Shown: piece by piece, positions 1 through 64,000 of the stretch
How the letters are laid out: each line of letters starts with the position of its first letter
Numbering within the stretch: the first letter of the stretch is position 1
NCBI RefSeq assembly: GCF_027922005.1
Contig: NZ_BSEV01000009.1
Span: 270,860-334,859, forward strand
Reading direction: 5' to 3'
Length of the DNA: 64,000 nucleotides
Origin: Streptosporangium carneum
GTDB taxonomy: Bacteria; Actinomycetota; Actinomycetes; Streptosporangiales; Streptosporangiaceae
Program-made: the position numbers and the translations under genes
The notes under the pieces: model-generated
Databases searched by the model: none
What the model was told of the DNA's origin: nothing
What the model saw: the letters and a program-made list of their open reading frames with translations, nothing else

Positions 1-154
1 CGAAGGCGGCGGATTTGACCGCCCGCATCGCCTCCGCGGCCCTCCTGACCAGCTCGGGGCCGTCAGGCGGAGCCCCGTCGGAGGCGCCGCCGCACGCTGT
101 GACCAGGAAGAGCGCGGCGGCGACCGCCGCTGTGAGGATCCGGCGAGGAGACAT
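1..154 (-). CDS. Lipoprotein, LppX/LprG-like, 5' portion only
   Basis: The gene begins at an ATG (152-154) and runs off the left edge, so only about 51 residues are visible. They form a lipoprotein signal peptide: a basic start (MSPRR), a hydrophobic Ala/Val/Leu stretch and a lipobox LVTAC with the cysteine near residue 23, then a Gly/Ser/Pro linker. The following segment (ELVRRAAEAMRAVKSAAF) resembles the start of LppX/LprAFG-type lipoproteins, which bind lipids at the actinobacterial cell surface. The family call rests on this short piece and is tentative; the lipoprotein call is firm. Confidence 0.6.
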   Translation of the reverse strand, partial: MSPRRILTAAVAAALFLVTACGGASDGAPPDGPELVRRAAEAMRAVKSAAF

Positions 155-214
155 GGGCGGATCGTAGCGATCGCCCGGTCACCCAAGGGAGAACCGACCG
201 GTATCGGTTTCGCT

Positions 215-769
215 TCAGCGCAGGCTCTTGAGGTGGTTCACCACGGGGGTGTACGCGGCCTCCAGCTCGCGGAGCTGGTCGTCGGTCAGCAGGTCGATGA
301 AGTGCTGCCGCACGCTGGCCACGTGATGCGGCGCGACCTGCTGGATCGTGGCCCATCCGTGCTCGGTGAGCACCGCGAAGGTGCCGCGCCGGTCGTCCAC
401 GCAGGTCTCCCTGGCGACCAGCCCGGCCGCCTCCATCCGGGAGATCTGGTGGGACAGGCGGCTGCGGGACTGGATCGTGGCGTCGGCGAGGTCGCTCATG
501 CGCATGCGGTGCTCGGAGCTCTCCGACAGGTTGACCAGGATCTCGTAGTCGTTCACCGACAGCCCGAAAGTCTGCAGATCGCGATCGAGGCGGTGCTCAA
601 GGAGTTTGTGAGCGGCCAGGTGAGCACGCCAGGCCCGCTGCTCCATCGAGGTGAGCCAGCGGGGCTCCTCGTCGTTCACTGGTCGTATCACCCGTTCCTT
701 GCTCGTCGGGCGGGAGACTGTCGCCGACCGGCCACTTCGTCCGCTGTGTCGTGCTCGCTCCCGGCTCAT
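215..769 (-). CDS. MarR-family transcriptional regulator
   Basis: A 184-residue winged-helix regulator. The core from about residue 40 has the MarR layout: a dimerisation helix (HKLLEHRLDRDL), GLSVNDYEILVNLSES, then the recognition region (SDLADATIQSRSRLSHQISRME) and a wing (DRRGTFAVLTEHG). It starts 16 bases after the stop of the nitroreductase-like gene, with an AGGTAGG ribosome site about 9 bases upstream of the ATG. The two are probably co-transcribed, and the regulator probably controls that unit. The first 30 residues are Arg/Ser-rich and not conserved in the family, so a later start is possible. Confidence 0.85.
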   Translation of the reverse strand: MSRERARHSGRSGRSATVSRPTSKERVIRPVNDEEPRWLTSMEQRAWRAHLAAHKLLEHRLDRDLQTFGLSVNDYEILVNLSESSEHRMRMSDLADATIQSRSRLSHQISRMEAAGLVARETCVDDRRGTFAVLTEHGWATIQQVAPHHVASVRQHFIDLLTDDQLRELEAAYTPVVNHLKSLR

Positions 770-784
770 AGAGCAGAACCTACC

Positions 785-1375
785 TCAGACGGTGCTCACG
801 ACCTCCTCATAGGTCAGACGGGGAAGGCGGTCGAACCAGGCGTCCCTGCCCGGCTTGCCGATGTTGACGACCGCCAGCACGGTGTGGGCGTCGTCGAGGA
901 ACTCCTTGTCGACGCCGTCGGCGTCGTAGCCCGCCATCGGGCCCGCGGCCAACCCGGCGGCCCGGACGCCCAGGATGAAGTAGCCGACCTGCAGGGTCGC
1001 GTTGAAAGCGGCGCTCCTGGCGCGCCGCGCCTCGTCGGAGGAGAACATGTCCCTGGCCTCCGGCCTGTGCGGGAAGACCTTGGGAAGCTCCTCGTGGAAG
1101 TCGAGGTCGGCGGCGAGGATCGCGACCAGAGGGGCGGCGGCGGTCTTGGCGCGGTTGCCCGGAGACATGAGCTCGACCAGACGGGCGCGGGCCTCGGGGG
1201 AGCGCACCAGGACGACCCGCAGCGGCTGCTGGTTCATCGCCGTCGGGGCGTACTTGACCAGATCGTAGATCGCCCGCACCTGCTCGTCGTCGACAGGCTC
1301 GTCGGTGAAGGTGTTGGCGGTGCGCGCCTCACGGAAGAGCAGGTCCTGGGCGTCCACGGAAAGAGCGAGAGTCAT
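785..1375 (-). CDS. Nitroreductase-family protein (malonic semialdehyde reductase-like)
   Basis: A protein of about 196 residues of the FMN-dependent nitroreductase fold, closest in pattern to the RutE/HadB malonic-semialdehyde-reductase group. Visible features are FREARTANTFTDEPV, the FMN-contact motif YAPTAMNQQPLRVV, and LQVGYFILGVRAAGLAAGPMAGYD near the C-terminus. I chose the ATG at 1375 because it follows an AGGGGATC ribosome site and gives the family's usual N-terminus; an upstream start would add an unconserved 24 residues. It leads a two-gene unit with the MarR regulator. The true substrate cannot be told from sequence. Confidence 0.8.
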   Translation of the reverse strand: MTLALSVDAQDLLFREARTANTFTDEPVDDEQVRAIYDLVKYAPTAMNQQPLRVVLVRSPEARARLVELMSPGNRAKTAAAPLVAILAADLDFHEELPKVFPHRPEARDMFSSDEARRARSAAFNATLQVGYFILGVRAAGLAAGPMAGYDADGVDKEFLDDAHTVLAVVNIGKPGRDAWFDRLPRLTYEEVVSTV

Positions 1376-1494
1376 TTGATCCCCTATATGGCTATACGTG
1401 TGTTTTTTCAGCTCCTTGCCGGTCAACATAGATGAAGATTCAATCATTCCGGCAGGGGAGGGAGACGTGAATCACGGTCGCATAGGGTGGCCGG

Positions 1495-2610
1495 GTGGAG
1501 GAGGAAGCGACGGGCAGGGTGACGAACGGGGCAGTGGGCAGGGCGGCGAACGGGACGCCCGACGAGGCGGCGGACGAGCTCGCGGGCCGGGCGACGAGTG
1601 ACGCGACCAGCACGGAGAGCGGCGGGGCGGCGGCCGACGGGGCGGCGAACGGGTCCGCGGAGAGCCTCGGCACCGTGGTCGTCGCGGGACTGGCCAACCT
1701 CGCCATCGCGGTGGCCAAGCTGGTCGCCGGTCTGATCAGCGGCTCGTCGGCCATGCTGTCCGAGGCCATGCACTCCGCGGCCGACACGGTCACCGAGATC
1801 CTGCTGTTCGTCGCGGTGCGCAGGGCCGGCCATCCGCCGGACGCGCGGCACCCGTTCGGACACGGCAAGGCGGGGTTCTTCTGGGCCCTGATGGCGGCCT
1901 TCGCCACCCTCATCGGCGGCGCCGGATTCTCGATCACCCACGGAGTCCACGAGATCGCCCACGGCGAGGAGCTCGCCGACCTCAGGATCTCCTACGCCGT
2001 CCTGGCGGTCTCGTTCGTGATCGAGGGGATCTCGTTCCTCAAGGCGCTGTCACAGGTGCGCGCCCAGGCCGGACGGTTCAGGGTGAGCCCGCGGCGCTAC
2101 GTCTCCAGAACCCCGGACACCGCGCTCAAGGCCGTGCTCTTCGAGGACGCCGCAGCCCTGGCGGGCCTGCTGATCGCCGCGTGCGGGCTGCTGGCCTACC
2201 AGCTGACCGGTTCGCCCCTGTGGGACGGCGTCGCCTCCGTGGTGATCGGCCTGCTTCTCCTGGGCGTCGCGCTCAACCTCATCAGGACCAATGTGTCCCT
2301 GCTGATCGGCCAGGCCGCGCCGGTGCGGATCGAGCAGGAGATCAGGGCCGAACTGCTCGCCCTGCCCGAGGTCGAGTCGGTGGTCGAGCTGCTGACCATG
2401 ATGCTGGGACCCGACGAGATCATGGTCGCCGCCCGGGTGGACTTCGTCGACGAGACCACGGGGGCGGCTCTCGAACGGGCCTCCGACCGGGTGGAGCGCA
2501 GGCTCGTCGAGCGCTTCCCGTCGATCTCACAGGTCTTCCTCGACCCGACTCCCGGCAGATCGGCCAAGCAGGGCCGGATGGTCGGTGACGACGCTGACCG
2601 CGACGCCTGA
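1495..2610 (+). CDS. Cation diffusion facilitator (CDF) family transporter
   Basis: A 371-residue membrane protein that would export divalent metal ions (Zn, Fe, Mn or Co class) by proton antiport. After an Ala/Gly/Thr-rich cytoplasmic leader of about 55 residues, six membrane segments follow. TM2 carries SSAMLSEAMHSAADT with its metal-site Asp, followed by HPFGHGKAGFFW. TM5 carries EDAAALAG and then DGVAS. The C-terminal cytoplasmic domain (IEQEIRAELLALPEVESV...) is the typical ferredoxin-like CDF domain. The GTG start is the furthest upstream; the low-complexity leader makes the true start uncertain. The last 84 bases overlap the convergent PPTase gene. Confidence 0.85.
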   Translation: MEEEATGRVTNGAVGRAANGTPDEAADELAGRATSDATSTESGGAAADGAANGSAESLGTVVVAGLANLAIAVAKLVAGLISGSSAMLSEAMHSAADTVTEILLFVAVRRAGHPPDARHPFGHGKAGFFWALMAAFATLIGGAGFSITHGVHEIAHGEELADLRISYAVLAVSFVIEGISFLKALSQVRAQAGRFRVSPRRYVSRTPDTALKAVLFEDAAALAGLLIAACGLLAYQLTGSPLWDGVASVVIGLLLLGVALNLIRTNVSLLIGQAAPVRIEQEIRAELLALPEVESVVELLTMMLGPDEIMVAARVDFVDETTGAALERASDRVERRLVERFPSISQVFLDPTPGRSAKQGRMVGDDADRDA

Positions 2611-3210
2611 ACGGGTCCGCCACTCCAGCAGGCGCCTGCCCTCCCACTCGAGACGGCGCGGCTCGTCCTCCCGCGGGGTTCCGTCGACGGGAAGCGCGGA
2701 CAGGTCCATGTCGCGCAGGTCGCCCAGGGTGAGCTCGCCCCGCTTGATGAGCGCCTCCTTGCGGACCCACAGGCGGATCAGGGCCTCGTTGTCGGAGACC
2801 AGCGGTCGTTCGGCGGGAGCGAGAGCCTGCGCGGCCAGGGACTCGTCCAGCGGGCCCTGGGGCACGTGCTCGGCGTCCACGCCGATCTTCCCCGGGCCCG
2901 CGGCCGCGCACACGTAGCCCCTGCTGTGGGTGAGGCTGACGCCGAGCCCGGGGATCTCCGCGATGTACGGCCTGCCGTGCCCGGGGCCGCACCGGTCGCA
3001 GTGCTGCAGCAGCGTCAGCCTGTCCTCGGGGACGCCGGTCGCCCTGGCGGCGCAGCGCCGTACCAGGAGGTGGGCCGCGACGAAGTCACGCCTGTGGGTT
3101 TCGTGGCGGAAGGCCGCGGCCCGTTCCCGTTCCACGTCGGTGAGCAGGTCCAGCGCGGTGGGAGAGTAGATCTCGTCGGTGTGGCCGGCCAGCACCAGGC
3201 AATCACGCAT
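2527..3210 (-). CDS. Sfp-type 4'-phosphopantetheinyl transferase
   Basis: A 227-residue enzyme that transfers phosphopantetheine from CoA to the conserved Ser of carrier proteins. Diagnostic motifs are VSLTHS near residue 92, the metal-binding GVDAEH near 111 and WVRKEALIKRGE near 150. It is the only PPTase in the window, so it is a candidate to activate the two ACPs of the polyketide cluster 20-60 kb away, although the host probably has others. A TAGGTTAGGC half-site like an IdeR/DmdR iron box lies directly upstream. The 3' end overlaps the CDF gene tail-to-tail by 84 bases. Confidence 0.9.
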   Translation of the reverse strand: MRDCLVLAGHTDEIYSPTALDLLTDVERERAAAFRHETHRRDFVAAHLLVRRCAARATGVPEDRLTLLQHCDRCGPGHGRPYIAEIPGLGVSLTHSRGYVCAAAGPGKIGVDAEHVPQGPLDESLAAQALAPAERPLVSDNEALIRLWVRKEALIKRGELTLGDLRDMDLSALPVDGTPREDEPRRLEWEGRRLLEWRTRSGVAVSVVTDHPALLGRSAGSRVEEDL

Positions 3211-3214
3211 TTGC

Positions 3215-3233
3215 CTAGGTTAGGCAGATCAAC
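3215..3233. promoter_or_regulatory. Possible iron-box half-site upstream of the PPTase gene
   Basis: TAGGTTAGGC at 3216-3225 matches the left half of the actinobacterial IdeR/DmdR iron box (TTAGGTTAGGCTAACCTAA). The right half is degenerate. It sits just upstream of the PPTase start codon, where a repressor would block transcription. Confidence 0.35.
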
Positions 3234-3281
3234 CTTTTTCAGGCGATAAAAGGTGACTTTTCAGGCGTCGTGGGTGAGTGA

Positions 3282-4700
3282 TCAGGAGGCGATCGCCGCC
3301 ATCCAGCCCTCGACCTCGTCGGGGTGGCGGGGCAGCCCGGCCGACATCAGGCGGGCGCCGTCCGCGGTGATGACGAGGTCGTCCTCGATGCGCACCCCGA
3401 TGCCCCGCAGCTCGGGAGGGAGGGTCAGGTCGTCCGGCTGGAGGTAGAGGCCCGGTTCGACGGTGAGCACCTGGCCCTCCTCGAGCACGCCGTCCAGATA
3501 GACCTCCGAGCGCGCCCTGGCGCAGTCGTGCAGGTCGATGCCGAGCATGTGACCGCTGTTACACAGGGTGTAGCGGCGGTACAGGCCGTTGCCCGCCTCC
3601 ATGGCCTCGTCGGGCCCGACCCCCAGCACGCCCCAGTCGTGCAGGCCCTCCGCGATGACCCGCATGGCCGCGAGGTGGAAGTCGCGGAACCTCGCGCCGG
3701 GGCGCAGGGTGGCGATCGCCGCGCTCTGGGCCTCGTAGACCAGCTCGTAGACCTGGCGCTGGACCGGGTTGAAGCGCCCGGAGAGCGGCAGCGTCCTGGT
3801 GATGTCGGCGGTGTAGAGGTTGTCGGTCTCCACGCCCGCGTCGAGCAGCAGCAGTTCCTCGCCGTTCAGCCTGCCGTCGTTGCGGATCCAGTGCAGGACG
3901 CACGCGTGCGCGCCTGAGGCCACGATGCTGTCGTAGCCGACCGCGTTGCCCTCGAGGCGGGACCGCAGGCCGAAGACCCCCTCCAGGTAGCGTTCCCCGC
4001 GCCGGTGCTCCATGGCGGCGGGCAGCGCCCGCACCACGTCCTCGAACCCACGGACGGTCGCGTCCACGGAGAACTGGAGCTCGGCGACCTCCCACTCGTC
4101 CTTGACCAGCCGCATCTCGGACAGGAACGTCTCCAGCTCGTCGTCGCCCTCGTGCGGCGCGACCCGGGCGTCCACCGACGGGTCGACCCCGCGCAGCACC
4201 CGGGCGGGCCCCCTGAGCGCGTCGTCCAGCCGGTCGATCGACGCGCAGTCGACGAGGTAAAGCGCCTCGGCCTCGGCCAGGTCGGGACGCCTGCCGACCC
4301 AGAACTCGCCGTAGCGGCGGTCGCGGTAGAACTCCTGCCCCGCCGCCCCGGGGGCCGAGCGCGGCGAGCGGGGGCGCAGGAACAGCGTGGCCGAGCCCGA
4401 GGGGTCGACGACCAGGACGTCACCCGGTTCCTGGCCGCCCGTGAGGTAGGCGAAGGCGCTGTGCGCCCTGAACCGGTAGTCGGTGTCGTTGCTGCGGACC
4501 TTGAGCGTGCCGGACGGGATGATCAGCCGCTCGCCGGGAAAGCGCGCGGCGAGCGCGGCGCGGCGCTTGGCGGTGTACGCCGCCAGCGGCAGGGCGGCCA
4601 GGTCGGCCCGGTGGGTGTCGGCCCAGCCGGTGCGCATGAACGCGGCGAGGGCGTCGGAGACCGGCAGGTCGTGGCTGCCGGTGTTGAGCTTCTCGGTCAT
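3282..4700 (-). CDS. pepP: Xaa-Pro aminopeptidase (aminopeptidase P, M24B)
   Basis: A 472-residue metallopeptidase that removes the N-terminal residue from peptides with proline in second position. The N-terminal domain (about 1-170) has the aminopeptidase P fold with YRFRAHSAFAYLTG. The C-terminal pita-bread domain shows the five metal ligands: Asp in LLDAGVETDN, Asp in YTADITRTLP, His in SGHMLGIDLHD, Glu in LTVEPGLYL and Glu in VRIEDDLVIT. Length and motif order are normal for the family. It starts at an ATG at 4700 and appears to be a single-gene unit. Cytoplasmic housekeeping role. Confidence 0.93.
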   Translation of the reverse strand: MTEKLNTGSHDLPVSDALAAFMRTGWADTHRADLAALPLAAYTAKRRAALAARFPGERLIIPSGTLKVRSNDTDYRFRAHSAFAYLTGGQEPGDVLVVDPSGSATLFLRPRSPRSAPGAAGQEFYRDRRYGEFWVGRRPDLAEAEALYLVDCASIDRLDDALRGPARVLRGVDPSVDARVAPHEGDDELETFLSEMRLVKDEWEVAELQFSVDATVRGFEDVVRALPAAMEHRRGERYLEGVFGLRSRLEGNAVGYDSIVASGAHACVLHWIRNDGRLNGEELLLLDAGVETDNLYTADITRTLPLSGRFNPVQRQVYELVYEAQSAAIATLRPGARFRDFHLAAMRVIAEGLHDWGVLGVGPDEAMEAGNGLYRRYTLCNSGHMLGIDLHDCARARSEVYLDGVLEEGQVLTVEPGLYLQPDDLTLPPELRGIGVRIEDDLVITADGARLMSAGLPRHPDEVEGWMAAIAS

Positions 4701-4923
4701 CGTGTCCCCGGAGCGGAGGTTAGTGATATTTCACACACTACTCACGACCGGACGGGCCACGCACCCCACTTTAGGCGGTGATCACCAGGACTCCGTCCAG
4801 CGGACCTCGAGTCGCTTTCCGTGATTTTGCGATCACCGGGTTCAGTGCCGCCCACGCTTAGGAACAGCTCGGGCGGGGCAAAACCTAGGGATACCCCAGC
4901 CAGGCTGAACTGAGGTGGTGTCG

Positions 4924-5352
4924 ATGCTGATCGGGACGATTCTGCAGGCCAAGGGTTCGAACGTGGCGACCGTCCGCCCAGAGGCGACGGTGACCGAGCT
5001 GCTGGACCTACTGGCGGAGAACAACATCGGCGCCGCCGTGGTCTCGGAGGACGGCTCCTCGATCGCCGGCATCGTCTCTGAGCGTGACATCGTGCGAAGG
5101 CTGCACGATCGCGGAGCGGACGTGCTGAGCGCCCCCGTGGCGTCCATCATGACGACCGAGGTCCGCAGCTGCCCGCCCGACGCCAACGTCGACGACCTGC
5201 GCCAGACCATGACGACGCACCGCATCCGGCACGTCCCGGTCGTGGCCGAAGGACGGCTGGTCGGCATCGTGAGCATCGGAGACGTGGTCAAGAGCGCCAT
5301 CGAGACGCTGGAGACCGAGAAGGCCTACCTGGTCGACTACCTTCACCGCTGA
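4924..5352 (+). CDS. CBS-domain pair protein
   Basis: A protein of about 142 residues made of two CBS modules (roughly 5-60 and 72-130), seen in the repeated pattern NIGAAVVSEDGSSIAGIVSERDIVRRL and HRIRHVPVVAEGRLVGIVSIGDVVKS. Such stand-alone pairs bind adenine nucleotides and act as energy or redox sensors. I start at the ATG at 4924, six bases after a GAGGTG ribosome site; two GTG codons lie just upstream in frame. A strong hairpin follows the stop codon. Confidence 0.88.
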   Translation: MLIGTILQAKGSNVATVRPEATVTELLDLLAENNIGAAVVSEDGSSIAGIVSERDIVRRLHDRGADVLSAPVASIMTTEVRSCPPDANVDDLRQTMTTHRIRHVPVVAEGRLVGIVSIGDVVKSAIETLETEKAYLVDYLHR

Positions 5353-5363
5353 GACCGGCACGA

Positions 5364-5400
5364 GCCCCGCGCGGCCCGGTGTCGCCGGGCCGCGCGGGGC
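5364..5400. terminator. Bidirectional intrinsic terminator
   Basis: A perfect 16-bp GC stem (5364-5379 pairing with 5385-5400, loop of 5) lies between the convergent CBS gene and subtilase gene, placed to stop transcription from both sides. No T-run is present, which is common in high-GC actinomycetes. Confidence 0.8.
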
Positions 5401-5429
5401 CTTGCCTCAGAGGGGCCGGGTGGCGCCGC

Positions 5430-8400
5430 CTACTGCACGGTCACCTTGTCGACCTCGATGGTGATGCCCTTGACCTGCGGCGTCGACGTGCCCGTCGTCA
5501 CCGTTCCCACGCCCGTGCTGACTCCCTTGACCTTCAGCGTGTAGGTCAGGCTGCCGCCGGGGGCGCCGGGCGTGCTGGTCACCCTCAGGTCCTCGGTGGG
5601 CGGTCCGGAGATCTGGCCGCCCGCCGTGCCCTCGTCGTTCTCCGCGCCCACGGTCAGGCCGTAGCCCGCGGGCGGGTTGCCGGGCAGCCTGTCCTGGGCG
5701 TAGGTGTAGGTGATGTCCTCCTCGCCGTTGAGCCCGATCCACTGCTGGAACACCTTGGCGTCCGTGGTGCCGTAGACGTTGAGCCGCCACTCGACGACGA
5801 GCCAGCTGTTCACGCCGTCGGTCAGCGTGCCGACGTAGACGCCGGGAGCGCCCGTGCCGTCCAGGTCGGTCCAGTAGGGGGCGAGCACGTTGTTCGGGGA
5901 CGACGGGTTCGGCAGCGACTGCGGTGTCGCGCTGATGTCGGTCGACCCCGAGGTGCCTCCCACGACCGCGTAGCCGTTGGAGACCACGCCGATCCTGGTG
6001 TAGGTCTTGCCCGCGTACTTGAACGGGGGAACGGTGAAGTTCAGCGCCTGCTCGTCGCCGATCGACGTCGGCGTGACGCCGAAGGCGTCGAGCGGCAGGT
6101 ACGGCGCGGGCCCGGTTCCGGGGGCGACGCCCGGCTTGTCGGGCTGCCTGGCGGCGAGGGTGGCCTTCGCGGTCGCCACCTGCGAGCCCACCTGTGTGGC
6201 GCCCGTCACGCCGTTCAGCCGCAGCTTGCCGTTCAGCGTGCTGACCGCCGTCACCTCGGCGTCCTTGAGGGTGCTGTTCTGCACGGTGACCGTACAGGTG
6301 GCCTCGCCGGTGTTGCGCGGGATGGTCGCCGGCGCGCAGGTCTGGTCGATCGGGACGGCGCCCTCCTTGCGGAAGAACGCCACGGGAAGGTGCAGATCAC
6401 GCTTGCCGCCGACCTGCTTGAGGTTCACCTGGCCGAAGTACTGCCCGTCGGGCAGGTCCGGAGCGGCGATCGCGATGGTGACGTTGACGGACTTGCCCGG
6501 CTTGACGCTGAACACCTGCGGCAGCACCGTGACGCTCGCCCCGTTCACGGTCGTGCCGCTGCCCTGGTAGGTGAGCGTCCTGTCGGTGACGTTGGTGAAC
6601 GTCCGCTTGGCCGTGATGAGGCCCGGCATGATCGGGGCGTTCACCGACGGCAGGTTGAGGTCGATCCGGTTCAGCTCGTCGTTCGCCGAGGCGGCGAAGT
6701 TCTGCGCGGTCTCGCTCAGGGTCAGGCCGGGGTCGCCCGCCTTGGTCAGGTCGATGCGGCCGCCGCCGAGGTCGAAGGGGTCGGCGGGGGTGACGCGGTC
6801 CTGCTTGGTGACCGAGGTCTTGGCCGTGGTCTCCAGCGCGGACTTGACCTGGCCCGGCGTCCAGTCGGGGTGCAGCGCGAACACCAGGGCGGCGGCGCCG
6901 GCGACGTGCGGCGACGCCATCGAGGTGCCGGCGATGACCTGGTACAGGTTGCCCTGCGGGCCCAGCCCCGGGTTCTCCAGCGTCGGGGTCTGACCGGCCA
7001 GGATGTGCAGGCCCGGCGCGCTGACGTCGGGCTTGAGGAAGTCCCCGCCGGGACCGCGCGAGGAGAACGTGGTGATCACGTCACCCTGCCAGGTGGCCTT
7101 GGCGCCCTGGGTGAACTTCGCGGTCGCGCCCGCGTTCGCGGACAGGAAGGCCAGCAGGGCGTCGGTCTCCGGCTTGTCGATGTGGACCGAGGGGAGCCAG
7201 TGGCTGTCGGTCATCACGTCGTTCGGCGTGGCGTTGTAGAGGATCAGGCCGGCCGCTCCGCCCTGGCGCACGTTGAAGCTCTTGAGCACCCGGTTGGGCC
7301 CCCGTTCACAGGCGACGATCTTGCCGACGAACAGGCCCGGGGGCGCGGGGGTCGTGCACAGGGCGTTGGAGTACGGCGGCGCCGAGGCGAGCACCACCTG
7401 CAGCGGGGAGGCGATGCCCGCCGTGATGGAGGAGCCCTTCAGCGTGGCGGTCGCGCCGCCCGAGCCCGCGAGTGTGATCGTCGACTGGAACGTCCGGCTC
7501 TGCGTCGAGGCCGCGACCGTGGTCACCCACGGGCTGACGTGGTTGACGGTCGCGGTGCCCGGGCCCGAGTTGCCCGCGGAGGTGGACACGAGCACGCCCG
7601 CGGCGTAGGCGTCGAGGAAGGCCAGCTCGACCGGGTCGCTGTAGGGGGAGGTGCCCCCCGAGATGGAGAAGTTGATCACGCGGACGCCGTCGAGGATCGC
7701 CCGGCCGACCGCCTGCGCGGAGTCCGAGGGGAAACAGCCCTGCTCGCCGCAGACCTTGTACACCGACACGTGCGCCGCGGGGGCGATGCCGTGGATCGGG
7801 CCGCGGCTGATGCCGAGCGGGTTGGCGTCGGCCACGGGGCCGCCGGCCGAGGTCGTGCCGGTGTGCGTGCCGTGGCCGTTGGAGTCACGGGCGCTGTCCG
7901 GATACACCTCGTTCGGGTAGATGGCGTTGTAGGTCTCCAGGAACGGCGCGCCGCCGATCAGTTTGCGGTTGCAGACGAACGGGTCGGCCGCCGGGGTCAG
8001 CGGGTTGTCCCCGAAGTCGCAGACGCGAGGGGTGCCGTCCTTGGTCGGGGGCACGGCGGGCAGCGTGCCGGGGTCGGCGAACTGGGGGTGCTCGGGCCAC
8101 GCGCCCGAGTCCAGGATGCCGACGACGACGCCCTTGCCCGAGGAGGAACTGCCGCCCAGCTTGCTGTAGATCGCGGGCGCGCCGATGAAGGAGGCGCTGG
8201 AGTCGGTGAGGAGCTGCTCCGGCCTGTCCTCCTGCACGGCGGCGACCCCGGGCAGCTTCAACACCGTCGCCGCTTTGTTGGCGGGGATCCGCAGCGCGAT
8301 GCCGCCGTAGACGGTCCGAAGTCTCTGACCCGCACTGGCGCCGGGCACGGCCTTGACCAGTTCGGCGAGGAAGGCGTTCTCCACCTCCTCGATGTGGTTT

Positions 8401-8765
8401 TCGTATTTTTTGGCCGCACTGCTTTTGATATCGAGGGCTTTGCCGGTTTTCGCAGGGCTCGTGGCGGGAAGCCCGTCGAGGTCACCCTGATAGGCGGCAT
8501 AGGAGTCGTAGTCGAGTTTGACCATCACGTTGACGGTCGCGCCCGAGGTGGACTTCAGCAGCGCCGGGTCGCTCTCGGCGAGCTTGCCGGTCTGTGACTT
8601 GGCTCCCTGCACCAGCTCCCCGCCGGCCAGCGGGGTCGCCGTCCACTTCTTGGGGGTGGGGGCCGGGTCCGCGCTCGCCGGCGGCGTCATCACCGCGACG
8701 AGTCCGACGCCCGCGACGACCGCCGCGAGGCGCCTGGCCCTCGATAAAAGGGGATTGCCTGACAA
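5430..8765 (-). CDS. Large secreted subtilisin-like serine protease (S8)
   Basis: A 1111-residue secreted protease. It has a Sec signal peptide (basic RARR, Ala/Val-rich core, cleavage near PASADPAP, residue 33), an I9-like propeptide region (about 75-185), then the S8 domain. The catalytic triad is visible: Asp in GILDSGAWPEH (about 219), His in NGHGTHTG (about 298) and Ser in GTSMASPHVAG (about 620). A PA domain is inserted between His and Ser (around VGKIVACERG). After the catalytic domain come an Fn3-like domain and further beta-rich repeats with Thr/Gly-rich linkers. The start is a TTG with a strong AGGAGG five bases upstream. Probably an extracellular nutritional or developmental protease. 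Confidence 0.92.
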   Translation of the reverse strand: MSGNPLLSRARRLAAVVAGVGLVAVMTPPASADPAPTPKKWTATPLAGGELVQGAKSQTGKLAESDPALLKSTSGATVNVMVKLDYDSYAAYQGDLDGLPATSPAKTGKALDIKSSAAKKYENHIEEVENAFLAELVKAVPGASAGQRLRTVYGGIALRIPANKAATVLKLPGVAAVQEDRPEQLLTDSSASFIGAPAIYSKLGGSSSSGKGVVVGILDSGAWPEHPQFADPGTLPAVPPTKDGTPRVCDFGDNPLTPAADPFVCNRKLIGGAPFLETYNAIYPNEVYPDSARDSNGHGTHTGTTSAGGPVADANPLGISRGPIHGIAPAAHVSVYKVCGEQGCFPSDSAQAVGRAILDGVRVINFSISGGTSPYSDPVELAFLDAYAAGVLVSTSAGNSGPGTATVNHVSPWVTTVAASTQSRTFQSTITLAGSGGATATLKGSSITAGIASPLQVVLASAPPYSNALCTTPAPPGLFVGKIVACERGPNRVLKSFNVRQGGAAGLILYNATPNDVMTDSHWLPSVHIDKPETDALLAFLSANAGATAKFTQGAKATWQGDVITTFSSRGPGGDFLKPDVSAPGLHILAGQTPTLENPGLGPQGNLYQVIAGTSMASPHVAGAAALVFALHPDWTPGQVKSALETTAKTSVTKQDRVTPADPFDLGGGRIDLTKAGDPGLTLSETAQNFAASANDELNRIDLNLPSVNAPIMPGLITAKRTFTNVTDRTLTYQGSGTTVNGASVTVLPQVFSVKPGKSVNVTIAIAAPDLPDGQYFGQVNLKQVGGKRDLHLPVAFFRKEGAVPIDQTCAPATIPRNTGEATCTVTVQNSTLKDAEVTAVSTLNGKLRLNGVTGATQVGSQVATAKATLAARQPDKPGVAPGTGPAPYLPLDAFGVTPTSIGDEQALNFTVPPFKYAGKTYTRIGVVSNGYAVVGGTSGSTDISATPQSLPNPSSPNNVLAPYWTDLDGTGAPGVYVGTLTDGVNSWLVVEWRLNVYGTTDAKVFQQWIGLNGEEDITYTYAQDRLPGNPPAGYGLTVGAENDEGTAGGQISGPPTEDLRVTSTPGAPGGSLTYTLKVKGVSTGVGTVTTGTSTPQVKGITIEVDKVTVQ

Positions 8766-8935
8766 CTGGACCTCCTGTAGGGGCGCATGGCCGCGTCACG
8801 CCGTCAGGAGGCGCCAGGTCACCCGGCATGCCCGTGCCAGGGCATGGCTGAAGGAGGACTCGGCCCTCCCCGTTGGGTGACGAGAGAACGGCCACCCCTA
8901 AAGGTGGCCGATCATGGTTGGGAGCCTAACTAGAG
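8766..8935 (-). promoter_or_regulatory. Structured leader of the subtilase gene
   Basis: This untranslated stretch upstream of the protease start contains two clear hairpins: an 8-bp stem around 8889-8910 (CGGCCACC with GGTGGCCG) and CATGCCC/GGGCATG around 8827-8846, followed by the AGGAGG site. I cannot match it to a known riboswitch class. The hairpins may be a structured 5' UTR or binding sites. Confidence 0.35.
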
Positions 8936-9086
8936 GCCTTTTCTTTGCATAGATCCGGAAATTGCCACAATCGACGTGGGAATTGGTCACATCTAATTAC
9001 CTGGCGGGTCCGGCGCCCCGCCCGGCGAGGCCTCGCCGGGCGTCCCCGGGTGGCCCGTGAGGGCGAGGGATGAGAGGCTTGGACAC

Positions 9087-9341
9087 GTGAAACTGAAGCT
9101 GGATCTGCACCCGATCTTCAACCGCGGCGGCGAGATCGACAGGGCGCTGCGGGACGTCATCGACGAGGCCATCAGGAAGAGGGCCACCGAGGTCGAGATC
9201 ATCCCGGGCAAGGGCTCAGGTCAGCTCAAGAAGAAGGTCCTGCGCTTCCTGGAGCAGAAGGAGATCAAGGCCCTCTACCACCGCATCGACAAGGACTCCA
9301 AGAACCACGGCCGCCTGTTCGTCTACTTCCGGCACAAGTAG
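9087..9341 (+). CDS. Smr-domain protein
   Basis: A protein of about 84 residues that is essentially one Smr (small MutS-related) domain. It shows the N-terminal LDLHP motif and the later IIPGKGSGQLKKKVLRFL, matching the family's H-G-x-G region. Smr domains bind or nick nucleic acids, for example in ribosome rescue and branched DNA handling. The GTG at 9087 (KLKLDLHP) fits the domain start; an earlier in-frame GTG at 9057 has no good ribosome site. Function in the cell is not established for these short stand-alone forms. Confidence 0.8.
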   Translation: MKLKLDLHPIFNRGGEIDRALRDVIDEAIRKRATEVEIIPGKGSGQLKKKVLRFLEQKEIKALYHRIDKDSKNHGRLFVYFRHK

Positions 9342-9429
9342 GCCCGCGACGCGACCGCTCCTCCAGGCTCCGCCGAGGGCGCACGGCCCGTCCGTGGGAA
9401 GGGTGCCCGCCGTTCTCCGGATCTCGCTC

Positions 9430-9464
9430 TGTTCCGTCGGTCTCTGACCGACGGTGACGGAACA
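9430..9464. terminator. Hairpin downstream of the Smr gene
   Basis: TGTTCCGTC (9430-9438) pairs with GACGGAACA (9456-9464). The inner CCGTCGGTC/GACCGACGG offers an alternative 9-bp stem with a 3-base loop. It lies between the Smr gene and the oppositely transcribed tRNA and can terminate both. Confidence 0.6.
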
Positions 9465-9522
9465 CGGGAGGCCGCGAGACTCCACGGCGTGGAGGAATCA
9501 GGCCGACCGTCGTTCTCTACAG

Positions 9523-9596
<74 letters not shown>

Positions 9597-9851
9597 ATCG
9601 TCCTTCGCCCTCTCGGGCTGGACGTCATGATCCTAGCGTAGATCGGAGGGGCGTACGCCTGCCATGGCGCGCGGAGCGGTACGGCCCGTCCCGCCGGGCC
9701 GTGGCCGACCCGAGCCCGCTCCGTGACCGGGTCCATCCGGGGGGTGAGCTTCCTTCTGCCGGGATGCCTCTTCACAGAACCGCCTCCGTTCGTGTAATCA
9801 CAGGAGCTTCCGCTTCTGTAATGGCAGGAGCGGTCCAAACGAAGAGGAAAT

Positions 9852-10343
9852 ATGTTTAGCTCCCCCCACATCCTTCGACTGAACGCGGTGCTCTCCGCGG
9901 GAACGCTGGCTCTGGTCCTGACCGCCTGCGGTTCCGCTCCGACCACCACCCTGGACGCGAGCGGCATGGTCGAGGCGCTCGCCAAGCAAGGCATGCCCGT
10001 CACCCCCACTGTGACGTACGACAAGGCCAGCGACCCGAACAAGCTGCTCGGGCGTCCGAACGGCTACACCTCGAAGGCGTCCTTCGCCGACCAGCGCGTC
10101 GACCCTGCCAAGGTGCCCACCGCCAAGCAGGGAGACGTGAACCTCGGCGGCACCGTCGAGGTGTTCGCCACGGCGGAGGACGCCGAGGCGAGGGCCGCCT
10201 CCGTCAAGGAGGCCGCGAAGAGCGGCCCGACCGCAGGTGAGTACAGCTATGTGAAGGGCCCGGTCGTGGTGCGCGTGTCGAAGGAACTGATGCCAATGGA
10301 CGCCCAACAGTACGAGGGGGCGCTCGGCAAGATCGTGGAATGA
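9852..10343 (+). CDS. Putative lipoprotein of unknown function
   Basis: A 163-residue protein with a lipoprotein signal (LSAGTLALVLTACGS; lipobox cysteine near residue 26). The mature part of about 138 residues has alternating helix and strand character and includes VEVFATAEDAEARAASVKEAA, a pattern seen in small actinobacterial lipoproteins of unknown role. No enzymatic motif is visible. It stands alone between the tRNA and the DHA kinase operon, followed by a hairpin. Confidence 0.75.
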   Translation: MFSSPHILRLNAVLSAGTLALVLTACGSAPTTTLDASGMVEALAKQGMPVTPTVTYDKASDPNKLLGRPNGYTSKASFADQRVDPAKVPTAKQGDVNLGGTVEVFATAEDAEARAASVKEAAKSGPTAGEYSYVKGPVVVRVSKELMPMDAQQYEGALGKIVE

Positions 10344-10357
10344 CGTAACCCGTCCGA

Positions 10358-10391
10358 CGGGGTCCCCGCTCTCACCGGCGGGGGCCCTTCG
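10358..10391. terminator. Hairpin downstream of the lipoprotein gene
   Basis: A GC-rich inverted repeat (GGGTCCCCGC pairing with GCGGGGGCCC, one imperfect pair) follows the stop codon. Placement suits a terminator for the lipoprotein gene and perhaps for the convergent dha operon. Confidence 0.55.
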
Positions 10392-10456
10392 GGTTCTCGG
10401 GGACCTTCCCGCTCCTGTCCAGGCCCGTGTGAACGCCGGAACGGGCCCGCGGTAGG

Positions 10457-10828
10457 TCAGAACTTGCGGAACCTCCTCGCATCCTCGGCCGCGGCGAGCA
10501 CGGCCCGCAGCGGCGCCCCCGCGCTCGCCGAGATCACTGCCGCGATCGTGCCCTCGACGAACGGCACGTCGGCGACCACCACCCCCGGAGCCTCGAAGAG
10601 CCGGGCGGTCAGCACCGAGCCGCCGAGGTCGGGAATCAGGATCACCCCGTCCCCCTGGTCCACCCGCTCGATCATCGCCGCCACCAGTTCGGGGCTGCTG
10701 CCCAGACCGCCGTCCTCGGTGCCCCCCGCCGCGCCCAGGGGGACGTCGACGGCGCAGATCCGCGCGGCCAGCGCCGCGACCTCGGCCGCGAGCGGCCCGC
10801 TGTGGGAGATGAGAACGATGCCCACCAT
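10457..10828 (-). CDS. dhaM: DhaM, phosphoryl-donor subunit of dihydroxyacetone kinase
   Basis: A 123-residue EIIA-man-like protein. It opens with MVGIVLISHSGPLAAEV, whose His is the phosphorylation site, and has GVILIPDLGGSVLTA further in. It carries phosphate from the PTS (HPr) to the ADP tightly bound to DhaL. It is the single-domain form usual in actinobacteria, lacking the HPr and EI domains of the E. coli protein. I chose the ATG at 10828 because the His motif must be N-terminal; it lies 7 bases after the dhaL stop. Confidence 0.88.
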   Translation of the reverse strand: MVGIVLISHSGPLAAEVAALAARICAVDVPLGAAGGTEDGGLGSSPELVAAMIERVDQGDGVILIPDLGGSVLTARLFEAPGVVVADVPFVEGTIAAVISASAGAPLRAVLAAAEDARRFRKF

Positions 10829-10835
10829 CGGCGGC

Positions 10836-11483
10836 CTACCCTCCCCGGGATTCGTCGGACGCCGCCTCGGCCGCGCACAGGGCGGCGAACACGAGCGCGG
10901 CCGAGGCGGCGCCAGGATCCTCGTGGCCCACGCTGCGAGGGCCGAGATAGCTCGCCCGGCCCTTTCCCGCCCGCATCGGAATCGTGGCCTCCGCTCCGGC
11001 GAGGGCCGCGGACGCCGCCGCGCCGAGCGCCTCCCGCTGCCCGCTCCCGTCCCGTACGGCCTCCGCCAGCGCCCTGACCGCGGGAGCGATCGCGTCCACC
11101 ATCGTCTTGTCCCCCTCCGCCGCACCCCCCAGCCGCCGGACGCCCGCCAGCCCGGCCTCCAGCGCCCTGGCCAGGTCGGCCGTGGACACCGTCCGGGCGT
11201 CGCCGAGAGCCTTGCCCGCCTCTCGGAACGCCGTGCCGTACAGGGGGCCCGAGGCCCCGCCGACCCTGCGGATCAGCGTGTTTCCCACCAGGCCGAGCAG
11301 TGCTCCCGGGGTGTCGGGGGAGTCGTCGGCCAGCGCCCTGACGACGGCGTCGAAGCCCCGCTCGAGGTTGGCCCCGTGGTCGGCGTCCCCGATCGCGGCA
11401 TCCAGCCGGGTGAGCCGGTCCTTGTCGGCGCGCACCGCTGCGGCGATCTCGCCGATCCAGCGCGCGAAGACGGCGGTGTCCAT
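10836..11483 (-). CDS. dhaL: DhaL, ADP-binding subunit of dihydroxyacetone kinase
   Basis: A 215-residue all-helical subunit that holds ADP/ATP-Mg and phosphorylates DHA bound on DhaK. The diagnostic Asp-rich metal site is visible in LDAAIGDADHGANLERGF near residue 35. DKTMVDAIAPA near residue 120 is also typical. It begins one base after the dhaK stop codon, so the two are translationally linked. Confidence 0.93.
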   Translation of the reverse strand: MDTAVFARWIGEIAAAVRADKDRLTRLDAAIGDADHGANLERGFDAVVRALADDSPDTPGALLGLVGNTLIRRVGGASGPLYGTAFREAGKALGDARTVSTADLARALEAGLAGVRRLGGAAEGDKTMVDAIAPAVRALAEAVRDGSGQREALGAAASAALAGAEATIPMRAGKGRASYLGPRSVGHEDPGAASAALVFAALCAAEAASDESRGG

Positions 11484-11484
11484 C

Positions 11485-12480
11485 TCAGCGGCCCCAGCGC
11501 AGGGCGGGGGTCTCGACCGGGGCGTCCCAGAGCCGGGTGAGCTCCTCGTTCAGCAGGCAGACCGTGACGGAGAAGCCTCGCATGTCGAGGCTGGTGACGT
11601 AGTCGCCGACCAGGCTCCGGGCCGCCCTGGCGCCCTTGCCCGACAGGTACTCCGCGACCTCGGCGAAGGCGACGTAGAGCTCGATGAGCGGTGTCGCGCC
11701 CATGCCGTTCAGCATGACCAGGACGTCGCCGGAGATCGGCATGTCCTCGTCGAGGGCGTCCATCGCGACGGCGACCAGCTCACGGGCCTGCCGCATGGTC
11801 GAGCGGGTCCGCCCCGGTTCGCCGTGGATGCCGATGCCCAGTTCGATCTCGGTCTCACCCAGCTCGAAGGTCGGCCTGCCCGAGGCGGGGGTGGTGCAGG
11901 CGCTCAGCGCGACGCCGAAGGACCGGCTCCGCGCGTTGACCTCCTCGGCCACCCGCACGACCTCCGGCAGCGGCGCGCCGCCCTCGGCCGCCGCTCCGGC
12001 GATCTTCTCGACGAAGACGGTCGCCCCTGTGCCCCTGCGGCCCGCCGTGTGCAGGGAGTCGCGCACGGCCACGTCGTCGTCGACGAGCACACGGGCCACC
12101 TCGACGCCCTCGTCGGCGCAGAGCTCGGCCGCCAGCTCGAAGTTCAGGACGTCGCCGGTGTAGTTCTTCACGACGTACAGCACGCCCGCGCCGCCGTTCA
12201 CCGCCGTGGCCGCCGTGATCATCTGGTCGGGCACCGGGGAGGTGAAGATCTCGCCGGGGCAGGCCGCGTCGAGCATGCCGTACCCGACGAAGCCCGCGTG
12301 CAGCGGCTCGTGGCCGGAGCCTCCGCCGGAGACCAGGCCGACCTTGCCCGCGCGGGGCCCCGAGGCGCGCGAGACGATCCGGTTCTCCTCGTCCACCCGC
12401 AGCAGTCCCGGGTGCGCGGACGCCATCCCGCGCAGCGCGTCCGCGACGACCGAGTCGACGCTGTTGATGAGCTTCTTCAC
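11485..12480 (-). CDS. dhaK: DhaK, dihydroxyacetone-binding kinase subunit
   Basis: A subunit of about 331 residues that binds dihydroxyacetone covalently as a hemiaminal and receives phosphate from DhaL. It shows VGLVSGGGSGHEPLHAGFVG, the substrate-capping His region, and GIHGEPG, containing the covalent His, near residue 205. I place the start at the GTG at 12480, which gives the family N-terminus (KKLINSVDSVV); an upstream ATG would add 14 unconserved residues. First gene of dhaKLM, the entry of glycerol-derived DHA into glycolysis. Confidence 0.92.
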   Translation of the reverse strand: MKKLINSVDSVVADALRGMASAHPGLLRVDEENRIVSRASGPRAGKVGLVSGGGSGHEPLHAGFVGYGMLDAACPGEIFTSPVPDQMITAATAVNGGAGVLYVVKNYTGDVLNFELAAELCADEGVEVARVLVDDDVAVRDSLHTAGRRGTGATVFVEKIAGAAAEGGAPLPEVVRVAEEVNARSRSFGVALSACTTPASGRPTFELGETEIELGIGIHGEPGRTRSTMRQARELVAVAMDALDEDMPISGDVLVMLNGMGATPLIELYVAFAEVAEYLSGKGARAARSLVGDYVTSLDMRGFSVTVCLLNEELTRLWDAPVETPALRWGR

Positions 12481-12635
12481 AGTTGCTACTTTTTCCCGCT
12501 CGCGCGTCGAGGCAAGCGCCACCGCGTGGAACCTCTTGTTCCCATCGGTCGTTCGCGCCCCGCCCGGCGGGGATGACGGAGGACACCGGCCTGTAGGAGG
12601 ATCTGACCAGGTCTTCTTGTGATGCTGGAGGTGTC

Positions 12636-13409
12636 ATGTCGGTGCTGCGGAACCTGGTCGACAGCGTGCGGAACGGCGGGATCGAGGTGGTCGACCTCAC
12701 CGCGCCGCTGTCGTCGCGGACGCCGGTCCTGCGGCTGCCCGAGCCCTTCGGCAACACCGTCCCGTTCACGCTCAGGGAGATCAGCCGCTACGACGACCGG
12801 GGCCCCGCGTGGTACTGGAACGACATCTCGACCGGCGAGCACACCGGGACGCACTTCGACGCGCCCGTCCACTGGGTCACCGGCAGGGACGGCGAGGACG
12901 TCTCGCAGGTGCCGCTCGACCGGCTGATCGCCCCCGCCGCGGTGCTCGACCTCGCCGCGCAGGCCGCGCGGAACCCGGACTTCCTGCTGGAGATCGACCA
13001 CGTCAAGGCCTGGCAGGAGGCGAACGGGCCGTTGCCCGAGGGCGGCTGGCTGCTCTACCGCACCGGCTGGGACGCTCGCTCCCACGATCAGGAGAGCTTC
13101 CTCAACGCCGACGAGACCGGTCCGCACACGCCGGGCGTCTCGGCCGAGTGCGCCAGGTGGCTGGCGGAGGAGACGCCGATCGCGGGGATCGGCGTCGAGA
13201 CGGTCGGCACGGACGCGGGCGCCGCGCACGGCTTCGACCCCGCCTTCCCGTGTCACTCGTTCCTGCTCGGCGCGGGCAAGTACGGCCTGACGCAGCTGCG
13301 CAACCTCGACAGGCTCCCGGTCACCGGCGCAGTGATCGTCGCTCCGCCGCTTCCCATCGTCGGCGGCTCCGGCAGCCCGGTGCGCGTCCTGGCACTGGTC
13401 GAGCGGTGA
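12636..13409 (+). CDS. Cyclase-family metal hydrolase (kynurenine formamidase-like)
   Basis: A 257-residue member of the cyclase/KynB family, metal-dependent amidohydrolases. The signature HTGTHFDAPVHW lies near residue 70 with its three metal-binding His/Asp, and GVETVGTDAG near 188. The substrate may be N-formylkynurenine or another cyclic amide or lactone. The stop overlaps the next gene's start (GTGA), so the two form a coupled operon with a thiamine-diphosphate enzyme, which suggests a short catabolic route rather than tryptophan degradation. The pathway is inferred only. Confidence 0.85.
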   Translation: MSVLRNLVDSVRNGGIEVVDLTAPLSSRTPVLRLPEPFGNTVPFTLREISRYDDRGPAWYWNDISTGEHTGTHFDAPVHWVTGRDGEDVSQVPLDRLIAPAAVLDLAAQAARNPDFLLEIDHVKAWQEANGPLPEGGWLLYRTGWDARSHDQESFLNADETGPHTPGVSAECARWLAEETPIAGIGVETVGTDAGAAHGFDPAFPCHSFLLGAGKYGLTQLRNLDRLPVTGAVIVAPPLPIVGGSGSPVRVLALVER

Positions 13410-15109
13410 ACGTCGCCCGGGCCGTCGGCGCCGTCCTCGCCTCGCTCGGCGTCGACGCCGCCTTCGGGGTGGTCGGCAGCGGCAACTTCCACGTGACCAA
13501 CGCGCTGATCGAGCACGGCGTGCGGTTCGTCGCCGCGCGTCACGAGGGCGGCGCGGCGACCATGGCCGACGCGTACGCGCGCACGAGCGGGCGGGTCGCC
13601 GTGCTCACCGTCCATCAGGGGCCCGGTCTCACCAACGCGATGACGGGCGTCACCGAGGCGGCCAAGAGCCGCACGCCGCTCATCGTGCTGGCCGGGGAGG
13701 CGACCGCGCCGCACTCCAACTTCTTCGTCGACCAGGCGGCCCTGGCCACCGCGGTCGGCGCGGTCCCGATGCGCGTCACCTCGGCGGAGACCGCCGTCGC
13801 GCAGGCGGCGGAGGCGTTCCGCGTGGCCCGTGACGAGCGGTGCACGGTCCTGCTCAACCTCCCCCTCGAGGTGCAGGGACAGGCCGTTCCCGCCTGGCGT
13901 GGGCCGCACGTCGAGGGAGGCGGTCCCTCGGAGGACTCGCGGTCCGCGAACTCTCCAGGGGCGGGGCGGGAGCCGCGCACCTGTCCGAGAGGCGGGGAGC
14001 CGAGGGCGGAGGACGCCGCCAGGCTGGCGGAGGTCCTGGCGGCGGCGCGCCGCCCGGTGTTCGTGGCGGGCCGGGGAGCGCGCGCGGCCAGGCGGGAGCT
14101 GGAGAGGCTCGCCGGGCTGACCGGAGCGCTGCTGGCCACCTCGGCGGTCGCCAAGGGGCTCTTCAGGGGCAGTCCCTGGGACCTGGACGTGAGCGGAGGC
14201 TTCGCCTCCCCTCTCACGGCCGGGCTCATCCGCGACGCCGACGTGATCGTCGGCTGGGGCTGCGCGCTCAACATGTGGACCATGCGTCACGGCACGCTCG
14301 TCGGCCAGGACGCCAGGGTCGTCCAGGTCGACCTGGATCCCGGCGCCCTCGGTCTCCACCGCCCGGTTCACCTCGGAGTGACCGGGGACGTCGTCCTCAC
14401 CGCGCGAGCCGTCGCCGGGCTGCTCGCCGAGGCCGCGCCCGACGACCGCGCCGGATACCGTTCCGAGGAGCTGGCTGCGCGCATCGCCGGGGAGAACCGC
14501 TGGCGGGACGTGCCCTACGCCGACGAGGGCGGGGACGGCCGCATCGACCCCCGTACCCTGACGATCGCGCTGGACGGCCTGCTTCCCGCGGAGCGGGTCG
14601 TCTCCACCGACTCGGGGAACTTCATGGGCTACCCGGCGATGTTCCTCGACGTTCCCGACGAACGCGGCTTCTGCTTCACCCAGGCCTTCCAGTCGGTCGG
14701 CCTCGGCCTGGCCACCGCGATCGGCGCCGCGCTGGCGCAGCCGCACCGGCTCCCCGTCGCCGCGCTCGGCGACGGGGGCGCGCTGATGGGCGTCGCCGAG
14801 CTGGAGACCGTCGTACGGCTGGGCCTGCCCATGCTGATCGTGGTCTACGACGACGAGGGCTACGGGGCGGAGGTGCACCATTTCGGTCCCGACGGGCACC
14901 CGCTGGGCACGGTGACCTTCCCGCCCGTCGACTTCGCCGAGATCGCCAGGGGGTTCGGGTGCGAGGCGGTGACCGTGCGCGACAGGGAGGACCTGGCCGC
15001 GGTGGCCGGTTGGCTCGCCGGGGCGAGGGAGAGGCCGATGCTGGTCCACGCCAGGGTCAGCGGCGCGCGGGCCTCGTGGTGGCTGGAGGAGGCCTTCCGC
15101 GGGCACTGA
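13406..15109 (+). CDS. Thiamine-diphosphate enzyme, acetolactate synthase-like
   Basis: A 567-residue enzyme with the three-domain ThDP layout: PYR domain with the catalytic Glu in ARHEGGAATMADAYA (about 49), a central Rossmann-like domain (about 200-330) and a PP domain with GDGGALMGVAE (about 455). The Mg/ThDP motif normally reads GDG...NN; here the last pair is DD (VVYDDEGYGAEVHHF). A low-complexity Gly/Pro/Arg linker sits between the first two domains. Starts at a GTG overlapping the cyclase stop by 4 bases. Likely decarboxylates or carboligates a 2-oxo acid; substrate unknown. Confidence 0.85.
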   Translation: MNVARAVGAVLASLGVDAAFGVVGSGNFHVTNALIEHGVRFVAARHEGGAATMADAYARTSGRVAVLTVHQGPGLTNAMTGVTEAAKSRTPLIVLAGEATAPHSNFFVDQAALATAVGAVPMRVTSAETAVAQAAEAFRVARDERCTVLLNLPLEVQGQAVPAWRGPHVEGGGPSEDSRSANSPGAGREPRTCPRGGEPRAEDAARLAEVLAAARRPVFVAGRGARAARRELERLAGLTGALLATSAVAKGLFRGSPWDLDVSGGFASPLTAGLIRDADVIVGWGCALNMWTMRHGTLVGQDARVVQVDLDPGALGLHRPVHLGVTGDVVLTARAVAGLLAEAAPDDRAGYRSEELAARIAGENRWRDVPYADEGGDGRIDPRTLTIALDGLLPAERVVSTDSGNFMGYPAMFLDVPDERGFCFTQAFQSVGLGLATAIGAALAQPHRLPVAALGDGGALMGVAELETVVRLGLPMLIVVYDDEGYGAEVHHFGPDGHPLGTVTFPPVDFAEIARGFGCEAVTVRDREDLAAVAGWLAGARERPMLVHARVSGARASWWLEEAFRGH

Positions 15110-15215
15110 CGTCCACGGGCCACGGGGACGGGCGGAGCGGCCGCGAGGGAGGTCAGGGCGGGGAGGACGCCCACCGGGCTGAGAGAGACCGGGAGGCTGA
15201 GGTACGGTTCAGCCT

Positions 15216-15968
15216 ATGGCTGAGATCGTGTACCCCCCGGTGATCGGGGCGGCGAAGACCCTGTTCCGCGCGCTGGACCTCAAGATCCGTGTTGAGGGCG
15301 CAGAGCGCATCCCGCGGACCGGCGGAGCGGTGCTCGCCAGCAACCACATCAGCTATCTGGACTTCATCTTCGCCGGTCTGGCCGCCCTGCCCGCCAAGCG
15401 CCTGGTGCGCTTCATGGCCAAGAAGGAGGTCTTCGACCACCGGATCTCAGGGCCGCTGATGCGCGGCATGCACCACATCCCGGTCGACCGCGCGGCGGGC
15501 GCCGCGGCGTTCGGCGCGTCGCTGAAGGCGCTCAAGGCCGGTGAGGTCGTGGGCGTGTTCGCCGAGGCCACGATCAGCCAGTCCTTCACGGTCAAGGAGA
15601 TCAAGAACGGCGCGGTCAGGATGGCCGTCGCCGCCAAGGTGCCGTTGATCCCGGTCGCCCTGTGGGGCACCCAGCGGCTGTGGACCAAGGGCCGCCCCAA
15701 GAGGCTCTTCCAGCGGCACGTGCCGATCACGATCCTGGTCGGCGAGCCGCTGAACCCCAAGCGCGGCGACGACTACGACGCGGTGACCGCCGAGCTGCGC
15801 GAGCGCATGGCCGAGCTGCTCGACCGGGCCCAGCGGACCTATCCGGAGATCCCGCCGGGCGCGTGGTGGCAGCCCCGTCATCTCGGCGGCACCGCGCCGA
15901 CTCCGGAGGAGGCCGCCAAGCTGGACGCCGCGGAGGCGGAGGCCAAGGCGGCGCGCCACAAGTCGTGA
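15216..15968 (+). CDS. 1-acyl-sn-glycerol-3-phosphate acyltransferase (PlsC family)
   Basis: A 250-residue acyltransferase of phospholipid synthesis. The HX4D catalytic motif is NHISYLD near residue 46, followed by the substrate-binding VFAEATISQSF near 112 and a basic, Pro-containing block (VPLIPVALWGTQRLW). Membrane-associated. The C-terminus is an Ala/Glu/Lys-rich tail. Separate transcription unit by spacing. Confidence 0.92.
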   Translation: MAEIVYPPVIGAAKTLFRALDLKIRVEGAERIPRTGGAVLASNHISYLDFIFAGLAALPAKRLVRFMAKKEVFDHRISGPLMRGMHHIPVDRAAGAAAFGASLKALKAGEVVGVFAEATISQSFTVKEIKNGAVRMAVAAKVPLIPVALWGTQRLWTKGRPKRLFQRHVPITILVGEPLNPKRGDDYDAVTAELRERMAELLDRAQRTYPEIPPGAWWQPRHLGGTAPTPEEAAKLDAAEAEAKAARHKS

Positions 15969-16006
15969 GCAGGTGAGCCGCAAGTGACCTGCTCCACGCT
16001 GTCCGT

Positions 16007-16555
16007 ATGAGCGACGCACTCGACGGCCTCGTCAGCGCCTTCCAGCCCGGGCCGACCCCGGGCCCCGGACGCACGCCGGGGAAGATCGGCATGACCATCC
16101 TGCTGGTCCTCTGGGTGGGGCTGGGCCTGCTGCCCTTCTACGTCTCGATCAGGGACATCGAACTGGCGACGGGGAAGATCGGCAGGCCGGGCACCCTGAC
16201 GGTCGTCTCGTGCGAGTCGCTGGGCGAGGGCCGCTACGACTGCAAGGGCAGGTTCGTGGCCGACAACGGCGAGGCGAGGACGGTCGCCGTCTCGCCGGAC
16301 TCGACGGTCGGGGACGTCAAGCGCGCCCAGCTCGCCCCCCAGGGCGAACGCGCCGTCGCGACCGGCGCCGTCGGCCTTCTCGCGGCGCTCACCATGCCCT
16401 TCCTCGGCGTGGGGGTCCTGGGCTTCGTGCCGTACGTGTTCCTCTACGTCCTCCGGGTACGGCGGGGCCGCCGTTTCACGGTGATCCTCGGATCCCTGCT
16501 CACGGCCGTCTCGCTCGTGGGCGTCGTCACCGGCATGGTCGCCGCCTACTCCTGA
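16007..16555 (+). CDS. Predicted membrane protein of unknown function
   Basis: A 182-residue protein with a Pro/Gly-rich cytoplasmic start, one membrane segment at about 29-46 (GMTILLVLWVGLGLLPFYV), an extracytoplasmic domain of about 75 residues with two Cys (VSCESLGEGRYDCKG), and two further membrane segments near the C-terminus. The small extracytoplasmic domain resembles secreted SH3-like modules in shape only. I do not recognise the family. It is 38 bases after plsC on the same strand and could be co-transcribed. Confidence 0.7.
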   Translation: MSDALDGLVSAFQPGPTPGPGRTPGKIGMTILLVLWVGLGLLPFYVSIRDIELATGKIGRPGTLTVVSCESLGEGRYDCKGRFVADNGEARTVAVSPDSTVGDVKRAQLAPQGERAVATGAVGLLAALTMPFLGVGVLGFVPYVFLYVLRVRRGRRFTVILGSLLTAVSLVGVVTGMVAAYS

Positions 16556-16719
16556 CGAGCCGTCCCCTCCGCCCCTCGCCGGAAGGCGACAGCGGGCCCG
16601 CCCTGCTTCTGGGCACGCGGACCGTCTGGCCGACACACGGAGTTCGTCACGCCCAGGGATCGGCGGCGGCCACCGTTCCTCGTGGTGACGCCATGCCCCC
16701 CGGAGGGGCGGGGCTCCGC

Positions 16720-16748
16720 TTGCGGAGTGATTTACTCCGAATTACATT
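16720..16748 (+). promoter_or_regulatory. Predicted promoter of the quinone oxidoreductase gene
   Basis: TTGCGG (16720-16725) and TACATT (16743-16748), separated by 17 bases, form a plausible sigma-70-type promoter. It overlaps the left of two palindromic operators, so repressor binding would occlude it. Confidence 0.5.
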
Positions 16749-16768
16749 ATTCGGAGTAAATCACTCCG
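16723..16768. promoter_or_regulatory. Double palindromic operator
   Basis: Two 17-bp palindromes, CGGAGTGATTTACTCCG (16723-16739) and its exact reverse complement CGGAGTAAATCACTCCG (16752-16768), have centres 29 bp apart. Together they form one larger 20-bp perfect inverted repeat with a 6-base spacer. This is the signature of two dimers of a TetR-like repressor. No regulator gene is adjacent; the cognate one must lie elsewhere. Confidence 0.75.
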
Positions 16769-16781
16769 AAAGAGGTGTCGC

Positions 16782-17807
16782 ATGCGGGCTGTGCTGGTGC
16801 GGGAGTTCGGTCCGCCTGAGGTGCTGGTCGCCGAGGAGGTGCCCGCTCCCGTCGCGGGCCCGGGGCAGGCGCTGGTCGACGTGGCCGTGGCGAGCATCAC
16901 GTTCGTGGAGACCCAGATCAGGGCGGGGAAGGGGCCCACTCCCGCCCACCGGCCCGAACTGCCGATGATCCCGGGCAACGGGGTCGGCGGAGCGGTGGTC
17001 GGCGTGGGCCCCGACGTGGACCGGGCGCTGATCGGTTCGCGGGTGGTGAGCACGACCGGAGGCAGCGGCGGCTACGCCGAGACGGCGGCGGTGGACGCCG
17101 CCGACCTGATCCCGATTCCCGAAGGCGTGCGAACGACCGACGCGGTGGCGTTGCTGGCGGACGGGCGGACCGCGGTCGGACTGGTCCGCGGGGCGGCCCC
17201 GCTCGCCGGGGAGTGGGTGCTGGTCGAGGCGGCGGGCGGCGGTGTGGGCAGCCTGCTCGTGCAGCTCTCACACGCCGCCGGAGCCCGGGTGGTCGCCGCG
17301 GCGAGCGGGCAGGCCAAGCTGAGCCTGGCCGAGCGGTTCGGCGCCGAGGTCACCGTCGACTACACGCGGCCCGACTGGGCCGACCGGGTGCGCGCGGCCA
17401 CCGGCGGCGCCGGGGTCGACCTGGTGTTCGACGGAGTCGGCGGCCGGATCGGGGCGTCCGCCGTCGCGCTGCTGCGTGACGGGGGCCGTCTCAGCGCCTT
17501 CGGCATGGCGGGCGGCGCGATGACCTCGCTTCCGGAGGGCGAGGCGGAGAGCCGGGGCCTGCGGACCGTGGGGTTCGGCGCGCCCCTCACCCCGGAGCGC
17601 CTCAGGGAGCTCAGCCGTACGGCACTGGCCGAGGCGGCGGCGGGACGGCTGCGTCCGACGGTCGGCCAGACCTTCCCGCTGGAGGCGGCCGCCGACGCCC
17701 ACGCGGCCATCGAGGCCCGCGCCACCCTGGGCAAGACCCTCCTGATCACCCGCTCGGGCCGTACGGCCGGCGCCTCCGCCGACCGGACCGAGACCGTTTC
17801 CCCGTGA
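16782..17807 (+). CDS. Zinc-type alcohol dehydrogenase-like quinone oxidoreductase (MDR)
   Basis: A 341-residue medium-chain reductase. It has the GroES-like N-terminal fold (about 1-120) and a Rossmann domain with AAGGGVGSLLVQLSHAAGARVVAAA near 150. There are no structural-zinc cysteines, so it is the zinc-independent NADPH:quinone reductase type. It sits alone behind a strong double palindrome, suggesting induction by a small electrophile or quinone. Its place just left of the polyketide cluster makes a role in quinone protection possible, but this is inference. Confidence 0.88.
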   Translation: MRAVLVREFGPPEVLVAEEVPAPVAGPGQALVDVAVASITFVETQIRAGKGPTPAHRPELPMIPGNGVGGAVVGVGPDVDRALIGSRVVSTTGGSGGYAETAAVDAADLIPIPEGVRTTDAVALLADGRTAVGLVRGAAPLAGEWVLVEAAGGGVGSLLVQLSHAAGARVVAAASGQAKLSLAERFGAEVTVDYTRPDWADRVRAATGGAGVDLVFDGVGGRIGASAVALLRDGGRLSAFGMAGGAMTSLPEGEAESRGLRTVGFGAPLTPERLRELSRTALAEAAAGRLRPTVGQTFPLEAAADAHAAIEARATLGKTLLITRSGRTAGASADRTETVSP

Positions 17808-17910
17808 CCGTCCCCGAGGACACGACGGGGCGGCCACGCGGTGACGGCGCTCGGCCCGCCGCCTCTCGGAGGCCTCCCGCGTCCCGCTCGGGCCGCCTGA
17901 CGCGGGCGGC

Positions 17911-19281
17911 TCAACCCAGCCGTGAGAGCTCGGCGGAGCCGGTCCCCATGTCGTCGACCAGGGCCGTGGTGTGCTTGGCCGCGCGGAACACCGGAGCCCC
18001 GAGCACCTCGCGCAGGAAGTCCCTGGTCGTGTGCATGCCGCGCCCTGATACGCGGAACTCCTCCAGGGCGCGGTCGGCCCGCGCGATGGCCTGCCTGCGG
18101 TCGGGGGCCCAGACCGCGACCTTGGCCAGCAGCGGGTCGTAGTCGGCCGTCACCCGGAAGCCGGGATACCCGTGCGTGTCGACCCGCACGAACGGACCGC
18201 CGGGCGGCAGGAACTCCTCGACCACGCCGGGCGTCGGCAGGAACCCCCTGAGGGGATCCTCCGCGTTGACGCGGCACTCGATCGACACGCCCCTGGGCCG
18301 GACGTCCTCCTGGCGGACGGACAGCCCGTACCCGGCGGCGACGCGGAGCTGCTCCCTGACCAGGTCGACGCCGGTCACCATCTCGGTGACCGGGTGCTCG
18401 ACCTGGATCCTGCAGTTGACCTCCATGAAGAAGAAGTCGTCGCCGTCGACGAGGAACTCGTACGTCCCGGCCCCCGAGTAGTTCACCTCCCGGGCGGCGT
18501 GCACCGCGGCGGCGCGTATCCGCTCGGCCAGCTCCCGGGGAAGCCCGGGAGCCGGTGTCTCCTCGACCAGCTTCTGCCTGCGACGCTGCACCGAGCAGTC
18601 ACGCTCGCCGAGCTCGACCACGCCCCCCGCGCCGTCGCCGAGCACCTGGACCTCGACGTGCCTGGCGTTGTCGAGGAACGCCTCGATGTAGAGCCGGGGG
18701 TCGCCGAAGGCCGCCTGGGCGCCGGCGCGCGCCTGGCCCCAGGCCCGCGGCAGCTCCCTGGGGTCCCGCACCACGGTCATGCCGCGCCCGCCCCCACCGG
18801 CGGTGGCCTTGACGATCACCGGATAGCCGATGCCGTCGGCGACGGACCTGGCCTGCTCCAGGGTCGCCAGCGACCGTGAGCTCCCGGGGAGCACCGGCAG
18901 CCCCGCGGCCTGGGCGATCTCCCTGGCCTGCGCCTTGTCGCCGAGCCTGCTGAGCAGCGACGCGGGCGCGCCGACGAAGGCCAGCCCCTCGGCTTCGCAG
19001 ATCTCCGCGAAGTCCGGGTCCTCGGACAGGAAGCCGTACCCGGGATGCACGGCGTCCGCGCCGGTCCGCAGCGCCGCCGTGACGATCGCGGCGGCGTTGA
19101 GGTAGCTGAGCCGCGGGGCGGCGGGGCCGATGCGGACGCACTCGTCGGCGAAGCGCGTCACGGCCGACTCACGGTCGCTGTCCGAGCAGACGGCGACGGT
19201 TCTGATGCCCATCTCGCGGCAGGTGCGGGCGACGCGAAGCGCGATCTCGCCTCGGTTCGCGATCAGGATCGTCGAAAACAA
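17911..19281 (-). CDS. accC: Acetyl-CoA carboxylase, biotin carboxylase subunit
   Basis: A 456-residue ATP-grasp enzyme that carboxylates biotin on AccB. It shows ILIANRGEIALRV at the start, the Gly-rich loop GGGGRGM near 165 and the active-site EVNCRIQVEHPVTEM near 285. The start is a TTG with GAGGA upstream. Last gene of a coupled accDA-accB-accC unit that would feed malonyl-CoA to the neighbouring PKS. Sets of this kind occur inside other aromatic polyketide clusters (for example the jadomycin cluster). It marks the probable left limit of the cluster. Confidence 0.93.
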   Translation of the reverse strand: MFSTILIANRGEIALRVARTCREMGIRTVAVCSDSDRESAVTRFADECVRIGPAAPRLSYLNAAAIVTAALRTGADAVHPGYGFLSEDPDFAEICEAEGLAFVGAPASLLSRLGDKAQAREIAQAAGLPVLPGSSRSLATLEQARSVADGIGYPVIVKATAGGGGRGMTVVRDPRELPRAWGQARAGAQAAFGDPRLYIEAFLDNARHVEVQVLGDGAGGVVELGERDCSVQRRRQKLVEETPAPGLPRELAERIRAAAVHAAREVNYSGAGTYEFLVDGDDFFFMEVNCRIQVEHPVTEMVTGVDLVREQLRVAAGYGLSVRQEDVRPRGVSIECRVNAEDPLRGFLPTPGVVEEFLPPGGPFVRVDTHGYPGFRVTADYDPLLAKVAVWAPDRRQAIARADRALEEFRVSGRGMHTTRDFLREVLGAPVFRAAKHTTALVDDMGTGSAELSRLG

Positions 19282-19320
19282 TGGAGTTCCTCTCCGTCAC
19301 GGCGTTTGCGAGGGCCCGGC

Positions 19321-19821
19321 TCACACCGGGGCGAGCAGGAACAGCGGCTCGCCGTACTCCACCGGCGACCCGTCGGAGACGAGCACCTCGACGACACGGC
19401 CAGGACGGTCGATCTTGACCGCGTTCATCAGCTTCATCGCCTCGACGATCGCCAGCTGCTGGCCTGCCACGATCTCGTCCCCGACGTCGGCGAACGGCGG
19501 CGCGCCGGGGGAGGAGGCGCGGTAGAAGGTCCCGACCAGGGGGGCGTGGACGACGAACGTGCCGTCGTCCTCGGGCGGCACGACCTCACGCGGGTCGGGC
19601 GTCGCGGGCGCGGGAAGGGGCTGGACGACGGCATGCCCGTTCCACGCGGCCTTCCCGTCCGGCCCCCGGCCAGGCTCCGGCCACTCGACCTCGACGGCTA
19701 GGTCGCCCGCCCGCAACCGCACGCTCTTCAGCGGTCCTCCCGCGGCCTCGATGAGACCCGCGGCCTGTCGGCAGAGCTCGTCGATCCCGCTCGGCGCGGT
19801 GACGGTGTCCTCGTCTTTCAT
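19321..19821 (-). CDS. accB: Biotin carboxyl carrier protein of acetyl-CoA carboxylase
   Basis: A 166-residue BCCP. The C-terminal biotinyl domain carries the biotinylation motif EAMKLMNAV, followed by the expected hairpin ([16 protein letters not shown]). A Pro/Gly linker joins it to the helical N-terminus. Its ATG overlaps the accDA stop codon by 4 bases (ATGA), showing tight coupling. Confidence 0.95.
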
Positions 19822-21491
19822 GCGTACCTCGGTATCTCGACGCCGTATCGCCGAAACCGTCGTCGGCGTTGTGCCACCAGGTCGTCAGGAGGGAGGGCGG
19901 TGACCTCGCGCAGGGTCGCGGACAGCGCCTCGCGCAACAGCTCGGCGGCGGCCATGGGATCCCGGTGCGCCCCGCCCTCGGGTTCGGGCACGACGGCGTC
20001 GACGATCCCGTGCCGGAGCAGGTCGCGCGCGCCGACCTGGAGCGCCGCCGCCGCCCTCGGCGCCGCGGAACCGTCCTTCCAGAGGATGGCCGCGCACCCC
20101 TCCGGGCTGATCACCGAGTACATCGCGCCCGCGCAGGCCAGGACCCGGTCCGCCACCGCGAGGGCGAGCGCCCCGCCGCTGCCGCCCTCGCCCGTTATCA
20201 CCGTCACGATCGGGACGGGAAGCCCGGACATGAGCCGGATGCTCTCCGCGATCGCCCACGCCTGGCCCCGCTCCTCCGCTCCGACGCCGGGGTGCGCGCC
20301 GGGCGTGTCGACCAGGGTGACGACCGGCAGGCCCAGCTTGGCCGCCAGCCGCATCAGCCGCGCGGCCTTGCGGTAGCCCTCCGGCAGCGCCATGCCGAAG
20401 TTGCGCTGGACCCGTTCCGGGGTGTCGTGGCCCTTCTGGTGCCCGATGACGACGACCGCCCGGCCGTCGAAGCGCCCGACACCGCCCACGATCGCGGGAC
20501 AGTCGCCGCTGAGCCGGTCGCCCCTCAGTTCCTGGAAGGTGTCCAGCAGCTGGTTCACGTAGTCGAGGGTGGTCGGCCGCTCCTGGTGACGGGCGGTCCG
20601 CACCACCTCCTCCGGGTCCCGTTCCGGCAGCTCGCCGGGATCCCGGACCAGGCGCGTCCGCGTCGCGGGCGCGGAGACCGCGGGTTTCGAGGCGGCGGGC
20701 GCGGGCGCCTGGACGTCGAGAAGAGAGGCGAGCACGGGCCTGAGCGCGACTCGCGGCACCACCGCGTCCACGAGCCCTCTGGCCAGCAGGAACTCGGCCG
20801 TCTGGAAGCCCTCGGGGAGCTCGTGCCTGATCGTCTGCTCGATCACCCTCGGCCCCGCGAACCCGATGCGAGCCCCCGGCTCCGCCAGGATGACGTCGCC
20901 CAGTGTCGCGAAGGAGGCGGCGACGCCGCCGTAGGTGGGGTCGGTGAGCAGCGAGACGGTGAGGATCCCCGCCTCGTCCAGCTCCGCGAGCGCCTGGCTG
21001 GTCTTCGCCATCTGCATCAGCGCCAGGGCGCCCTCCTGCATGCGCGCGCCGCCGGAGGCGGTGACGACGACGAGGGGGGCGCGCGTCCGCAGCGCGGTCT
21101 CCGCGGCCCTCGTCACGGCCTCGCCGACCCCGACGCCGAGGCTGCCGCCCATGAAGCGGAAGTCCATGACCGCCGCCACGACGGGATGTCCCATCAGTGT
21201 GCCCGTGACACAGGTGACCGCCTCCTCGCTCCCCGTCCGCTCGCGCGCCCGGCGCAGCCGTTCCGGGTAGGGGAGGGAGTCCGTGAAACCGAGTGGGTCC
21301 TCCAGGACGGCCGGCCGCTCGAGCGGCCTGACCGAGTCGGCGTCCAGCAACTGCTCGACACGTTGCCGGGCGGTGAGCGGGCTGTGCGCACCGCACCCGG
21401 GGCAGACTCGCAGGTCGCGCTCGAAGCGCCTGCCGTACGTCAGTTCTCGGCACCGGGAACAGCTGACCCACTCGGCCGTTCCGGAAGCCAT
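19818..21491 (-). CDS. accDA: Fused acetyl-CoA carboxylase carboxyltransferase (AccD-AccA)
   Basis: A protein of about 557 residues in which the beta (AccD) and alpha (AccA) carboxyltransferase subunits are fused. The N-terminus has the zinc ribbon ([13 protein letters not shown]...CPGCG). The AccD half contains [23 protein letters not shown]. After a Pro/Ala linker the AccA half begins near 280, with [18 protein letters not shown] and [20 protein letters not shown] choose the ATG at 21491; in-frame TTG and GTG codons up to 21533 are possible starts. Completes a dedicated malonyl-CoA-forming enzyme with accB and accC. Confidence 0.9.
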
Positions 21492-21715
21492 TGTTCGGAC
21501 GCTCACTCCGGCAGGTTCACATGATCGGCTCAACGACCACTGGAAGACGGCTGTACCTTCCCGCGCGTCCCCCGCACGTCATCGGGGCCCGTCCGCCGTC
21601 ACGCCGCGCACGGCCCCCCGCGGTCCTGGCGGGAGGCCGCGTCCCCGGCGGGAGCCGCCCCGGGGCGGCGTCGCGCGCTCTCGGCCCGCTCGAGGACGCC
21701 TCGCGGGCCGCTGGG

Positions 21716-23086
21716 TCACCAGACCCGGGGGGATCCGGCGGGGCCGCCGCCCTGGAGCCAGTTGAACTCCCCGGCCACGCGCCTCTTCAGCTTCGGGGTC
21801 TGGTTGGCGACCCGCAGGCGGGTACGGCTGCCCGCCGCGAGCACCGGGCCGATGAACGGCTTGTTCAGGCGGGCCTGGCGGTTGAGGCACTTCCAGTACG
21901 CCAGGAAGTCGAAGCCGGAGCCGAGCGCCTGTGCCTCGTAGTCGCGGATCGCGGCGACGACCGGCCGACGGTCCGCCACGGCCCTGGACAGCAGGCGGCA
22001 CAGCAGTCCGGCGGCGCGGAGCGTCGCGTTCGCCCCCGTGCCCGGGTCGGGGACCCTGACGTGGCCCGCGTCGCCGAGCAGGGTCACCTTCGTCGTCTCC
22101 TGGGAGTCGACGGGGCGCGAGACGACGGCGCGCGTCGCCACCGCCGTGGCCGGATCGGTCAGCTTGACGAGCGTGTGCAGGGCGGGGGACCACCGTCTGG
22201 TCATGTCGGCGACGACGTCGATGAGACGGCTTCCGCCGAGTCCCTCGGGTTCGGCGGGGAACAGGCGCGAGGAGCTCATGAGCCCCCACATGAGGTGATC
22301 CCTGGTGTTGTCGTAGCGCAGCCCGGGCCAGGTTTTGATGAGGGCCGCGTCGACGCCGCCGACGTGGGTCTTCAGCTCCCCCTCGCAGTCCCACCGGAAC
22401 TCCATGGGCTGGGTGACGAGGGAGGGCCCCTGGAGGCTGTGCACCACCGATATCCCACGGAGCATCTCCCAGGGCAGCAGCCGGGCCGCCTCGATGAGGT
22501 CGACCTGCCCGTACGCCGCGACGAAGCCACAGTCCTGGACGCCGTCCCTGGGGCGGCGCTGGTGCCGTACCCGGGAGTGCGAGCCGTCGGCGCCGACCAG
22601 GACGTCACCGACCGTGGAGGTGCCGTCGGCGAAGAAGACGGTTATCCGGCCGTCGGGCCGCCGCTCGTAGCGGAGAAACTCCTTGCCGAACCGCACGGTG
22701 TCCTCGATCCCGGTGAGCAGCAACTGGCGCAGGGTCATGAGGCTGGCGTACCTCATGCCGGGAACGGCCCGCGCGTCCTGTCGGTCCGCCTCCGGAAGAC
22801 CGGTGGTGAACAACTCCTCGAGTCCCTCGGAGTAGACCGTCAGGTGCCGTGGCGACTCGGCGCACGTCGCGACGAAGGTCTCGTAGAGGTCGGGGGGGAG
22901 GGCGTCGCGCAACGCCCGGCTGCCGTCCGGGGCGATCACGACCCGGAAGCCGAACAAGCCGTCGTGCCTGGCTGCCTCCCGTTCGTACACGGCCACGCTG
23001 ATGCCGGCCTTCTTCAGCCCGTGCGCCAGGCACGCGCCGCCGAGGCCCGCTCCGATGATCACAACGTGCAACGCTTGTTCGGACAC
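21716..23086 (-). CDS. FAD-dependent monooxygenase (aromatic hydroxylase type)
   Basis: A protein of about 456 residues of the class A flavin monooxygenase superfamily. It has the dinucleotide-binding GAGLGGACLAHGLKKAG at the N-terminus, the DG motif VLVGADGSHSRVR near 168 and the FAD-ribityl motif GDAGHVRVPDPGTGANATLR near 300. The second motif has HVRVPDP where many relatives have HxxPP. It probably hydroxylates or oxidatively rearranges the polyketide. Starts at a GTG preceded by AAGGAAGG. Separated from the KS-beta gene by about 645 bases, so it may have its own promoter. Confidence 0.87.
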   Translation of the reverse strand: MSEQALHVVIIGAGLGGACLAHGLKKAGISVAVYEREAARHDGLFGFRVVIAPDGSRALRDALPPDLYETFVATCAESPRHLTVYSEGLEELFTTGLPEADRQDARAVPGMRYASLMTLRQLLLTGIEDTVRFGKEFLRYERRPDGRITVFFADGTSTVGDVLVGADGSHSRVRHQRRPRDGVQDCGFVAAYGQVDLIEAARLLPWEMLRGISVVHSLQGPSLVTQPMEFRWDCEGELKTHVGGVDAALIKTWPGLRYDNTRDHLMWGLMSSSRLFPAEPEGLGGSRLIDVVADMTRRWSPALHTLVKLTDPATAVATRAVVSRPVDSQETTKVTLLGDAGHVRVPDPGTGANATLRAAGLLCRLLSRAVADRRPVVAAIRDYEAQALGSGFDFLAYWKCLNRQARLNKPFIGPVLAAGSRTRLRVANQTPKLKRRVAGEFNWLQGGGPAGSPRVW

Positions 23087-23731
23087 TTGAGCACCTTCCT
23101 TGCTGCTGCGGCTGATGCGGCTGTGAGCGGGGTCGGCTCGGTGCTGCTCTCCGGGACCCGCTGCCCGCGCCCGGACCTCCCGGGCGCCGCCGTGACGAGC
23201 GGGGGCCGGTGGGCAACGTGAACTCGCGATGACCGTCCGCCCCGATCGGAGATCGGCAAGCACTCGCCCATCGCGATATATCTTGCATATAACAGCAAGT
23301 AAAATATCGAGTCAACGACTCTGCCGCCGGTCTTCCCTCACGCGGGCGCATGACCGATTCCCCCGGCCGTCCGGCGCTCCGGACGCCCTCACCGCGGTGT
23401 CCTCCCAGGGGAGCCGGACGGCGGGACGCGGCCCTCGGCAGAGGGCCGCCGGATGAGCCGTCGCGCGGGAACCGGCGGGAGCGGCGTGCCGGAGGCGAAG
23501 CCGGCTCCCCGGTGAGAGCGGAGAAGAGAGGGCGCGGGCGGACACGCCGCGTGACGGCGGGCGGGTTCCGGCGTCCGGAGGCACACGCCGCGCGCGGGGG
23601 CGGCCCGTGGCGGGAGGTCGTTCCACGCGCCGCGCGGAAGGACGGTCGTCCGCGGGAGGTCGTCTCCGGTGACGCGGGCGAGAGGGGTCCGCGGTGTCGT
23701 GCCCGGGCATCAGCGGGGTGTCGTCGGGGCG
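23087..23731. other. Gene-lean stretch between FAD monooxygenase and KS-beta
   Basis: No supportable gene. Bases 23262-23330 are clearly AT-rich against the background and contain a dyad: CTTGC (23282-23286) with GCAAG (23295-23299), flanked by GATAT and ATATC. This looks like the promoter and operator of the leftward monooxygenase-acc unit. Bases 23340-23730 are very GC-rich and have only Arg/Pro-rich open frames that look non-coding. Confidence 0.5.
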
Positions 23732-24889
23732 TCAGGAGGCGGCGCGGCGCACCACCAGGCAGCCGACGTTGCCGTCATCCCCCACGGAGGTCACCAGCGC
23801 CACGGGGCCCACCGCGCCGTCGCGGGGCCGCCACGCCGCGAGCAGGGCGGCGATCTGCAGGGAGCCGCTGGCGCTGAAGCTCTCGCCCATGACGTCGGCC
23901 GTCCTGATCCGGTGGGGCGGCAGGCCGCCGAGGGCGGCGCGGACGCCGTCCTCCTCGGCCGCCCGCAGGCCCCGCAATCCGGTCGCGCCCAGCGAGACCG
24001 TGGTGATCGACTCGGCGGACACGCCGCTGCGTTCCAGGGCGCGCCCGACGCACACGGCCATGCCGCGGCGCAGCCCGGACATGCCCATGGTGCCGACCTC
24101 GCAGGCGAGCAGCTCGGCCAGCGGCGTCCGGCCCGACGCGGCGGCCCCCTCAGGCGTCTCGACGACGAACACGGCGGCCCCCTCGCCGACGGCAGCGTCC
24201 CGTGCGAGCGCGTCCGACAGGTACCACCCCCACGCGGACTGGGGGCACAGTTCCTCGACGGCCCCGACCAGCGCGCGGTCGACGTGCCCCTGGGCGATCG
24301 CGTTGCGGGCGTACCTGACCGCGGCCAGGCCCGATATCCGGCCGTCGGCGATCGTCGCGTTCACGCCGCGAAGGGAGTTCCTGATGGCGATCTGGCTCGC
24401 GCAGAAGTTCATCACCGAGGGCGGGAAGTGATTGGCGCGCACCAGGTACGGTTTCTCCCGCACGAGCGTCTCGCGGGAGAACTCGCTGGAACTGCGGACG
24501 CTGCCGGTGCTGGTCCCCATCACCACGCCGGTCCGCGCGCGGTCCCGGTCCGCCAGCGGCGTGCCGAGCCCCGACAGGGCCAGGGCGCTCGCCACCAGGG
24601 CGAGACGCGTGGTCCGGTCCAGTGAGCGGACCCCTTTGCCCTCCAGGTGCTCCTCCGCCCTGAAGTCCGGTGTCGCGGCCAAAGGGACCGGCGGGAACTC
24701 CCCGCCGATCGCCTCCAGCTCGGCCTCTCCCGGCTGGTGGCCGCCCTCGATCCCGTTCACTGTGCCGTTCACCGTGCCGTTCACCGTGCCGTTCACCATG
24801 TCCGCGAGCGCCTCCAGGCCGACGCCCGCGGGCGAGACGACCCCGCAACCGGTGATCACGAGCGGGGCGAGAGTCGTGGTCGTCGTCAC
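23732..24889 (-). CDS. KS-beta (chain-length-factor-like) subunit, noncanonical
   Basis: A 385-residue ketosynthase-fold protein coupled to the KS-alpha gene by a GTGA overlap. It keeps the fold (PLVITGCGVVSPAG at the start, VVMGTSTGSV, VNFCASQ-like segment, ALVGAVEELCPQSAWGW) but has lost the active site. The Cys position reads DGRISGL (Arg near residue 184), the AHGTGT His is replaced in VSLGATGLR, and the GHTMGA His is replaced by Glu (MGESFSASG). Canonical chain-length factors have Gln at the Cys site. It should pair with KS-alpha and set chain length or priming. A four-unit VNGT repeat near residue 32-46 comes from a 12-bp tandem repeat. Starts at a GTG. Confidence 0.85.
   Translation of the reverse strand: MTTTTTLAPLVITGCGVVSPAGVGLEALADMVNGTVNGTVNGTVNGIEGGHQPGEAELEAIGGEFPPVPLAATPDFRAEEHLEGKGVRSLDRTTRLALVASALALSGLGTPLADRDRARTGVVMGTSTGSVRSSSEFSRETLVREKPYLVRANHFPPSVMNFCASQIAIRNSLRGVNATIADGRISGLAAVRYARNAIAQGHVDRALVGAVEELCPQSAWGWYLSDALARDAAVGEGAAVFVVETPEGAAASGRTPLAELLACEVGTMGMSGLRRGMAVCVGRALERSGVSAESITTVSLGATGLRGLRAAEEDGVRAALGGLPPHRIRTADVMGESFSASGSLQIAALLAAWRPRDGAVGPVALVTSVGDDGNVGCLVVRRAAS
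24755..24800 (-). repeat. 12-bp in-frame tandem repeat in KS-beta
   Basis: Nearly four copies of the unit GTTCACCGTGCC (plus-strand reading) give VNGTVNGTVNGTVNG on the minus strand. It inserts in a surface loop near the N-terminus and keeps the reading frame. Confidence 0.9.
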
Positions 24890-26109
24890 GCGGCCCTCCC
24901 CAGGATCGTGATCGCGTTGTTGCCGCCGAAGGCGAACCCGTGGTTCTGCGCGATCCGCGGCGACGCCGGGCGCCCCCTGCCCGGGACGCAGTCCACCCCG
25001 GGGCCCAGCGCGGGGTCGATCTCCGTCACGTTGGCCGTGGGCGGCAGGAACCCGTCGTACAGCGCCATGCAGCAGATCAGCGCCCCGAAGCCGCTGGCGG
25101 CGCCCATGGTGTGTCCGATCATGGACTTTATCGAGCTGATCGGTGGCAGGCGGTCGCCGAACACCTCGCGCACGGCGCTGACCTCGGTGGCGTCGTTGGT
25201 CGGGGTGCCCGTGCCGTGGGCGCAGATGTAGTCGACGTCCTCGGGGCGCACGCCCGCGTTGTGGTGCGCGGCCCGGATGCACTCCGCGATGCTGGTCGGG
25301 TCCGGCGCGACCGGGTGCTTGGCGTCGCAGTTGACGCCGTAGCCGAGCATCTCGGCGTAGATCCTGGCCCCGCGGGCCACCGCGCTCTCGAGTGGCTCGA
25401 GGAACAGCGCCACACCGCCCTCCGCGGTCAGGATTCCCGAGCGCCTGGTGTCGAACGGCCTGCACACCGACTCGGCCAGAGCCCCGAGCCGGTAGAAGCC
25501 CGCGTGTTCCCACCGGTTGACGGAGTCGGCCCCACCGCCGATCATGAAGTCCGCCTCCCCGGTCCTGACCATGTCGTAGGCGTAGCCCAGCGTGTAGTTG
25601 CTCGCGGAGCAGGCTGTCGCGACCGTGTGGGCCTCGCCGGTGAGCGCGAGCTCGGCGTTGACCGCGACGGCGATCCGGCTGGCCGGAGCCTGACGCACCA
25701 GTGCCGGGTCGAGCTGTTTCATGCCCTCGCGCACCCACTGGCCGGTGAGCGCCTCGACGACCGTGGACTCGCCGAGGGTGGTTCCCATCGCGGAACCGGC
25801 GCGCGCGGCCGAGAGCAGGCCGGGGTCGACGCCCGCGTCCGTCACCGCCAGCCGCGCGGCCGAGGCGGCGAAGAGGCTGCTGCGGCCCCACTGTCCCGTG
25901 CGGAGCCTGCGCAGAATCCGGCCTGGCTCGAAGTCGTGGACCTCGCCCGCGAAGGTGTGGGGGAATCCGGTCGCGTCGAAGCTTCTGATGGGCGACACGC
26001 CGCTGCGTCCCTCACGGATGGCCTCGGTGAAGGCGCGAGCACCCGTTCCGAGGCTGCTCACCGCCCCCAGCCCGGTCACCACCACGCGACGCGACGCCCC
26101 TTCAGGCAT
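24886..26109 (-). CDS. KS-alpha, FabF-like ketosynthase of a noncanonical type II PKS
   Basis: A 407-residue condensing enzyme. The catalytic Cys167 lies in VATACSASNYTLGYAYD, His298 in CAHGTGTPTND, and Lys328 and His333 in SSIKSMIGHTMGAASG. The C-terminal glycine loop is FAFGGNNA. The active-site context (ACSAS, not the GCTSG typical of aromatic KS-alpha) and the gene order ACP, KS-alpha, KS-beta both set it apart from classical aromatic minimal PKSs and nearer to FabF. It elongates malonyl units on the ACP encoded just upstream, which overlaps its start by 8 bases. Confidence 0.9.
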   Translation of the reverse strand: MPEGASRRVVVTGLGAVSSLGTGARAFTEAIREGRSGVSPIRSFDATGFPHTFAGEVHDFEPGRILRRLRTGQWGRSSLFAASAARLAVTDAGVDPGLLSAARAGSAMGTTLGESTVVEALTGQWVREGMKQLDPALVRQAPASRIAVAVNAELALTGEAHTVATACSASNYTLGYAYDMVRTGEADFMIGGGADSVNRWEHAGFYRLGALAESVCRPFDTRRSGILTAEGGVALFLEPLESAVARGARIYAEMLGYGVNCDAKHPVAPDPTSIAECIRAAHHNAGVRPEDVDYICAHGTGTPTNDATEVSAVREVFGDRLPPISSIKSMIGHTMGAASGFGALICCMALYDGFLPPTANVTEIDPALGPGVDCVPGRGRPASPRIAQNHGFAFGGNNAITILGRAA

Positions 26110-26377
26110 CGGTCCCCGCCTCGGGCGCGTATCGGTTCACCAGGCCGAGGACCGCGCTCAGATCGGTCATCTCGGGCAGGGCCTCGCTGGGGATGCAGAC
26201 GCCCATGTCCCGCTCGATGCTGGAGATGATGTCGATGGCCAGCAGCGAGTCGGCGCCGTGGTCGTTCACGAAGTCGCTGGTCTCGGTGAGCTCGTCCGGT
26301 TCGATCTCGAGGACGTCGACGAGGATGTCGCGCAGCTGCCGGACTCGTTCGGACTGGTTCGTTGTCGCTTGGGTCAT
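26102..26377 (-). CDS. Acyl carrier protein of the noncanonical PKS cassette
   Basis: A 91-residue four-helix carrier. The phosphopantetheine Ser is in GADSLLAIDI (Ser near residue 44), flanked by FVNDHGADS and acidic helix II (SIERDMGVCIPSEAL). It carries the growing chain for KS-alpha/KS-beta. Its stop overlaps the KS-alpha start by 8 bases, so the three are made together. It differs clearly from the second ACP at the right edge of the window. Confidence 0.95.
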   Translation of the reverse strand: MTQATTNQSERVRQLRDILVDVLEIEPDELTETSDFVNDHGADSLLAIDIISSIERDMGVCIPSEALPEMTDLSAVLGLVNRYAPEAGTDA

Positions 26378-26441
26378 CGCGCTTCCTTCTCTTTACGTCT
26401 TTCGCCGGGCTCTTCACGTCTTTCACCGGGGCTGACACGTC

Positions 26442-27473
26442 TCAGCGAGGGGCCGGCACGCTCTCCGCCGCCGAGGCCTCCTCGAGAGCCTGGTAGATCA
26501 TCTGCGCGGCCTGCCGGTTTCCCTCGTCCGTGAAGTGCACGGTGTCGGCGAAGGAGTCGCCGACGAAGAGGTCGGCCGACAGGTTCACGAAGGACACCCC
26601 CAGGTCGGCGCAGCCTTTGGCCAGCAGGGCGGCGTAGGAGTCCCAGTTGTTCTCGATGGCGCTGTGCAGGATGCCGAAAACGGGGGCGTCGAAGTCGTAG
26701 CGCTCCTTTTCCTGCACGGTGAGCGCGCGCGTGCGGGAGCTCACGAACGGCTGGAGACAGAAGAGGATCCGGGTCCGGTCACCGGCGGCCCTGGACAGGA
26801 ACGCCAGGTCGCGCAGTCGTCTGCGGGCGGCGGTCTCCATGCGGGGCAGGGTGTCCGCGATGGTCCACGGGGAGGGTTTCCCCTGCGGGCGCCTGCGGGA
26901 GTCGAGGTCGTCAAGTGGCCTGCCCGTCGCGAGCGTCGCGAGGTCGAACAGCGGCAGCCGCGTCAGCTCCGCGAACGTGCGCTCGTAGGACACGGCGCCG
27001 AACACGCTGTCCGGGGTCAGGGAGCCCACCAGGTTGACGAAGTCCGGCCCCCCGCCGATGATCACCACCGTGGACGCGGCGTGCAGGAACGGCAGCGCGG
27101 CCACCACCTCCTGAAGGGAGACCGCCGCGCAGAGACCCAGGTTGAGCTGCCGGGTTCCGGTGAGGAAAGCCAGGTGGGAGGCCGGGGTCGCGCTGTCCGA
27201 GCTCGCCGCGAGGCCGATCGCCACCGAGTTGCCGAGCACGATCCCTCCTCCGCCCGAGGAGAGCCAGGTGGCGCTGTCAACCGTGCCGAACGGCGAGTCG
27301 GAGAGGCGGAAGCCCTCGTCGTCGGTGTTGAGCACGGCTGAACGGTGCCCGGGGGCGAGGGTGAACCCCAGGAAGGGATGGGGGTAGAGGTCGAGGCCGT
27401 GCCTCTCGAGCAGCATCCCGCCGCGGTGCCGCTGGGCGAAGGATTCGTGTTCGAACTTAGGGGAGGAATTCAT
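26442..27473 (-). CDS. SGNH/GDSL-like hydrolase
   Basis: A 343-residue protein with the blocks of the SGNH hydrolase fold: nucleophile region IVLGNSVAIGL (Ser in GNSVA, near residue 75), block III GGGPDFVN with its Asn, and the C-terminal DxxH motif as DTVHFTDEGN near 316. No signal peptide, so cytoplasmic. The first gene of the ACP-KS cassette, with a GGGAG ribosome site 8 bases before the ATG. It could release, edit or transfer an acyl chain from the ACP. Acyltransferase or thioesterase function is inference from position. Confidence 0.75.
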   Translation of the reverse strand: MNSSPKFEHESFAQRHRGGMLLERHGLDLYPHPFLGFTLAPGHRSAVLNTDDEGFRLSDSPFGTVDSATWLSSGGGGIVLGNSVAIGLAASSDSATPASHLAFLTGTRQLNLGLCAAVSLQEVVAALPFLHAASTVVIIGGGPDFVNLVGSLTPDSVFGAVSYERTFAELTRLPLFDLATLATGRPLDDLDSRRRPQGKPSPWTIADTLPRMETAARRRLRDLAFLSRAAGDRTRILFCLQPFVSSRTRALTVQEKERYDFDAPVFGILHSAIENNWDSYAALLAKGCADLGVSFVNLSADLFVGDSFADTVHFTDEGNRQAAQMIYQALEEASAAESVPAPR

Positions 27474-27822
27474 ATAGTTTGCTCCCGTCTTGCCTCTCAA
27501 GGATGAAAAGTCCGTCTCCGCTGCCACGCCGGGTCCTGCCGGGTCCTGCCGGGTCCTGGCGGGGCCATGTGCGTCCTGCGTGTCCCGCCGAGGTTCCCTG
27601 CGGGGCGGACCCTCGCGGGGCCGCCCCCACGACGCCGGGCCATGCCGCTCGGCGCGGCGCCCGCGCCCGGCCGACAGACCCGGATCCGGCAGGACTCTCG
27701 GAGAGTCGCACCCGCAGGTTGAGAGCGGCTCGTGGACGGCTCGACAGCCGTGGCCCCGGCAGCCCTTCGCGGTCCTTCGCAGCTCTTCACAGCCCTTCGC
27801 GGTCCTTCGCGGTCCTTCGCGG
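27474..27822. other. Gene-lean stretch with short repeats
   Basis: No supportable gene between the glycosyltransferase stop and the SGNH gene. It holds short direct repeats: GGGTCCTGCC repeats near 27533-27560 and about five copies of a CCTTCGCGGT-like decamer at 27768-27825. The leader immediately upstream of 27473 is AT-richer and may hold the cassette's promoter. Confidence 0.5.
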
Positions 27823-29178
27823 TCATGACCGGACGGCGGCGCCCGTCGCGACGCGTTCGAGCTCGCGCCCGACCTCCTCGGGTGAGGGCTGGCCGTGCAT
27901 CTCCCGCCGCAGCCGTTCCGCGGCGGTCCGGTAGCCGGGGACGGCCAGCAGTTCGGACAACCCGTCCCTGATCGTCTCCGGTGACGAGGCCGACGCCGGG
28001 AGCACGACGCCCGCGCCCGCCTCGGCGAGCCTGCCCGCGTGACGCACGTGGTCGGGCAGCCGCGGCAGGAGAAGCTGCGGCAGGCCGTGGGCCAGCGCGG
28101 TCAGCAGCGTGCCCGCGCCACCGTGGGCGACCACGAGGTCGCACGAGGGCAGCAGCAGGTGGAGCGGCGCGGACTCCACGACGTGCGCCCGGGGCGGCAG
28201 CGGGCCGAGCAGCTCCCGCTGACCCGGTGTGACCGCGACCACCACGTCCACCTCGAGGTCGCCGATCGCCCGTGCCACCTGACCGGCGAGGAACAGCCCG
28301 GGGTCCACGCGGCTCATGGTCGTGCCCCAGGTGACGCACACGCGCGGACGGCCCGAGGGGCGTGGGAGCTCCGGCGGCAGCGTGCCGGGGCCGTTGTGCG
28401 GGACGTACCGCATCGGCAGCCGCCGGGAGCCGACGGGCACCTGCAGCCCGGCGGGGCACGGGTCGACGGTGGCCACGCCGAACGGGTCGACGGCCCGCAG
28501 GCCCAGTCTCTCGCGCAGCGGGTCCAGCGCTGCCGGGAGGAACCGGCCGACGACGCTCATGAGGTCGGTGCCGTACAGGTGCCGTACGGCGGGAACGCCC
28601 AGCACGGCCGCCGCCAGCGGCCCGGCGAAGGCCGTGGGCTCGAACACGACGAGGTCCGCCCGCCATCTCCGGCCGAGCTCGACGAGATCGTCGACCATGG
28701 CGTCGGCCAGGGCGGTCAACAGCCCGAGGACGCGAGGCCCGCCTCCGCCCGGTCCTCCGGCAGGCGTTCCGCCCGGTCCTCCGGCAGGCGTTCCGCCCGG
28801 TCCTCCGTTCGCCCCGCCGCCAAGCGTTCCCCCAGGCTCGCCGCTCCGCCGTCGCCCGGGCGGAGGCGGTGCGACGTCCCCGGGCGGTGCGATGTCCCCG
28901 GGCGGTGCGATGTCCCCGGGCGGTGCGATGTCCCCGGGCGGTGCGATGTCCCCGGGCGGTGCGATGTCCCCGGGCAGTGCGATGTCCCTGAAGGTCGCGA
29001 CCGCGTCCACGTCGCGGCCCACCGGCGCGGCGGGCAGGCCGGTGCGCAGGATCGTTTCCGTGAGTTCGGGCTGGCTCGCGACCAGCACGTCGTGTCCGCC
29101 GGCCCGGCACGCCCAGGCGAGGGGAACCATCGCATACAGATGTGACGGCCACGCCCAGGTGGTGAATAGTACGCGCAT
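27823..29178 (-). CDS. Glycosyltransferase, GT1 (antibiotic type)
   Basis: A 451-residue GT-B glycosyltransferase of the natural-product group related to DesVII/EryCIII. The N-terminal domain starts MRVLFTTWAWPSHLYAMVPLAWA. The C-terminal nucleotide-sugar domain has HGGAGTLLTALAHGLPQLLLPRLPDHVRHAGRLAEAG. A low-complexity insert of roughly 80 residues after FRD contains seven copies of APPGDI-like hexapeptides and Gly/Pro-rich repeats; relatives lack this. No nucleotide-sugar biosynthesis genes or P450-like activator are next to it. Probably glycosylates the polyketide. Divergent from the transporter pair. Confidence 0.87.
   Translation of the reverse strand: MRVLFTTWAWPSHLYAMVPLAWACRAGGHDVLVASQPELTETILRTGLPAAPVGRDVDAVATFRDIALPGDIAPPGDIAPPGDIAPPGDIAPPGDIAPPGDVAPPPPGRRRSGEPGGTLGGGANGGPGGTPAGGPGGTPAGGPGGGGPRVLGLLTALADAMVDDLVELGRRWRADLVVFEPTAFAGPLAAAVLGVPAVRHLYGTDLMSVVGRFLPAALDPLRERLGLRAVDPFGVATVDPCPAGLQVPVGSRRLPMRYVPHNGPGTLPPELPRPSGRPRVCVTWGTTMSRVDPGLFLAGQVARAIGDLEVDVVVAVTPGQRELLGPLPPRAHVVESAPLHLLLPSCDLVVAHGGAGTLLTALAHGLPQLLLPRLPDHVRHAGRLAEAGAGVVLPASASSPETIRDGLSELLAVPGYRTAAERLRREMHGQPSPEEVGRELERVATGAAVRS
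28746..28808 (-). repeat. 24-bp in-frame tandem repeat in the glycosyltransferase gene
   Basis: About 2.6 copies of a 24-bp unit encode Gly-Gly-Thr-Pro-Ala-Gly-Gly-Pro on the minus strand, downstream of the hexapeptide array in the same insert. Confidence 0.85.
28865..28990 (-). repeat. Seven 18-bp in-frame tandem repeats in the glycosyltransferase gene
   Basis: Seven units of GGCGGTGCGATGTCCCCG (plus-strand reading), almost identical, encode APPGDI hexapeptides on the minus strand. Period is exact and in frame. Near-identity suggests recent expansion. Confidence 0.95.
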
Positions 29179-29223
29179 CCGCCCATGGCAGCACCTGGCG
29201 CTTGTGGCAGCCTCCAGCGCCGC

Positions 29224-29265
29224 TCAAGGCGGGGCGGACACAATTCAAGGCCGGGCGGACACAAT
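29224..29265 (+). promoter_or_regulatory. Tandem 21-bp repeat upstream of the ABC transporter
   Basis: Two adjacent 21-bp repeats with one mismatch, each ending GGCGGACACAAT, lie 37-78 bases before the start of the transporter ATPase, so GACACAAT recurs two helical turns apart. Direct repeats with this spacing resemble SARP-type binding sites, and a SARP gene is in the cluster. Confidence 0.5.
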
Positions 29266-29301
29266 GACGTCCGATGCCGCGACGACGTTCGAGGTGAAGC
29301 C

Positions 29302-30288
29302 ATGGCGGAGCTCACGATCGAGGCGTGTGGACTGGTCAAACGTTTCGGCGGGAAGGCGGCTCTGGCCGGGCTCGATCTCACGGTCGAACCGGGACGGGTG
29401 GTCGCGGTCCTGGGGCCGAACGGGGCGGGGAAGACGACGTTCGTCAGGGCGGTGGCGACGCTGTTGCGCCTCGACGGCGGTGTGCTGCGGGTCGCGGGCC
29501 TCGACGTGCGGCGTCGGCCCGAGGCGGTCCGTCGCGCTATCGGGCTCGCGGGCCAGTTCGCCTCGGTCGAACCCGCCATGACCGGGCGGGAGAACCTGGA
29601 GATGGTGGCGCGGCTGTACGGCCAGCGGGCCCGCACCGCCCGCGCCGGCGCCGCCGACGTCCTCGAGCGCTTCGGCCTCACGGCGGACGCCGACCGGCTG
29701 GCACGGACCTATTCCGGAGGGATGCGCCGCAAACTGGACCTGGGCGCCAGCCTGGTGAGCAGGCCCCGCCTGCTGCTGCTGGACGAGCCGACGACCGGGC
29801 TCGACCCGCGCTCCCGCGTCGAACTGTGGGACGCGATCGACGGGCTCGTCGACCAGGGGACCGACGTGCTGCTCACCACCCAGTACCTGGACGAGGCGGA
29901 GCGCCTGGCCGGCCACGTCGTCATCGTCGACCGCGGACGCGCGGTGGCCTCCGGGCCTCCCGCCGAACTGAAACGGCGGGTCGGCGGCAGCGTGCTGGAG
30001 GTGCGCGCGCGGGACCGCGCCGACCTGGCGAGGATCGCCTCCGCCCTCGCCGGGCTCGGCCACGCGGAACCGCGGGTCGACGAGGCCACCCGTCGCGTCA
30101 GCGTGGGCACGGTCGAGGAGACGGCCGCGAGAGGCCTGGCCGCCGGACTGCGGGCCGTCGAGGACGCGGGGGCGGAACCGCTCGAGATCGGCGTGCGGCA
30201 GCCCACGCTCGAAGAGGTGTTCCTCGCGCTGACCGGAGGGGAGACGCCGGTCACGGCGGCGGGCGCGTCCACCGGGGTGACGCGGTGA
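29302..30288 (+). CDS. ABC transporter ATP-binding protein, DrrA type
   Basis: A 328-residue ATPase with Walker A GPNGAGKTT near 38, Q-loop near 85, signature SGGMRRKLDLGASL and Walker B LLLLDEPTTGLD. The long C-terminal region (YLDEAERLAGHVVIVDRG then a divergent domain) is characteristic of the daunorubicin-resistance DrrA group. Starts at an ATG after GAGGTG. Its stop overlaps the permease reading frame. With the permease it should export the final product and protect the producer. Confidence 0.93.
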   Translation: MAELTIEACGLVKRFGGKAALAGLDLTVEPGRVVAVLGPNGAGKTTFVRAVATLLRLDGGVLRVAGLDVRRRPEAVRRAIGLAGQFASVEPAMTGRENLEMVARLYGQRARTARAGAADVLERFGLTADADRLARTYSGGMRRKLDLGASLVSRPRLLLLDEPTTGLDPRSRVELWDAIDGLVDQGTDVLLTTQYLDEAERLAGHVVIVDRGRAVASGPPAELKRRVGGSVLEVRARDRADLARIASALAGLGHAEPRVDEATRRVSVGTVEETAARGLAAGLRAVEDAGAEPLEIGVRQPTLEEVFLALTGGETPVTAAGASTGVTR

Positions 30289-30308
30289 GAACGGGACGGA
30301 AGGCGACC

Positions 30309-31112
30309 ATGACCGCTGCCGGGGCCTCGCGCGGGGCCACCCTGCCGATCGCCACGATGCTCGTCGCCAGGCGAGCCGTGCTGACCTTCCTGCGGACGCC
30401 CCAGCTCGTCGTCCTCGGCACCGTGCAGCTCGTGGGCTTCCTGATGACCTTCCGCTACGTCTTCGGCGGCGCGTTCGACACCCGGGGAGGCCTGTCGTAC
30501 GTCGACTTCGCCGTTCCCGGCTTCGTCGCCGCCGGGGTGCCCTTCACGCTCATCGGCACGGCCGTGGTGATGGCCGAGGACCTCCAGAGGGGGTTCGTCG
30601 ACCGCCTGCGCTCGCTGCCGTTCCCGTCCGCGGCGGTGCTGGCCGGGCGGGTGCTCGCCGACGGCGTGGTGCTCGCGTGGAGTCTGGCGATCGCCACACT
30701 GACCGGGTTCGCCATCGGTTTCCGGCCGCACGGCTCGGTCCCGCAGGCGCTGGCGGCCTTCGGGCTGTGCCTGGTGTTCGGGCTCGCCTTCAGCTGGGTC
30801 TTCATCACACTCGGCCTGCTCGCCGGAAACGGCCAGGCGGCGCAGGGGATGGCGATGCTCGTCTTCCCGCTGACCTTCGGGTCGAGCGCGTACGTGCCCG
30901 TCGAGACCATGCCGGACTGGCTGCGCGCGTTCGCGGACAACCAGCCGGTCACGTGGATGGCCAACGCCGTACGGGCTCTCACCCTCGGCGACCACGCACG
31001 GCGTTTCCTCGGCCACGACGCCGCGTACTACGTCACGGGCTCTCTGGTGTGGGCCGTCGTCATCATGGTCGTGTTCTTCTGTCTGGCCGTGGCCCGGTTC
31101 CGGCGAGGCTGA
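30309..31112 (+). CDS. ABC transporter permease, DrrB type
   Basis: A protein of about 267 residues of the ABC-2 family with six predicted membrane segments. A central loop reads MAEDLQRGFVDRLRSLPFPSAAVLAGRVLADG, a hallmark of the DrrB/NodJ permeases, and the periplasmic FGSSAYVPVETMPDWLRAFADNQPVTWM is also typical. I chose the ATG at 30309 because GGAAGG lies five bases upstream; an in-frame GTG at 30285 overlapping the ATPase stop is possible. Confidence 0.92.
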   Translation: MTAAGASRGATLPIATMLVARRAVLTFLRTPQLVVLGTVQLVGFLMTFRYVFGGAFDTRGGLSYVDFAVPGFVAAGVPFTLIGTAVVMAEDLQRGFVDRLRSLPFPSAAVLAGRVLADGVVLAWSLAIATLTGFAIGFRPHGSVPQALAAFGLCLVFGLAFSWVFITLGLLAGNGQAAQGMAMLVFPLTFGSSAYVPVETMPDWLRAFADNQPVTWMANAVRALTLGDHARRFLGHDAAYYVTGSLVWAVVIMVVFFCLAVARFRRG

Positions 31113-31177
31113 CGGCGAGGCTTCGGTGGGGTCTCTGGGCTGGTTTGGTTCTTTTGGTTCTTTTGGTTCTTTTGTTC

Positions 31178-31308
31178 GCGTGGAGGGGGGCGGGTGGTCC
31201 GGCCGGCCGTCTCAGCTGAGCTCTGGTGAGATCAGGCCTCCGGCCTGGCGGGCGTCGGTGGTTGCGGTCCTTTTATACGCCGGCCGGACCACCCGCCCCC
31301 CTCCACGC
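31178..31308. mobile_element. MITE-like element with 30-bp perfect inverted repeats
   Basis: Bases 31178-31207 and 31279-31308 are perfect reverse complements (30/30; outer end GCGTGGAGGGGGGCGGGTGG) around a 71-base centre. There is no open frame inside. This fits a miniature inverted-repeat transposable element. I see no clear target-site duplication. A very strong hairpin terminator for the upstream transporter is the other reading. Confidence 0.55.
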
Positions 31309-31401
31309 ACGGCTGCCCCGCCGTACGACGCGCGGACCGTAGTCGCTTCCTTTCCGGCCGCCCATTCATCCCTGGGCGGCTGAAGCAATCCGCAGGGGTT
31401 T

Positions 31402-31464
31402 CATCCACGGTGGGCCTCCCGTTGCCCACCCCATGATTGTTGCCCAGAGCACTCCGAAATCCTT
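31402..31464 (-). repeat. Diverged inverted repeat, left copy
   Basis: Read on the minus strand, this matches 35299-35362 at roughly 50 of 64 positions (shared core GCTCTGGGCAAC). The two copies face each other across the mobile island. Confidence 0.65.
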
Positions 31465-31638
31465 GGGCGGCCCTGCTCGCCTGAGGCGACGATCCTCGAA
31501 CAAAGCGATATTTCTCAGACAGAGCGACATTCCTAAGAGGTCGCGCAGACAGGCGTGCTGGTGCTACCCCGGCAGTAAGACAGGCACAGGTCCTGGCGAT
31601 CATGGAGTTGTGACGCTCTGTGACCACCGGGGAGACCT

Positions 31639-32158
31639 GTGCCTGTGCTTCCGTCATGGCTGACCGAACCACTCGGGGGCCGATTCGCCGCTCTGTTGTC
31701 CGAGCGGCCGACCTACGCGGCGACTCATCCGCTGGGCTGCCACCGCCCACGCATCACCGACCGGATCGTCTTCGACAAACCGTCACGACTCTCCGCTGCT
31801 CGCCCCGGCCCTGGACCGCCTGGACGACCTGGGACCGCTGCCCGACGACGTCACCGTGCACCTGGACGTCTGCTACGACTCCGACAAGACCCGCGCCCTC
31901 CTCGACGAACGCGGCCTGCACGGCCGCATCGCACACAAGGGCGAGAAGGCGCCCGTCCAGGCAAGCTGGAGGTGGCACGTCGAACGCACCCACGCCTGGC
32001 AGAACGCCTTCTGCCGGATCGCCCGCTGCTACGAGCGGCACGCCACCGTCGTCGACGCATTCTTCGACCTCGCCGACACGATCATCACCGTGCGCAGTCT
32101 GATCCGTCAGGCATGGACGACTCACCGCTGGGACGGACGCCCGAATCGCCGACCATGA
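31639..32158 (+). pseudogene. IS5-family transposase, internally deleted
   Basis: The N-terminus (MPVLPSWLTEPLGGRFAALL ... RITDRIVFDK) and the C-terminus (HDSPLLAPALDRLDD ... TVHLDVCYDSDKTRALLDERG ... WHVERTHAWQNAFCRIARC ... LIRQAWTTHRWD) of a typical actinobacterial IS5-type transposase are both present but in different frames. They are joined near 31783, where I estimate about 400 bases of the middle are missing, including the first catalytic Asp. The C-terminal half from 31856 reads open. Not functional. Confidence 0.85.
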
Positions 32159-32182
32159 TCGCACCCCTACCCGTACAGTCTC

Positions 32183-32809
32183 CTACAGCCCCGGGTAGAA
32201 GCCCGGAGAGCCCAGCTGCTCGAACCAGCTCGGTGGCTCAGGCGCGGTGAACGCGTTGGTCATCGCGTCCAGCCAGGCAGCGAACGTGGGGAAGTCCGGG
32301 GTGGAGTTGGCCAGGTCCTCCCAGTCCCCGCCCTCAACGTAGCGTGCGTGCCCTTCCTGATCGTCGTAGTGGTGGTAGTAGACCGGATATTCGCCGTCTG
32401 CGTCCGGCTGGGTGACATCGAAGCACCAGACCGCCTCGTTGTCCGCGTCGGCGAGGGCGAAGCCGACCAGGTGGTTGGTGGACAGCCACCGGCCGTCGCC
32501 GCGGTCCACATGCTCGGGCATGTGCACGAGATCGGAGTTCAGCTCAACGATGGCATCGTCGCCGACGACGACGAACTCGATGTACCCGTTGGATGAGACG
32601 TCCCAGCGCTTACAGGCAAAGGTGTTGTGCTCGGCGAGGAAAGCCCGGTAGCCGGGCGGAGCCGTCCAGTCGACGGTTCCGAAATGGGGCTTCAGCCCTG
32701 TCTCGCGGTCGCGGACGGCTTCGGCGGAGGCGGGCTCCGACGCCGTGATGATGACCGTTCCGGCTTCGGCGGCGCGGTGAAGGATTGCCAGACTCTCGTG
32801 TATCGACAT
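32183..32809 (-). CDS. SMI1/KNR4 (SUKH) family protein
   Basis: A 208-residue protein of the SUKH superfamily by pattern: GTVDWTAPPGYRAFLAEHNTF near residue 45, FVVVGDDAIVELNSDL, then a region rich in Asp, Trp and Tyr, and the C-terminal DFPTFAAWLDAMTNAF helix. Such proteins often act as immunity proteins against secreted nuclease toxins, but no toxin gene is nearby. Start taken at the ATG at 32809. It lies within mobile-DNA remnants, so it may be an acquired orphan. Confidence 0.7.
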   Translation of the reverse strand: MSIHESLAILHRAAEAGTVIITASEPASAEAVRDRETGLKPHFGTVDWTAPPGYRAFLAEHNTFACKRWDVSSNGYIEFVVVGDDAIVELNSDLVHMPEHVDRGDGRWLSTNHLVGFALADADNEAVWCFDVTQPDADGEYPVYYHHYDDQEGHARYVEGGDWEDLANSTPDFPTFAAWLDAMTNAFTAPEPPSWFEQLGSPGFYPGL

Positions 32810-33174
32810 CGCGGTCCTTGATCGGGTGATCGTACGGCTACGTAGGCGTGGCCCGACAACTGTAGGTGCCTGATTGTGGCCGGTGAGAGCGATCGGCGGG
32901 ATCCGTAGAGCTGCACAAGGCGATGACGTATTCAATTACGCAGCGTCACGTTCGAGAACCCCAGCGGCCCGAACCCGCCCGCCTGGCTCCCAGCCGCCCG
33001 CAACCGATACGCAAGATCGTTCACCTATTGGTGGAGGGGCCGGCCCGCGCGATGCTGGGAACGCCGACATGTTCGTCATCTCACGCGAGGGCCGCGACAG
33101 CGGCCCCGCCTCCGCTCCCCGGCCGGACGACGCCGGGCGGGGGACGGAGAACGGCCGGTTCCTCATCCGCCACC
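32810..33174. other. Divergent intergenic region
   Basis: About 365 bases between the SUKH gene and the next gene on the opposite strand. It should carry promoters for both. I see no recognisable operator or RNA. Confidence 0.4.
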
Positions 33175-34317
33175 ATGGGAGCCTTCATGATCATGACGCC
33201 GGAGGCCTTCGCGGTCTCGGACGAGTTCCGGCGCGGGCTGCGCACGCTGGCCCTGTCCCGCGACCCCCGCGACGTCAGGCCGCTGGCTGCGCTGGTGTCC
33301 GCCTACTACGCCGCGGACCGGCATCCCTACAAGATCCGTGATCTGGCCGCGTTGCTGGCCGTTCGGGAAAGGCCCTTCGATTCGAGGAACCCGCTGTACG
33401 ACGAGTGGGAGCCGGTACTGGACAAGTTGATGCTCGAGGAGTGGGAGCCGGTGCTGGGCCTGCTGCCCCTCTTCGAGCGCGTACCCGCCAAGCCCGGCGT
33501 ATGGGCGGAGCTGATCGCCTGCCTGACACAGGAACTGGTGTTGCTCGGTGCCGACCTGACTCGCGTACCGGCGGCGCTGCGCTGCGCGGCCGCCCTGCGA
33601 AAGCAGGGCCACCCCCTGGCCAGGCTGCCCCTGCGACTCTCCCGGGGGGAGGGAAACAGGCTGAACAGGCATTCGTGCTCCGTCCGCGGCTGGGAGCCCC
33701 ACCATTCCCACTACTACCTCAGGGAGGAAACGGAGATCGAGAAGAAAACGACGTTCCCCCTCCCCGGATGGGATGCGCGCTCCTCGCGCGGGGGCTTTGG
33801 GCACGGCGAGCCCCGGCGCGTGAGCACTCCGGGGCAGGAGCGACTCATCGCCGCCGCGGTGGAGCACTGGGGCCCGCCGTACCTGGCGATGACCATCGAG
33901 CTTCCCCGGCGTTTCGAACCCGGGGAGATGAGGTCACCGGCCGTGAACGCGCTGCTGCCGGGCTGGTGCGGGAGGGAGATCAGGCTGAAGGGACATCCGG
34001 CCACCCTGAAGGAGGCGTTCGCCGAGCTGTTCTACAACGCCTGCTGCGATGTCCGCCATGTCCGAGGCTTCCGTGGCGGGTACGCCAGGATGAAGGCGTG
34101 GCAGTCGGTCGCGGGACTCGTCCGCGCCCCCGCCCAGGCGTCCGCGCACCGGATCGGCAGGATCGCCACCCGGTGGCGGTGGACGATGTTCACCCTCGTC
34201 GAACAGCGGCAGGACTACTCAAGGGATGGGATGATCTCGATCGGCGCGCTCAGCCCCGGAGGGGACAAGGTGAGCTTGCTGATCTCCCTCTCGAAGTGGG
34301 CCCATTGGAACCGCTAA
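33175..34317 (+). CDS. Unrecognised protein, possibly truncated by an IS
   Basis: A protein of about 380 residues, largely helical with basic patches, that I do not recognise with confidence; it may belong to a DUF family of Streptomyces-type proteins. Visible features are paired tryptophan-containing repeats (DEWEPVLDKLMLEEWEPVLGLL), a conserved-looking HSCSVRGWEPHHSHYYLREE and LFYNACCDVRHVRGF. No catalytic motif is evident. The stop codon lies exactly at the edge of the IS5-type element, so the natural C-terminus may have been removed. Start chosen at the ATG at 33175; ATGs at 33187 and 33193 are possible. Confidence 0.55.
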   Translation: MGAFMIMTPEAFAVSDEFRRGLRTLALSRDPRDVRPLAALVSAYYAADRHPYKIRDLAALLAVRERPFDSRNPLYDEWEPVLDKLMLEEWEPVLGLLPLFERVPAKPGVWAELIACLTQELVLLGADLTRVPAALRCAAALRKQGHPLARLPLRLSRGEGNRLNRHSCSVRGWEPHHSHYYLREETEIEKKTTFPLPGWDARSSRGGFGHGEPRRVSTPGQERLIAAAVEHWGPPYLAMTIELPRRFEPGEMRSPAVNALLPGWCGREIRLKGHPATLKEAFAELFYNACCDVRHVRGFRGGYARMKAWQSVAGLVRAPAQASAHRIGRIATRWRWTMFTLVEQRQDYSRDGMISIGALSPGGDKVSLLISLSKWAHWNR

Positions 34318-35139
34318 CGCAATGAGCTGAGGCGGCGCCGGCAGATCAAGGCGCAGCCGAGGCTGAGGAAGGCTTCGTGGATGTCGGCGCGCACCTCCCA
34401 GCGGATACGCAGTCGACGGAAGTGGTGCAACAAGGCAAAGGCCTGCTCGACGACCCAGCGGTGTTTGCCCAGGCCGGAGCCGTGCTCGGTGCCGCGTCGG
34501 GCGATCAGCGGGCGAATGCCCAAGCCGCGGACCTGCTTGCGGTACTTGTCGTGGTCGTAGCCGCGGTCGGCGAGGACGACATCGGGGCGCCGACGCGGCC
34601 GGCCGCGCTTGCCGCGCACCGGCGGGACGGCCTCCAGAAGCGACATCAGCTGGGTGACGTCGCCCGCGGTTGCCGCCAGTCACAATTGCCGCCAGCGGGA
34701 TGCCGGTGGCGTCGCTGATCAGCTGGTGTTTGCTGCCGGATCGTCCCCGATCGACCGGCGACGGGCCGGTCTGCGCCCCCCTTTTTAGGGCTCTGACGTG
34801 GGAGGAGTCCACCGAAGCCCGGGAGAGGTCGATCGCTCCTGCCGCGCGCAGCCGGGCCAGGAGCACCTCGTGCAGGCGCTGCCAGACACCGGCCTTGTGC
34901 CACTCGTTCAGCCGCCGCCAGCACGTCATGCCCGAGCCGTACCCGAGTTCCTGCGGCAGGTGTTCCCAGGAGATCCCGGTGTGCAGCACGAACAGCACAC
35001 CCTGCAGGGCCAGACGGTCATCCAGGCGCTTTCGCCCTGGCCAGCGGGCTCGCCGCTGATGTTTGGGCAGCAGGGGCTCGATGATCGCCCACAGCTCGTC
35101 GCCGACCTCCCACGGCTTCAGCCGCGCCAACCCGCTCAC
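34314..35139 (-). mobile_element. IS5-family insertion sequence with frameshifted transposase
   Basis: The minus strand encodes an IS5/IS427-type transposase in two frames. The first part (MSGLARLKPWEVGDELWAIIEPLLPKHQ ... ASVDSSHV ... DRGRSGSKHQLISDATGIPLAAIVTGGNR) carries the first catalytic Asp. The second (VVLADRGYDHDKYRKQ ... KHRWVVEQAFALLHHFRRLRIRWE) carries the second Asp and the Glu. The break is near 34662-34668, where one extra G appears after the GGNR codons. In this group two overlapping frames are often joined by programmed frameshifting, so it may still be active. Exact ends are not resolved; the downstream edge is near 34313 and the upstream one near 35150. Confidence 0.85.
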
Positions 35140-35203
35140 CTCTCCCGCTGTCGTTACAGCGAGAGATCAAACCACAACGGAGATCATTCTGTTAGGAGCT
35201 ATA

Positions 35204-35290
35204 AGGCAGGACGATATTTCTCGACCTCTCGGGCAGAGTGACATTTCCAAGGCGGGATGATGCTTCTCGGGCAGGGCGATACTTCTCGGG
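35204..35290 (+). repeat. Degenerate repeat array with a GAYATTTCTC core
   Basis: Four related blocks with cores GATATTTC (35213), GACATTTC (35240), GATGCTTC (35259) and GATACTTC (35278), each preceded by a GGGCAG-like motif, lie 19-27 bp apart. Two more copies (GATATTTC near 31507 and GACATTCC near 31525) lie at the other end of the island. Function unknown. Confidence 0.55.
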
Positions 35291-35298
35291 GAGGCGAC

Positions 35299-35362
35299 AA
35301 GGATTCCAGGGGGGCTCTGGGCAACGATCAGAGGGCGGGCAACAGGCGGCTCACCGAAGTCG
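35299..35362 (+). repeat. Diverged inverted repeat, right copy
   Basis: Counterpart of 31402-31464 in opposite orientation, sharing AAGGATT, GCTCTGGGCAAC and GGGCAAC blocks. Together the two bracket the island of IS remnants. Confidence 0.65.
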
Positions 35363-35493
35363 GCGCCTCACGGGTGGGAAAGGCCTTTTCTAGTCGGGGT
35401 TTTTCCACCTCAGCCCTGAGCTCCTTTCTGCATGGGGGCTTCAGCTACGGCGATCGACCATGGACCGGACCCGGAACGGATTGCTTCAGCGCC

Positions 35494-35868
35494 TTAACCG
35501 GCGGACCTGGGGACGGACAGCTGGGTGACACAGCGCAGCATGCCGTTGTTGAACGTCCGGACGAAGCCCTCGACGGTGTCGGTGTCGCGGGGGGAGCGCA
35601 GGTACGGCTTGAGCCTGCGCTCCACCTCCTGGACGCCCGGCTGGGCCGCCATGTGCCGTGCCACGGCGTCCAGGTCGCCCTCGAACTCGATGAACCGCAC
35701 CAGCAGGCTGTCCCTGACGAACACCGCGGTGGCCAGGATCCGCCCTGCCTGCCGGCCGTCCGCGTCCGGCACCACCGCCGACTTCGGCCGCTGGAAGTCG
35801 GAGAAGACCTCGGCGACCTCGTCCTCGTAACCGCTCTCTATGTCGTAGGTGATCGCTACGAACGGCAT
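35494..35868 (-). CDS. SchA/CurD-like domain protein
   Basis: A 124-residue protein of the SchA/CurD family found in spore-pigment and pentangular polyphenol clusters. It has MPFVAITYDIESGYEDEVAEVF at the start, then FVRDSLLVRFIEFEGDLDAVARHMAAQPGVQEVERRL, a dimeric alpha-beta-barrel-like pattern, and a basic C-terminal half. The ATG follows an AGGAGG site. Members are thought to help cyclise or oxidise the polyketide, but the reaction is not established. Divergent from the FAD monooxygenase. Confidence 0.82.
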   Translation of the reverse strand: MPFVAITYDIESGYEDEVAEVFSDFQRPKSAVVPDADGRQAGRILATAVFVRDSLLVRFIEFEGDLDAVARHMAAQPGVQEVERRLKPYLRSPRDTDTVEGFVRTFNNGMLRCVTQLSVPRSAG

Positions 35869-35939
35869 CGCGTCCTCCTTTGGCGTCCGCTGTCGTGCCG
35901 CAGGATGCACCGGAGCGCTGGGGGGCGGCTCGATCGGCG

Positions 35940-35985
35940 GTCGGCCGGGGCAGCCCCAGTGAGGCTCGAGTCGGCCGTGGCAGCC
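35940..35985 (+). repeat. Direct 16-bp repeat in the divergent promoter region
   Basis: GTCGGCCGGGGCAGCC (35940-35955) and GTCGGCCGTGGCAGCC (35970-35985) differ at one base and lie 30 bp apart, between the SchA/CurD gene and the FAD monooxygenase gene. A possible activator-binding pair; unproven. Confidence 0.4.
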
Positions 35986-36060
35986 TCGCGTGGGGAAACC
36001 GGAGCTCAACGCCGGTGACCGGCCGGCGAACCGGGCGGGCACCGGAGAAGGAGGGGCGCA

Positions 36061-37662
36061 GTGGCGGCGTACGACGAAACCGTGCCGGTCCTCATCGTCG
36101 GCGGCGGATACGCGGGCCTCGCGTCCTCGCTCTTCCTGTCGCACCACGGTGTGCGTTCCGTGCTGGTCGACCGCCATCCGGACGTGTCGATCCAGGGCCG
36201 GGCACGCGGGATCAACCAGCGGACCATGGAGATCTACCGCCCGCTCGGCGTCGCGGCGCGCATCAGGGAGGCGGGCCGGCCCTTCGACGGGGAGGCGGGC
36301 GTGGTGCGCTGCCGGAGTCTGGCGGACGAGTGGCACTGGATCCTGGAGGACGACACGCGTGGTGCGCTGCCCGAGCTGACCGCCTGCGAGTTCGGCATGG
36401 CGGACCAGCGCAGCGTCGAGCCCGTCCTGATCGACGCCGCGCGCGCGAACGGCGCCGACATCCGCTTCGGCGTCCGGTGTGTCTCGGTCGAGGCGGACGC
36501 GGACGGTGTCACGGCGGTGACCGAGGACCGGGAGGGGCGGCGGCGCACCGTCCGCTCCGGCTATCTCGTCGCGGCCGACGGCTTCCGCGGCGCGATCAGG
36601 CGGCGGCTGGGCGTCGCCCGTCTCGGACCCGGGGTCACCCAGCACTGGGTGACCTTCGTCGTCGAGGCCGACCTCTCGGAGGTCGTGAGGAGACGGGCGC
36701 TGTTCTGGATCGTCGTCAACCCCGAGATCGGCCTCGGCTCGTTCCTCACCACGGCCGTCCCGAACCAGTGGGCGATCAGCGTCACCTACGACCCCGGGAA
36801 GGAGTCGGCGGCCGACTTCACCCCCGAGCGCTGCGCCAGGCTGGCGAGGGCGGTCGTCGGCAGGGACGTCGCGGTCGAGATCCTGGACGTCGCGAGCTGG
36901 GAGGAGGCGGTCGGCGTCGCCGAGCGCTTCCGCGAAGGCCGGGTCTTCCTCGTCGGGGACAGCGCGCACGTGTGGCCGCCCGCGGGGGCGATGGGGGCGA
37001 ACGCGGCCGTGCAGGACGCCCACAACCTGGCCTGGAAGCTCGCGGGCGTGGTCGGGGGCTGGGCGGCCGACGGTCTGCTCGACTCCTACGAGGCGGAGCG
37101 CGGACCCGTCGCCAGGGCGCTGGCGGACATCACCGTACGGCGGCAGCGGGCCCGCTTCGGCGGCGGCCCGGACGAGGAGGACGTGGACGACGTGGACGAC
37201 GTGCTGTGCACGCTCGGTCAGCGCTATCGGTCCGCGGCGGTTGCCGGCGCGGAGCACGAGACCGTCTACGGCGACAAACTGGAGCAGCGGGCCGTCGCGG
37301 GCGTCCGCGCGCCGCATCTCCGTCTGGAGGCGGAGGGCGCGCCGATCTCCGTGCACGACCTCTTCCACGACGCCTTCGTGCTGCTCACGGGGCCCGGCGG
37401 CGGCGCGTGGGCGGACGCGGCGGGCCGGGTCGCGGCCCGGACCGGGGTCCCGCTGCGGGCCTACCGCGTCGGCCCCGCCTCCTCCGGCGTCGAGCTGGTC
37501 GACGTCGACGGCGTCTGGGAGACCCGCTACGGCCTCGACGGTGACGGCGCGGCGCTCGTCCGCCCCGACGGTTACGTGGCCTGGAGGGCGGAGGCGGGGA
37601 CCGGCGACCCCGCCGCCCTGCTCGACGGGGTGCTCGGCCGGATTCTCGGCACGGCGGGCTGA
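36061..37662 (+). CDS. FAD-dependent aromatic polyketide hydroxylase
   Basis: A 533-residue class A flavin monooxygenase like PgaE/RdmE. It has VLIVGGGYAGLASSLFLSHHG at the N-terminus, VAADGFRGAIRRRLG (DG motif, about 175), and GRVFLVGDSAHVWPPAGAMGANAAVQDAHNLAWKL (about 297) for FAD. The thioredoxin-like C-terminal domain (about 400-533) is present, as usual for polyketide hydroxylases that use NADPH. Starts at a GTG after GAAGGAGG. Probably a ring hydroxylation or oxidative ring-opening step. Confidence 0.9.
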   Translation: MAAYDETVPVLIVGGGYAGLASSLFLSHHGVRSVLVDRHPDVSIQGRARGINQRTMEIYRPLGVAARIREAGRPFDGEAGVVRCRSLADEWHWILEDDTRGALPELTACEFGMADQRSVEPVLIDAARANGADIRFGVRCVSVEADADGVTAVTEDREGRRRTVRSGYLVAADGFRGAIRRRLGVARLGPGVTQHWVTFVVEADLSEVVRRRALFWIVVNPEIGLGSFLTTAVPNQWAISVTYDPGKESAADFTPERCARLARAVVGRDVAVEILDVASWEEAVGVAERFREGRVFLVGDSAHVWPPAGAMGANAAVQDAHNLAWKLAGVVGGWAADGLLDSYEAERGPVARALADITVRRQRARFGGGPDEEDVDDVDDVLCTLGQRYRSAAVAGAEHETVYGDKLEQRAVAGVRAPHLRLEAEGAPISVHDLFHDAFVLLTGPGGGAWADAAGRVAARTGVPLRAYRVGPASSGVELVDVDGVWETRYGLDGDGAALVRPDGYVAWRAEAGTGDPAALLDGVLGRILGTAG

Positions 37663-37965
37663 CCCGGGTACGGCGGACCCTGCGGGCTCTCCGGCCCCCG
37701 CCCCTTCGGACGTGTCCCGCTCTTTCAGACGTCTCCCGCTCCTTCGGCCATGTCCGGTGTCTTCGGACGCCCTGGCTGGCCATGTCCGGTGTCTTCGGAC
37801 GCCCTGGCCTTTTCGGCTCTGCTCACCGGGTACGGGGCGGCCCGGCGGCGTGGACGCGCGGCGGCCGGGCAGGTCAGGCGTCACCGCCTGGCCGACCCGG
37901 CCGTGGTCGTTCGCCCGTCGCCCGTCCACGCCGTCACGGGGACGCGCGGGACGTGGCGGGCACGT
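37663..37965. other. Convergent intergenic region with hairpin repeats
   Basis: No gene. Two exact 31-base direct copies (37746-37776 and 37778-37808) each contain a GTCCG...CGGAC stem; together they probably terminate both neighbouring transcripts. The right part is GC-rich and featureless. Confidence 0.55.
37746..37808. terminator. Duplicated hairpin terminator
   Basis: A 31-base unit with a GTCCG(7)CGGAC stem-loop occurs twice, one base apart. It sits between two convergent genes. Confidence 0.5.
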
Positions 37966-38748
37966 TCACTTCGGGCGGTTGTAGTGCGCGGGCGGGGCCA
38001 TTCCCGCGTCGATCGTGTAGTCCGCGCCCGTCACGCTGCGCACCCTGCCGGACGCCAGCAGCACCACCAGGGCCGCCACCTCGTCGGGTTCGATCATCTT
38101 GCCGGTGGACAGTCCGGTTATCTTCGGCACCGCCGCGACGAACTCCTCGGGGGTGACCCCCGCCCGCCGCGCGATCTCCGGGTTGGTCCACAGCCGGGTC
38201 CGCACGGGGCCGGGGGAGATGGTGTTGACGCGGACTCCCTGCGAGCTGAACTCCGCCGAGAGCGCCTTGCCGATGTTGGCGAGCGCGGCCTTGGCCGCCG
38301 AGTAGTGGCCGAGCCGGGGGTCCACCATGCTCGCGTTCATCGACCCGATGTTGACGATCGCGCCGTCGCGTTCGATCAGGCTGGGCAGCGCCGCCCGGGT
38401 GGCCCGTATCGTGGTCATGACGTTCAGGTCGAACGTGTGCCGCCAGACGTCGTCGTCGATGTCGAGGAAACCGGCCGCCAGCTTCACGCCGCCGCCGACG
38501 TTGTTGACCAGGACGTCGATGCCGCCGAACTTGGCGAGGGCCTGCTCGATCAGCAGTCCGGGCCCCTCCTCGGTGAGGAGGTCGACCTCGAACGTGTGCG
38601 GTGTGGCCGCGAGCAGTTCCGGGGTGATCGTGCGCGCGCCGCCGAACACCTCGGCGCCCGCCGAGACGAGTGCCTGCACGCACGCCAGCCCGATTCCGGC
38701 GCCGGCTCCGGTCACCACGGCTTTCCTGCCGGAAAGGTCGAATTCCAT
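37966..38748 (-). CDS. Short-chain dehydrogenase/reductase
   Basis: A 260-residue classical SDR: NAD(P) motif GAGAGIG near residue 14, NNVGGG near 85, Ser in NIGSMNAS and catalytic YSAAK near 150 (YxxxK). ATG at 38748. It resembles FabG-type ketoreductases and sugar/polyol dehydrogenases. It would reduce a ketone of the polyketide or a side chain. It is downstream of and probably co-transcribed with the P450 and second SDR. Confidence 0.9.
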   Translation of the reverse strand: MEFDLSGRKAVVTGAGAGIGLACVQALVSAGAEVFGGARTITPELLAATPHTFEVDLLTEEGPGLLIEQALAKFGGIDVLVNNVGGGVKLAAGFLDIDDDVWRHTFDLNVMTTIRATRAALPSLIERDGAIVNIGSMNASMVDPRLGHYSAAKAALANIGKALSAEFSSQGVRVNTISPGPVRTRLWTNPEIARRAGVTPEEFVAAVPKITGLSTGKMIEPDEVAALVVLLASGRVRSVTGADYTIDAGMAPPAHYNRPK

Positions 38749-38774
38749 GCCGTCTCCTGTTTCCTGGGGGCGAG

Positions 38775-39476
38775 TCAGCCTCGGCTGCGGTTCCCGGTGA
38801 GGAACCGTCCCGTGGGCCCGTCGGCCGGAAGGGTCGCCACGTCGGCGATGTACCGGGCCGCCTCTTCTGGGAGGGTCGTCTGGGTCGGCATCATCCTGGT
38901 GCGGACCCGTCCCGGGTTCACCGCGTTCACCAGCACTCCCGACCCCTCGGTCTGGGCGGCCAGCATCGCGGTGAGCCCGTTCAGCGCGCTCTTCGATATC
39001 GAGTAGCCGGGCGCGCCGGCGAACAGGGCGCCGCCGAACTCGGCGGTCGTGCCGCTGGAGACCAGCACCACCCGGCCCCATCCCCTGCGGACCATGGGCG
39101 GCACGAACGCCTGCGTCACCCGCCATGAGCCGAGCAGGTTCACCAGCAGTGTCCGCTCGACGAGTTCGAGGGGGACGGAGAGCGGATCCGTCCCCATGTC
39201 CAGCAGCACGCCCGCGTTGCAGACCAGCACGTCGACCGGGCCGATCTCCTCGCTCGACCGGATGACGCCGTCCGGGTCGGTGACGTCCAGCGCGTGCGAG
39301 CGCACGCCGGAGCCGATTTCCGCGGCCGCGGCGCGGGCCGCCTCGGCGTCCCGCCCGGTCACCACGACCCGCAGGTTCCTGCGGTGCAGTTCGGCGGCGA
39401 CCGCGCGGCCGATGCCGCGGTTGGCTCCCGTGACGAGAGCGGTGCGCGGTTCGGCAGCCGTTTCCCCGTGGGTCAT
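38775..39476 (-). CDS. Short-chain dehydrogenase/reductase
   Basis: A 233-residue SDR with GANRGIG near 18, CNAGV near 87, Ser in VSSGTTAEF and the catalytic YSISK motif. The nearest pattern is the NAD-dependent carbonyl reductase group. Lies 26 bases upstream of the next SDR on the same strand, so the pair is likely translated from one message. Substrate unknown. Confidence 0.9.
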   Translation of the reverse strand: MTHGETAAEPRTALVTGANRGIGRAVAAELHRRNLRVVVTGRDAEAARAAAAEIGSGVRSHALDVTDPDGVIRSSEEIGPVDVLVCNAGVLLDMGTDPLSVPLELVERTLLVNLLGSWRVTQAFVPPMVRRGWGRVVLVSSGTTAEFGGALFAGAPGYSISKSALNGLTAMLAAQTEGSGVLVNAVNPGRVRTRMMPTQTTLPEEAARYIADVATLPADGPTGRFLTGNRSRG

Positions 39477-39549
39477 CCGCCCACCTCCACGTCGCCGCGG
39501 CGACGCCCGCCTCCCACGGGGGCGGGAGGGCGCCGGATCGGGTCGCGGT

Positions 39550-40749
39550 TCACCAGACGACCGGGATCTCGCTGAACCCCTCCATGAATCCGCCGAGCCC
39601 CCTGGGCAGGTCCTCGCCGGCGACCGCGAGGTCTATGTCCGGGAAGCGGCGCAGCAGGGTCTCGGTCGCGACCTGGAGTTCCATCCGGGCCAGCGCCGCG
39701 CCCACGCAGTAGTGGATGCCGGCGCCGAAGGTCATGTGGTGGTTCTCCTTGCGGCGGATGTCGAGCGTGAAGGGGTCGCTGAAGACGCTCTCGTCCATGT
39801 TGGCCGACTCCTCGGACAGCAGGACGCTGGACCCGCTTCTGATCACCGTGCCGTCGGACAGTTCGATGTCCGCCAACGCGTAGCGCAGCGTGCCGATCGA
39901 GGACCCCATGATCTGCGCCCGCAGCAGCTCCTCGACCGCCGAGGGGACCAGCGAGTAGTCGGCCCTGATCTCCTCGACCAGATCCTGCCGGTGCAGCAGG
40001 ACGGCGGTTCCGGTGCCGATCTGGCTGGCGGTGGTGACGTAGCCCGCGATGAGCAGGCTCTGCGTCCAGAAGTGCAGCTCATGCTCGGACAGTCGGTTGT
40101 CGTCCTCGTCCCTGACCCTGATCAGATCGCTGATCAGGTCGTCGCTCGGGTTCGCCCGCTTGAACGCGATCAGCTCGACGAGGTAGCTCCACAGTCCCGT
40201 GCGGCATTCCTCGACCTTCTCCGGGGGCAGCTTGGTGACCGACAGGAAACCGTCCACCAGTCCGCGGAACCTGTTCCGGTCCTCGGGAGGGATGCCCAGC
40301 AGCCTGCAGATCACCAGGATCGGCAGCGGGAAGGCGAGCGCCTCGTTCAGGTCGGCGGGCCTGGGGCCCTTCGCCATCTCCTCGAGCAGCTCGTCGGTGA
40401 CCGCCTGGGCGAACGGGCGCAGCAGTTCTATCCGGCGAGCGGTGAACGCCCTGGTGACCAGGCCGCGCATCCGCGTGTGGTCCGGTGGGTCGGCGTCGAT
40501 CCGGGGGTCGACGAACAGCTCGTTGTCCGCGGATATCCTCGCGACTTCCGGCCTGGCGATGTTCTTGCTCAGTCGTTCGTCCGCGAACAGTCTTCTGACG
40601 TCCTTGTAGCGGGTCACCATCACCGCGGTGTCGCCGCTGGGCAGTCTGACCTCGACGAGGGCCTTCTCGCGCAGTCCCCGCAGTCCGGTGGGGACCTCCA
40701 TCGGCGGCGTCCACTGAAAGGGATATGAAACTGGAGTTTCGGTGCTCAT
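39550..40749 (-). CDS. Cytochrome P450
   Basis: A protein of about 399 residues of the bacterial CYP class. It has the heme-Cys loop FGAGIHYCVG near the C-terminus, an I-helix with AGYVTT where AGxDTT is usual, and ExxR in VEELLRAQ...LRYA. I start at the ATG at 40749 with GAAAGG upstream; a GTG at 40794 that follows the TenA stop is possible. A 3Fe-4S-type ferredoxin gene 10 kb away is a plausible redox partner. Likely C-H oxidation or ring formation on the polyketide. Confidence 0.9.
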   Translation of the reverse strand: MSTETPVSYPFQWTPPMEVPTGLRGLREKALVEVRLPSGDTAVMVTRYKDVRRLFADERLSKNIARPEVARISADNELFVDPRIDADPPDHTRMRGLVTRAFTARRIELLRPFAQAVTDELLEEMAKGPRPADLNEALAFPLPILVICRLLGIPPEDRNRFRGLVDGFLSVTKLPPEKVEECRTGLWSYLVELIAFKRANPSDDLISDLIRVRDEDDNRLSEHELHFWTQSLLIAGYVTTASQIGTGTAVLLHRQDLVEEIRADYSLVPSAVEELLRAQIMGSSIGTLRYALADIELSDGTVIRSGSSVLLSEESANMDESVFSDPFTLDIRRKENHHMTFGAGIHYCVGAALARMELQVATETLLRRFPDIDLAVAGEDLPRGLGGFMEGFSEIPVVW

Positions 40750-40797
40750 CTCGCTGGAGACCTTTCTCGTCGGCTGCTCGTCTTCGAGGTCCACGGG

Positions 40798-41466
40798 TCA
40801 CACCGGCCACGGAGGCTGCAGGACGCAGCACTCCGCGAACGCCCATTCGTAACGGACGCCGATGGAGAACTGCTCGACGATCAGCTGACGCTGCCAGGTC
40901 GAGCACCTCTCGCCGGCTCGGTCGACCATGTCGAAGAACGCCTGGACCGCGTACCGGTACGACTCGCCCGGGTGGTAGACCTCGATCCACGGCAGGTAGC
41001 GCGAGCCGGGCGTCGCGTCGCGCTTGAGGCGGTCGGACACCTCCGCGTTGAACCACACCATGGGGAGCAGCGCGCCGACGCCGGAGTTGAAGGATCGCGC
41101 GCTGGCGGCCGCGAAGAACGACGCGTGCGCGTGGGTGGCGGGATCCACCGGACGCGGCTCGCCGAGCTTCGGCAGGCCCAACTCGTCCGCCAGGTCGGCG
41201 TAGGTCCGGCGCAACCTGTCCCTGGCCTCGAGCGTGCCGACGATCGACTGGCCGAGCAGGAGCGTGTCCTCGTCGTCGGGAGCGGTCGCCGCGCACCGGG
41301 CCAGCGCCCGGGCGTAGGCGGGGAGCAGGAAGGCGGTGTCCTGCTCGACGAAACAGGCGAGCGCCTCGCCCGGCAGCGAACCGTCCCGGAGACCTGACCA
41401 GAAGGGATGGTCCTGCACCTTTCGCAGCACCGGTTCCCCGACCGCCATGAGTTTCCTGTGCAGCAT
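40798..41466 (-). CDS. TenA-family protein lacking the thiaminase Cys
   Basis: A 222-residue all-helical protein of the TenA/PqqC fold. Residue numbering matches B. subtilis TenA closely: the Asp44 equivalent lies in EQDTAFLLPAYARALARCA, and Glu207 in RYEWAFAECC corresponds to Glu205. The nucleophilic Cys135 position is Met136 (GALLPMVWFNAEV). This argues against thiaminase II activity. Its place between P450 and SDR genes points to a biosynthetic, perhaps oxygenase- or cyclase-like, role. A paralogue lies at 59737-60459. Start at an ATG with GAAGGCC upstream. Confidence 0.85.
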   Translation of the reverse strand: MLHRKLMAVGEPVLRKVQDHPFWSGLRDGSLPGEALACFVEQDTAFLLPAYARALARCAATAPDDEDTLLLGQSIVGTLEARDRLRRTYADLADELGLPKLGEPRPVDPATHAHASFFAAASARSFNSGVGALLPMVWFNAEVSDRLKRDATPGSRYLPWIEVYHPGESYRYAVQAFFDMVDRAGERCSTWQRQLIVEQFSIGVRYEWAFAECCVLQPPWPV

Positions 41467-41664
41467 CGGCCTTCCTTCGTCACGGCGCGAACTCCGGTGG
41501 GACCGTACCGAGACCCGCTTGACGCCTTCTGGAGGCCGCCGCCGGACGCGGGGCTCCGCTTCGGACGCGTCCCAGCCGCTCTCGAGCCCGTTGGCGGAGA
41601 TTGATGGCCGACATGTCCTCGACGCCGAGCAGCAGGCCGGGCGGCAGGCCGTAAGGAACACACG

Positions 41665-42417
41665 ATGGATCTTGGTCTGGAAGACAAGCGGGTACTGATC
41701 ACCGGCGCCACCCGTGGCATCGGCCTCGCGACCGCGCGTGTGTTCGCGCGGGAGCGCGCGCGGGTCGCCGTCACCTACCACACCTCCGACGCGGCGGCCA
41801 AGCGTGTGGTCGAGGAGCTCGGCGGAGGCGACCGGGCGTGCGCCCTGCGCTACGACCTCGCCGATCCGGCCTCCGCCGCCGAGACGGTCGCCACGGTCGA
41901 GGAGCGCTGGGGCGGGGTCGACGTCGTGGTGGCGAACGCCCAGACGTGGGTGTGGATCAACCCTGAGGACGTGCCTCCGTACCAGGACCTCCCCATGGAC
42001 CACTGGCTCGCCCTCTTCCGCGAGAACGTCGAGGGTCATCTGTGGACGGTCCGGCAGGCCCTGGGCGGAATGCGGGAACGGGGCTGGGGGCGCATCGCGC
42101 TGCTGTCCTCGGTCACCGCGACCCACGGGAATCCGGGCTCCGAGCTCTACAGCGCGGCCAAGGCGGCGTTGCACGGCTTCGCGCGAGGGCTGATGTGGAC
42201 CCGCGACGGGGTGCTCGCGAACGTGGTCGCGCCGGGAGGCACGCTGACGGAGAGCCTTGAGGCGGTGGACCCCGAGCTGCTCGAGCGAGCCGTACGGGAG
42301 ACCCCGAGCGGTCGCCTGAGCACCGCGGAGGACGTCGCGCGCGTGGTCGTCTTTCTCTGCTCGGAGGCGAACGGCAACATCAACGGTGAGGTCGTGCACA
42401 CCGCCGGCGGCCGCTGA
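41665..42417 (+). CDS. Short-chain dehydrogenase/reductase
   Basis: A 250-residue SDR with GATRGIG near 13, ANAQTW where NNAG is usual (ANAQ), Ser in LSSVTATHGN and catalytic YSAAK. The NNAG-motif change is unusual but the triad looks intact. On the opposite strand from the TenA gene, with a shared divergent promoter region of about 200 bases. Ketone reduction in the pathway is likely. Confidence 0.88.
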   Translation: MDLGLEDKRVLITGATRGIGLATARVFARERARVAVTYHTSDAAAKRVVEELGGGDRACALRYDLADPASAAETVATVEERWGGVDVVVANAQTWVWINPEDVPPYQDLPMDHWLALFRENVEGHLWTVRQALGGMRERGWGRIALLSSVTATHGNPGSELYSAAKAALHGFARGLMWTRDGVLANVVAPGGTLTESLEAVDPELLERAVRETPSGRLSTAEDVARVVVFLCSEANGNINGEVVHTAGGR

Positions 42418-43392
42418 GCACTCGTTCCCTGAGCCGGGCCGAGGACGTCGCGGCGGGTGGCGCAGGCGACGTCACGCCTTTCGCCATGCCATACGGCTTA
42501 AGGTGAAATTTGACCGTTATCTGGTATTTGCGGCATTCTTGTGGGTCGCTCGGCGGTAGAAATGACGGTCAAAAGGGATGCTTCGCCGTTCCTGCCCTTG
42601 CCGTCGATGATTCAGGGTGATCGGCGCTCCGGCATGTCTTCGCCTTCGGCGCGGCCGGTGACGCGGAGTCGCGCGAAGCCTCATTGGTCCGGCGAAGACC
42701 CCCTTGTTGGGGTTAATACCATGTCGTATGTTTTGGTCAAGCGAACCGAGTTGGTACATTCGCCGAACAGTGTGGTAGATAAATGCCCGATCGATCCCCA
42801 GGTGTCCGCTGAAATCCGAAATGAAATAAACCGTACCGTGTCGTTCGCCCGGGAGGCATGTCTCTCACCTGCGGCGACGTGACCGGGAAGCCGCATCCTC
42901 GCAGATCAGACGCGTCCGCCCCATTTCGACGATCTTTGGTCGCCGTCAACCCCGAATAATAGAGGTTGACGCACTTTCCGGCGGCATATTAAAACGAGAA
43001 AGAATGAGACTGGGCTTGCCTCGGGCCGACCTGGACGTCGCAGTCATTCGACTACGGACAGTTAGCACGTCTTCGCCCTGCAACGCCTGACCTGATCATC
43101 TCGTAGTTAGGTCGACCGCATGGATCGTGGTACTCCGTCCCATCCGGAGCGAAGCGGGTCCGAGCCGCCGCGCCGGCCGCGGGGGCGCCGGGCGTCCGCG
43201 GTCGCGACAGACGCCCGGCCGAGATCGAGGGCATTGGGGCCGGAGGGAATCTCAGAACGGGGAAGAAACGGGGAAGAAAAGGGGTGTGAAAAACGGCGGG
43301 GACTGGCTGTGCTTCGAGCGTCCTCATGGTGAGCCGAGGTTAGCATCCTAAATGTGTGCTCATTACGAGCATATGTATTCGAAGGGGGCAAA
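42418..43392. other. Gene-free regulatory region upstream of the SARP gene
   Basis: About 975 bases without a supportable gene. Two AT-richer parts (42700-43010 and 43330-43390) stand out. It carries the dyad at 42944-42971 next to a TTGACG/TATTAA-like promoter. The stretch from 43120 to 43320 is GC-rich with no clear signal. A 113-codon open frame at 42541-42882 has no recognisable family and is probably not a gene. Confidence 0.55.
42944..42971. promoter_or_regulatory. Inverted repeat CGTCAACC-N12-GGTTGACG
   Basis: Two perfect 8-bp half-sites 12 bases apart. The right half contains TTGACG (42966-42971), a good -35 element with TATTAA (42987) downstream. It is a plausible operator controlling transcription toward the SARP gene. 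Confidence 0.5.
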
Positions 43393-45297
43393 GTGGGTTT
43401 CTGTGTTCTCGGGCCGCTATCCGTAACCCATCAGGGCCGGGACATTACCCCGACAGCGCCGAAGGTACGTCAGGTCCTGGCATTTCTGCTGGTGCGCAGG
43501 AATCAGATCGTGCAGGTCAGCGAATTCGTCGACGAACTGTGGGGCAGCCACCCCCCGGACAGTGCGATGACGACTCTCCAGACCTACATCTACAAGTTGA
43601 GAAAAGACACGCTGGACCCTTCGGGGCTGGCCCGCCTGCACACTCAGCCGTCCGGATATCTTCTCGACGTCGCCGACGACAGAATCGACGTCTGCGGTTT
43701 CGAGCGGCTTTCGCGCCAGGGGCGTCTCGCGCTGGAGAACGGCGATCCGCTGCGCGCCAGCGAGTTGCTGTCGGAGGCGCTGGAGCTGTGGCGCGGCCAG
43801 GCGCTGCTCGGTGTCACGGCGGGGGAGATCCTGTCGGCCCACGTGACCCGCCTGGAGGAGAACAGGCTGCGGACACTGGAGATGCACATCGAGGCGGACA
43901 TGAGACTCGGCCGCTACCAGGAGCTCATCAGCGAGCTGAAGGTGCTCGTCTACGCCTATCCCCTTCACGAGCGCTTCCACGGGGACCTCATGACGGCGCT
44001 GAACCGGTCGGGGCGCCGTTACGAGGCCTTGGAGGTCTACCGGCAGTTACGCGGCGTGCTGATCGACGAGCTCGGCCTTGAACCGTCCTCCTCCATGCAA
44101 CGCCTGCACCAGTCGCTGCTGAGCGCCGACTCCGCGGATCCCGTCAGGGGCGGACAGGCCCCTGTCAGAAGCAGGCAGACCCCGGCCGGCCCCCGGCAGG
44201 CCCCGCCGGTGGCCGCCACCGTGCGGTACGCCGCCACCCTGACCGTCCCCGCGCAGCTCCCACCCGACATCTCCGACTTCACCGGACATGCCGACTCGTT
44301 GCGCGAGGTCCGCCAGATACTCGCCGAGTGCCAGGACAACAGCACCACGGCCCGGGTGGTGTCGATATGCGGAATGGCGGGGGTGGGGAAGACGACCCTG
44401 GCGCTGCACGCCGCCCACATCGACCGGGCGCAGTACCCCGACGGACAGCTCTTCGCGGACCTGCGCGGCGCCTCCGCCACCCCGACCCCGCAGACCGACA
44501 TCCTCGCGGGCTTCCTGCGTGCCGTAGGCGTCCCGGAACACCAGATCCCTCCGAGCCTGGAGGAACGCAGCAACCTCTTCCGCACCTGGAGCAACGGCAG
44601 ACGGGTCCTGGTCGTGCTCGACGACGCCCGCGCGGCCTCCCAGGTGACCGCGCTGCTGCCCGCGACGCCCCGGTGCACGGTGATGATCACCAGCCGCGAG
44701 GGCCTGCAGAGTCTCCCCGGCGTGCAGACCGTGAAACTCGGCGTCATGAAGCAGGCCGAGGGCGTGGAGCTGCTCGGCCGCATCATCGGCACGAACCGCG
44801 TGGCCGCCGAGCGGGAGCAGGCGGAAAGGATCGTCGACCTGTACGGCAACCTCCCCCTGGCACTGCGATGCGTCGGCGCCCGGCTGGCGGCCGCGCGGAC
44901 CTGGCCGCTGCGCAAGATGGCGGCGCTGATCGAGTCCGGACCCGCGCCTCTCGACCAGCTGCGGTTCGCGGAGTTCGACGTGCGGGCCGACTACGACGAC
45001 ACCTACTTCCGGCTCGACCCCCACGACCGCAGCGCCCTTCGGCTCCTCAGCCTGCTTCCCCCGCAGGAGTTCACCGCCGCGACGGCGGCGGGCCTCCTCG
45101 GCAGCGCGACCGACGCGGTGGAGGCCCAGCTCATCCGGCTGGTCAGCTGCCACCTGCTCGACGTCACGTCAGACGGCACCGACGGCATCCACTACGAGAT
45201 GCACAAGCTCACCCGGCTCTACGCGAGGGAACGACTGAACCGCGAGTTCATCCACCCCGAGATGAGCCTCCCCACACAGCAGGGCCACCCCGCCTGA
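43393..45297 (+). CDS. SARP-family activator with NB-ARC domain (AfsR-like, short)
   Basis: A protein of about 634 residues. The N-terminal OmpR-like DNA-binding domain (FCVLGPLSVTHQGRDITPTAPKVRQVLAFLLVRRNQIV ... TLQTYIYKLRK) is followed by a bacterial transcriptional activation domain (ASELLSEALELWRGQALLGV, about 110-240). After a Pro-rich linker comes an ATPase domain with Walker A GMAGVGKTT near 325. The C-terminal TPR region of full-length AfsR is missing. It is the only pathway-specific activator in the window. GTG start with AAGGGGG five bases upstream. Confidence 0.92.
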   Translation: MGFCVLGPLSVTHQGRDITPTAPKVRQVLAFLLVRRNQIVQVSEFVDELWGSHPPDSAMTTLQTYIYKLRKDTLDPSGLARLHTQPSGYLLDVADDRIDVCGFERLSRQGRLALENGDPLRASELLSEALELWRGQALLGVTAGEILSAHVTRLEENRLRTLEMHIEADMRLGRYQELISELKVLVYAYPLHERFHGDLMTALNRSGRRYEALEVYRQLRGVLIDELGLEPSSSMQRLHQSLLSADSADPVRGGQAPVRSRQTPAGPRQAPPVAATVRYAATLTVPAQLPPDISDFTGHADSLREVRQILAECQDNSTTARVVSICGMAGVGKTTLALHAAHIDRAQYPDGQLFADLRGASATPTPQTDILAGFLRAVGVPEHQIPPSLEERSNLFRTWSNGRRVLVVLDDARAASQVTALLPATPRCTVMITSREGLQSLPGVQTVKLGVMKQAEGVELLGRIIGTNRVAAEREQAERIVDLYGNLPLALRCVGARLAAARTWPLRKMAALIESGPAPLDQLRFAEFDVRADYDDTYFRLDPHDRSALRLLSLLPPQEFTAATAAGLLGSATDAVEAQLIRLVSCHLLDVTSDGTDGIHYEMHKLTRLYARERLNREFIHPEMSLPTQQGHPA

Positions 45298-45598
45298 ACC
45301 GGCTTCCCGCGGTCACGGCTCGAGGCGGGCTCGAGGACGTGCGGGAACGGGGCACGGGGTCCAGCGATCGACCAGACGGGTCTGCTGTGCTTGCCGGTGG
45401 GAGACGTCGCCTGACGGGGCGGTCTCCTTTCGGCTCAGGTCAGCTCAAGGTCCGGTGAGGGAGGGTGGGTGTGTCTGGTCCCGGGATTTCCCCGAGAAGA
45501 CGTCCGGCGCGTCGAAGGAGGTGGCACCCGTTCCGTTCGGGAGGCTCGATGACGACGCGCGCGGTGCGCACGACGGCCGGCGCCGGGGCGGTCGGCTG
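45298..45598. other. Intergenic region between SARP and ABM genes
   Basis: About 300 bases. Contains a possible 16-codon leader (45549-45599) preceded by GGGAGG and overlapping the next start. Otherwise featureless. Confidence 0.35.
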
Positions 45599-45599
45599 A
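45549..45599 (+). CDS. Possible 16-residue leader peptide
   Basis: An ATG seven bases after GGGAGG opens a 16-codon frame (MTTRAVRTTAGAGAVG) whose TGA overlaps the ATG of the ABM gene (TGATG). It may serve translational coupling. It has no recognised family and could be chance. Confidence 0.25.
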   Translation: MTTRAVRTTAGAGAVG

Positions 45600-46006
45600 T
45601 GGCCGGGCGTCTCCACACGACAGAGAACGGCCACACGACGGAGAACGGCCGCACGGCGCAGGACGGCCACACGGCGCAGGACGGCGGAGGCGGGTCCGGC
45701 GCCGCGCGCGCCAGGGTGCTGATCTACGCCGCCGCGCCCTCGGACGAGCCGGGCGCGGTCGAGGCGGCCTACCACCGGATCAGCCGCGACCTCGCGGGCA
45801 CGCCGGGCCTGCTCGGGAACGAGCTGCTGCGCGCGGCCGACGACCCGGCCGCGTTCGTGGTGATGAGCGAGTGGGAGAGCCTCGCCGCCTTCCGCTCCTG
45901 GGAGGAGGGCGCGGCCCACCGCGGCGCCACGGCTCCGCTGCGCCGCTACCAGCAGGCTCCGGCCCGCAGGCCGTTCGGCGTCTACGAGGTGGCCGCCTCC
46001 TACTGA
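45599..46006 (+). CDS. Antibiotic biosynthesis monooxygenase (ABM domain)
   Basis: A 135-residue protein. Residues about 37-130 form the small dimeric alpha-beta barrel of ABM/TcmH-ActVA6-like enzymes (ARVLIYAAA ... FVVMSEWESLAAFRSWEEG). These are cofactor-free quinone-forming monooxygenases of aromatic polyketides. The first 36 residues hold four hexapeptide repeats (HTTENG, HTTENG, RTAQDG, HTAQDG) and are unlike relatives. Start at the ATG at 45599; the ribosome site is weak. Confidence 0.82.
   Translation: MAGRLHTTENGHTTENGRTAQDGHTAQDGGGGSGAARARVLIYAAAPSDEPGAVEAAYHRISRDLAGTPGLLGNELLRAADDPAAFVVMSEWESLAAFRSWEEGAAHRGATAPLRRYQQAPARRPFGVYEVAASY
45614..45685 (+). repeat. Four 18-bp in-frame repeats in the ABM gene
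   Basis: Four 18-bp units encode the hexapeptides HTTENG, HTTENG, RTAQDG and HTAQDG. Similar in-frame minisatellites occur in the KS-beta and glycosyltransferase genes. Confidence 0.9.
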
Positions 46007-46060
46007 GACGGCGCAGGCGGCCTCCGTCCCGCGGGCGCGCCGCGGGACGGAGGCCGTGGT

Positions 46061-47620
46061 TCAGGCGGTGGACCTGGGCCGGGCCGCCAGAACGAGGGCG
46101 CGGAGCTCCTCACGGGTCGGCCCGGCCTTGCCCGCGGGCACAGTGGCGGACACAGGGGCGGGCACAGTGGCGGACACAGCGGCAGGCGCGGCGACGGGCG
46201 CACCGGAGGTCGCGGCGGTGAGCCGGTCGCGGGCCTTCCTGGCTCCCTCGACGAGGTCGGGATTGTCGAGCACGACGTCGGCGGGGCCCGCGAGGTTGAC
46301 CCGGCGGCAGAAGGCACGGCCGAGCTCGAGGTCGGCGAACACCCCGGCGGCGAGGCTCTCGGCGATGAGATGCTGACGCTCCATCTCGGCGCGGTCGTGC
46401 TCGGGCACCTCCTGCCCCGTGCTTCGGTAGATGCGGGCCCGGTCCATGGCGGCGGACTCCCGGTAGACGGCGTCGGCCTCGGCCGAGGTGGCGGCGTCAT
46501 AGGCGAGTGCCAGGGCGGACAGGTCGGACCCGTGGCGGGCGACGGCCTCCGCGGCGGCGAAGGCGTGGGTGAGCGCCATCGACGCCCCCCAGCCGTAGGC
46601 GGGATTGGTCGTGCACATGGCGTCGCCGACGGGGAGAAGACCGAGCACGACCGGAGCGCCGTCGACCACGTAGCGCCTGCGGACGTTGTGGTGTCCCCCC
46701 ATGGTCTGGACCTCGGCCACGGGCGTGGCGTTGGCCGGATCGATCCAGGGCTCCACCTCCGGGATGCCGCGGGCGACGGCCTCCCAGGCCCACGTGTGGC
46801 GCAGCGGCCGCATGTCCGGGTCGTCGGGCCGGGCCTCCAGGCAGATCGCGAAGGTGTCGTGGTCGCCGGGGAAGCCGAGGAACATGACGCTCTCAAGCTC
46901 TCCCCGGAGGATCGCGACCGCGGTCCTGGGCATGGAGCAGCTCGGTGTGAACCGGTAGTAGCGACTGTGGTAGACGGTCTGGCAGTCCTGGATGTCGGTG
47001 TGGACGTGCGCGCCTTCGGCCGCGAGCCACCGGGACACCGGCGAGCGCCTGCCGCCGCAGTCGAGCACCAGGTCCGCCTCCAGCTCGCGCCCGTCGGAGA
47101 GCCGGACTCCCGTCACCCTCCGCGGCCCCGCGGGAGACCGGTCGAAGCGCAACCCGCTCGCGACGGCGGGGCACAGGAAGCGGATCCCGGCCTCGGCCTC
47201 GGCGCTGCGACGCAGGGAGAGCTCGAAGGCGGAACGCCTGGCCCACACGACGGTGAACTCGTCGTCGGAGGGACGCCAGAGTTCCGGGGCGACAAGCTGC
47301 TTGAAGACGTTGATCTCCTCGATGCCGTCGGCCTTGAGCCGTTCGAGGACGTCGGGCGCGTGGGCCGCCAGCAGGCTGCGAGCCCGCGCGGAGAAGCCGT
47401 GGGGCAGACGGAACTGGGGGACGCCGCGGCGTCTCCACGCCAGGAAGGGGTCCTGGTCACGGTCGTCGGGCGGTGGAGGGTCACGCTCGACCAGCGTGAC
47501 CGGACAGCCGCGTCCGGCCAGGGCGACGGCCGCCGCCAGGCCGGCGATCCCCCCGCCGAGGACGACCACACGCGGAGCCGTCGGAGTCTCCCCTGATTCG
47601 CTCACGGTTGTCTCTCCCAT
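46061..47620 (-). CDS. FAD-dependent oxidoreductase (monooxygenase-like)
   Basis: A 519-residue flavoprotein with VVVLGGGIAGLAAAVALAGRG at residues about 18-38, LVLDCGGRRSPVSRWL (DG-like motif, here CGG) and LLPVGDAMCTTNPAYGWGASMALTHAF for FAD. The motif GDAMCTTNPAYGWG resembles halogenase/geranylgeranyl-reductase-type flavoproteins rather than PgaE hydroxylases. No WxWxIP halogenase motif is seen. The last 40 residues have a duplicated VSATVPAP repeat. It starts 5 bases after the nitroreductase stop. Oxidation of the polyketide is likely; the exact step is unknown. Confidence 0.82.
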   Translation of the reverse strand: MGETTVSESGETPTAPRVVVLGGGIAGLAAAVALAGRGCPVTLVERDPPPPDDRDQDPFLAWRRRGVPQFRLPHGFSARARSLLAAHAPDVLERLKADGIEEINVFKQLVAPELWRPSDDEFTVVWARRSAFELSLRRSAEAEAGIRFLCPAVASGLRFDRSPAGPRRVTGVRLSDGRELEADLVLDCGGRRSPVSRWLAAEGAHVHTDIQDCQTVYHSRYYRFTPSCSMPRTAVAILRGELESVMFLGFPGDHDTFAICLEARPDDPDMRPLRHTWAWEAVARGIPEVEPWIDPANATPVAEVQTMGGHHNVRRRYVVDGAPVVLGLLPVGDAMCTTNPAYGWGASMALTHAFAAAEAVARHGSDLSALALAYDAATSAEADAVYRESAAMDRARIYRSTGQEVPEHDRAEMERQHLIAESLAAGVFADLELGRAFCRRVNLAGPADVVLDNPDLVEGARKARDRLTAATSGAPVAAPAAVSATVPAPVSATVPAGKAGPTREELRALVLAARPRSTA

Positions 47621-47625
47621 GGCGT

Positions 47626-48225
47626 CTACCGGCGCCACTCGATGAGCTCGTCGTTCGGCCTGCGAGGCACGGCGTGGTCGGGAACGGGGATGGGGAAGTC
47701 GTTGTCGGGGTGCCCGACGGTGATCACGCCTGCCAGGGCGACGTCATCCGGCATGCCCGCCACCTGCGCCAGGGCGTCCAGCTCGTCGGTGTAGACGGAG
47801 CTGAAGTAGCCGGTCGCGAGCCGCTCGTTGATCGCGGCGAGTTGCAGCAGCATGAACATCGCGCCGGCGTCGAACCACCAGAAAGGCACCGGCCAGGGAA
47901 TCTCCGTGTACCCGGGGCGCACCTCCTCGGCCTGTCCGTATCGCTCGTGGTAGGAGCGCTCGCGGATGCCGACGTAGATGTGCACGGGCGCGGTGGAGAT
48001 CCACGGGGGGAAGCCGAACTCGAGGTAACGGCCCTCGGAGATGTCCGCGGCCTGCCGTCTGAGCTTGGCGTCGGTGACGACGACCAGCCGGTGGCCCTGG
48101 CTGAACCCCGCGCTGGGCGCTCGCCGTACCGCCCACAGGATGCGGTTCAGCGCGTCATCGGAGACGGGCTCCTCGGTGTAGCTGCGCACCATCTGGCGCT
48201 TGCGCAGCACGTCGGAAAAATCCAT
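47626..48225 (-). CDS. Nitroreductase-family flavoprotein
   Basis: A protein of about 199 residues of the FMN-nitroreductase fold: RKRQMVRSYTEEPVSDDALNRILWAVRRAPSAGFSQGHRLVVV at the start, the aromatic PFWWFDAGAMFMLLQLAA in the middle and VITVGHPDNDFP near the end. It may reduce a quinone or double bond or supply reduced flavin. Starts at an ATG six bases after GAGGTG. Lies between the AsnB-like gene and the FAD oxidoreductase in one run of genes. Confidence 0.85.
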   Translation of the reverse strand: MDFSDVLRKRQMVRSYTEEPVSDDALNRILWAVRRAPSAGFSQGHRLVVVTDAKLRRQAADISEGRYLEFGFPPWISTAPVHIYVGIRERSYHERYGQAEEVRPGYTEIPWPVPFWWFDAGAMFMLLQLAAINERLATGYFSSVYTDELDALAQVAGMPDDVALAGVITVGHPDNDFPIPVPDHAVPRRPNDELIEWRR

Positions 48226-48243
48226 GCTAATCACCTCACGATG

Positions 48244-50103
48244 TCAGATCGCCAGCTCTACGGCGTAGTGCTTCAGCCATGTGTTGAACTGCAGTGCCAT
48301 CTCGATGTGCATCCTGCTGATCCACTCGTGGGCCGCCTCGGAGCGACCGGCGAGCGTGCGCCGTACCGCGTCGGCGTCGAGGAACGGCAGCGCCGGTGAC
48401 GAGGGGTCGCCGACCAGGTCGGCCAGCTCGTCGTGCAGCATCCGGGTGTAGGCGGGGTCCTGGGTGACCGGCCACGGGCTCTTCGTCCGCTCCAGGACGG
48501 ACGGGGGCACGAGGTCGCGCACCGCGGCGCGCAGGATGCTCTTCTCCCGCCCGTCGAAGGTCTTGAAGCTCCACGGGGTGTTGTACATGTACTCGACGAG
48601 CCGGTGGTCGGCGTACGGCACCCGCAGCTCGAGGCCGTGCGCCATGGAGAGCCGGTCGTCGCGGTCGAGCAGCATGGGCAGCCAGCGTGTCAGGGTGACG
48701 TAGCCGACCGAGCGCATCAGCCGCTCCCGCGCGTCCTCGCCCTCCTGGTGCGGCGCCTCGGCCAGCGCCTGGTGGTAGTGGTCGGCGTAGTAGCGGTTCA
48801 TGTCGAGCTTGCGCATGAGCCCCTGGTCGAACAGTCTTCTGCCCTGGCCCGTCGGGGAGCCCGGCTGGCGGGTCTCGTTGGCCACCCACGGGAAGACGTC
48901 GGCGTTCAGCAGGTCGGGGTCGTACATCCAGTTGTAACCGCCGAAGATCTCGTCCGCCACCTCTCCCGCGAGCGCCACGGTGGAGTGCGTCTTGATCTCG
49001 CGGGAGGTGAGGTAGTTCGAGGTGTCCATGTCGCCGAGCGTGGTCGGCATGTCCTGGGCCAGCAGCACCGCCAGGCGTGTCTCCGGGTCCATCAGGTCCC
49101 GGGTGTTCAGCGTGATCCTGACATGGTCGGACCTGACGTGCCGGGCGACCTCCGCCGCGTACGGCTCGTCCGGCGAGAAGCGGACGTCGTCGGGCCGGAA
49201 GTTCCTGGAGTAGTCGTCGAAGGTGGTCACGAAGGTCCGCACCCGCTCGCCGTCCAGCCGCCACCGCCATCTGGCGGCGATCGCGGTGATGGCGCTGGAG
49301 TCCACCCCGCCGGAGAGCGCCGTGCACAGCGGGACGTCCGACTCGAGCTCGCGGAGCACGATCTCCTCGAGCAGCGAGCGCACCCTGGTGACGGTCCCGT
49401 CGAGGTCGTCGGTGTGCGGCCGCGCCTCGAGCGCCCAGTATCTCCGCTCGACCGCGCCGCCCCGGCCGATGGTCAGCGTGTGACCCGGCGGCAGCGCCCG
49501 CATGTCACGGAAGACCGACTGTCCCGGTCTCTTGGCCGTGGCGAAGAGCTCCTGGAGTCCTTCGAGGGCGACGACGGGCCGGACCAGCGGGTTGGCCAGC
49601 AGAGCCTTCGGCTCGGAGCCGAACAGGACGCCCTCCGGCAGCCTGGTGTAGAAGAGGGGTTTGACCCCCAGCCGGTCGCGGACCAGCACGAGCTCCTCGC
49701 GGCGCAGGTCCCAGACGGCGAAGGCGAAGATGCCCTCGAGCCGCTCCGCGCAGTCCGCCCCCCACTCGAGGTAGGAGCGCAGGACCACCTCGGTGTCGCT
49801 ACGGGTGCGGAAGCGCTGCCCTCGCGCCTCCAGTTCGGTCCGCAACCGCTTGAAGTTGTAGACCTCGCCGTTGTAGACGATCACGGCGACGGGGCTGCCG
49901 TCCTCCTCGACCGTCAGCGGCTGCGCGCCGCCTGCGGGGTCGATGACGGCGGTGCGCGTGTGCCCGAGCGCCGCGTCGTCGCTCACCCACAGTCCCCGGT
50001 CGTCCACACCCCGCCTGGCCAGCGTATCGGTCATTGCCTGCAGCGTCGGCCGCTCCCGCGTCAGGTCGCGTCCGAAGTCCACCCAGCCGGCGATGCCGCA
50101 CAT
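48244..50103 (-). CDS. Asparagine synthetase-like amidotransferase (AsnB family)
   Basis: A 619-residue enzyme. The N-terminal class II glutaminase domain begins MCGIAGWVDFGRD with Cys2 as nucleophile, and contains YNGEVYNF. The C-terminal synthetase domain has the PP-loop LSGGVDSSAITAI near 255 and typical ADLVGDP-like end. Related enzymes in tetracycline, xantholipin and lysolipin clusters form a carboxamide or lactam from an acid. All residues needed for the reaction appear present. It strongly suggests a nitrogen-bearing polyketide. Confidence 0.92.
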   Translation of the reverse strand: MCGIAGWVDFGRDLTRERPTLQAMTDTLARRGVDDRGLWVSDDAALGHTRTAVIDPAGGAQPLTVEEDGSPVAVIVYNGEVYNFKRLRTELEARGQRFRTRSDTEVVLRSYLEWGADCAERLEGIFAFAVWDLRREELVLVRDRLGVKPLFYTRLPEGVLFGSEPKALLANPLVRPVVALEGLQELFATAKRPGQSVFRDMRALPPGHTLTIGRGGAVERRYWALEARPHTDDLDGTVTRVRSLLEEIVLRELESDVPLCTALSGGVDSSAITAIAARWRWRLDGERVRTFVTTFDDYSRNFRPDDVRFSPDEPYAAEVARHVRSDHVRITLNTRDLMDPETRLAVLLAQDMPTTLGDMDTSNYLTSREIKTHSTVALAGEVADEIFGGYNWMYDPDLLNADVFPWVANETRQPGSPTGQGRRLFDQGLMRKLDMNRYYADHYHQALAEAPHQEGEDARERLMRSVGYVTLTRWLPMLLDRDDRLSMAHGLELRVPYADHRLVEYMYNTPWSFKTFDGREKSILRAAVRDLVPPSVLERTKSPWPVTQDPAYTRMLHDELADLVGDPSSPALPFLDADAVRRTLAGRSEAAHEWISRMHIEMALQFNTWLKHYAVELAI

Positions 50104-50278
50104 TCACGTCTCCCTCGGTTGGTTCCGTGCTTTTCCGCAGCATGCGGGCCGCGTTTCCAGACGGCCTCGACGGCCGCTCGACCGCCCCGTCGCGTGAGGG
50201 AGGCGGGGGACGCGGCCCGGGCTCGGGCGCTGCCGGGGACAGTGACCGAAGCGCCGCCGGGGCGCTGAGCCGGTGCGC

Positions 50279-50467
50279 CTACTCGACACGGATCGACCGG
50301 GTCGGGCAGCCCCGCGCCGCGCTGCGGACGGCGTCGTGCAGCTCGGCGGGCGGATCCGGGTCGATGACCCTGACCGTGCCCTCCTCGTCCTGGTCGAAGA
50401 CCTCGGGCACCCGGTAGACGCACAGGCTGCTCACCACACACGTCTCCCCGGTCGCGCTCACCTTCAT
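50279..50467 (-). CDS. Ferredoxin, 3Fe-4S type
   Basis: A 62-residue ferredoxin with Cys-VVSSL-Cys near 10-16 and a third Cys in ARGCPTRSI near the end. This is the three-Cys pattern of actinobacterial P450 partners. It starts at an ATG with GGTGGTGG upstream and precedes the AsnB-like gene on the same strand. Likely electron donor to the cluster P450. Confidence 0.9.
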   Translation of the reverse strand: MKVSATGETCVVSSLCVYRVPEVFDQDEEGTVRVIDPDPPAELHDAVRSAARGCPTRSIRVE

Positions 50468-50670
50468 CGCCACCACCGTTCCCAGACCGTCCGCGCGTTC
50501 ACAGGAGCACTCTGCGACCAGATCTTCGTGTCCGGCTCGAGGGCCGGTGTAGCGACCGCGGACCGCCTCCTCGCGACCACCCGCGCAGTCGAGCGATGTT
50601 CCACGGCGGCACGGCATGGTCGCGGAGAGGAAGAGACAGAGACGTGCCGAGATGTAAGGAAGGCCGGCTG

Positions 50671-51687
50671 ATGACGAGCACAGCCCCCGACGTCGGTTCC
50701 GCGCAGGGCATCCTCCGGCTGGGCAACGCCTTCTGCCAGGCGCAGGCGCTGCTCACGGCGGTCGAGCTCGACCTGTTCACCGTACTGCGAGGCGGTCCCG
50801 CCACCGCGGAGGACGTCGCGAGGCTTCTGGGACTGCACGGCCGCGGGCTGCGCGACTTCCTGGGGCTGCTCGTCGCGCTCGGCCTGCTCGAGGAGGAGGA
50901 CGGCCTCTACCGCAACGCCGCCGGGCCGGACCGTCACCTCGTCGGCGGTCTGCCGGGCTACGTCGGCGGCGCCCTGCTGGGCGCCAAGACGAACCTGTAT
51001 CCGGTCTGGGGCGGGCTGACCGAGACGCTGCGCAGCGGCAGGCCGCGCTCGACGGCGGACGGCTTCGCCGCCATGCTGGACGACCAGCGGGAGCTGCGGC
51101 GGTACGCGTTCATGATGGAAGGCGCGCTGCGGCCGCTGCTGCCTCGGCTGCTCGAGGCGGTCGACTGGTCGGGACACCGTTCGGTGCTGGACGCGGGCGG
51201 ATGCAGAGGCGCGCTGGTGGGCAGGCTCGTCGCTGCGAATCCCGGGCTGACCGGGCACGTGTTCGACCTGCCGCAGATGGAGCCGTTGTTCGAGGAGCAC
51301 ATGGCCGAGCTGGGCACGGCGGGCGCGGTGACGTTCCACTCCGGTGACTTCTTCCGCGACCCGCTGCCCCGCGCCGATGTGCTGGTCTTCGGTCACGTCC
51401 TGCACAACTGGTCGCCCGTGCGGCGGGAGCGGTTGATGCGCAAGGCGTTCCAGGCCGTCAACCCCGGCGGGGCGCTGCTGGTGCACGACCGGATGCTGGA
51501 CGACGAGCGTCCCGTCGTCGACAACCTCCTGGCGAGCCTGATCATGGCACTGGTCACCGAGGAGGGTTCGGAGTACACGGTCGGCGAACTGGCGGAACTC
51601 GCCGGGGCCGTGGGCTTCGCCTCCGTGGAGCGCCGGCCGCTCGACGACGACGAGACCCTGGTCGTCTGCCGCAAGGCCGGACTCTGA
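50671..51687 (+). CDS. SAM-dependent O-methyltransferase (family 2)
   Basis: A 338-residue methyltransferase of the plant-like O-MT type used in polyketide tailoring (TcmO/DnrK group). It has a winged-helix dimerisation domain (about 10-100), then the Rossmann SAM site VLDAGGCRGALVGRL near 174, FDLPQMEP, HSGDFF and FGHVLHNWSP. The Gly motif GGCRG is unusual where GGGxG is typical. It is a clear paralogue of the convergent gene at 51816. ATG after AAGGAAGG. Confidence 0.9.
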   Translation: MTSTAPDVGSAQGILRLGNAFCQAQALLTAVELDLFTVLRGGPATAEDVARLLGLHGRGLRDFLGLLVALGLLEEEDGLYRNAAGPDRHLVGGLPGYVGGALLGAKTNLYPVWGGLTETLRSGRPRSTADGFAAMLDDQRELRRYAFMMEGALRPLLPRLLEAVDWSGHRSVLDAGGCRGALVGRLVAANPGLTGHVFDLPQMEPLFEEHMAELGTAGAVTFHSGDFFRDPLPRADVLVFGHVLHNWSPVRRERLMRKAFQAVNPGGALLVHDRMLDDERPVVDNLLASLIMALVTEEGSEYTVGELAELAGAVGFASVERRPLDDDETLVVCRKAGL

Positions 51688-51815
51688 AGGGGGCGGGACA
51701 GACCGGGGCCGGTGGCGGAGGAGGGGCCGCCACCGGCCTCGGTCGTCCGCCGCCTGGCGGCGTGGACGTCGTCGTGGTCGGTCACGGCGGTTCCGGGACG
51801 CCGTGGCCTCGGAGG

Positions 51816-52835
51816 TCAGGCGGGCCTGTGGGCGACCACGAGGGTGTCGTCGTCGCCGAGCGGGCGATCCTCGACCGAGACGAACCCGGCCGCCTCCGCG
51901 TGCTCCCGCAGCTCGGCCACGGTGTACTCGGAGCCGCCGTCGGTGACCAGCAGCATGTCCAGACTGATCACCAGGTTCTCGACACGGCTGGACTCCCGGT
52001 CGAGCATGCGGTCGTAGACCAGCAGCACGCCTCCGGGGTTGACGCTCTGGAAGGCCTTCTCCACCAGGAACCTCCGCTGCTCCCGGTCCCAGTCGTGCAG
52101 CACGTGCCCGAGGACGACGATGTCCGCCGACGGCAGCGGGTCGCTGAAGAAGCTGCCGCCGTGGAAGGACACCTTGCCGGTCAGTTCCTGTTCCGCCACC
52201 TTCTCGTCGAAGAAGGGGGCCATCTGCGGCAGGTCGAACACCGCGCCGGAAAGGTGCGGGCAGGCCTTGACGATCTGTGACGCCAGGGCGCCCCGGCAGC
52301 CGCCGACGTCGAGCACGGACTGGTAGCCGGACCAGCCCTCGTAGGCGTCGATCAGCTGCGGGCCGAGCACGCGCGTCAGGGCGTCCATCGAGCCGATGAA
52401 CTGGGCGAGCACCTCGGGGGTGTTGACCACCGCGTCGAAGTCGCTTCCCGACTGGGGCTTCCCGGTGCGCAGGGCCTCCGACAGCCTGCCCCACGCCGGG
52501 TACAGGTTGCGGTTGGAGCGCTCGATGAACCCGCCGATGTAGGAGTCCGCGCCGCGCACCAGGTGGCGCTCGGCCCCCGGGCCGTTGCTGTAGCGGCCTT
52601 CGCGCGACTCCAGCAGGTCCAGCTCGACGAGCAGGTCGAGCCAGTCGGACAACCCCCGGCCGTGCAGCCCGAGGCGGTCGCGGATTTCCGCCACGTCGGC
52701 CGCGCCGCCGTGCAGCGTGGTGAAAAGGCCGAGTTCCACCGCGGTCAACAACGCCTTGGCGTCGCAGAAGGAGTTCGCCAACCGTAGGATTCCGGCTGGA
52801 CGGCTGGTGTCCGTGGGAATGCTCGTCACTTGCAC
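51816..52835 (-). CDS. SAM-dependent O-methyltransferase (family 2)
   Basis: A 339-residue methyltransferase with the same layout as its neighbour: GILRLANSFCDAKALLTAVELGLF at the start, VLDVGGCRGALASQI near 173, FDLPQMAPFF, HGGSFF and LGHVLHDWDREQ. The pair faces tail to tail and probably arose by duplication, so the product likely has two or more O-methyl groups. Regiochemistry cannot be read from sequence. Confidence 0.9.
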   Translation of the reverse strand: MQVTSIPTDTSRPAGILRLANSFCDAKALLTAVELGLFTTLHGGAADVAEIRDRLGLHGRGLSDWLDLLVELDLLESREGRYSNGPGAERHLVRGADSYIGGFIERSNRNLYPAWGRLSEALRTGKPQSGSDFDAVVNTPEVLAQFIGSMDALTRVLGPQLIDAYEGWSGYQSVLDVGGCRGALASQIVKACPHLSGAVFDLPQMAPFFDEKVAEQELTGKVSFHGGSFFSDPLPSADIVVLGHVLHDWDREQRRFLVEKAFQSVNPGGVLLVYDRMLDRESSRVENLVISLDMLLVTDGGSEYTVAELREHAEAAGFVSVEDRPLGDDDTLVVAHRPA

Positions 52836-52842
52836 GGCTCCT

Positions 52843-54090
52843 TTAAGTCCGGGGGAGGTTTCCCTCTGTCAGGTCGATCTTCCGCATGGACCATTTAGCG
52901 ATTTTCAGCGACATTTCTGTTGCTTCAGTCGCGTATTTGACCATTTCCCGCTGATATTCGGCCACGGCGTCCGGCAGCGACCGCTCACCGCGCGTCACCG
53001 AGGCCAGCGCGCGGCACAGCGAGGCCGCGTCGCGCAGCGCGGTGTTGGCCCCGACCCCGCCGGTCGGCGGCATCGTGTGCGCCGCGTCGCCGAGCGGGAT
53101 CACGTCGCCCGGCTCCCAGGGCTCGACGGGCGTCGTGACGCGCAGCGCCAGCGGGTAGGTCTCCGCCGCCTCGGCGTGGGCGAACACGCCGCGCAGGTCC
53201 GGGTGCCAGTCCGTGGTGCGCTCGAGCACGAGGTCGCGGAGCTCCTCGCCGGTCATGGCGAAGAACGCGCTGTCGGGCAGCCTGAGGACGTCCCGGTGCA
53301 CGCTGAACACCGACATGTAGTAGTCCTCGGTCTCGTCGAACTCCAGGCCTGGCCACAGCCGCTCGGCGGCCTTTCTCGGCGGTGTGCGGAAGACCATGGG
53401 CATCAGCGCGAGGCGCAGGCCGTTCGAGCCCGTCACGTTGACGAACCGGTCGCGCAGCACCTCGGGCAGCCCGGCCTCGATCGCGCCCGCCCTCGGGGTG
53501 CGGGACAGGATCGCGCGCACCCCCAGGTCGAGGGCACGGTAGGCGGGCCGCGACTGGGCGCGCACCTGGGAGTTCGCGCCGTCCGCCGCCACCAGCACGT
53601 CGCCGGTGTCCGAGCCGCCGCCGGCGAAGTGCGCCACGACCTTTCCGCCCGCCCGCTCGAAGTGGGTGAACCGTTCGCCGAAGCGCACGACCCCGTCGAG
53701 GCCGGCGAGCAGGATGCGGCGCAGCGTCACCCGGTCGACCGCGTCCACCTTGTCCGGCGCGTCGCCGCGCGAATCGTCGAACTCGGGGGCCCACTGCGGG
53801 GTGAGCCGCTCGTCGTAGGCCGCCAGCCCCTGCTCGTGCCGCACGTTGGACGTCGCGGTGAGCAGGTCCTGCGCCCGGTGGGGCAGGCACTCCCGCAGCG
53901 CCCGCTCTCCCTCGGGGCTGATCCGCAGCCGGTATCCCTGCATCCGTCCCCTGGGGGAGTCGTCGCGCTCGTACACGACGACGTCGTCGACTCCGGCCCG
54001 CCTCAGTCCCTGGGCCAGGGACAGTCCGCCGACGCCTCCGCCGATGACGATGATCCGCAGCGGTCTTGCCCGGTCGCGAGGGGTGTTCAT
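52843..54090 (-). CDS. FAD-dependent monooxygenase
   Basis: A protein of about 415 residues of the class A flavoprotein monooxygenase group: IIVIGGGVGGLSLAQGLRRAG at residues 12-32, VLVAADGANSQVRAQS (DG motif) and IPLGDAAHTMPPTGGVGANTALRDA for FAD. It starts at an ATG at 54090; the run upstream adds unconserved residues. It is related in pattern to the gene at 21716. Likely another oxygenation step on the polyketide. Confidence 0.88.
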   Translation of the reverse strand: MNTPRDRARPLRIIVIGGGVGGLSLAQGLRRAGVDDVVVYERDDSPRGRMQGYRLRISPEGERALRECLPHRAQDLLTATSNVRHEQGLAAYDERLTPQWAPEFDDSRGDAPDKVDAVDRVTLRRILLAGLDGVVRFGERFTHFERAGGKVVAHFAGGGSDTGDVLVAADGANSQVRAQSRPAYRALDLGVRAILSRTPRAGAIEAGLPEVLRDRFVNVTGSNGLRLALMPMVFRTPPRKAAERLWPGLEFDETEDYYMSVFSVHRDVLRLPDSAFFAMTGEELRDLVLERTTDWHPDLRGVFAHAEAAETYPLALRVTTPVEPWEPGDVIPLGDAAHTMPPTGGVGANTALRDAASLCRALASVTRGERSLPDAVAEYQREMVKYATEATEMSLKIAKWSMRKIDLTEGNLPRT

Positions 54091-54103
54091 CGGGTCCTCC
54101 GAG

Positions 54104-54961
54104 TCAGCGCAGCACCACGTCGGCGATCCGGTCGAGGTGGCCGGGGTCGGCCGTGCACGACAGCAGCAGCAGCTCGTCACAGCCGTTGGCCGCGTAGCCG
54201 TCCACCACGTCGCGCAGCCTGTCCTCCTCCGTGACGGCCCCGGCGGCGAGGTGCTCCGCCATCTTGCCCATGTACGCGTAGTAGCTCAGCATGTGCTCGG
54301 TCGCGTGCTCCTTGCCGTCGGGGCCGAGCGACACGTAGCAGTTGGCGCCCATCCTGGGGGAGCCCGTACGGCCCTCCTCCGCCCACAGCTCCTTGAACCT
54401 CGTGACCAGTTCCGGATACTTGTGCGGCGGGCCACCCGGCGAGATCCAGCCGATTCCGTACCTCGCGGCCCGGCGGAGACCGGCGGGGGAGTGGCCGCCC
54501 GCCCAGATCGGGATGTCGCCGTTGACGGGGCGCGGACCGACGCCCGGCACCGGGCCCTGTCCCCGCCACACCTGCCTGATCTCCTCGATCGTCGAGTCCA
54601 GACGCCGGCCGCGCGTGCCGTACTCGGTTCCGGTCGCGGCGTAGTCGTCCTCGCGCATCCCGGCGGAGACGCCGACGACGAGCCTGCCGCCGGAGAGACG
54701 GTCCAGGCTGGCGAGCTGCTTGGCGAGCTCCACGGCGCTCGGCCGGTAGGCGGCCAGCAGGATCGCGGTGACCAGCTTGATCCGCTCGGTGACCGCGGCC
54801 GCGGCGGAGAGCGCGACGATGCTGTCGTAGTTGTCGTAGACCACCCGGTCGACCACCGTCAGGCTGTGGAATCCGAGGCGGTCCGCGCGGCGCGCGAACT
54901 CGATCAACTGGCTGCCGTCGGCACCGGGCACGGTGGTGGGCAGGCAGACTCCGATGTCCAT
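54104..54961 (-). CDS. LLM-class F420-dependent oxidoreductase
   Basis: A 285-residue luciferase-like TIM-barrel protein: MDIGVCLPTTVPGADGSQL at the start, LDRLSGGRLVVGVSAGMREDDY near 100 and IPIWAGGHSPAGLRRAARYGIGWIS near 150, the F420-dependent pattern. Reduces or oxidises a C=C or C=O bond, or a flavin-type monooxygenase step. Precedes the FAD monooxygenase on the same strand with a 13-base gap. Confidence 0.87.
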   Translation of the reverse strand: MDIGVCLPTTVPGADGSQLIEFARRADRLGFHSLTVVDRVVYDNYDSIVALSAAAAVTERIKLVTAILLAAYRPSAVELAKQLASLDRLSGGRLVVGVSAGMREDDYAATGTEYGTRGRRLDSTIEEIRQVWRGQGPVPGVGPRPVNGDIPIWAGGHSPAGLRRAARYGIGWISPGGPPHKYPELVTRFKELWAEEGRTGSPRMGANCYVSLGPDGKEHATEHMLSYYAYMGKMAEHLAAGAVTEEDRLRDVVDGYAANGCDELLLLSCTADPGHLDRIADVVLR

Positions 54962-55314
54962 TCCGCTCCTCTTTGGCTCTTTCGGATTCTCGCGTCGGCT
55001 CCTGGGGCCCTCACGGCAGGCGGACTTCCGCGACCGAGGGACGGCCTTCGCCCGGCGCGCCGCGGCGACGCCCCGGCCGCCGGTGTGAGCAAGTGTCCTG
55101 GCCGGCGCTGGGGTCGCGGTCGAGTCACGGTCGAACGGCCCGCGGCTGCGGAAAATCCGTATTCGCGACGCCTGATCCCCGAATTCCAGACGTCGGCGGC
55201 GTTTTATCGAGGGCCGCTCAATGACACCTCGAGCCGTGTTGCCCGCGCATGTCGATTTATTTATGTTCGGCGGGACGCCGGGTGAGAAGTTTCTGTGAAG
55301 AAGGGGGACGGCCC

Positions 55315-56313
55315 GTGAAGCTGGGCGCGATCATAGAATGGATGGACGATCTTTCCGCGTTCCGACGGCAGGTTCGCCTGGCCGACGATCTCGGATATGA
55401 CCTCATCGGGGTCGGCGACACACCGGCCCGCGCATACGAGTTGTACGTCTCGCTCACGGTGGCGGCGCACGAGAGCCGCAACGCCGTCCTGGCGCCGATG
55501 GTCACCACACCCTTTCTCCGTCACCCGGCCGCCACCGCCACCGCGGTCTCCACGCTGCACGAGCTGACGGGCGGCCGCGTCATGCTCGCCCTCGGAAACG
55601 GCGGCAGCACCAGGCGGGTCGTCGGGCGTTCCCCGGTCGGGACGCCGAAGGAGCTGCACGACTACGTCACCGACGTACGGGCGATCCTCGGCGGAGGCTC
55701 GGCCCGTGTCGACGGTTACGACACGGAGCCCCTCGCGCGGGTTCACCCCATGCCGATCTACCTCGCCGCCGACTATCCCAGGAGCCTGCGTCTGGCGGGC
55801 GAGATCGCCGACGGGGTGGTCACGACCGTCGGCATGTCGGCCGAACTCGTCGAGCGGAAGGTGACGACGGTCAGGGAGGCGGCGGAGAAGGCCGGACGCG
55901 ATCCCGAGAAGGTCGAGATCTGGGGGTTCAGCTTCGTCTCCGTCAGGGACACCCCCGCCGAGGCGAACGCCGAGATCGGCGCGGCCCTCGCCTCCGACGT
56001 CGCCCTGCGCCTCAAGGCGCCGCACATGCGCTCGCTCATCCCCCCTCATCTCGTGCCGGCGGTCGAGGAGATGGAACGGCGCTACGACGTCTGGGACTTC
56101 ACCGTCGGGGGCAAGAACGCGCGGCTGCTGGAGGAGCTCGGGCTCGTCGACTTCGCGGCGGGGCTGACCGGTGTGGCCGGGGACGTCTCCGGGGTGGCCG
56201 CCCATCTGCGCCGGTTGGAGTCGCTCGGGGTCTCCGGAGTGCTGGCGGCCCTGCCCGTCCTCGCCGACCCCGACGGAACGCTCCGCGGGCTCCGTCAGGC
56301 GGCGTCCGCCTGA
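55315..56313 (+). CDS. LLM-class F420-dependent oxidoreductase
   Basis: A protein of about 332 residues with the LLM fold: LGAIIEWMDDLSAFRRQVRLADDLGYDLIGVGDTP, LHELTGGRVMLALGNGGSTRRVVG near 90 and PIYLAADYPRSLRLAGEIADGVVTT near 150. It is more distant from the other LLM protein than a simple duplicate. The start is a GTG after AAGGGGGA. Divergent from the 54104 gene, sharing the 55.0-55.3 kb promoter region. Confidence 0.87.
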   Translation: MKLGAIIEWMDDLSAFRRQVRLADDLGYDLIGVGDTPARAYELYVSLTVAAHESRNAVLAPMVTTPFLRHPAATATAVSTLHELTGGRVMLALGNGGSTRRVVGRSPVGTPKELHDYVTDVRAILGGGSARVDGYDTEPLARVHPMPIYLAADYPRSLRLAGEIADGVVTTVGMSAELVERKVTTVREAAEKAGRDPEKVEIWGFSFVSVRDTPAEANAEIGAALASDVALRLKAPHMRSLIPPHLVPAVEEMERRYDVWDFTVGGKNARLLEELGLVDFAAGLTGVAGDVSGVAAHLRRLESLGVSGVLAALPVLADPDGTLRGLRQAASA

Positions 56314-56397
56314 CGCACCCGGCACGAGCGGGCCCATGTCGGCGGCGACGTGGGCCCGCTGCTTCTTCTCTGGCTCGGTTCCCTCGGGGGAGCGTGG

Positions 56398-57810
56398 TCA
56401 GGGGGCGTCGGGAGCCGGGGCCTCGACGGAGCGCAGCCCGAGCCGGGGCCGGGTCACCAGGTACAGGCCGTCGACGGCGTTGGCGGGGTCGAACGGCGAC
56501 TGCCTGATCTCCTGCACCCGGTTGAGGTTGTTCAGGGGGTTGGGGTCGCCGCTCCCCGAGCCGTGCAGGTGCTCCTGGACCAGCCGGTACGCCTGCTCGG
56601 CGTCGTTCAGGTCGGCGACGCCGGTGACGATGCGGTCGAAGGCGGCCTGCAGGTTCAGATGGTCGCGCTCGTCGGAGGTCAGCCGCTGCGCGTTGTAGAA
56701 GTGGTGCTCCTTGCCCCGGTAGCTCTCGTAGAACACCGAGACCAGGACGAGCAGCCGCTGGTAGGCGTGGCGGTAGACGGTCTGGTAGAAGCGCCACGCG
56801 TCCTGCTCGGAGGCCTCGCCGCGCAGGACGCTGGCCAGGCTCGCCGCGCCGAGCATCGCGCTGTAGGTGGCCAGGTGGACGCCGGTGGACAGCAGCGGGT
56901 CCAGGAAACACGCGGCGTCGCCCGCGAGCAGGTAGCCGGGGCCCGCGAAGCTCTCCGAGACGTAGGAGTAGTCCTGCTCGACCTTCATGCCGGTCACCTG
57001 CTCGGCGCCGTCGAGCATGTCGAGGACGGTGGGGCAGCCGGCGAGCGCCTCGTCGTACACCGCCTGGATGTCGCCGTTCAGCCGCCCGCGGCTGTCGTTG
57101 AACAGGTCCCGTCCGGTGACCAGGCCGACGCTGAGCGTCCCGTCGTGGAGGGGGATGGCCCAGAACCACCCGTCCTTGACGGAGCACACGGCGATCGCGC
57201 CCTTCGGTCCCTTGCCGAGCGGCTTGGCGTTCCTCCAGTACGCCCACGCGGCGACGTTGCGGAACACGTCGTGGAACCGGCGGCTCCTGAGATGACGGGT
57301 GGCCAGCAGGCCGCCGCGCCCCGAGGCGTCGATGACGTGGCCGAACCTGATGACGCCGCCGCGGCTCGGGTCCTTGGTCTCGTGCCAGCGGGCCGCGACG
57401 GCGCGGTCGCCGTCGAACTCGACGTCGCGGACGCTCACTCCCTCGACCACCTCGACGCCGAGCTCGCGGGCGTGGTCGAGCAGAAGCTGGTCGAACTCGC
57501 TGCGGACGACCTGCCAGGCGTTGGGGGTGTCGTCGCCCATGTCGCTGAAGAGCACCTCCCACTCCTCGGGGCCCCACTGGAAGAAGGCGCCGCCCTTGGG
57601 CTGGAAGCCGTGCGCCTCGACCTTGTCCCAGACCCCGAGCATCTCGAAGATCGGGCGGCAGGACGGCAGGATCGACTCGCCGATGTGGTAGCGGGGGAAG
57701 CGGTCACGCTCGAGGAGGGTCACCTGGAAGCCCTCCTTGGCCAGGAGACCGGCCGCGGTCGAACCCGCGGGGCCACCGCCGATGATCAAAATCTGGGTCG
57801 ATTCACGCAT
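56398..57810 (-). CDS. Flavin-dependent halogenase
   Basis: A 470-residue FADH2-dependent halogenase of the type that acts on aromatic polyketides and phenols. It has LIIGGGPAGSTAAGLLAKEG at the N-terminus, the catalytic Lys in FQPKGGAFFQWG near 79, and WFWAIPL, the WxWxIP signature, near 197. A loop with YLLAGDAACFLDPLLSTGVHLA binds FAD. It should install chlorine or bromine on the product. ATG at 57810 after GAGG. A flavin reductase is not adjacent. Confidence 0.92.
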   Translation of the reverse strand: MRESTQILIIGGGPAGSTAAGLLAKEGFQVTLLERDRFPRYHIGESILPSCRPIFEMLGVWDKVEAHGFQPKGGAFFQWGPEEWEVLFSDMGDDTPNAWQVVRSEFDQLLLDHARELGVEVVEGVSVRDVEFDGDRAVAARWHETKDPSRGGVIRFGHVIDASGRGGLLATRHLRSRRFHDVFRNVAAWAYWRNAKPLGKGPKGAIAVCSVKDGWFWAIPLHDGTLSVGLVTGRDLFNDSRGRLNGDIQAVYDEALAGCPTVLDMLDGAEQVTGMKVEQDYSYVSESFAGPGYLLAGDAACFLDPLLSTGVHLATYSAMLGAASLASVLRGEASEQDAWRFYQTVYRHAYQRLLVLVSVFYESYRGKEHHFYNAQRLTSDERDHLNLQAAFDRIVTGVADLNDAEQAYRLVQEHLHGSGSGDPNPLNNLNRVQEIRQSPFDPANAVDGLYLVTRPRLGLRSVEAPAPDAP

Positions 57811-57911
57811 GGCCTCATGCTCGCCGTCCGGGTTGGAAAACCGCTCGAGCGCCGTTCGACGGCGCACGACGCGCGGCGCGGGCCCGTTCCGGGCCATGGC
57901 GGGCAAACGCG

Positions 57912-57942
57912 AACAGCCCCTCCCGCACGGGAAGAGGCTGTT
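57912..57942 (-). terminator. Hairpin terminator after the beta-helix gene
   Basis: AACAGCC...GGCTGTT with an inner CTCCC/GGGAAG pairing forms a stem of about 13 bp just past the beta-helix stop codon. On the minus strand the exit contains CTGTTCGCGTTTG. Confidence 0.7.
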
Positions 57943-57959
57943 GGTTCCCGGCAGGAGGA

Positions 57960-59558
57960 CTAGTTCACGCACGGCCCCTGGTAGGCGCCGATGTTCGGCG
58001 CCGTGTCGGGAATCCGGAGACCGAAGAAGTCGCGGCCGCCGTCGTGCGGCACGGCGACGCCCGCGCCCAGGGCCGGGGAGCCGCATTTGAGCCGGAACCC
58101 GAAGACGCTTCTGATCCCGGACACGGCCGGATCGGTGAAGCGGGGATCCGCGGTCACCGCGTGGGCGTCGCCCGGCGGCGGCGTGCTGACGTTGCGGTAG
58201 AGGTTGTGGTCGTAGACCCCCACCGGGTCGGTGATCGTCGAGCCTTGCTGCCTGCCGACGAACGCGTTGTTGCTCACCGTCATCGGGTTGGGATGGAGGG
58301 TTCCGACGAGAGCCTTCGCCGTCGGGCTGTAGACCACGTTGTTGTAGATCTTCACATTGGTCACCGGGACGTCGCAGCCGTTGGCGATGACGGGGATCTC
58401 GAACGTGCCGAGCAGCAGGTCCTTGTCGTTTTTGCTGATGTTGTACCGGATCGTCGCCCCGTCGGAGTTCGTTCCGGAGAACGCGCAGAAGAGCATGAAC
58501 GGACCGCTGTTGTCGTGGCTGTAGTTGTACTGGTAGACGATGTCGGCGTTGCCCGCGTCGACGCTGAAGGCGAAGGACGGCGGGAAGGCCGCCCCGCCCG
58601 TCACCTCGTTGTGCTGGATCACCGCGCGGTCGGAGTTGAACGCGAGGACGCCGGCGTGGGAGGCGCTCGCGCGGCGGCCGAACCCGTTGACGACGTTGAA
58701 CTCGGTGAGCGGGTCCACGCCGTTCTGCACGAGGATGCCGTCCCCGCCCATGTCGGTGAGCCGGTTGGCGTACACCCGCACCTTGGTGATCGGGACGAAC
58801 GTGTTCGTGCCGCCGGGGTACAGGGGGGTGCGGCGGGACCACTGCGACAGGATGCCGATCCCGACGTTGTCGACGCCGGAGACGGTGTTGCGGAACGCCC
58901 TGATGTCGTGGAAGCCGGTGGGCGTGCTCGATCCCGCGGCCTTGAACACGATGCCGCCGCTGTTCTCGAGGTCGGCCTGCAGGCAGTCACAGCCGGGGAC
59001 GTCGTGGACGTTCACGTCGTTGATCACGTAGTGCCTGCCGGTGCCGAAGTCCTCCAGCAGCACGTAGACGCCGATGCGCGGAGTGCCGTCCGCGGGGCCG
59101 GGGTTGGAGACGTCCAGGTGGCTGATCACCCATCCCTGGACGTTGCGCAGGAACACGGCCGCGCGGGCGCCGCCTCCGACGATCGCCGGGCGCGCGCCGA
59201 GGCCGTACGCGCTGAGGGTGATCGGGTCGTCGGCGGTGCCGGATCCCTTCGGCTGCAGGACGCCGTTGCAGGTGGTGCCCCTGCGCAGGAGGATGGAGTC
59301 GCCGGGCTTGAAGGTCACCGTGTTGACGCGGTTGAGGGTCCGCCACGCGGTTCCGGTCGTCGTGCCGGAGGCGGAGTCGTCGCCGGAGGCGCAGTCGAGG
59401 TGGTACCGCCTGCCGATCTGCTGCCCGGACGCGGCCTGCGCGGGGGCTCCGAGCAGGGCGAGCGCGACGGCGAGGCTCGTTCCGGCGGCGATCGCGAGGG
59501 TGCTGAGGGGGCGTGCCCGGTACCACGCGGTGCGAGTCGGGCTCAGGGGGACATCCAT
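57960..59558 (-). CDS. Secreted right-handed parallel beta-helix protein
   Basis: A 532-residue protein with a signal peptide (hydrophobic ...LAVALALLGAPAQAAS, cleavage near 42). The mature part has repeating N-x-V/I turns typical of parallel beta-helices (KVRVYANRL, VIQHNEV, YQYNYSHDN, TIRYNISKNDKD, NVKIYNNVVYS), as in pectate-lyase-like folds, and several Cys. No catalytic Asp/Arg set is evident. Flanked on both sides by strong hairpins, so it is its own transcription unit. Its role in or near a polyketide cluster is unclear. Confidence 0.85.
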   Translation of the reverse strand: MDVPLSPTRTAWYRARPLSTLAIAAGTSLAVALALLGAPAQAASGQQIGRRYHLDCASGDDSASGTTTGTAWRTLNRVNTVTFKPGDSILLRRGTTCNGVLQPKGSGTADDPITLSAYGLGARPAIVGGGARAAVFLRNVQGWVISHLDVSNPGPADGTPRIGVYVLLEDFGTGRHYVINDVNVHDVPGCDCLQADLENSGGIVFKAAGSSTPTGFHDIRAFRNTVSGVDNVGIGILSQWSRRTPLYPGGTNTFVPITKVRVYANRLTDMGGDGILVQNGVDPLTEFNVVNGFGRRASASHAGVLAFNSDRAVIQHNEVTGGAAFPPSFAFSVDAGNADIVYQYNYSHDNSGPFMLFCAFSGTNSDGATIRYNISKNDKDLLLGTFEIPVIANGCDVPVTNVKIYNNVVYSPTAKALVGTLHPNPMTVSNNAFVGRQQGSTITDPVGVYDHNLYRNVSTPPPGDAHAVTADPRFTDPAVSGIRSVFGFRLKCGSPALGAGVAVPHDGGRDFFGLRIPDTAPNIGAYQGPCVN

Positions 59559-59593
59559 GCCGCTTACTCCAAGGGTGTGACTTTGCGCGCAGA

Positions 59594-59639
59594 GACCGGT
59601 GCGGTCCCCCGGCCATGTCGCCGGGGGACCGCACCGGTC
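59594..59639. terminator. Strong 20-bp hairpin
   Basis: A perfect 20-bp stem (59594-59613 with 59620-59639), very GC-rich, lies between the TenA-like gene stop and the beta-helix start. It would terminate transcription of the biosynthetic operon that ends at 59737. Confidence 0.85.
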
Positions 59640-59736
59640 ACCGGATAACGGGTGCTGCTGTGTCGAGTGTTATAGGAAGAGCTCGAGCCGCGCTGGAGAA
59701 ACCGCTGTGAAGTCGTTCTTCACGCTGAGAAGCCGT

Positions 59737-60459
59737 TCACCAAACCATCCATTCCTGGCATTGCCACGCCGCCTCGGCGAACGCCCACTCGTGGCGGGCG
59801 GCCAGCAGAAAGTGCCGGACGAGCCGGTTCCGCTCGTCGGCCGAGCACCGCCCGCCCACCTCGTCGACCACGTTCAGGTACGCCTCGACATAGTCCGGAT
59901 AGCCGTCCCACGGGCAGTACTGCTCGATCCAGCCCGAGTAGCGGGATCCGGGGTCGTGCCGTCTTCTCAGGTCACCGGAGACCTCGAGGTGGAACCAGGT
60001 CATGGGCAGCAGCCCGCCGAGCCCCGAGACGAAGGAGTCGCAGGAGGCGGCGGACATGAAGGAGACGTACGCGTGGACCGCCGGGCCCGGCGGTCCGCCG
60101 CCCGTGCCCGTGCCGCCCGTGCCCGCGACGCCCGGTGTCCCGCCACCGGTCTCCCCGCCGCCCGGTGTCCCGCCGATCGTCTCCGCGAGCCCGGCCAGCT
60201 CGCTGTCCAGCCTGGGCAGCGAGCCGAAGGTGGCACTGGCCGCCGAGCACAGGAGCGCGCCGTGCGCGTCGTGGTCGGCGAGCGCGGCGCAGCGCGCCAT
60301 CGCGCGGGCGTAGGCGGGCACGACGTGCCGGACGTCGTGCTCGGCGAAGTACCGCAACGAGACCGGCGGCAGCGTCCCGTTCCGCAGCCCGTCCCAGAAG
60401 GGGTGCTCCCTGATCCTGGCCAGCACGGGATCGGCGGCCGCCGACAACTCCTCACGCAT
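59737..60459 (-). CDS. TenA-family protein lacking the thiaminase Cys, second copy
   Basis: A 240-residue TenA-fold protein, paralogous to 40798-41466. It keeps the Asp (AEHDVRHVVPAYARAMARCA) and the Glu (RHEWAFAEAAW), but the Cys position is Met153 in LLPMTWFHLEV. A Gly/Thr/Pro-rich insert of about 30 residues (97-126) is absent from the sister protein. It starts at an ATG at 60459 and ends the minus-strand operon that also holds the FAD monooxygenase, ketoreductase and aromatase. Confidence 0.85.
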   Translation of the reverse strand: MREELSAAADPVLARIREHPFWDGLRNGTLPPVSLRYFAEHDVRHVVPAYARAMARCAALADHDAHGALLCSAASATFGSLPRLDSELAGLAETIGGTPGGGETGGGTPGVAGTGGTGTGGGPPGPAVHAYVSFMSAASCDSFVSGLGGLLPMTWFHLEVSGDLRRRHDPGSRYSGWIEQYCPWDGYPDYVEAYLNVVDEVGGRCSADERNRLVRHFLLAARHEWAFAEAAWQCQEWMVW

Positions 60460-60491
60460 CGTCCCCCGCTCCCCGGCCACGGCCACCACGG

Positions 60492-62117
60492 TCAACGCGC
60501 CGCGGCGGTCACGTCGGCGACGCCGGCCACCTGGCCGAGCACGTCCTCGAGCACCTTCAGCGGCTCCGGCAGGGCGTCGGCGCTCCGCCACGCCACGAAC
60601 GCGTCCGGCCTGACCAGGACCGCGCCGTACGGAGAGACGCCGAACGCCGCGCCCCAGTCGCCGTCCGCCACGGCGTAGTCCCCGCCGGGGGCGAGCCGCA
60701 CGGCGCGCAGCGGCACCGCGGCACGCTCCGCCAGCCGGGTCGCCGCCTCGTGCCACGCCGTTCCCTCGGGCCCGCTGAGCAGCACGAAGGAGTCCCAGAA
60801 CAGGTCGACCGTGGACAGCCGCCCACCGTCACGCTCCAGCCAGACGTGCGGCGCGCGCGTGCCGGGCTCCCCGACGAGCTCGAGCGGGGCCGTGAGCACC
60901 GGCCGCGGCCTCTCCGTCACCACCGCCCGGGAGGAGTACCGGTAGCCGAGCGTGATGATGATGTCGTCGACCATCTGGGCGCGGACCTCGTCGTCCGCGT
61001 GCCCGTGCCGGATGCGGTTGCGCACCATCGCCTGCTCGGCCATGGCCGAGCCCACCGCGTGACGCTCGTCGTGGTAGGTGTCGAGCAGCTCGGAGCCCGC
61101 CCAGCCGTGCAGCGCGGCGGCGAGCTTCCAGGCCAGGTTGTGCGCGTCGTGGATGCCGGTGTTCGCGCCGAAGCCGCCTGCGGGCGGATGCACGTGGGCG
61201 GCGTCCCCCGCCAGGAACACCCGGCCGACCCTGAAACGCTCCGCGACCAGCTGGGAGCCCTCCCAGGGGACCTTGGCCACGATCTCGACGCGCATGTCCG
61301 GCCGCCCCGAGGCCGTCCTGACGATCTCGACGCAGCGGTCGTCGGTGAAGTCGGCGGGGGACTCGCCCAGATCCGGGCGGTACACCGGGGCCGCCAGCCA
61401 CGGATCCCGCCCGTGCAGGCGAGAGAGGCCGGTCATCGTCCCGCCCGCGGTGGCGTAGCACAGGATGAACGGCCGGTCGGCCAGGATCTCCTCGAGTTCG
61501 GGCGCGCGGAAGTAGATGCTGAGCGCGTTGAACACGGTGCCGCGCCCGGAACGGGAGACGCCCAGCGCCTGGCGCACCGAACTGCCCGCGCCGTCCGCCC
61601 CGACCAGGTAGTCGGCGCGGACCGCGCTGACCTCGCCGGTCCGCACGTCCTCGACCTGGGCCAGCACCCCGTTCTCGTCCTGCTCGATCGAACGCAGCCT
61701 GGTGGAGAAGCGGACCTCGCCGCCGAACTCCTCCGCCTTCTCCGCGAGCACCACCTCGTAACGGTCCTGGCCGCACCCCATGACCCGCTCGGGGCTGATG
61801 TCCGGGCCGTCCAGCGAGGGGGCCTCGAGGACCTCCGCGTCCGCGATCTCGGAGAAGGTGTTGACCCGCAGGATGCCGCCCTCGAAGAACGGATGGGAGT
61901 CGCCGATCTCCAGCGCCCTGACCTCGGCGCCGAGCCCGGCCGCCCGGAACAGCTCCATGGTCCGCGCCTGCAGGCCGGGCGCCCTCGGCAGCAGGGAGGT
62001 GTCGGACCGCTTCTCGACGACCAGGGTCCTGACGCCGTGCCTGCCGAGGAAGACCGCGGTCGACAGTCCGACGGGCCCGGCGCCGACGATCAGCACCTGG
62101 ACGTTCTCCTCGCGCAT
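60492..62117 (-). CDS. FAD-dependent aromatic polyketide hydroxylase
   Basis: A 541-residue class A flavin monooxygenase with VLIVGAGPVGLSTAVFLGRHG at the start, YLVGADGAGSSVRQALG near 160 and GRVFLAGDAAHVHPPAGGFGANTGIHDAHNLAWKL near 285. A thioredoxin-like C-terminal domain is present. It resembles PgaE/MtmOIV-type hydroxylases. Its ATG overlaps the stop of the ketoreductase gene by one base (TGATG), so the two are translated together. Confidence 0.93.
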   Translation of the reverse strand: MREENVQVLIVGAGPVGLSTAVFLGRHGVRTLVVEKRSDTSLLPRAPGLQARTMELFRAAGLGAEVRALEIGDSHPFFEGGILRVNTFSEIADAEVLEAPSLDGPDISPERVMGCGQDRYEVVLAEKAEEFGGEVRFSTRLRSIEQDENGVLAQVEDVRTGEVSAVRADYLVGADGAGSSVRQALGVSRSGRGTVFNALSIYFRAPELEEILADRPFILCYATAGGTMTGLSRLHGRDPWLAAPVYRPDLGESPADFTDDRCVEIVRTASGRPDMRVEIVAKVPWEGSQLVAERFRVGRVFLAGDAAHVHPPAGGFGANTGIHDAHNLAWKLAAALHGWAGSELLDTYHDERHAVGSAMAEQAMVRNRIRHGHADDEVRAQMVDDIIITLGYRYSSRAVVTERPRPVLTAPLELVGEPGTRAPHVWLERDGGRLSTVDLFWDSFVLLSGPEGTAWHEAATRLAERAAVPLRAVRLAPGGDYAVADGDWGAAFGVSPYGAVLVRPDAFVAWRSADALPEPLKVLEDVLGQVAGVADVTAAAR

Positions 62118-62848
62118 CAGATCCCCCCGTCGACGTTGATCGTTTCGCCGTTCACGAACCGCGACAGGTCGCTGGCCAGGAACGCGACGACCCCGGCCAC
62201 GTCGTCCGGGGTGCCGAGCCTGCCGAGCGGGATCATCTTCCGGTATCGCTCCCGCACCTCGGCCGGGGTCGGCTCCTCCGTCTCGATCGGCCCGGGCGCC
62301 ACCACGTTCACGCGCAGCCCCTTCGGGCCAAGCTCCTTGGCCAGCGACCGGGTGAGCCCGACCAGGCCCGCCTTCGCGGCGGTGTAGTGGGCGCGCAGCG
62401 GGATCCCGACGGTGGCCACCCTGGAGCCGACGAAGACGACGGAGCCCCCGGCCGACAGCAGGGGCAGCGTCCGCTGCGTCACGAGGTACGGCCCGCCCAG
62501 GTTGGTGTCCACCACGCGCCGCCACTCCTCGACCGGGAGCTCGGCGAACGGCACGTGGCTGATGACGCCCGCGTTGTGCACCACGACGTCCAGGGAGCCG
62601 AACGAGACGCGGCACACCTCGACGAGCGCGTCGACCTCGGCCGGATCGCTCACGTCCGCCTTGACGAGGTGGTGGTCGCCGACGGTCTCCTTGAGCTCGC
62701 GGGCGAGGCTCGTGACGGCCTCGCCCTCCGTGCGGTAGCACGTCGCCACGTCCGCGCCCGCGCGGGCGAGGCCGAGGACGATTCCCCGCCCGATGCCGCG
62801 CGATCCCCCGGTCACGAGCACTTTTCTGCCTGTCAGCCTGAGTTCCAT
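62117..62848 (-). CDS. Ketoreductase (SDR, polyketide type)
   Basis: A 243-residue FabG-like SDR with GGSRGIG near 14, HNAGVISH near 92, Ser in VGSRVATVG and the catalytic YTAAK near 155. It lies in an operon with the aromatase/cyclase and hydroxylase, as ketoreductases of aromatic polyketide pathways do. It may reduce a specific ketone of the polyketide or a quinone. Stop overlaps the hydroxylase start. Confidence 0.9.
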
Positions 62849-62907
62849 CGTTGCCTGCCGTTTCTGTCACGTTTCCCGCGACGGCCGTGTGAGGCCGCGG
62901 GAGGAGG

Positions 62908-64000
<1,093 letters not shown>

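What the first reader, a model, noticed from the sequence alone, without database searches (positions are those of the whole stretch)
23732..27473. A second, noncanonical type II PKS cassette inside an aromatic polyketide cluster
The window holds an SGNH-ACP-KS-alpha-KS-beta cassette with overlapping genes. Its order (ACP first) and its FabF-like active-site context (ACSAS) differ from classical aromatic minimal PKSs. The right edge separately shows the tail of a classical aromatic ACP next to a TcmN-like cyclase. So one locus seems to encode two type II PKS systems, the first perhaps making a starter unit or side chain for the second. I see no dehydratase or FabH-type priming enzyme in the window, so the product of the first system is hard to guess.
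Basis: partly seen in the sequence, partly recalled or inferred. Interest (0 to 1): 0.85.

Follow-up and report, generated by a model that had tools for sequence, protein, structure and literature searches.

The report
Extra chain-builder inside aromatic polyketide cluster
A gene cluster for a multi-ring aromatic compound also carries a second, differently descended set of chain-building enzymes, fitted with its own carrier, reductase and probable transfer enzyme, which most likely makes a small acyl group that decorates the main molecule.

Summary
The cassette is real: on the minus strand, SGNH esterase, ACP, KS-alpha and KS-beta follow a glycosyltransferase. The classical minimal PKS lies just past the right edge. 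In trees the two KS pairs separate: the cassette pair belongs to the ishigamide-type (Iga11/Iga12, "highly reducing") type II clade, the other to the actinorhodin-type clade. It is not FabF.

(1) The ~55 kb cluster, cassette included, recurs in several actinobacterial genera; in Micromonospora thermarum SGNH and ACP are one fused ORF, and the KS pair is a different Iga-type pair. (2) A ketoreductase of the clade that serves Iga-type PKSs sits 41 kb away, beside the classical PKS. (3) The FabA-like dehydratase of such systems was not found in the cluster, nor anywhere in the 7 cassette or SGNH-ACP genomes searched.

Best reading: a ketoreducing, non-dehydrating type II PKS makes a short (probably beta-hydroxy) acyl-ACP, which SGNH transfers to the glycosylated aromatic product. 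Kinship of the enzymes is well supported; product and acceptor are inferred. A starter-unit role is less likely but not excluded.

The parts
26442..27473 (-). SGNH serine esterase/acyltransferase, proposed off-loading enzyme of the cassette
   Evidence: CgnD (8a2n) E 6e-9; S83, D310, H313 invariant in 13 of 13 sequences; fused to an ACP in M. thermarum
26102..26377 (-). dedicated ACP (GADSL phosphopantetheine site)
   Evidence: PF00550 E 9e-12; distinct from the classical ACP
24886..26109 (-). KS-alpha, Iga11-type, Cys-His-Lys-His intact
   Evidence: 6kxd_A E 3e-111; tree; motifs
23732..24889 (-). KS-beta/chain-length factor, Iga12-type, Arg at the Cys position (IADGR)
   Evidence: 6kxd_B E 6e-40; tree; joint KS-alpha/KS-beta alignment
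27823..29178 (-). GT1-type glycosyltransferase, neighbour of SGNH in 9 of 9 assessable loci; carries a low-complexity repeat not seen in four orthologues compared
   Evidence: PF21036/PF06722; synteny; repeat
21716..23086 (-). FAD-dependent monooxygenase, conserved downstream neighbour in L016, L018, L019
   Evidence: PF01494; synteny
19818..21491 (-). fused acetyl-CoA carboxylase carboxyltransferase (AccD+AccA), malonyl-CoA supply
   Evidence: TIGR00515 and NF004344 over cut-off
19321..19821 (-). biotin carboxyl carrier protein
   Evidence: PF00364
17911..19281 (-). biotin carboxylase; left edge of the conserved cluster
   Evidence: PF02786/PF00289/PF02785; synteny ends here in L016 and L018
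29302..31112 (+). ABC transporter, two genes (29302-30288 ATPase, 30309-31112 permease)
   Evidence: PF00005, PF01061
63378..63860 (-). polyketide cyclase of the classical aromatic system
   Evidence: PF03364
63922..64000 (-). C-terminal part of the classical ACP; the gene, KS-beta, KS-alpha and the distal ketoreductase (L001 8662-9402, about 4.7 kb past the edge) continue on the contig

Best explanation
The cassette is the condensing core of a second type II PKS, related by descent to the ishigamide-type (highly reducing) KS/CLF family, built into one conserved cluster with a classical aromatic type II PKS. Shown by sequence: dedicated ACP; KS-alpha with Cys-His-Lys-His; KS-beta with Arg in place of the Cys; a KR from the Iga-type KR clade 41 kb away; no FabA-like dehydratase found in the cluster or in any of 7 genomes searched; a cluster-encoded acetyl-CoA carboxylase; an SGNH enzyme tied to both the GT and the ACP. 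Inferred mechanism: KS/CLF condenses malonyl units on its own ACP for one or a few rounds, the KR reduces the beta-keto group, and chains stay undehydrated (for example a 3-hydroxyacyl group). SGNH takes the acyl group from the ACP onto its serine and transfers it to a hydroxyl of the sugar or aglycone, giving an acylated glycoside.
For: Iga11/Iga12 are the best solved-structure matches. KS-alpha and KS-beta trees place the cassette in the Iga-type clade, apart from the aromatic pair and, for KS-alpha, FabF. Active sites. KR: nested in 19 rows of cluster and HR-type KRs at 99/98, against 24 other SDRs of the same genome, three FabGs and SiaM; orthologue in 6 of 6 cassette clusters whose relevant region was held. 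Dehydratase: PF07977 in 0 of 7 genomes versus 8 of 9 genomes with other HR-type loci. SGNH fused to ACP in M. thermarum. GT next to SGNH in 9 of 9 assessable loci. Whole-cluster conservation. SGNH domains are thought to do the final sugar-acyl transfer in OatA/OafA-type enzymes (PMC9558356, passages).
Against: No product is known to me for any of these clusters. The closest solved SGNH relative, CgnD, is a slow leader-peptide-removing hydrolase (PMC10070186, passages), so SGNH may hydrolyse rather than transfer. Streptacidiphilus keeps GT-SGNH without ACP-KS-KS on the 68 kb contig stretch read, so SGNH may not need the cassette's acyl group. M. thermarum has an Iga-type KS pair but no orthologue of the KR in the cluster stretches read. 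No NDP-sugar genes were seen among the genes scanned. HadAB/MaoC-type dehydratases of primary metabolism could act in trans and were not tested. G287 and N. cypriaca were not in the dehydratase search.
Confidence: 0.5

Rival explanations
1. The cassette makes a non-acetate starter unit that primes the classical aromatic KS/CLF; SGNH edits the ACP by removing wrong primers.
For: Both systems are conserved together. A polycyclic xanthone with an unusual lipid chain, actinomadurone, is known from Actinomadura (PMC9327801, passages). The KR lies beside the classical PKS.
Against: No FabH-type priming KS or acyltransferase among the cluster genes scanned by Pfam. SGNH is tied to a glycosyltransferase in 9 of 9 assessable loci and survives in Streptacidiphilus without the cassette on the stretch read.
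Confidence: 0.2
2. The cassette makes an unsaturated or polyene acyl side chain as in ishigamide, with dehydration supplied in trans (primary HadAB, or in this strain the paralogous C21 locus).
For: Clade membership and a KR of that kind; the C21 locus carries HadA-like and MaoC dehydratases.
Against: No FabA-like dehydratase in 7 of 7 genomes searched. Five other cassette genomes (G189, G071, G009, G141, G148) show only one Iga-type CLF at the threshold and with the five candidates scored, hence no C21 paralogue seen there.
Confidence: 0.2
3. SGNH is a plain thioesterase or product esterase; the acyl acid is released free, or the KS pair is vestigial.
For: CgnD is a hydrolase; Streptacidiphilus lacks the linked cassette on the stretch read.
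Against: Catalytic residues of KS-alpha are intact in 8 of 8 cassette members aligned; M. thermarum has another Iga-type pair in its place.
Confidence: 0.08
4. The cassette is an unrelated neighbour that merely abuts the aromatic cluster.
For: It lies near the left edge of the cluster.
Against: Cassette and classical PKS occur in one conserved block in S. canum and Microtetraspora, and rearranged in G141, M. thermarum and Actinomadura.
Confidence: 0.02

Closest known systems
Ishigamide highly reducing type II PKS (Iga10 ACP, Iga11 KS, Iga12 CLF; PDB 6kxd-6kxf)
   Same: KS-alpha (49% identity) and KS-beta (35%) are nearest to Iga11/Iga12 among solved structures; Arg210 and Thr303/Thr305 of Iga11 (noted in PMC7949117, passages) are matched in the alignment; Arg at the CLF's Cys position in both; KR of the clade found beside Iga-like loci (Iga's own KR was not in the tree)
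   Different: no FabA-like dehydratase found; SGNH enzyme attached; embedded in an aromatic cluster; KR far away
Pachycephalamide-associated KS-CLF plus KR pair (PMC11446937, passages)
   Same: KS-CLF with a KR and proposed to give hydroxylated, non-dehydrated acyl chains
   Different: there a second KS-CLF with DH and ER is proposed to act first, and the acceptor is an NRPS; the route is a hypothesis of that paper
AfsA-linked ACP-KS-alpha-KS-beta loci, including the paralogue on contig C21
   Same: nearest large group in the tree: a 28-row KS-alpha clade (100/99) holds 8 cassette rows, 19 AfsA-linked rows and L094; C21 paralogue 71% (KS-alpha) and 54% (KS-beta) identical
   Different: partner is an AfsA-domain protein, usually with HAD phosphatase and KR, some with HadA/MaoC dehydratases; no SGNH. 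L094, which is the closest single KS-alpha outside the cassette group (75%), has no AfsA label and an unscanned hydrolase-looking ORF
Cispentacin AmcF-AmcG (PMC10698177, passages)
   Same: KS-like pair of HR kinship making a small non-aromatic acyl group on an ACP
   Different: NF058662 score 173.8 against a cut-off of 325
Crocagin hydrolase CgnD (8a2n)
   Same: the only solved-structure sequence match of SGNH, E 6e-9
   Different: acts on a RiPP leader peptide; here tied to ACP and GT

Membership tests
Highly reducing (ishigamide-type) type II PKS | KS-alpha in the Iga11 clade with Cys-His-Lys-His | tested here: met
Highly reducing (ishigamide-type) type II PKS | CLF in the Iga12 clade without active Cys | tested here: met
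   (Arg at the Cys position in 8 of 8 cassette members)
Highly reducing (ishigamide-type) type II PKS | dedicated ACP | tested here: met
Highly reducing (ishigamide-type) type II PKS | KR of the family in the cluster | tested here: met
   L001 8662-9402, 41 kb from the cassette; not found in the M. thermarum cluster
Highly reducing (ishigamide-type) type II PKS | dehydratase (FabA-like) making the chain olefinic | tested here: not met
   not found in the cluster loci nor in 7 of 7 genomes; control 8 of 9. Note that two Iga-like loci, L101 and L102, also lack it in the locus
Highly reducing (ishigamide-type) type II PKS | polyene product | not testable with these tools
   no product known
Classical aromatic minimal PKS | KS pair in the actinorhodin-type clade | tested here: not met
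   cassette outside; the neighbouring pair L001 4146-6679 meets it. Gln at the CLF Cys position does not discriminate: it also occurs in many HR-type CLFs
FabF (fatty acid KASII) | NCBIfam fabF cut-off; FabF clade | tested here: not met
   339 bits against 493.75; outside
Cispentacin AmcF acyltransferase subunit | NF058662 cut-off | tested here: not met
   173.8 against 325 bits
SGNH hydrolase superfamily | Ser and Asp-x-x-His catalytic residues | tested here: met
   S83, D310, H313 invariant in 13 of 13
SGNH hydrolase superfamily | three-dimensional SGNH fold | tested here: inconclusive
   AlphaFold models of low confidence, pLDDT 45.7 and 37.2

The most novel reading that the evidence does not exclude
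A split, ketoreducing-only type II PKS (ACP, KS-alpha, KS-beta at one end of the cluster, its KR at the other) hands a hydroxyacyl chain through an ACP-coupled SGNH acyltransferase to a glycosylated aromatic polyketide: two distantly related type II PKS lineages cooperating in one cluster, with a new off-loading enzyme for such systems.
Probability: 0.4. Interest if true: 0.72.

Novelty: new variant of a known kind. Interest (0 to 1): 0.57.

Why it matters
Iga-type type II PKSs are described from polyene and lipopeptide-type clusters (papers seen in passages). Finding one conserved inside an aromatic type II cluster, with an SGNH enzyme coupled to its ACP and without the usual dehydratase, would extend what discrete type II systems make and how they unload. 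It also warns genome miners that reducing-type CLFs can be hidden inside aromatic clusters and that a PKS's own reductase can lie 40 kb away. It makes a defined, testable prediction: an acylated glycoside of a highly oxidised aromatic polyketide in Streptosporangium and relatives.

Tried and rejected
Rejected: FabF or classical aromatic origin of the cassette (trees and scores). Rejected: that no reductase exists for the cassette. Considered and dropped: that M. thermarum shares one ACP between both systems. The 60 kb first read held no classical ACP, but one lies just beyond, at C29:97238-97474. Considered: SDR5 as merely another aromatic-cluster or FabG KR, because its best solved matches are SiaM and FabG proteins with nearly equal scores; with SiaM, three FabGs and 24 own-genome SDRs in the tree it still nests among HR-type KRs. 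The first SDR tree lacked most of these controls and was not relied on alone. Corrected on checking: I had read Asp as the residue at the Cys position of KS-beta from a KS-beta-only alignment (also in my notebook); a joint alignment shows Arg there, with the Asp two residues earlier.

Led nowhere: AlphaFold models of SGNH (9 sequences, pLDDT 45.7) and of the SGNH-ACP fusion (single sequence, pLDDT 37.2) were too poor for a fold search, so none was run. Literature: searches found no paper holding all terms; some searches gave listings. Nine papers were opened, all by passages only; no passage I saw described this cassette. That is a statement about those ten searches of an open-access library. 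What entry 9s5h is was not established. The product of the aromatic system was not identified; 'pentangular/xanthone-like' is inference from gene content and recalled knowledge.

Limits: several loci are draft contigs; L020 and L022 hold incomplete KS-beta; gene starts come from a simple home-made caller and labels are best blastp hits to window, L001 and L002 genes. Tree rows were taken by filter: KS-alpha over 50% identity and over 330 residues, KS-beta at least 34% and over 300 residues. The cassette KS-alpha clade itself has 89/96 support, below the tool's starred level. The tool warned of long branches: M. thermarum KS-alpha, Iga11, 9s5h_B, FabF and the C26 KS; L091_b8 (which joins the aromatic side), Iga12 and M. 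thermarum KS-beta. One search scored only five candidates per genome, so counts of CLFs per genome are lower bounds. The G298 list was cut.
Full report
Setting. The window is contig C9:270860-334859 of a 9.84 Mb genome. Two genomes of the same genus (G189, G071) hold the SGNH relatives on contigs of the same length as those of Streptosporangium canum and S. minutum, so the host is, by inference, a Streptosporangium.

Observation. The four genes are present as described, all on the minus strand. ACP/KS-alpha and KS-alpha/KS-beta overlap by 8 and 4 bp; SGNH and ACP are 64 bp apart. Base composition of the stretch (72.5% GC at 24-26 kb) is like its surroundings. The classical minimal PKS expected past the edge is present: ACP L001 3922-4182, KS-beta 4146-5414, KS-alpha 5411-6679, with actinorhodin KS and CLF as the best solved matches (E 5e-190 and 2e-145).

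What the KS pair is. For the cassette KS-alpha the best solved match is Iga11 (375 bits), ahead of 9s5h_B (310), FabF proteins (up to 253) and actinorhodin KS (181). For KS-beta it is Iga12 (141 bits), ahead of 9s5h_C (70), a FabF (57) and actinorhodin CLF (47). In a 49-row KS-alpha tree the seven labelled cassette rows and the G141 row form one clade (89/96) inside a 42-row clade with Iga11 (100/99); two FabFs, the own-genome KS of contig C26 and three aromatic KS-alphas lie outside. A 49-row KS-beta tree agrees: cassette 8 rows (100/100), aromatic 3 rows apart (100/100), though one long-branched HR-locus row, L091_b8, joins the aromatic side. KS-alpha keeps Cys, His, Lys and His in 8 of 8 cassette members; ACSAS occurs widely in this sub-clade. 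In a joint alignment KS-beta has Arg where KS-alpha has Cys in 8 of 8 cassette members, as in Iga12; the classical CLFs have Gln, but so do many HR-type CLFs, so this residue does not separate the two kinds. An Asp two residues earlier is found in 7 of 8 cassette members (A. roseirufa has Gly).

Closest relatives. Among 31 HR-type loci fetched (L075-L104 and L114), 18 carry an AfsA-domain gene in the locus with ACP-KS-alpha-KS-beta; so does the own paralogue on contig C21, which also has HadA-like and MaoC dehydratases. The KS-alpha clade around the cassette (28 rows, 100/99) holds 8 cassette rows, 19 AfsA-linked rows and L094, which has no AfsA label and is the closest single KS-alpha (75%). 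The cassette looks like a branch of this group that works with SGNH instead of AfsA.

Conservation. SGNH at 69-84% identity was found in 6 of 296 other genomes drawn from the family; three more genomes have only distant matches of 28-33%. A cassette-type KS-beta at 66-82% identity was found in 7 of 344 other genomes of the order. All six SGNH genomes are among the seven; the seventh, G304, has a contig matching in length and position the N. cypriaca locus L020, which does hold SGNH. A scan of named genomes gave eight loci: two Streptosporangium, Microtetraspora, a Sphaerisporangium MAG, Nonomuraea, Micromonospora, Actinomadura and Streptacidiphilus. GT is the immediate neighbour of SGNH in 9 of 9 loci whose contig reaches far enough (window, L016-L021, L023, G141; L022 cannot be judged). 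SGNH is followed by ACP, KS-alpha and KS-beta in 8 of 10. The two exceptions are informative. In M. thermarum SGNH and ACP are one 471-residue ORF, and the KS pair, on the other strand, groups with Iga11 and not with the cassette (99/94, on a long branch). In Streptacidiphilus GT-SGNH and many tailoring genes occur without ACP-KS-KS, and without an aromatic PKS, among the labels on the 68 kb read; its draft genome has aromatic PKS and HR-type KS genes on other contigs.

One cluster. From AccC (window 17911) to a DUF1772 gene (L001 12734), about 55 kb, gene order is shared with S. canum and Microtetraspora, apart from local differences; nothing beyond AccC matches in either. In G141 most of the same genes occur in a partly different order, and orthologues of the neighbouring FAD enzyme and carboxylase genes were not among the labels. 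Aromatic KS genes lie 32-39 kb from the cassette in G189, G009 and G141 and about 1 kb from the KS pair in M. thermarum. The cluster also holds an Asn-synthase-type amidotransferase, halogenase-like FAD enzyme, P450, O-methyltransferases, luciferase-like monooxygenases and a SARP-type (BTAD) regulator. A highly oxidised pentangular or xanthone-like product is inferred from this, not shown.

The hidden reductase. One SDR near the classical PKS (L001 8662-9402, contig 339521-340261, 41 kb from the cassette) is unlike the other cluster SDRs. In a 57-row tree with 24 control SDRs of the same genome, three FabGs and SiaM, it and 4 cluster orthologues sit inside the KRs of HR-type loci (19 rows, 99/98), next to those of L101-L103 (8 rows, 100/98). 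Orthologues at 77-84% identity occur in the cassette clusters of S. canum, G141, G009, Sphaerisporangium and Actinomadura, so in 6 of 6 with the own copy; S. minutum and N. cypriaca could not be judged. The best SDR has 37% identity in the M. thermarum cluster and at most 41% on the Streptacidiphilus contigs C163, C137 and C126; a 52% relative there belongs to a separate HR-type locus on C107.

The missing dehydratase. The dehydratase pair of HR-type locus L098 is FabA-like, PF07977. tblastn with such proteins finds no convincing relative in the cluster loci searched; the one dehydratase match under 0.01, HadA-type, in L109 at E 0.002, falls in a carboxyltransferase-like ORF. PF07977 is absent from 7 of 7 genomes (own, five other cassette genomes, M. 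thermarum); G287 and N. cypriaca were not searched. The same search finds it in 8 of 9 genomes with other HR-type loci; in seven of those eight at least one match lies within the HR locus fetched. G687 has none and G577 only one elsewhere, so loci with KR but no FabA-like dehydratase exist outside this family too, and they are the nearest KR relatives. HadAB-type enzymes were not tested.

Mechanism. Shown: kinship of the parts, intact catalytic residues, co-conservation, SGNH-ACP fusion. Inferred: KS/CLF and KR make a short hydroxyacyl-ACP and SGNH transfers it to the glycoside. KS-CLF with KR alone has been proposed, not proven, to give polyhydroxylated chains (PMC11446937, passages). SGNH domains are thought to perform the last transfer to sugars in OatA/OafA-type proteins (PMC9558356, passages), though CgnD, the nearest solved relative, hydrolyses.

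Verdict. The KS/CLF belongs by descent to the highly reducing type II family, but the system fails that family's dehydratase criterion; it is best filed as a new variant. The finding is real and more coherent than first described; the product remains unknown.

Noticed in passing
L002 3922-12181 (own contig C21): A second Iga-type ACP-KS-alpha-KS-beta locus with AfsA-domain protein, HAD phosphatase, SDR, SnoaL, PQQ-repeat protein and HadA-like plus MaoC dehydratases; AfsA-linked loci of this kind were 18 of 31 HR-type loci fetched. This looks like a widespread type II PKS feeding an AfsA-type (butyrolactone-like) condensation.
   Followed up: partly
window about 28730-28985 (GT N-terminal region, minus strand): The glycosyltransferase carries an in-frame low-complexity expansion (repeated DIAPPG, then Gly/Pro-rich) missing from the four orthologues compared.
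   Followed up: partly
window 31113-35493: About 4.4 kb between the ABC permease and the SchA/CurD gene, with ORFs that look like transposase fragments by eye (not searched) and a DUF6183 gene, where S. canum has about 240 bp: an apparent insertion in this strain.
   Followed up: no
L012-L015: Distant SGNH relatives (28-33% identity) in other genera; in L012, L013 and L015 they stand next to similar-looking ORFs that I did not identify, and no KS gene was evident in the short flanks held.
   Followed up: no
L021 and L137: In M. thermarum the classical ACP has left its usual place between KS-beta and cyclase and lies near the other end of the cluster (C29:97238-97474).
   Followed up: yes
L101, L102: Loci with an Iga-like KS pair and KR beside a giant ORF of about 2500 aa, without FabA-like dehydratase in the locus: possible relatives of a KR-only type II PKS.
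   Followed up: partly
window 50279-50476: Small ferredoxin-like ORF (by eye) similar to small ORFs of HR-type loci (37% identity), perhaps a P450 partner.
   Followed up: no
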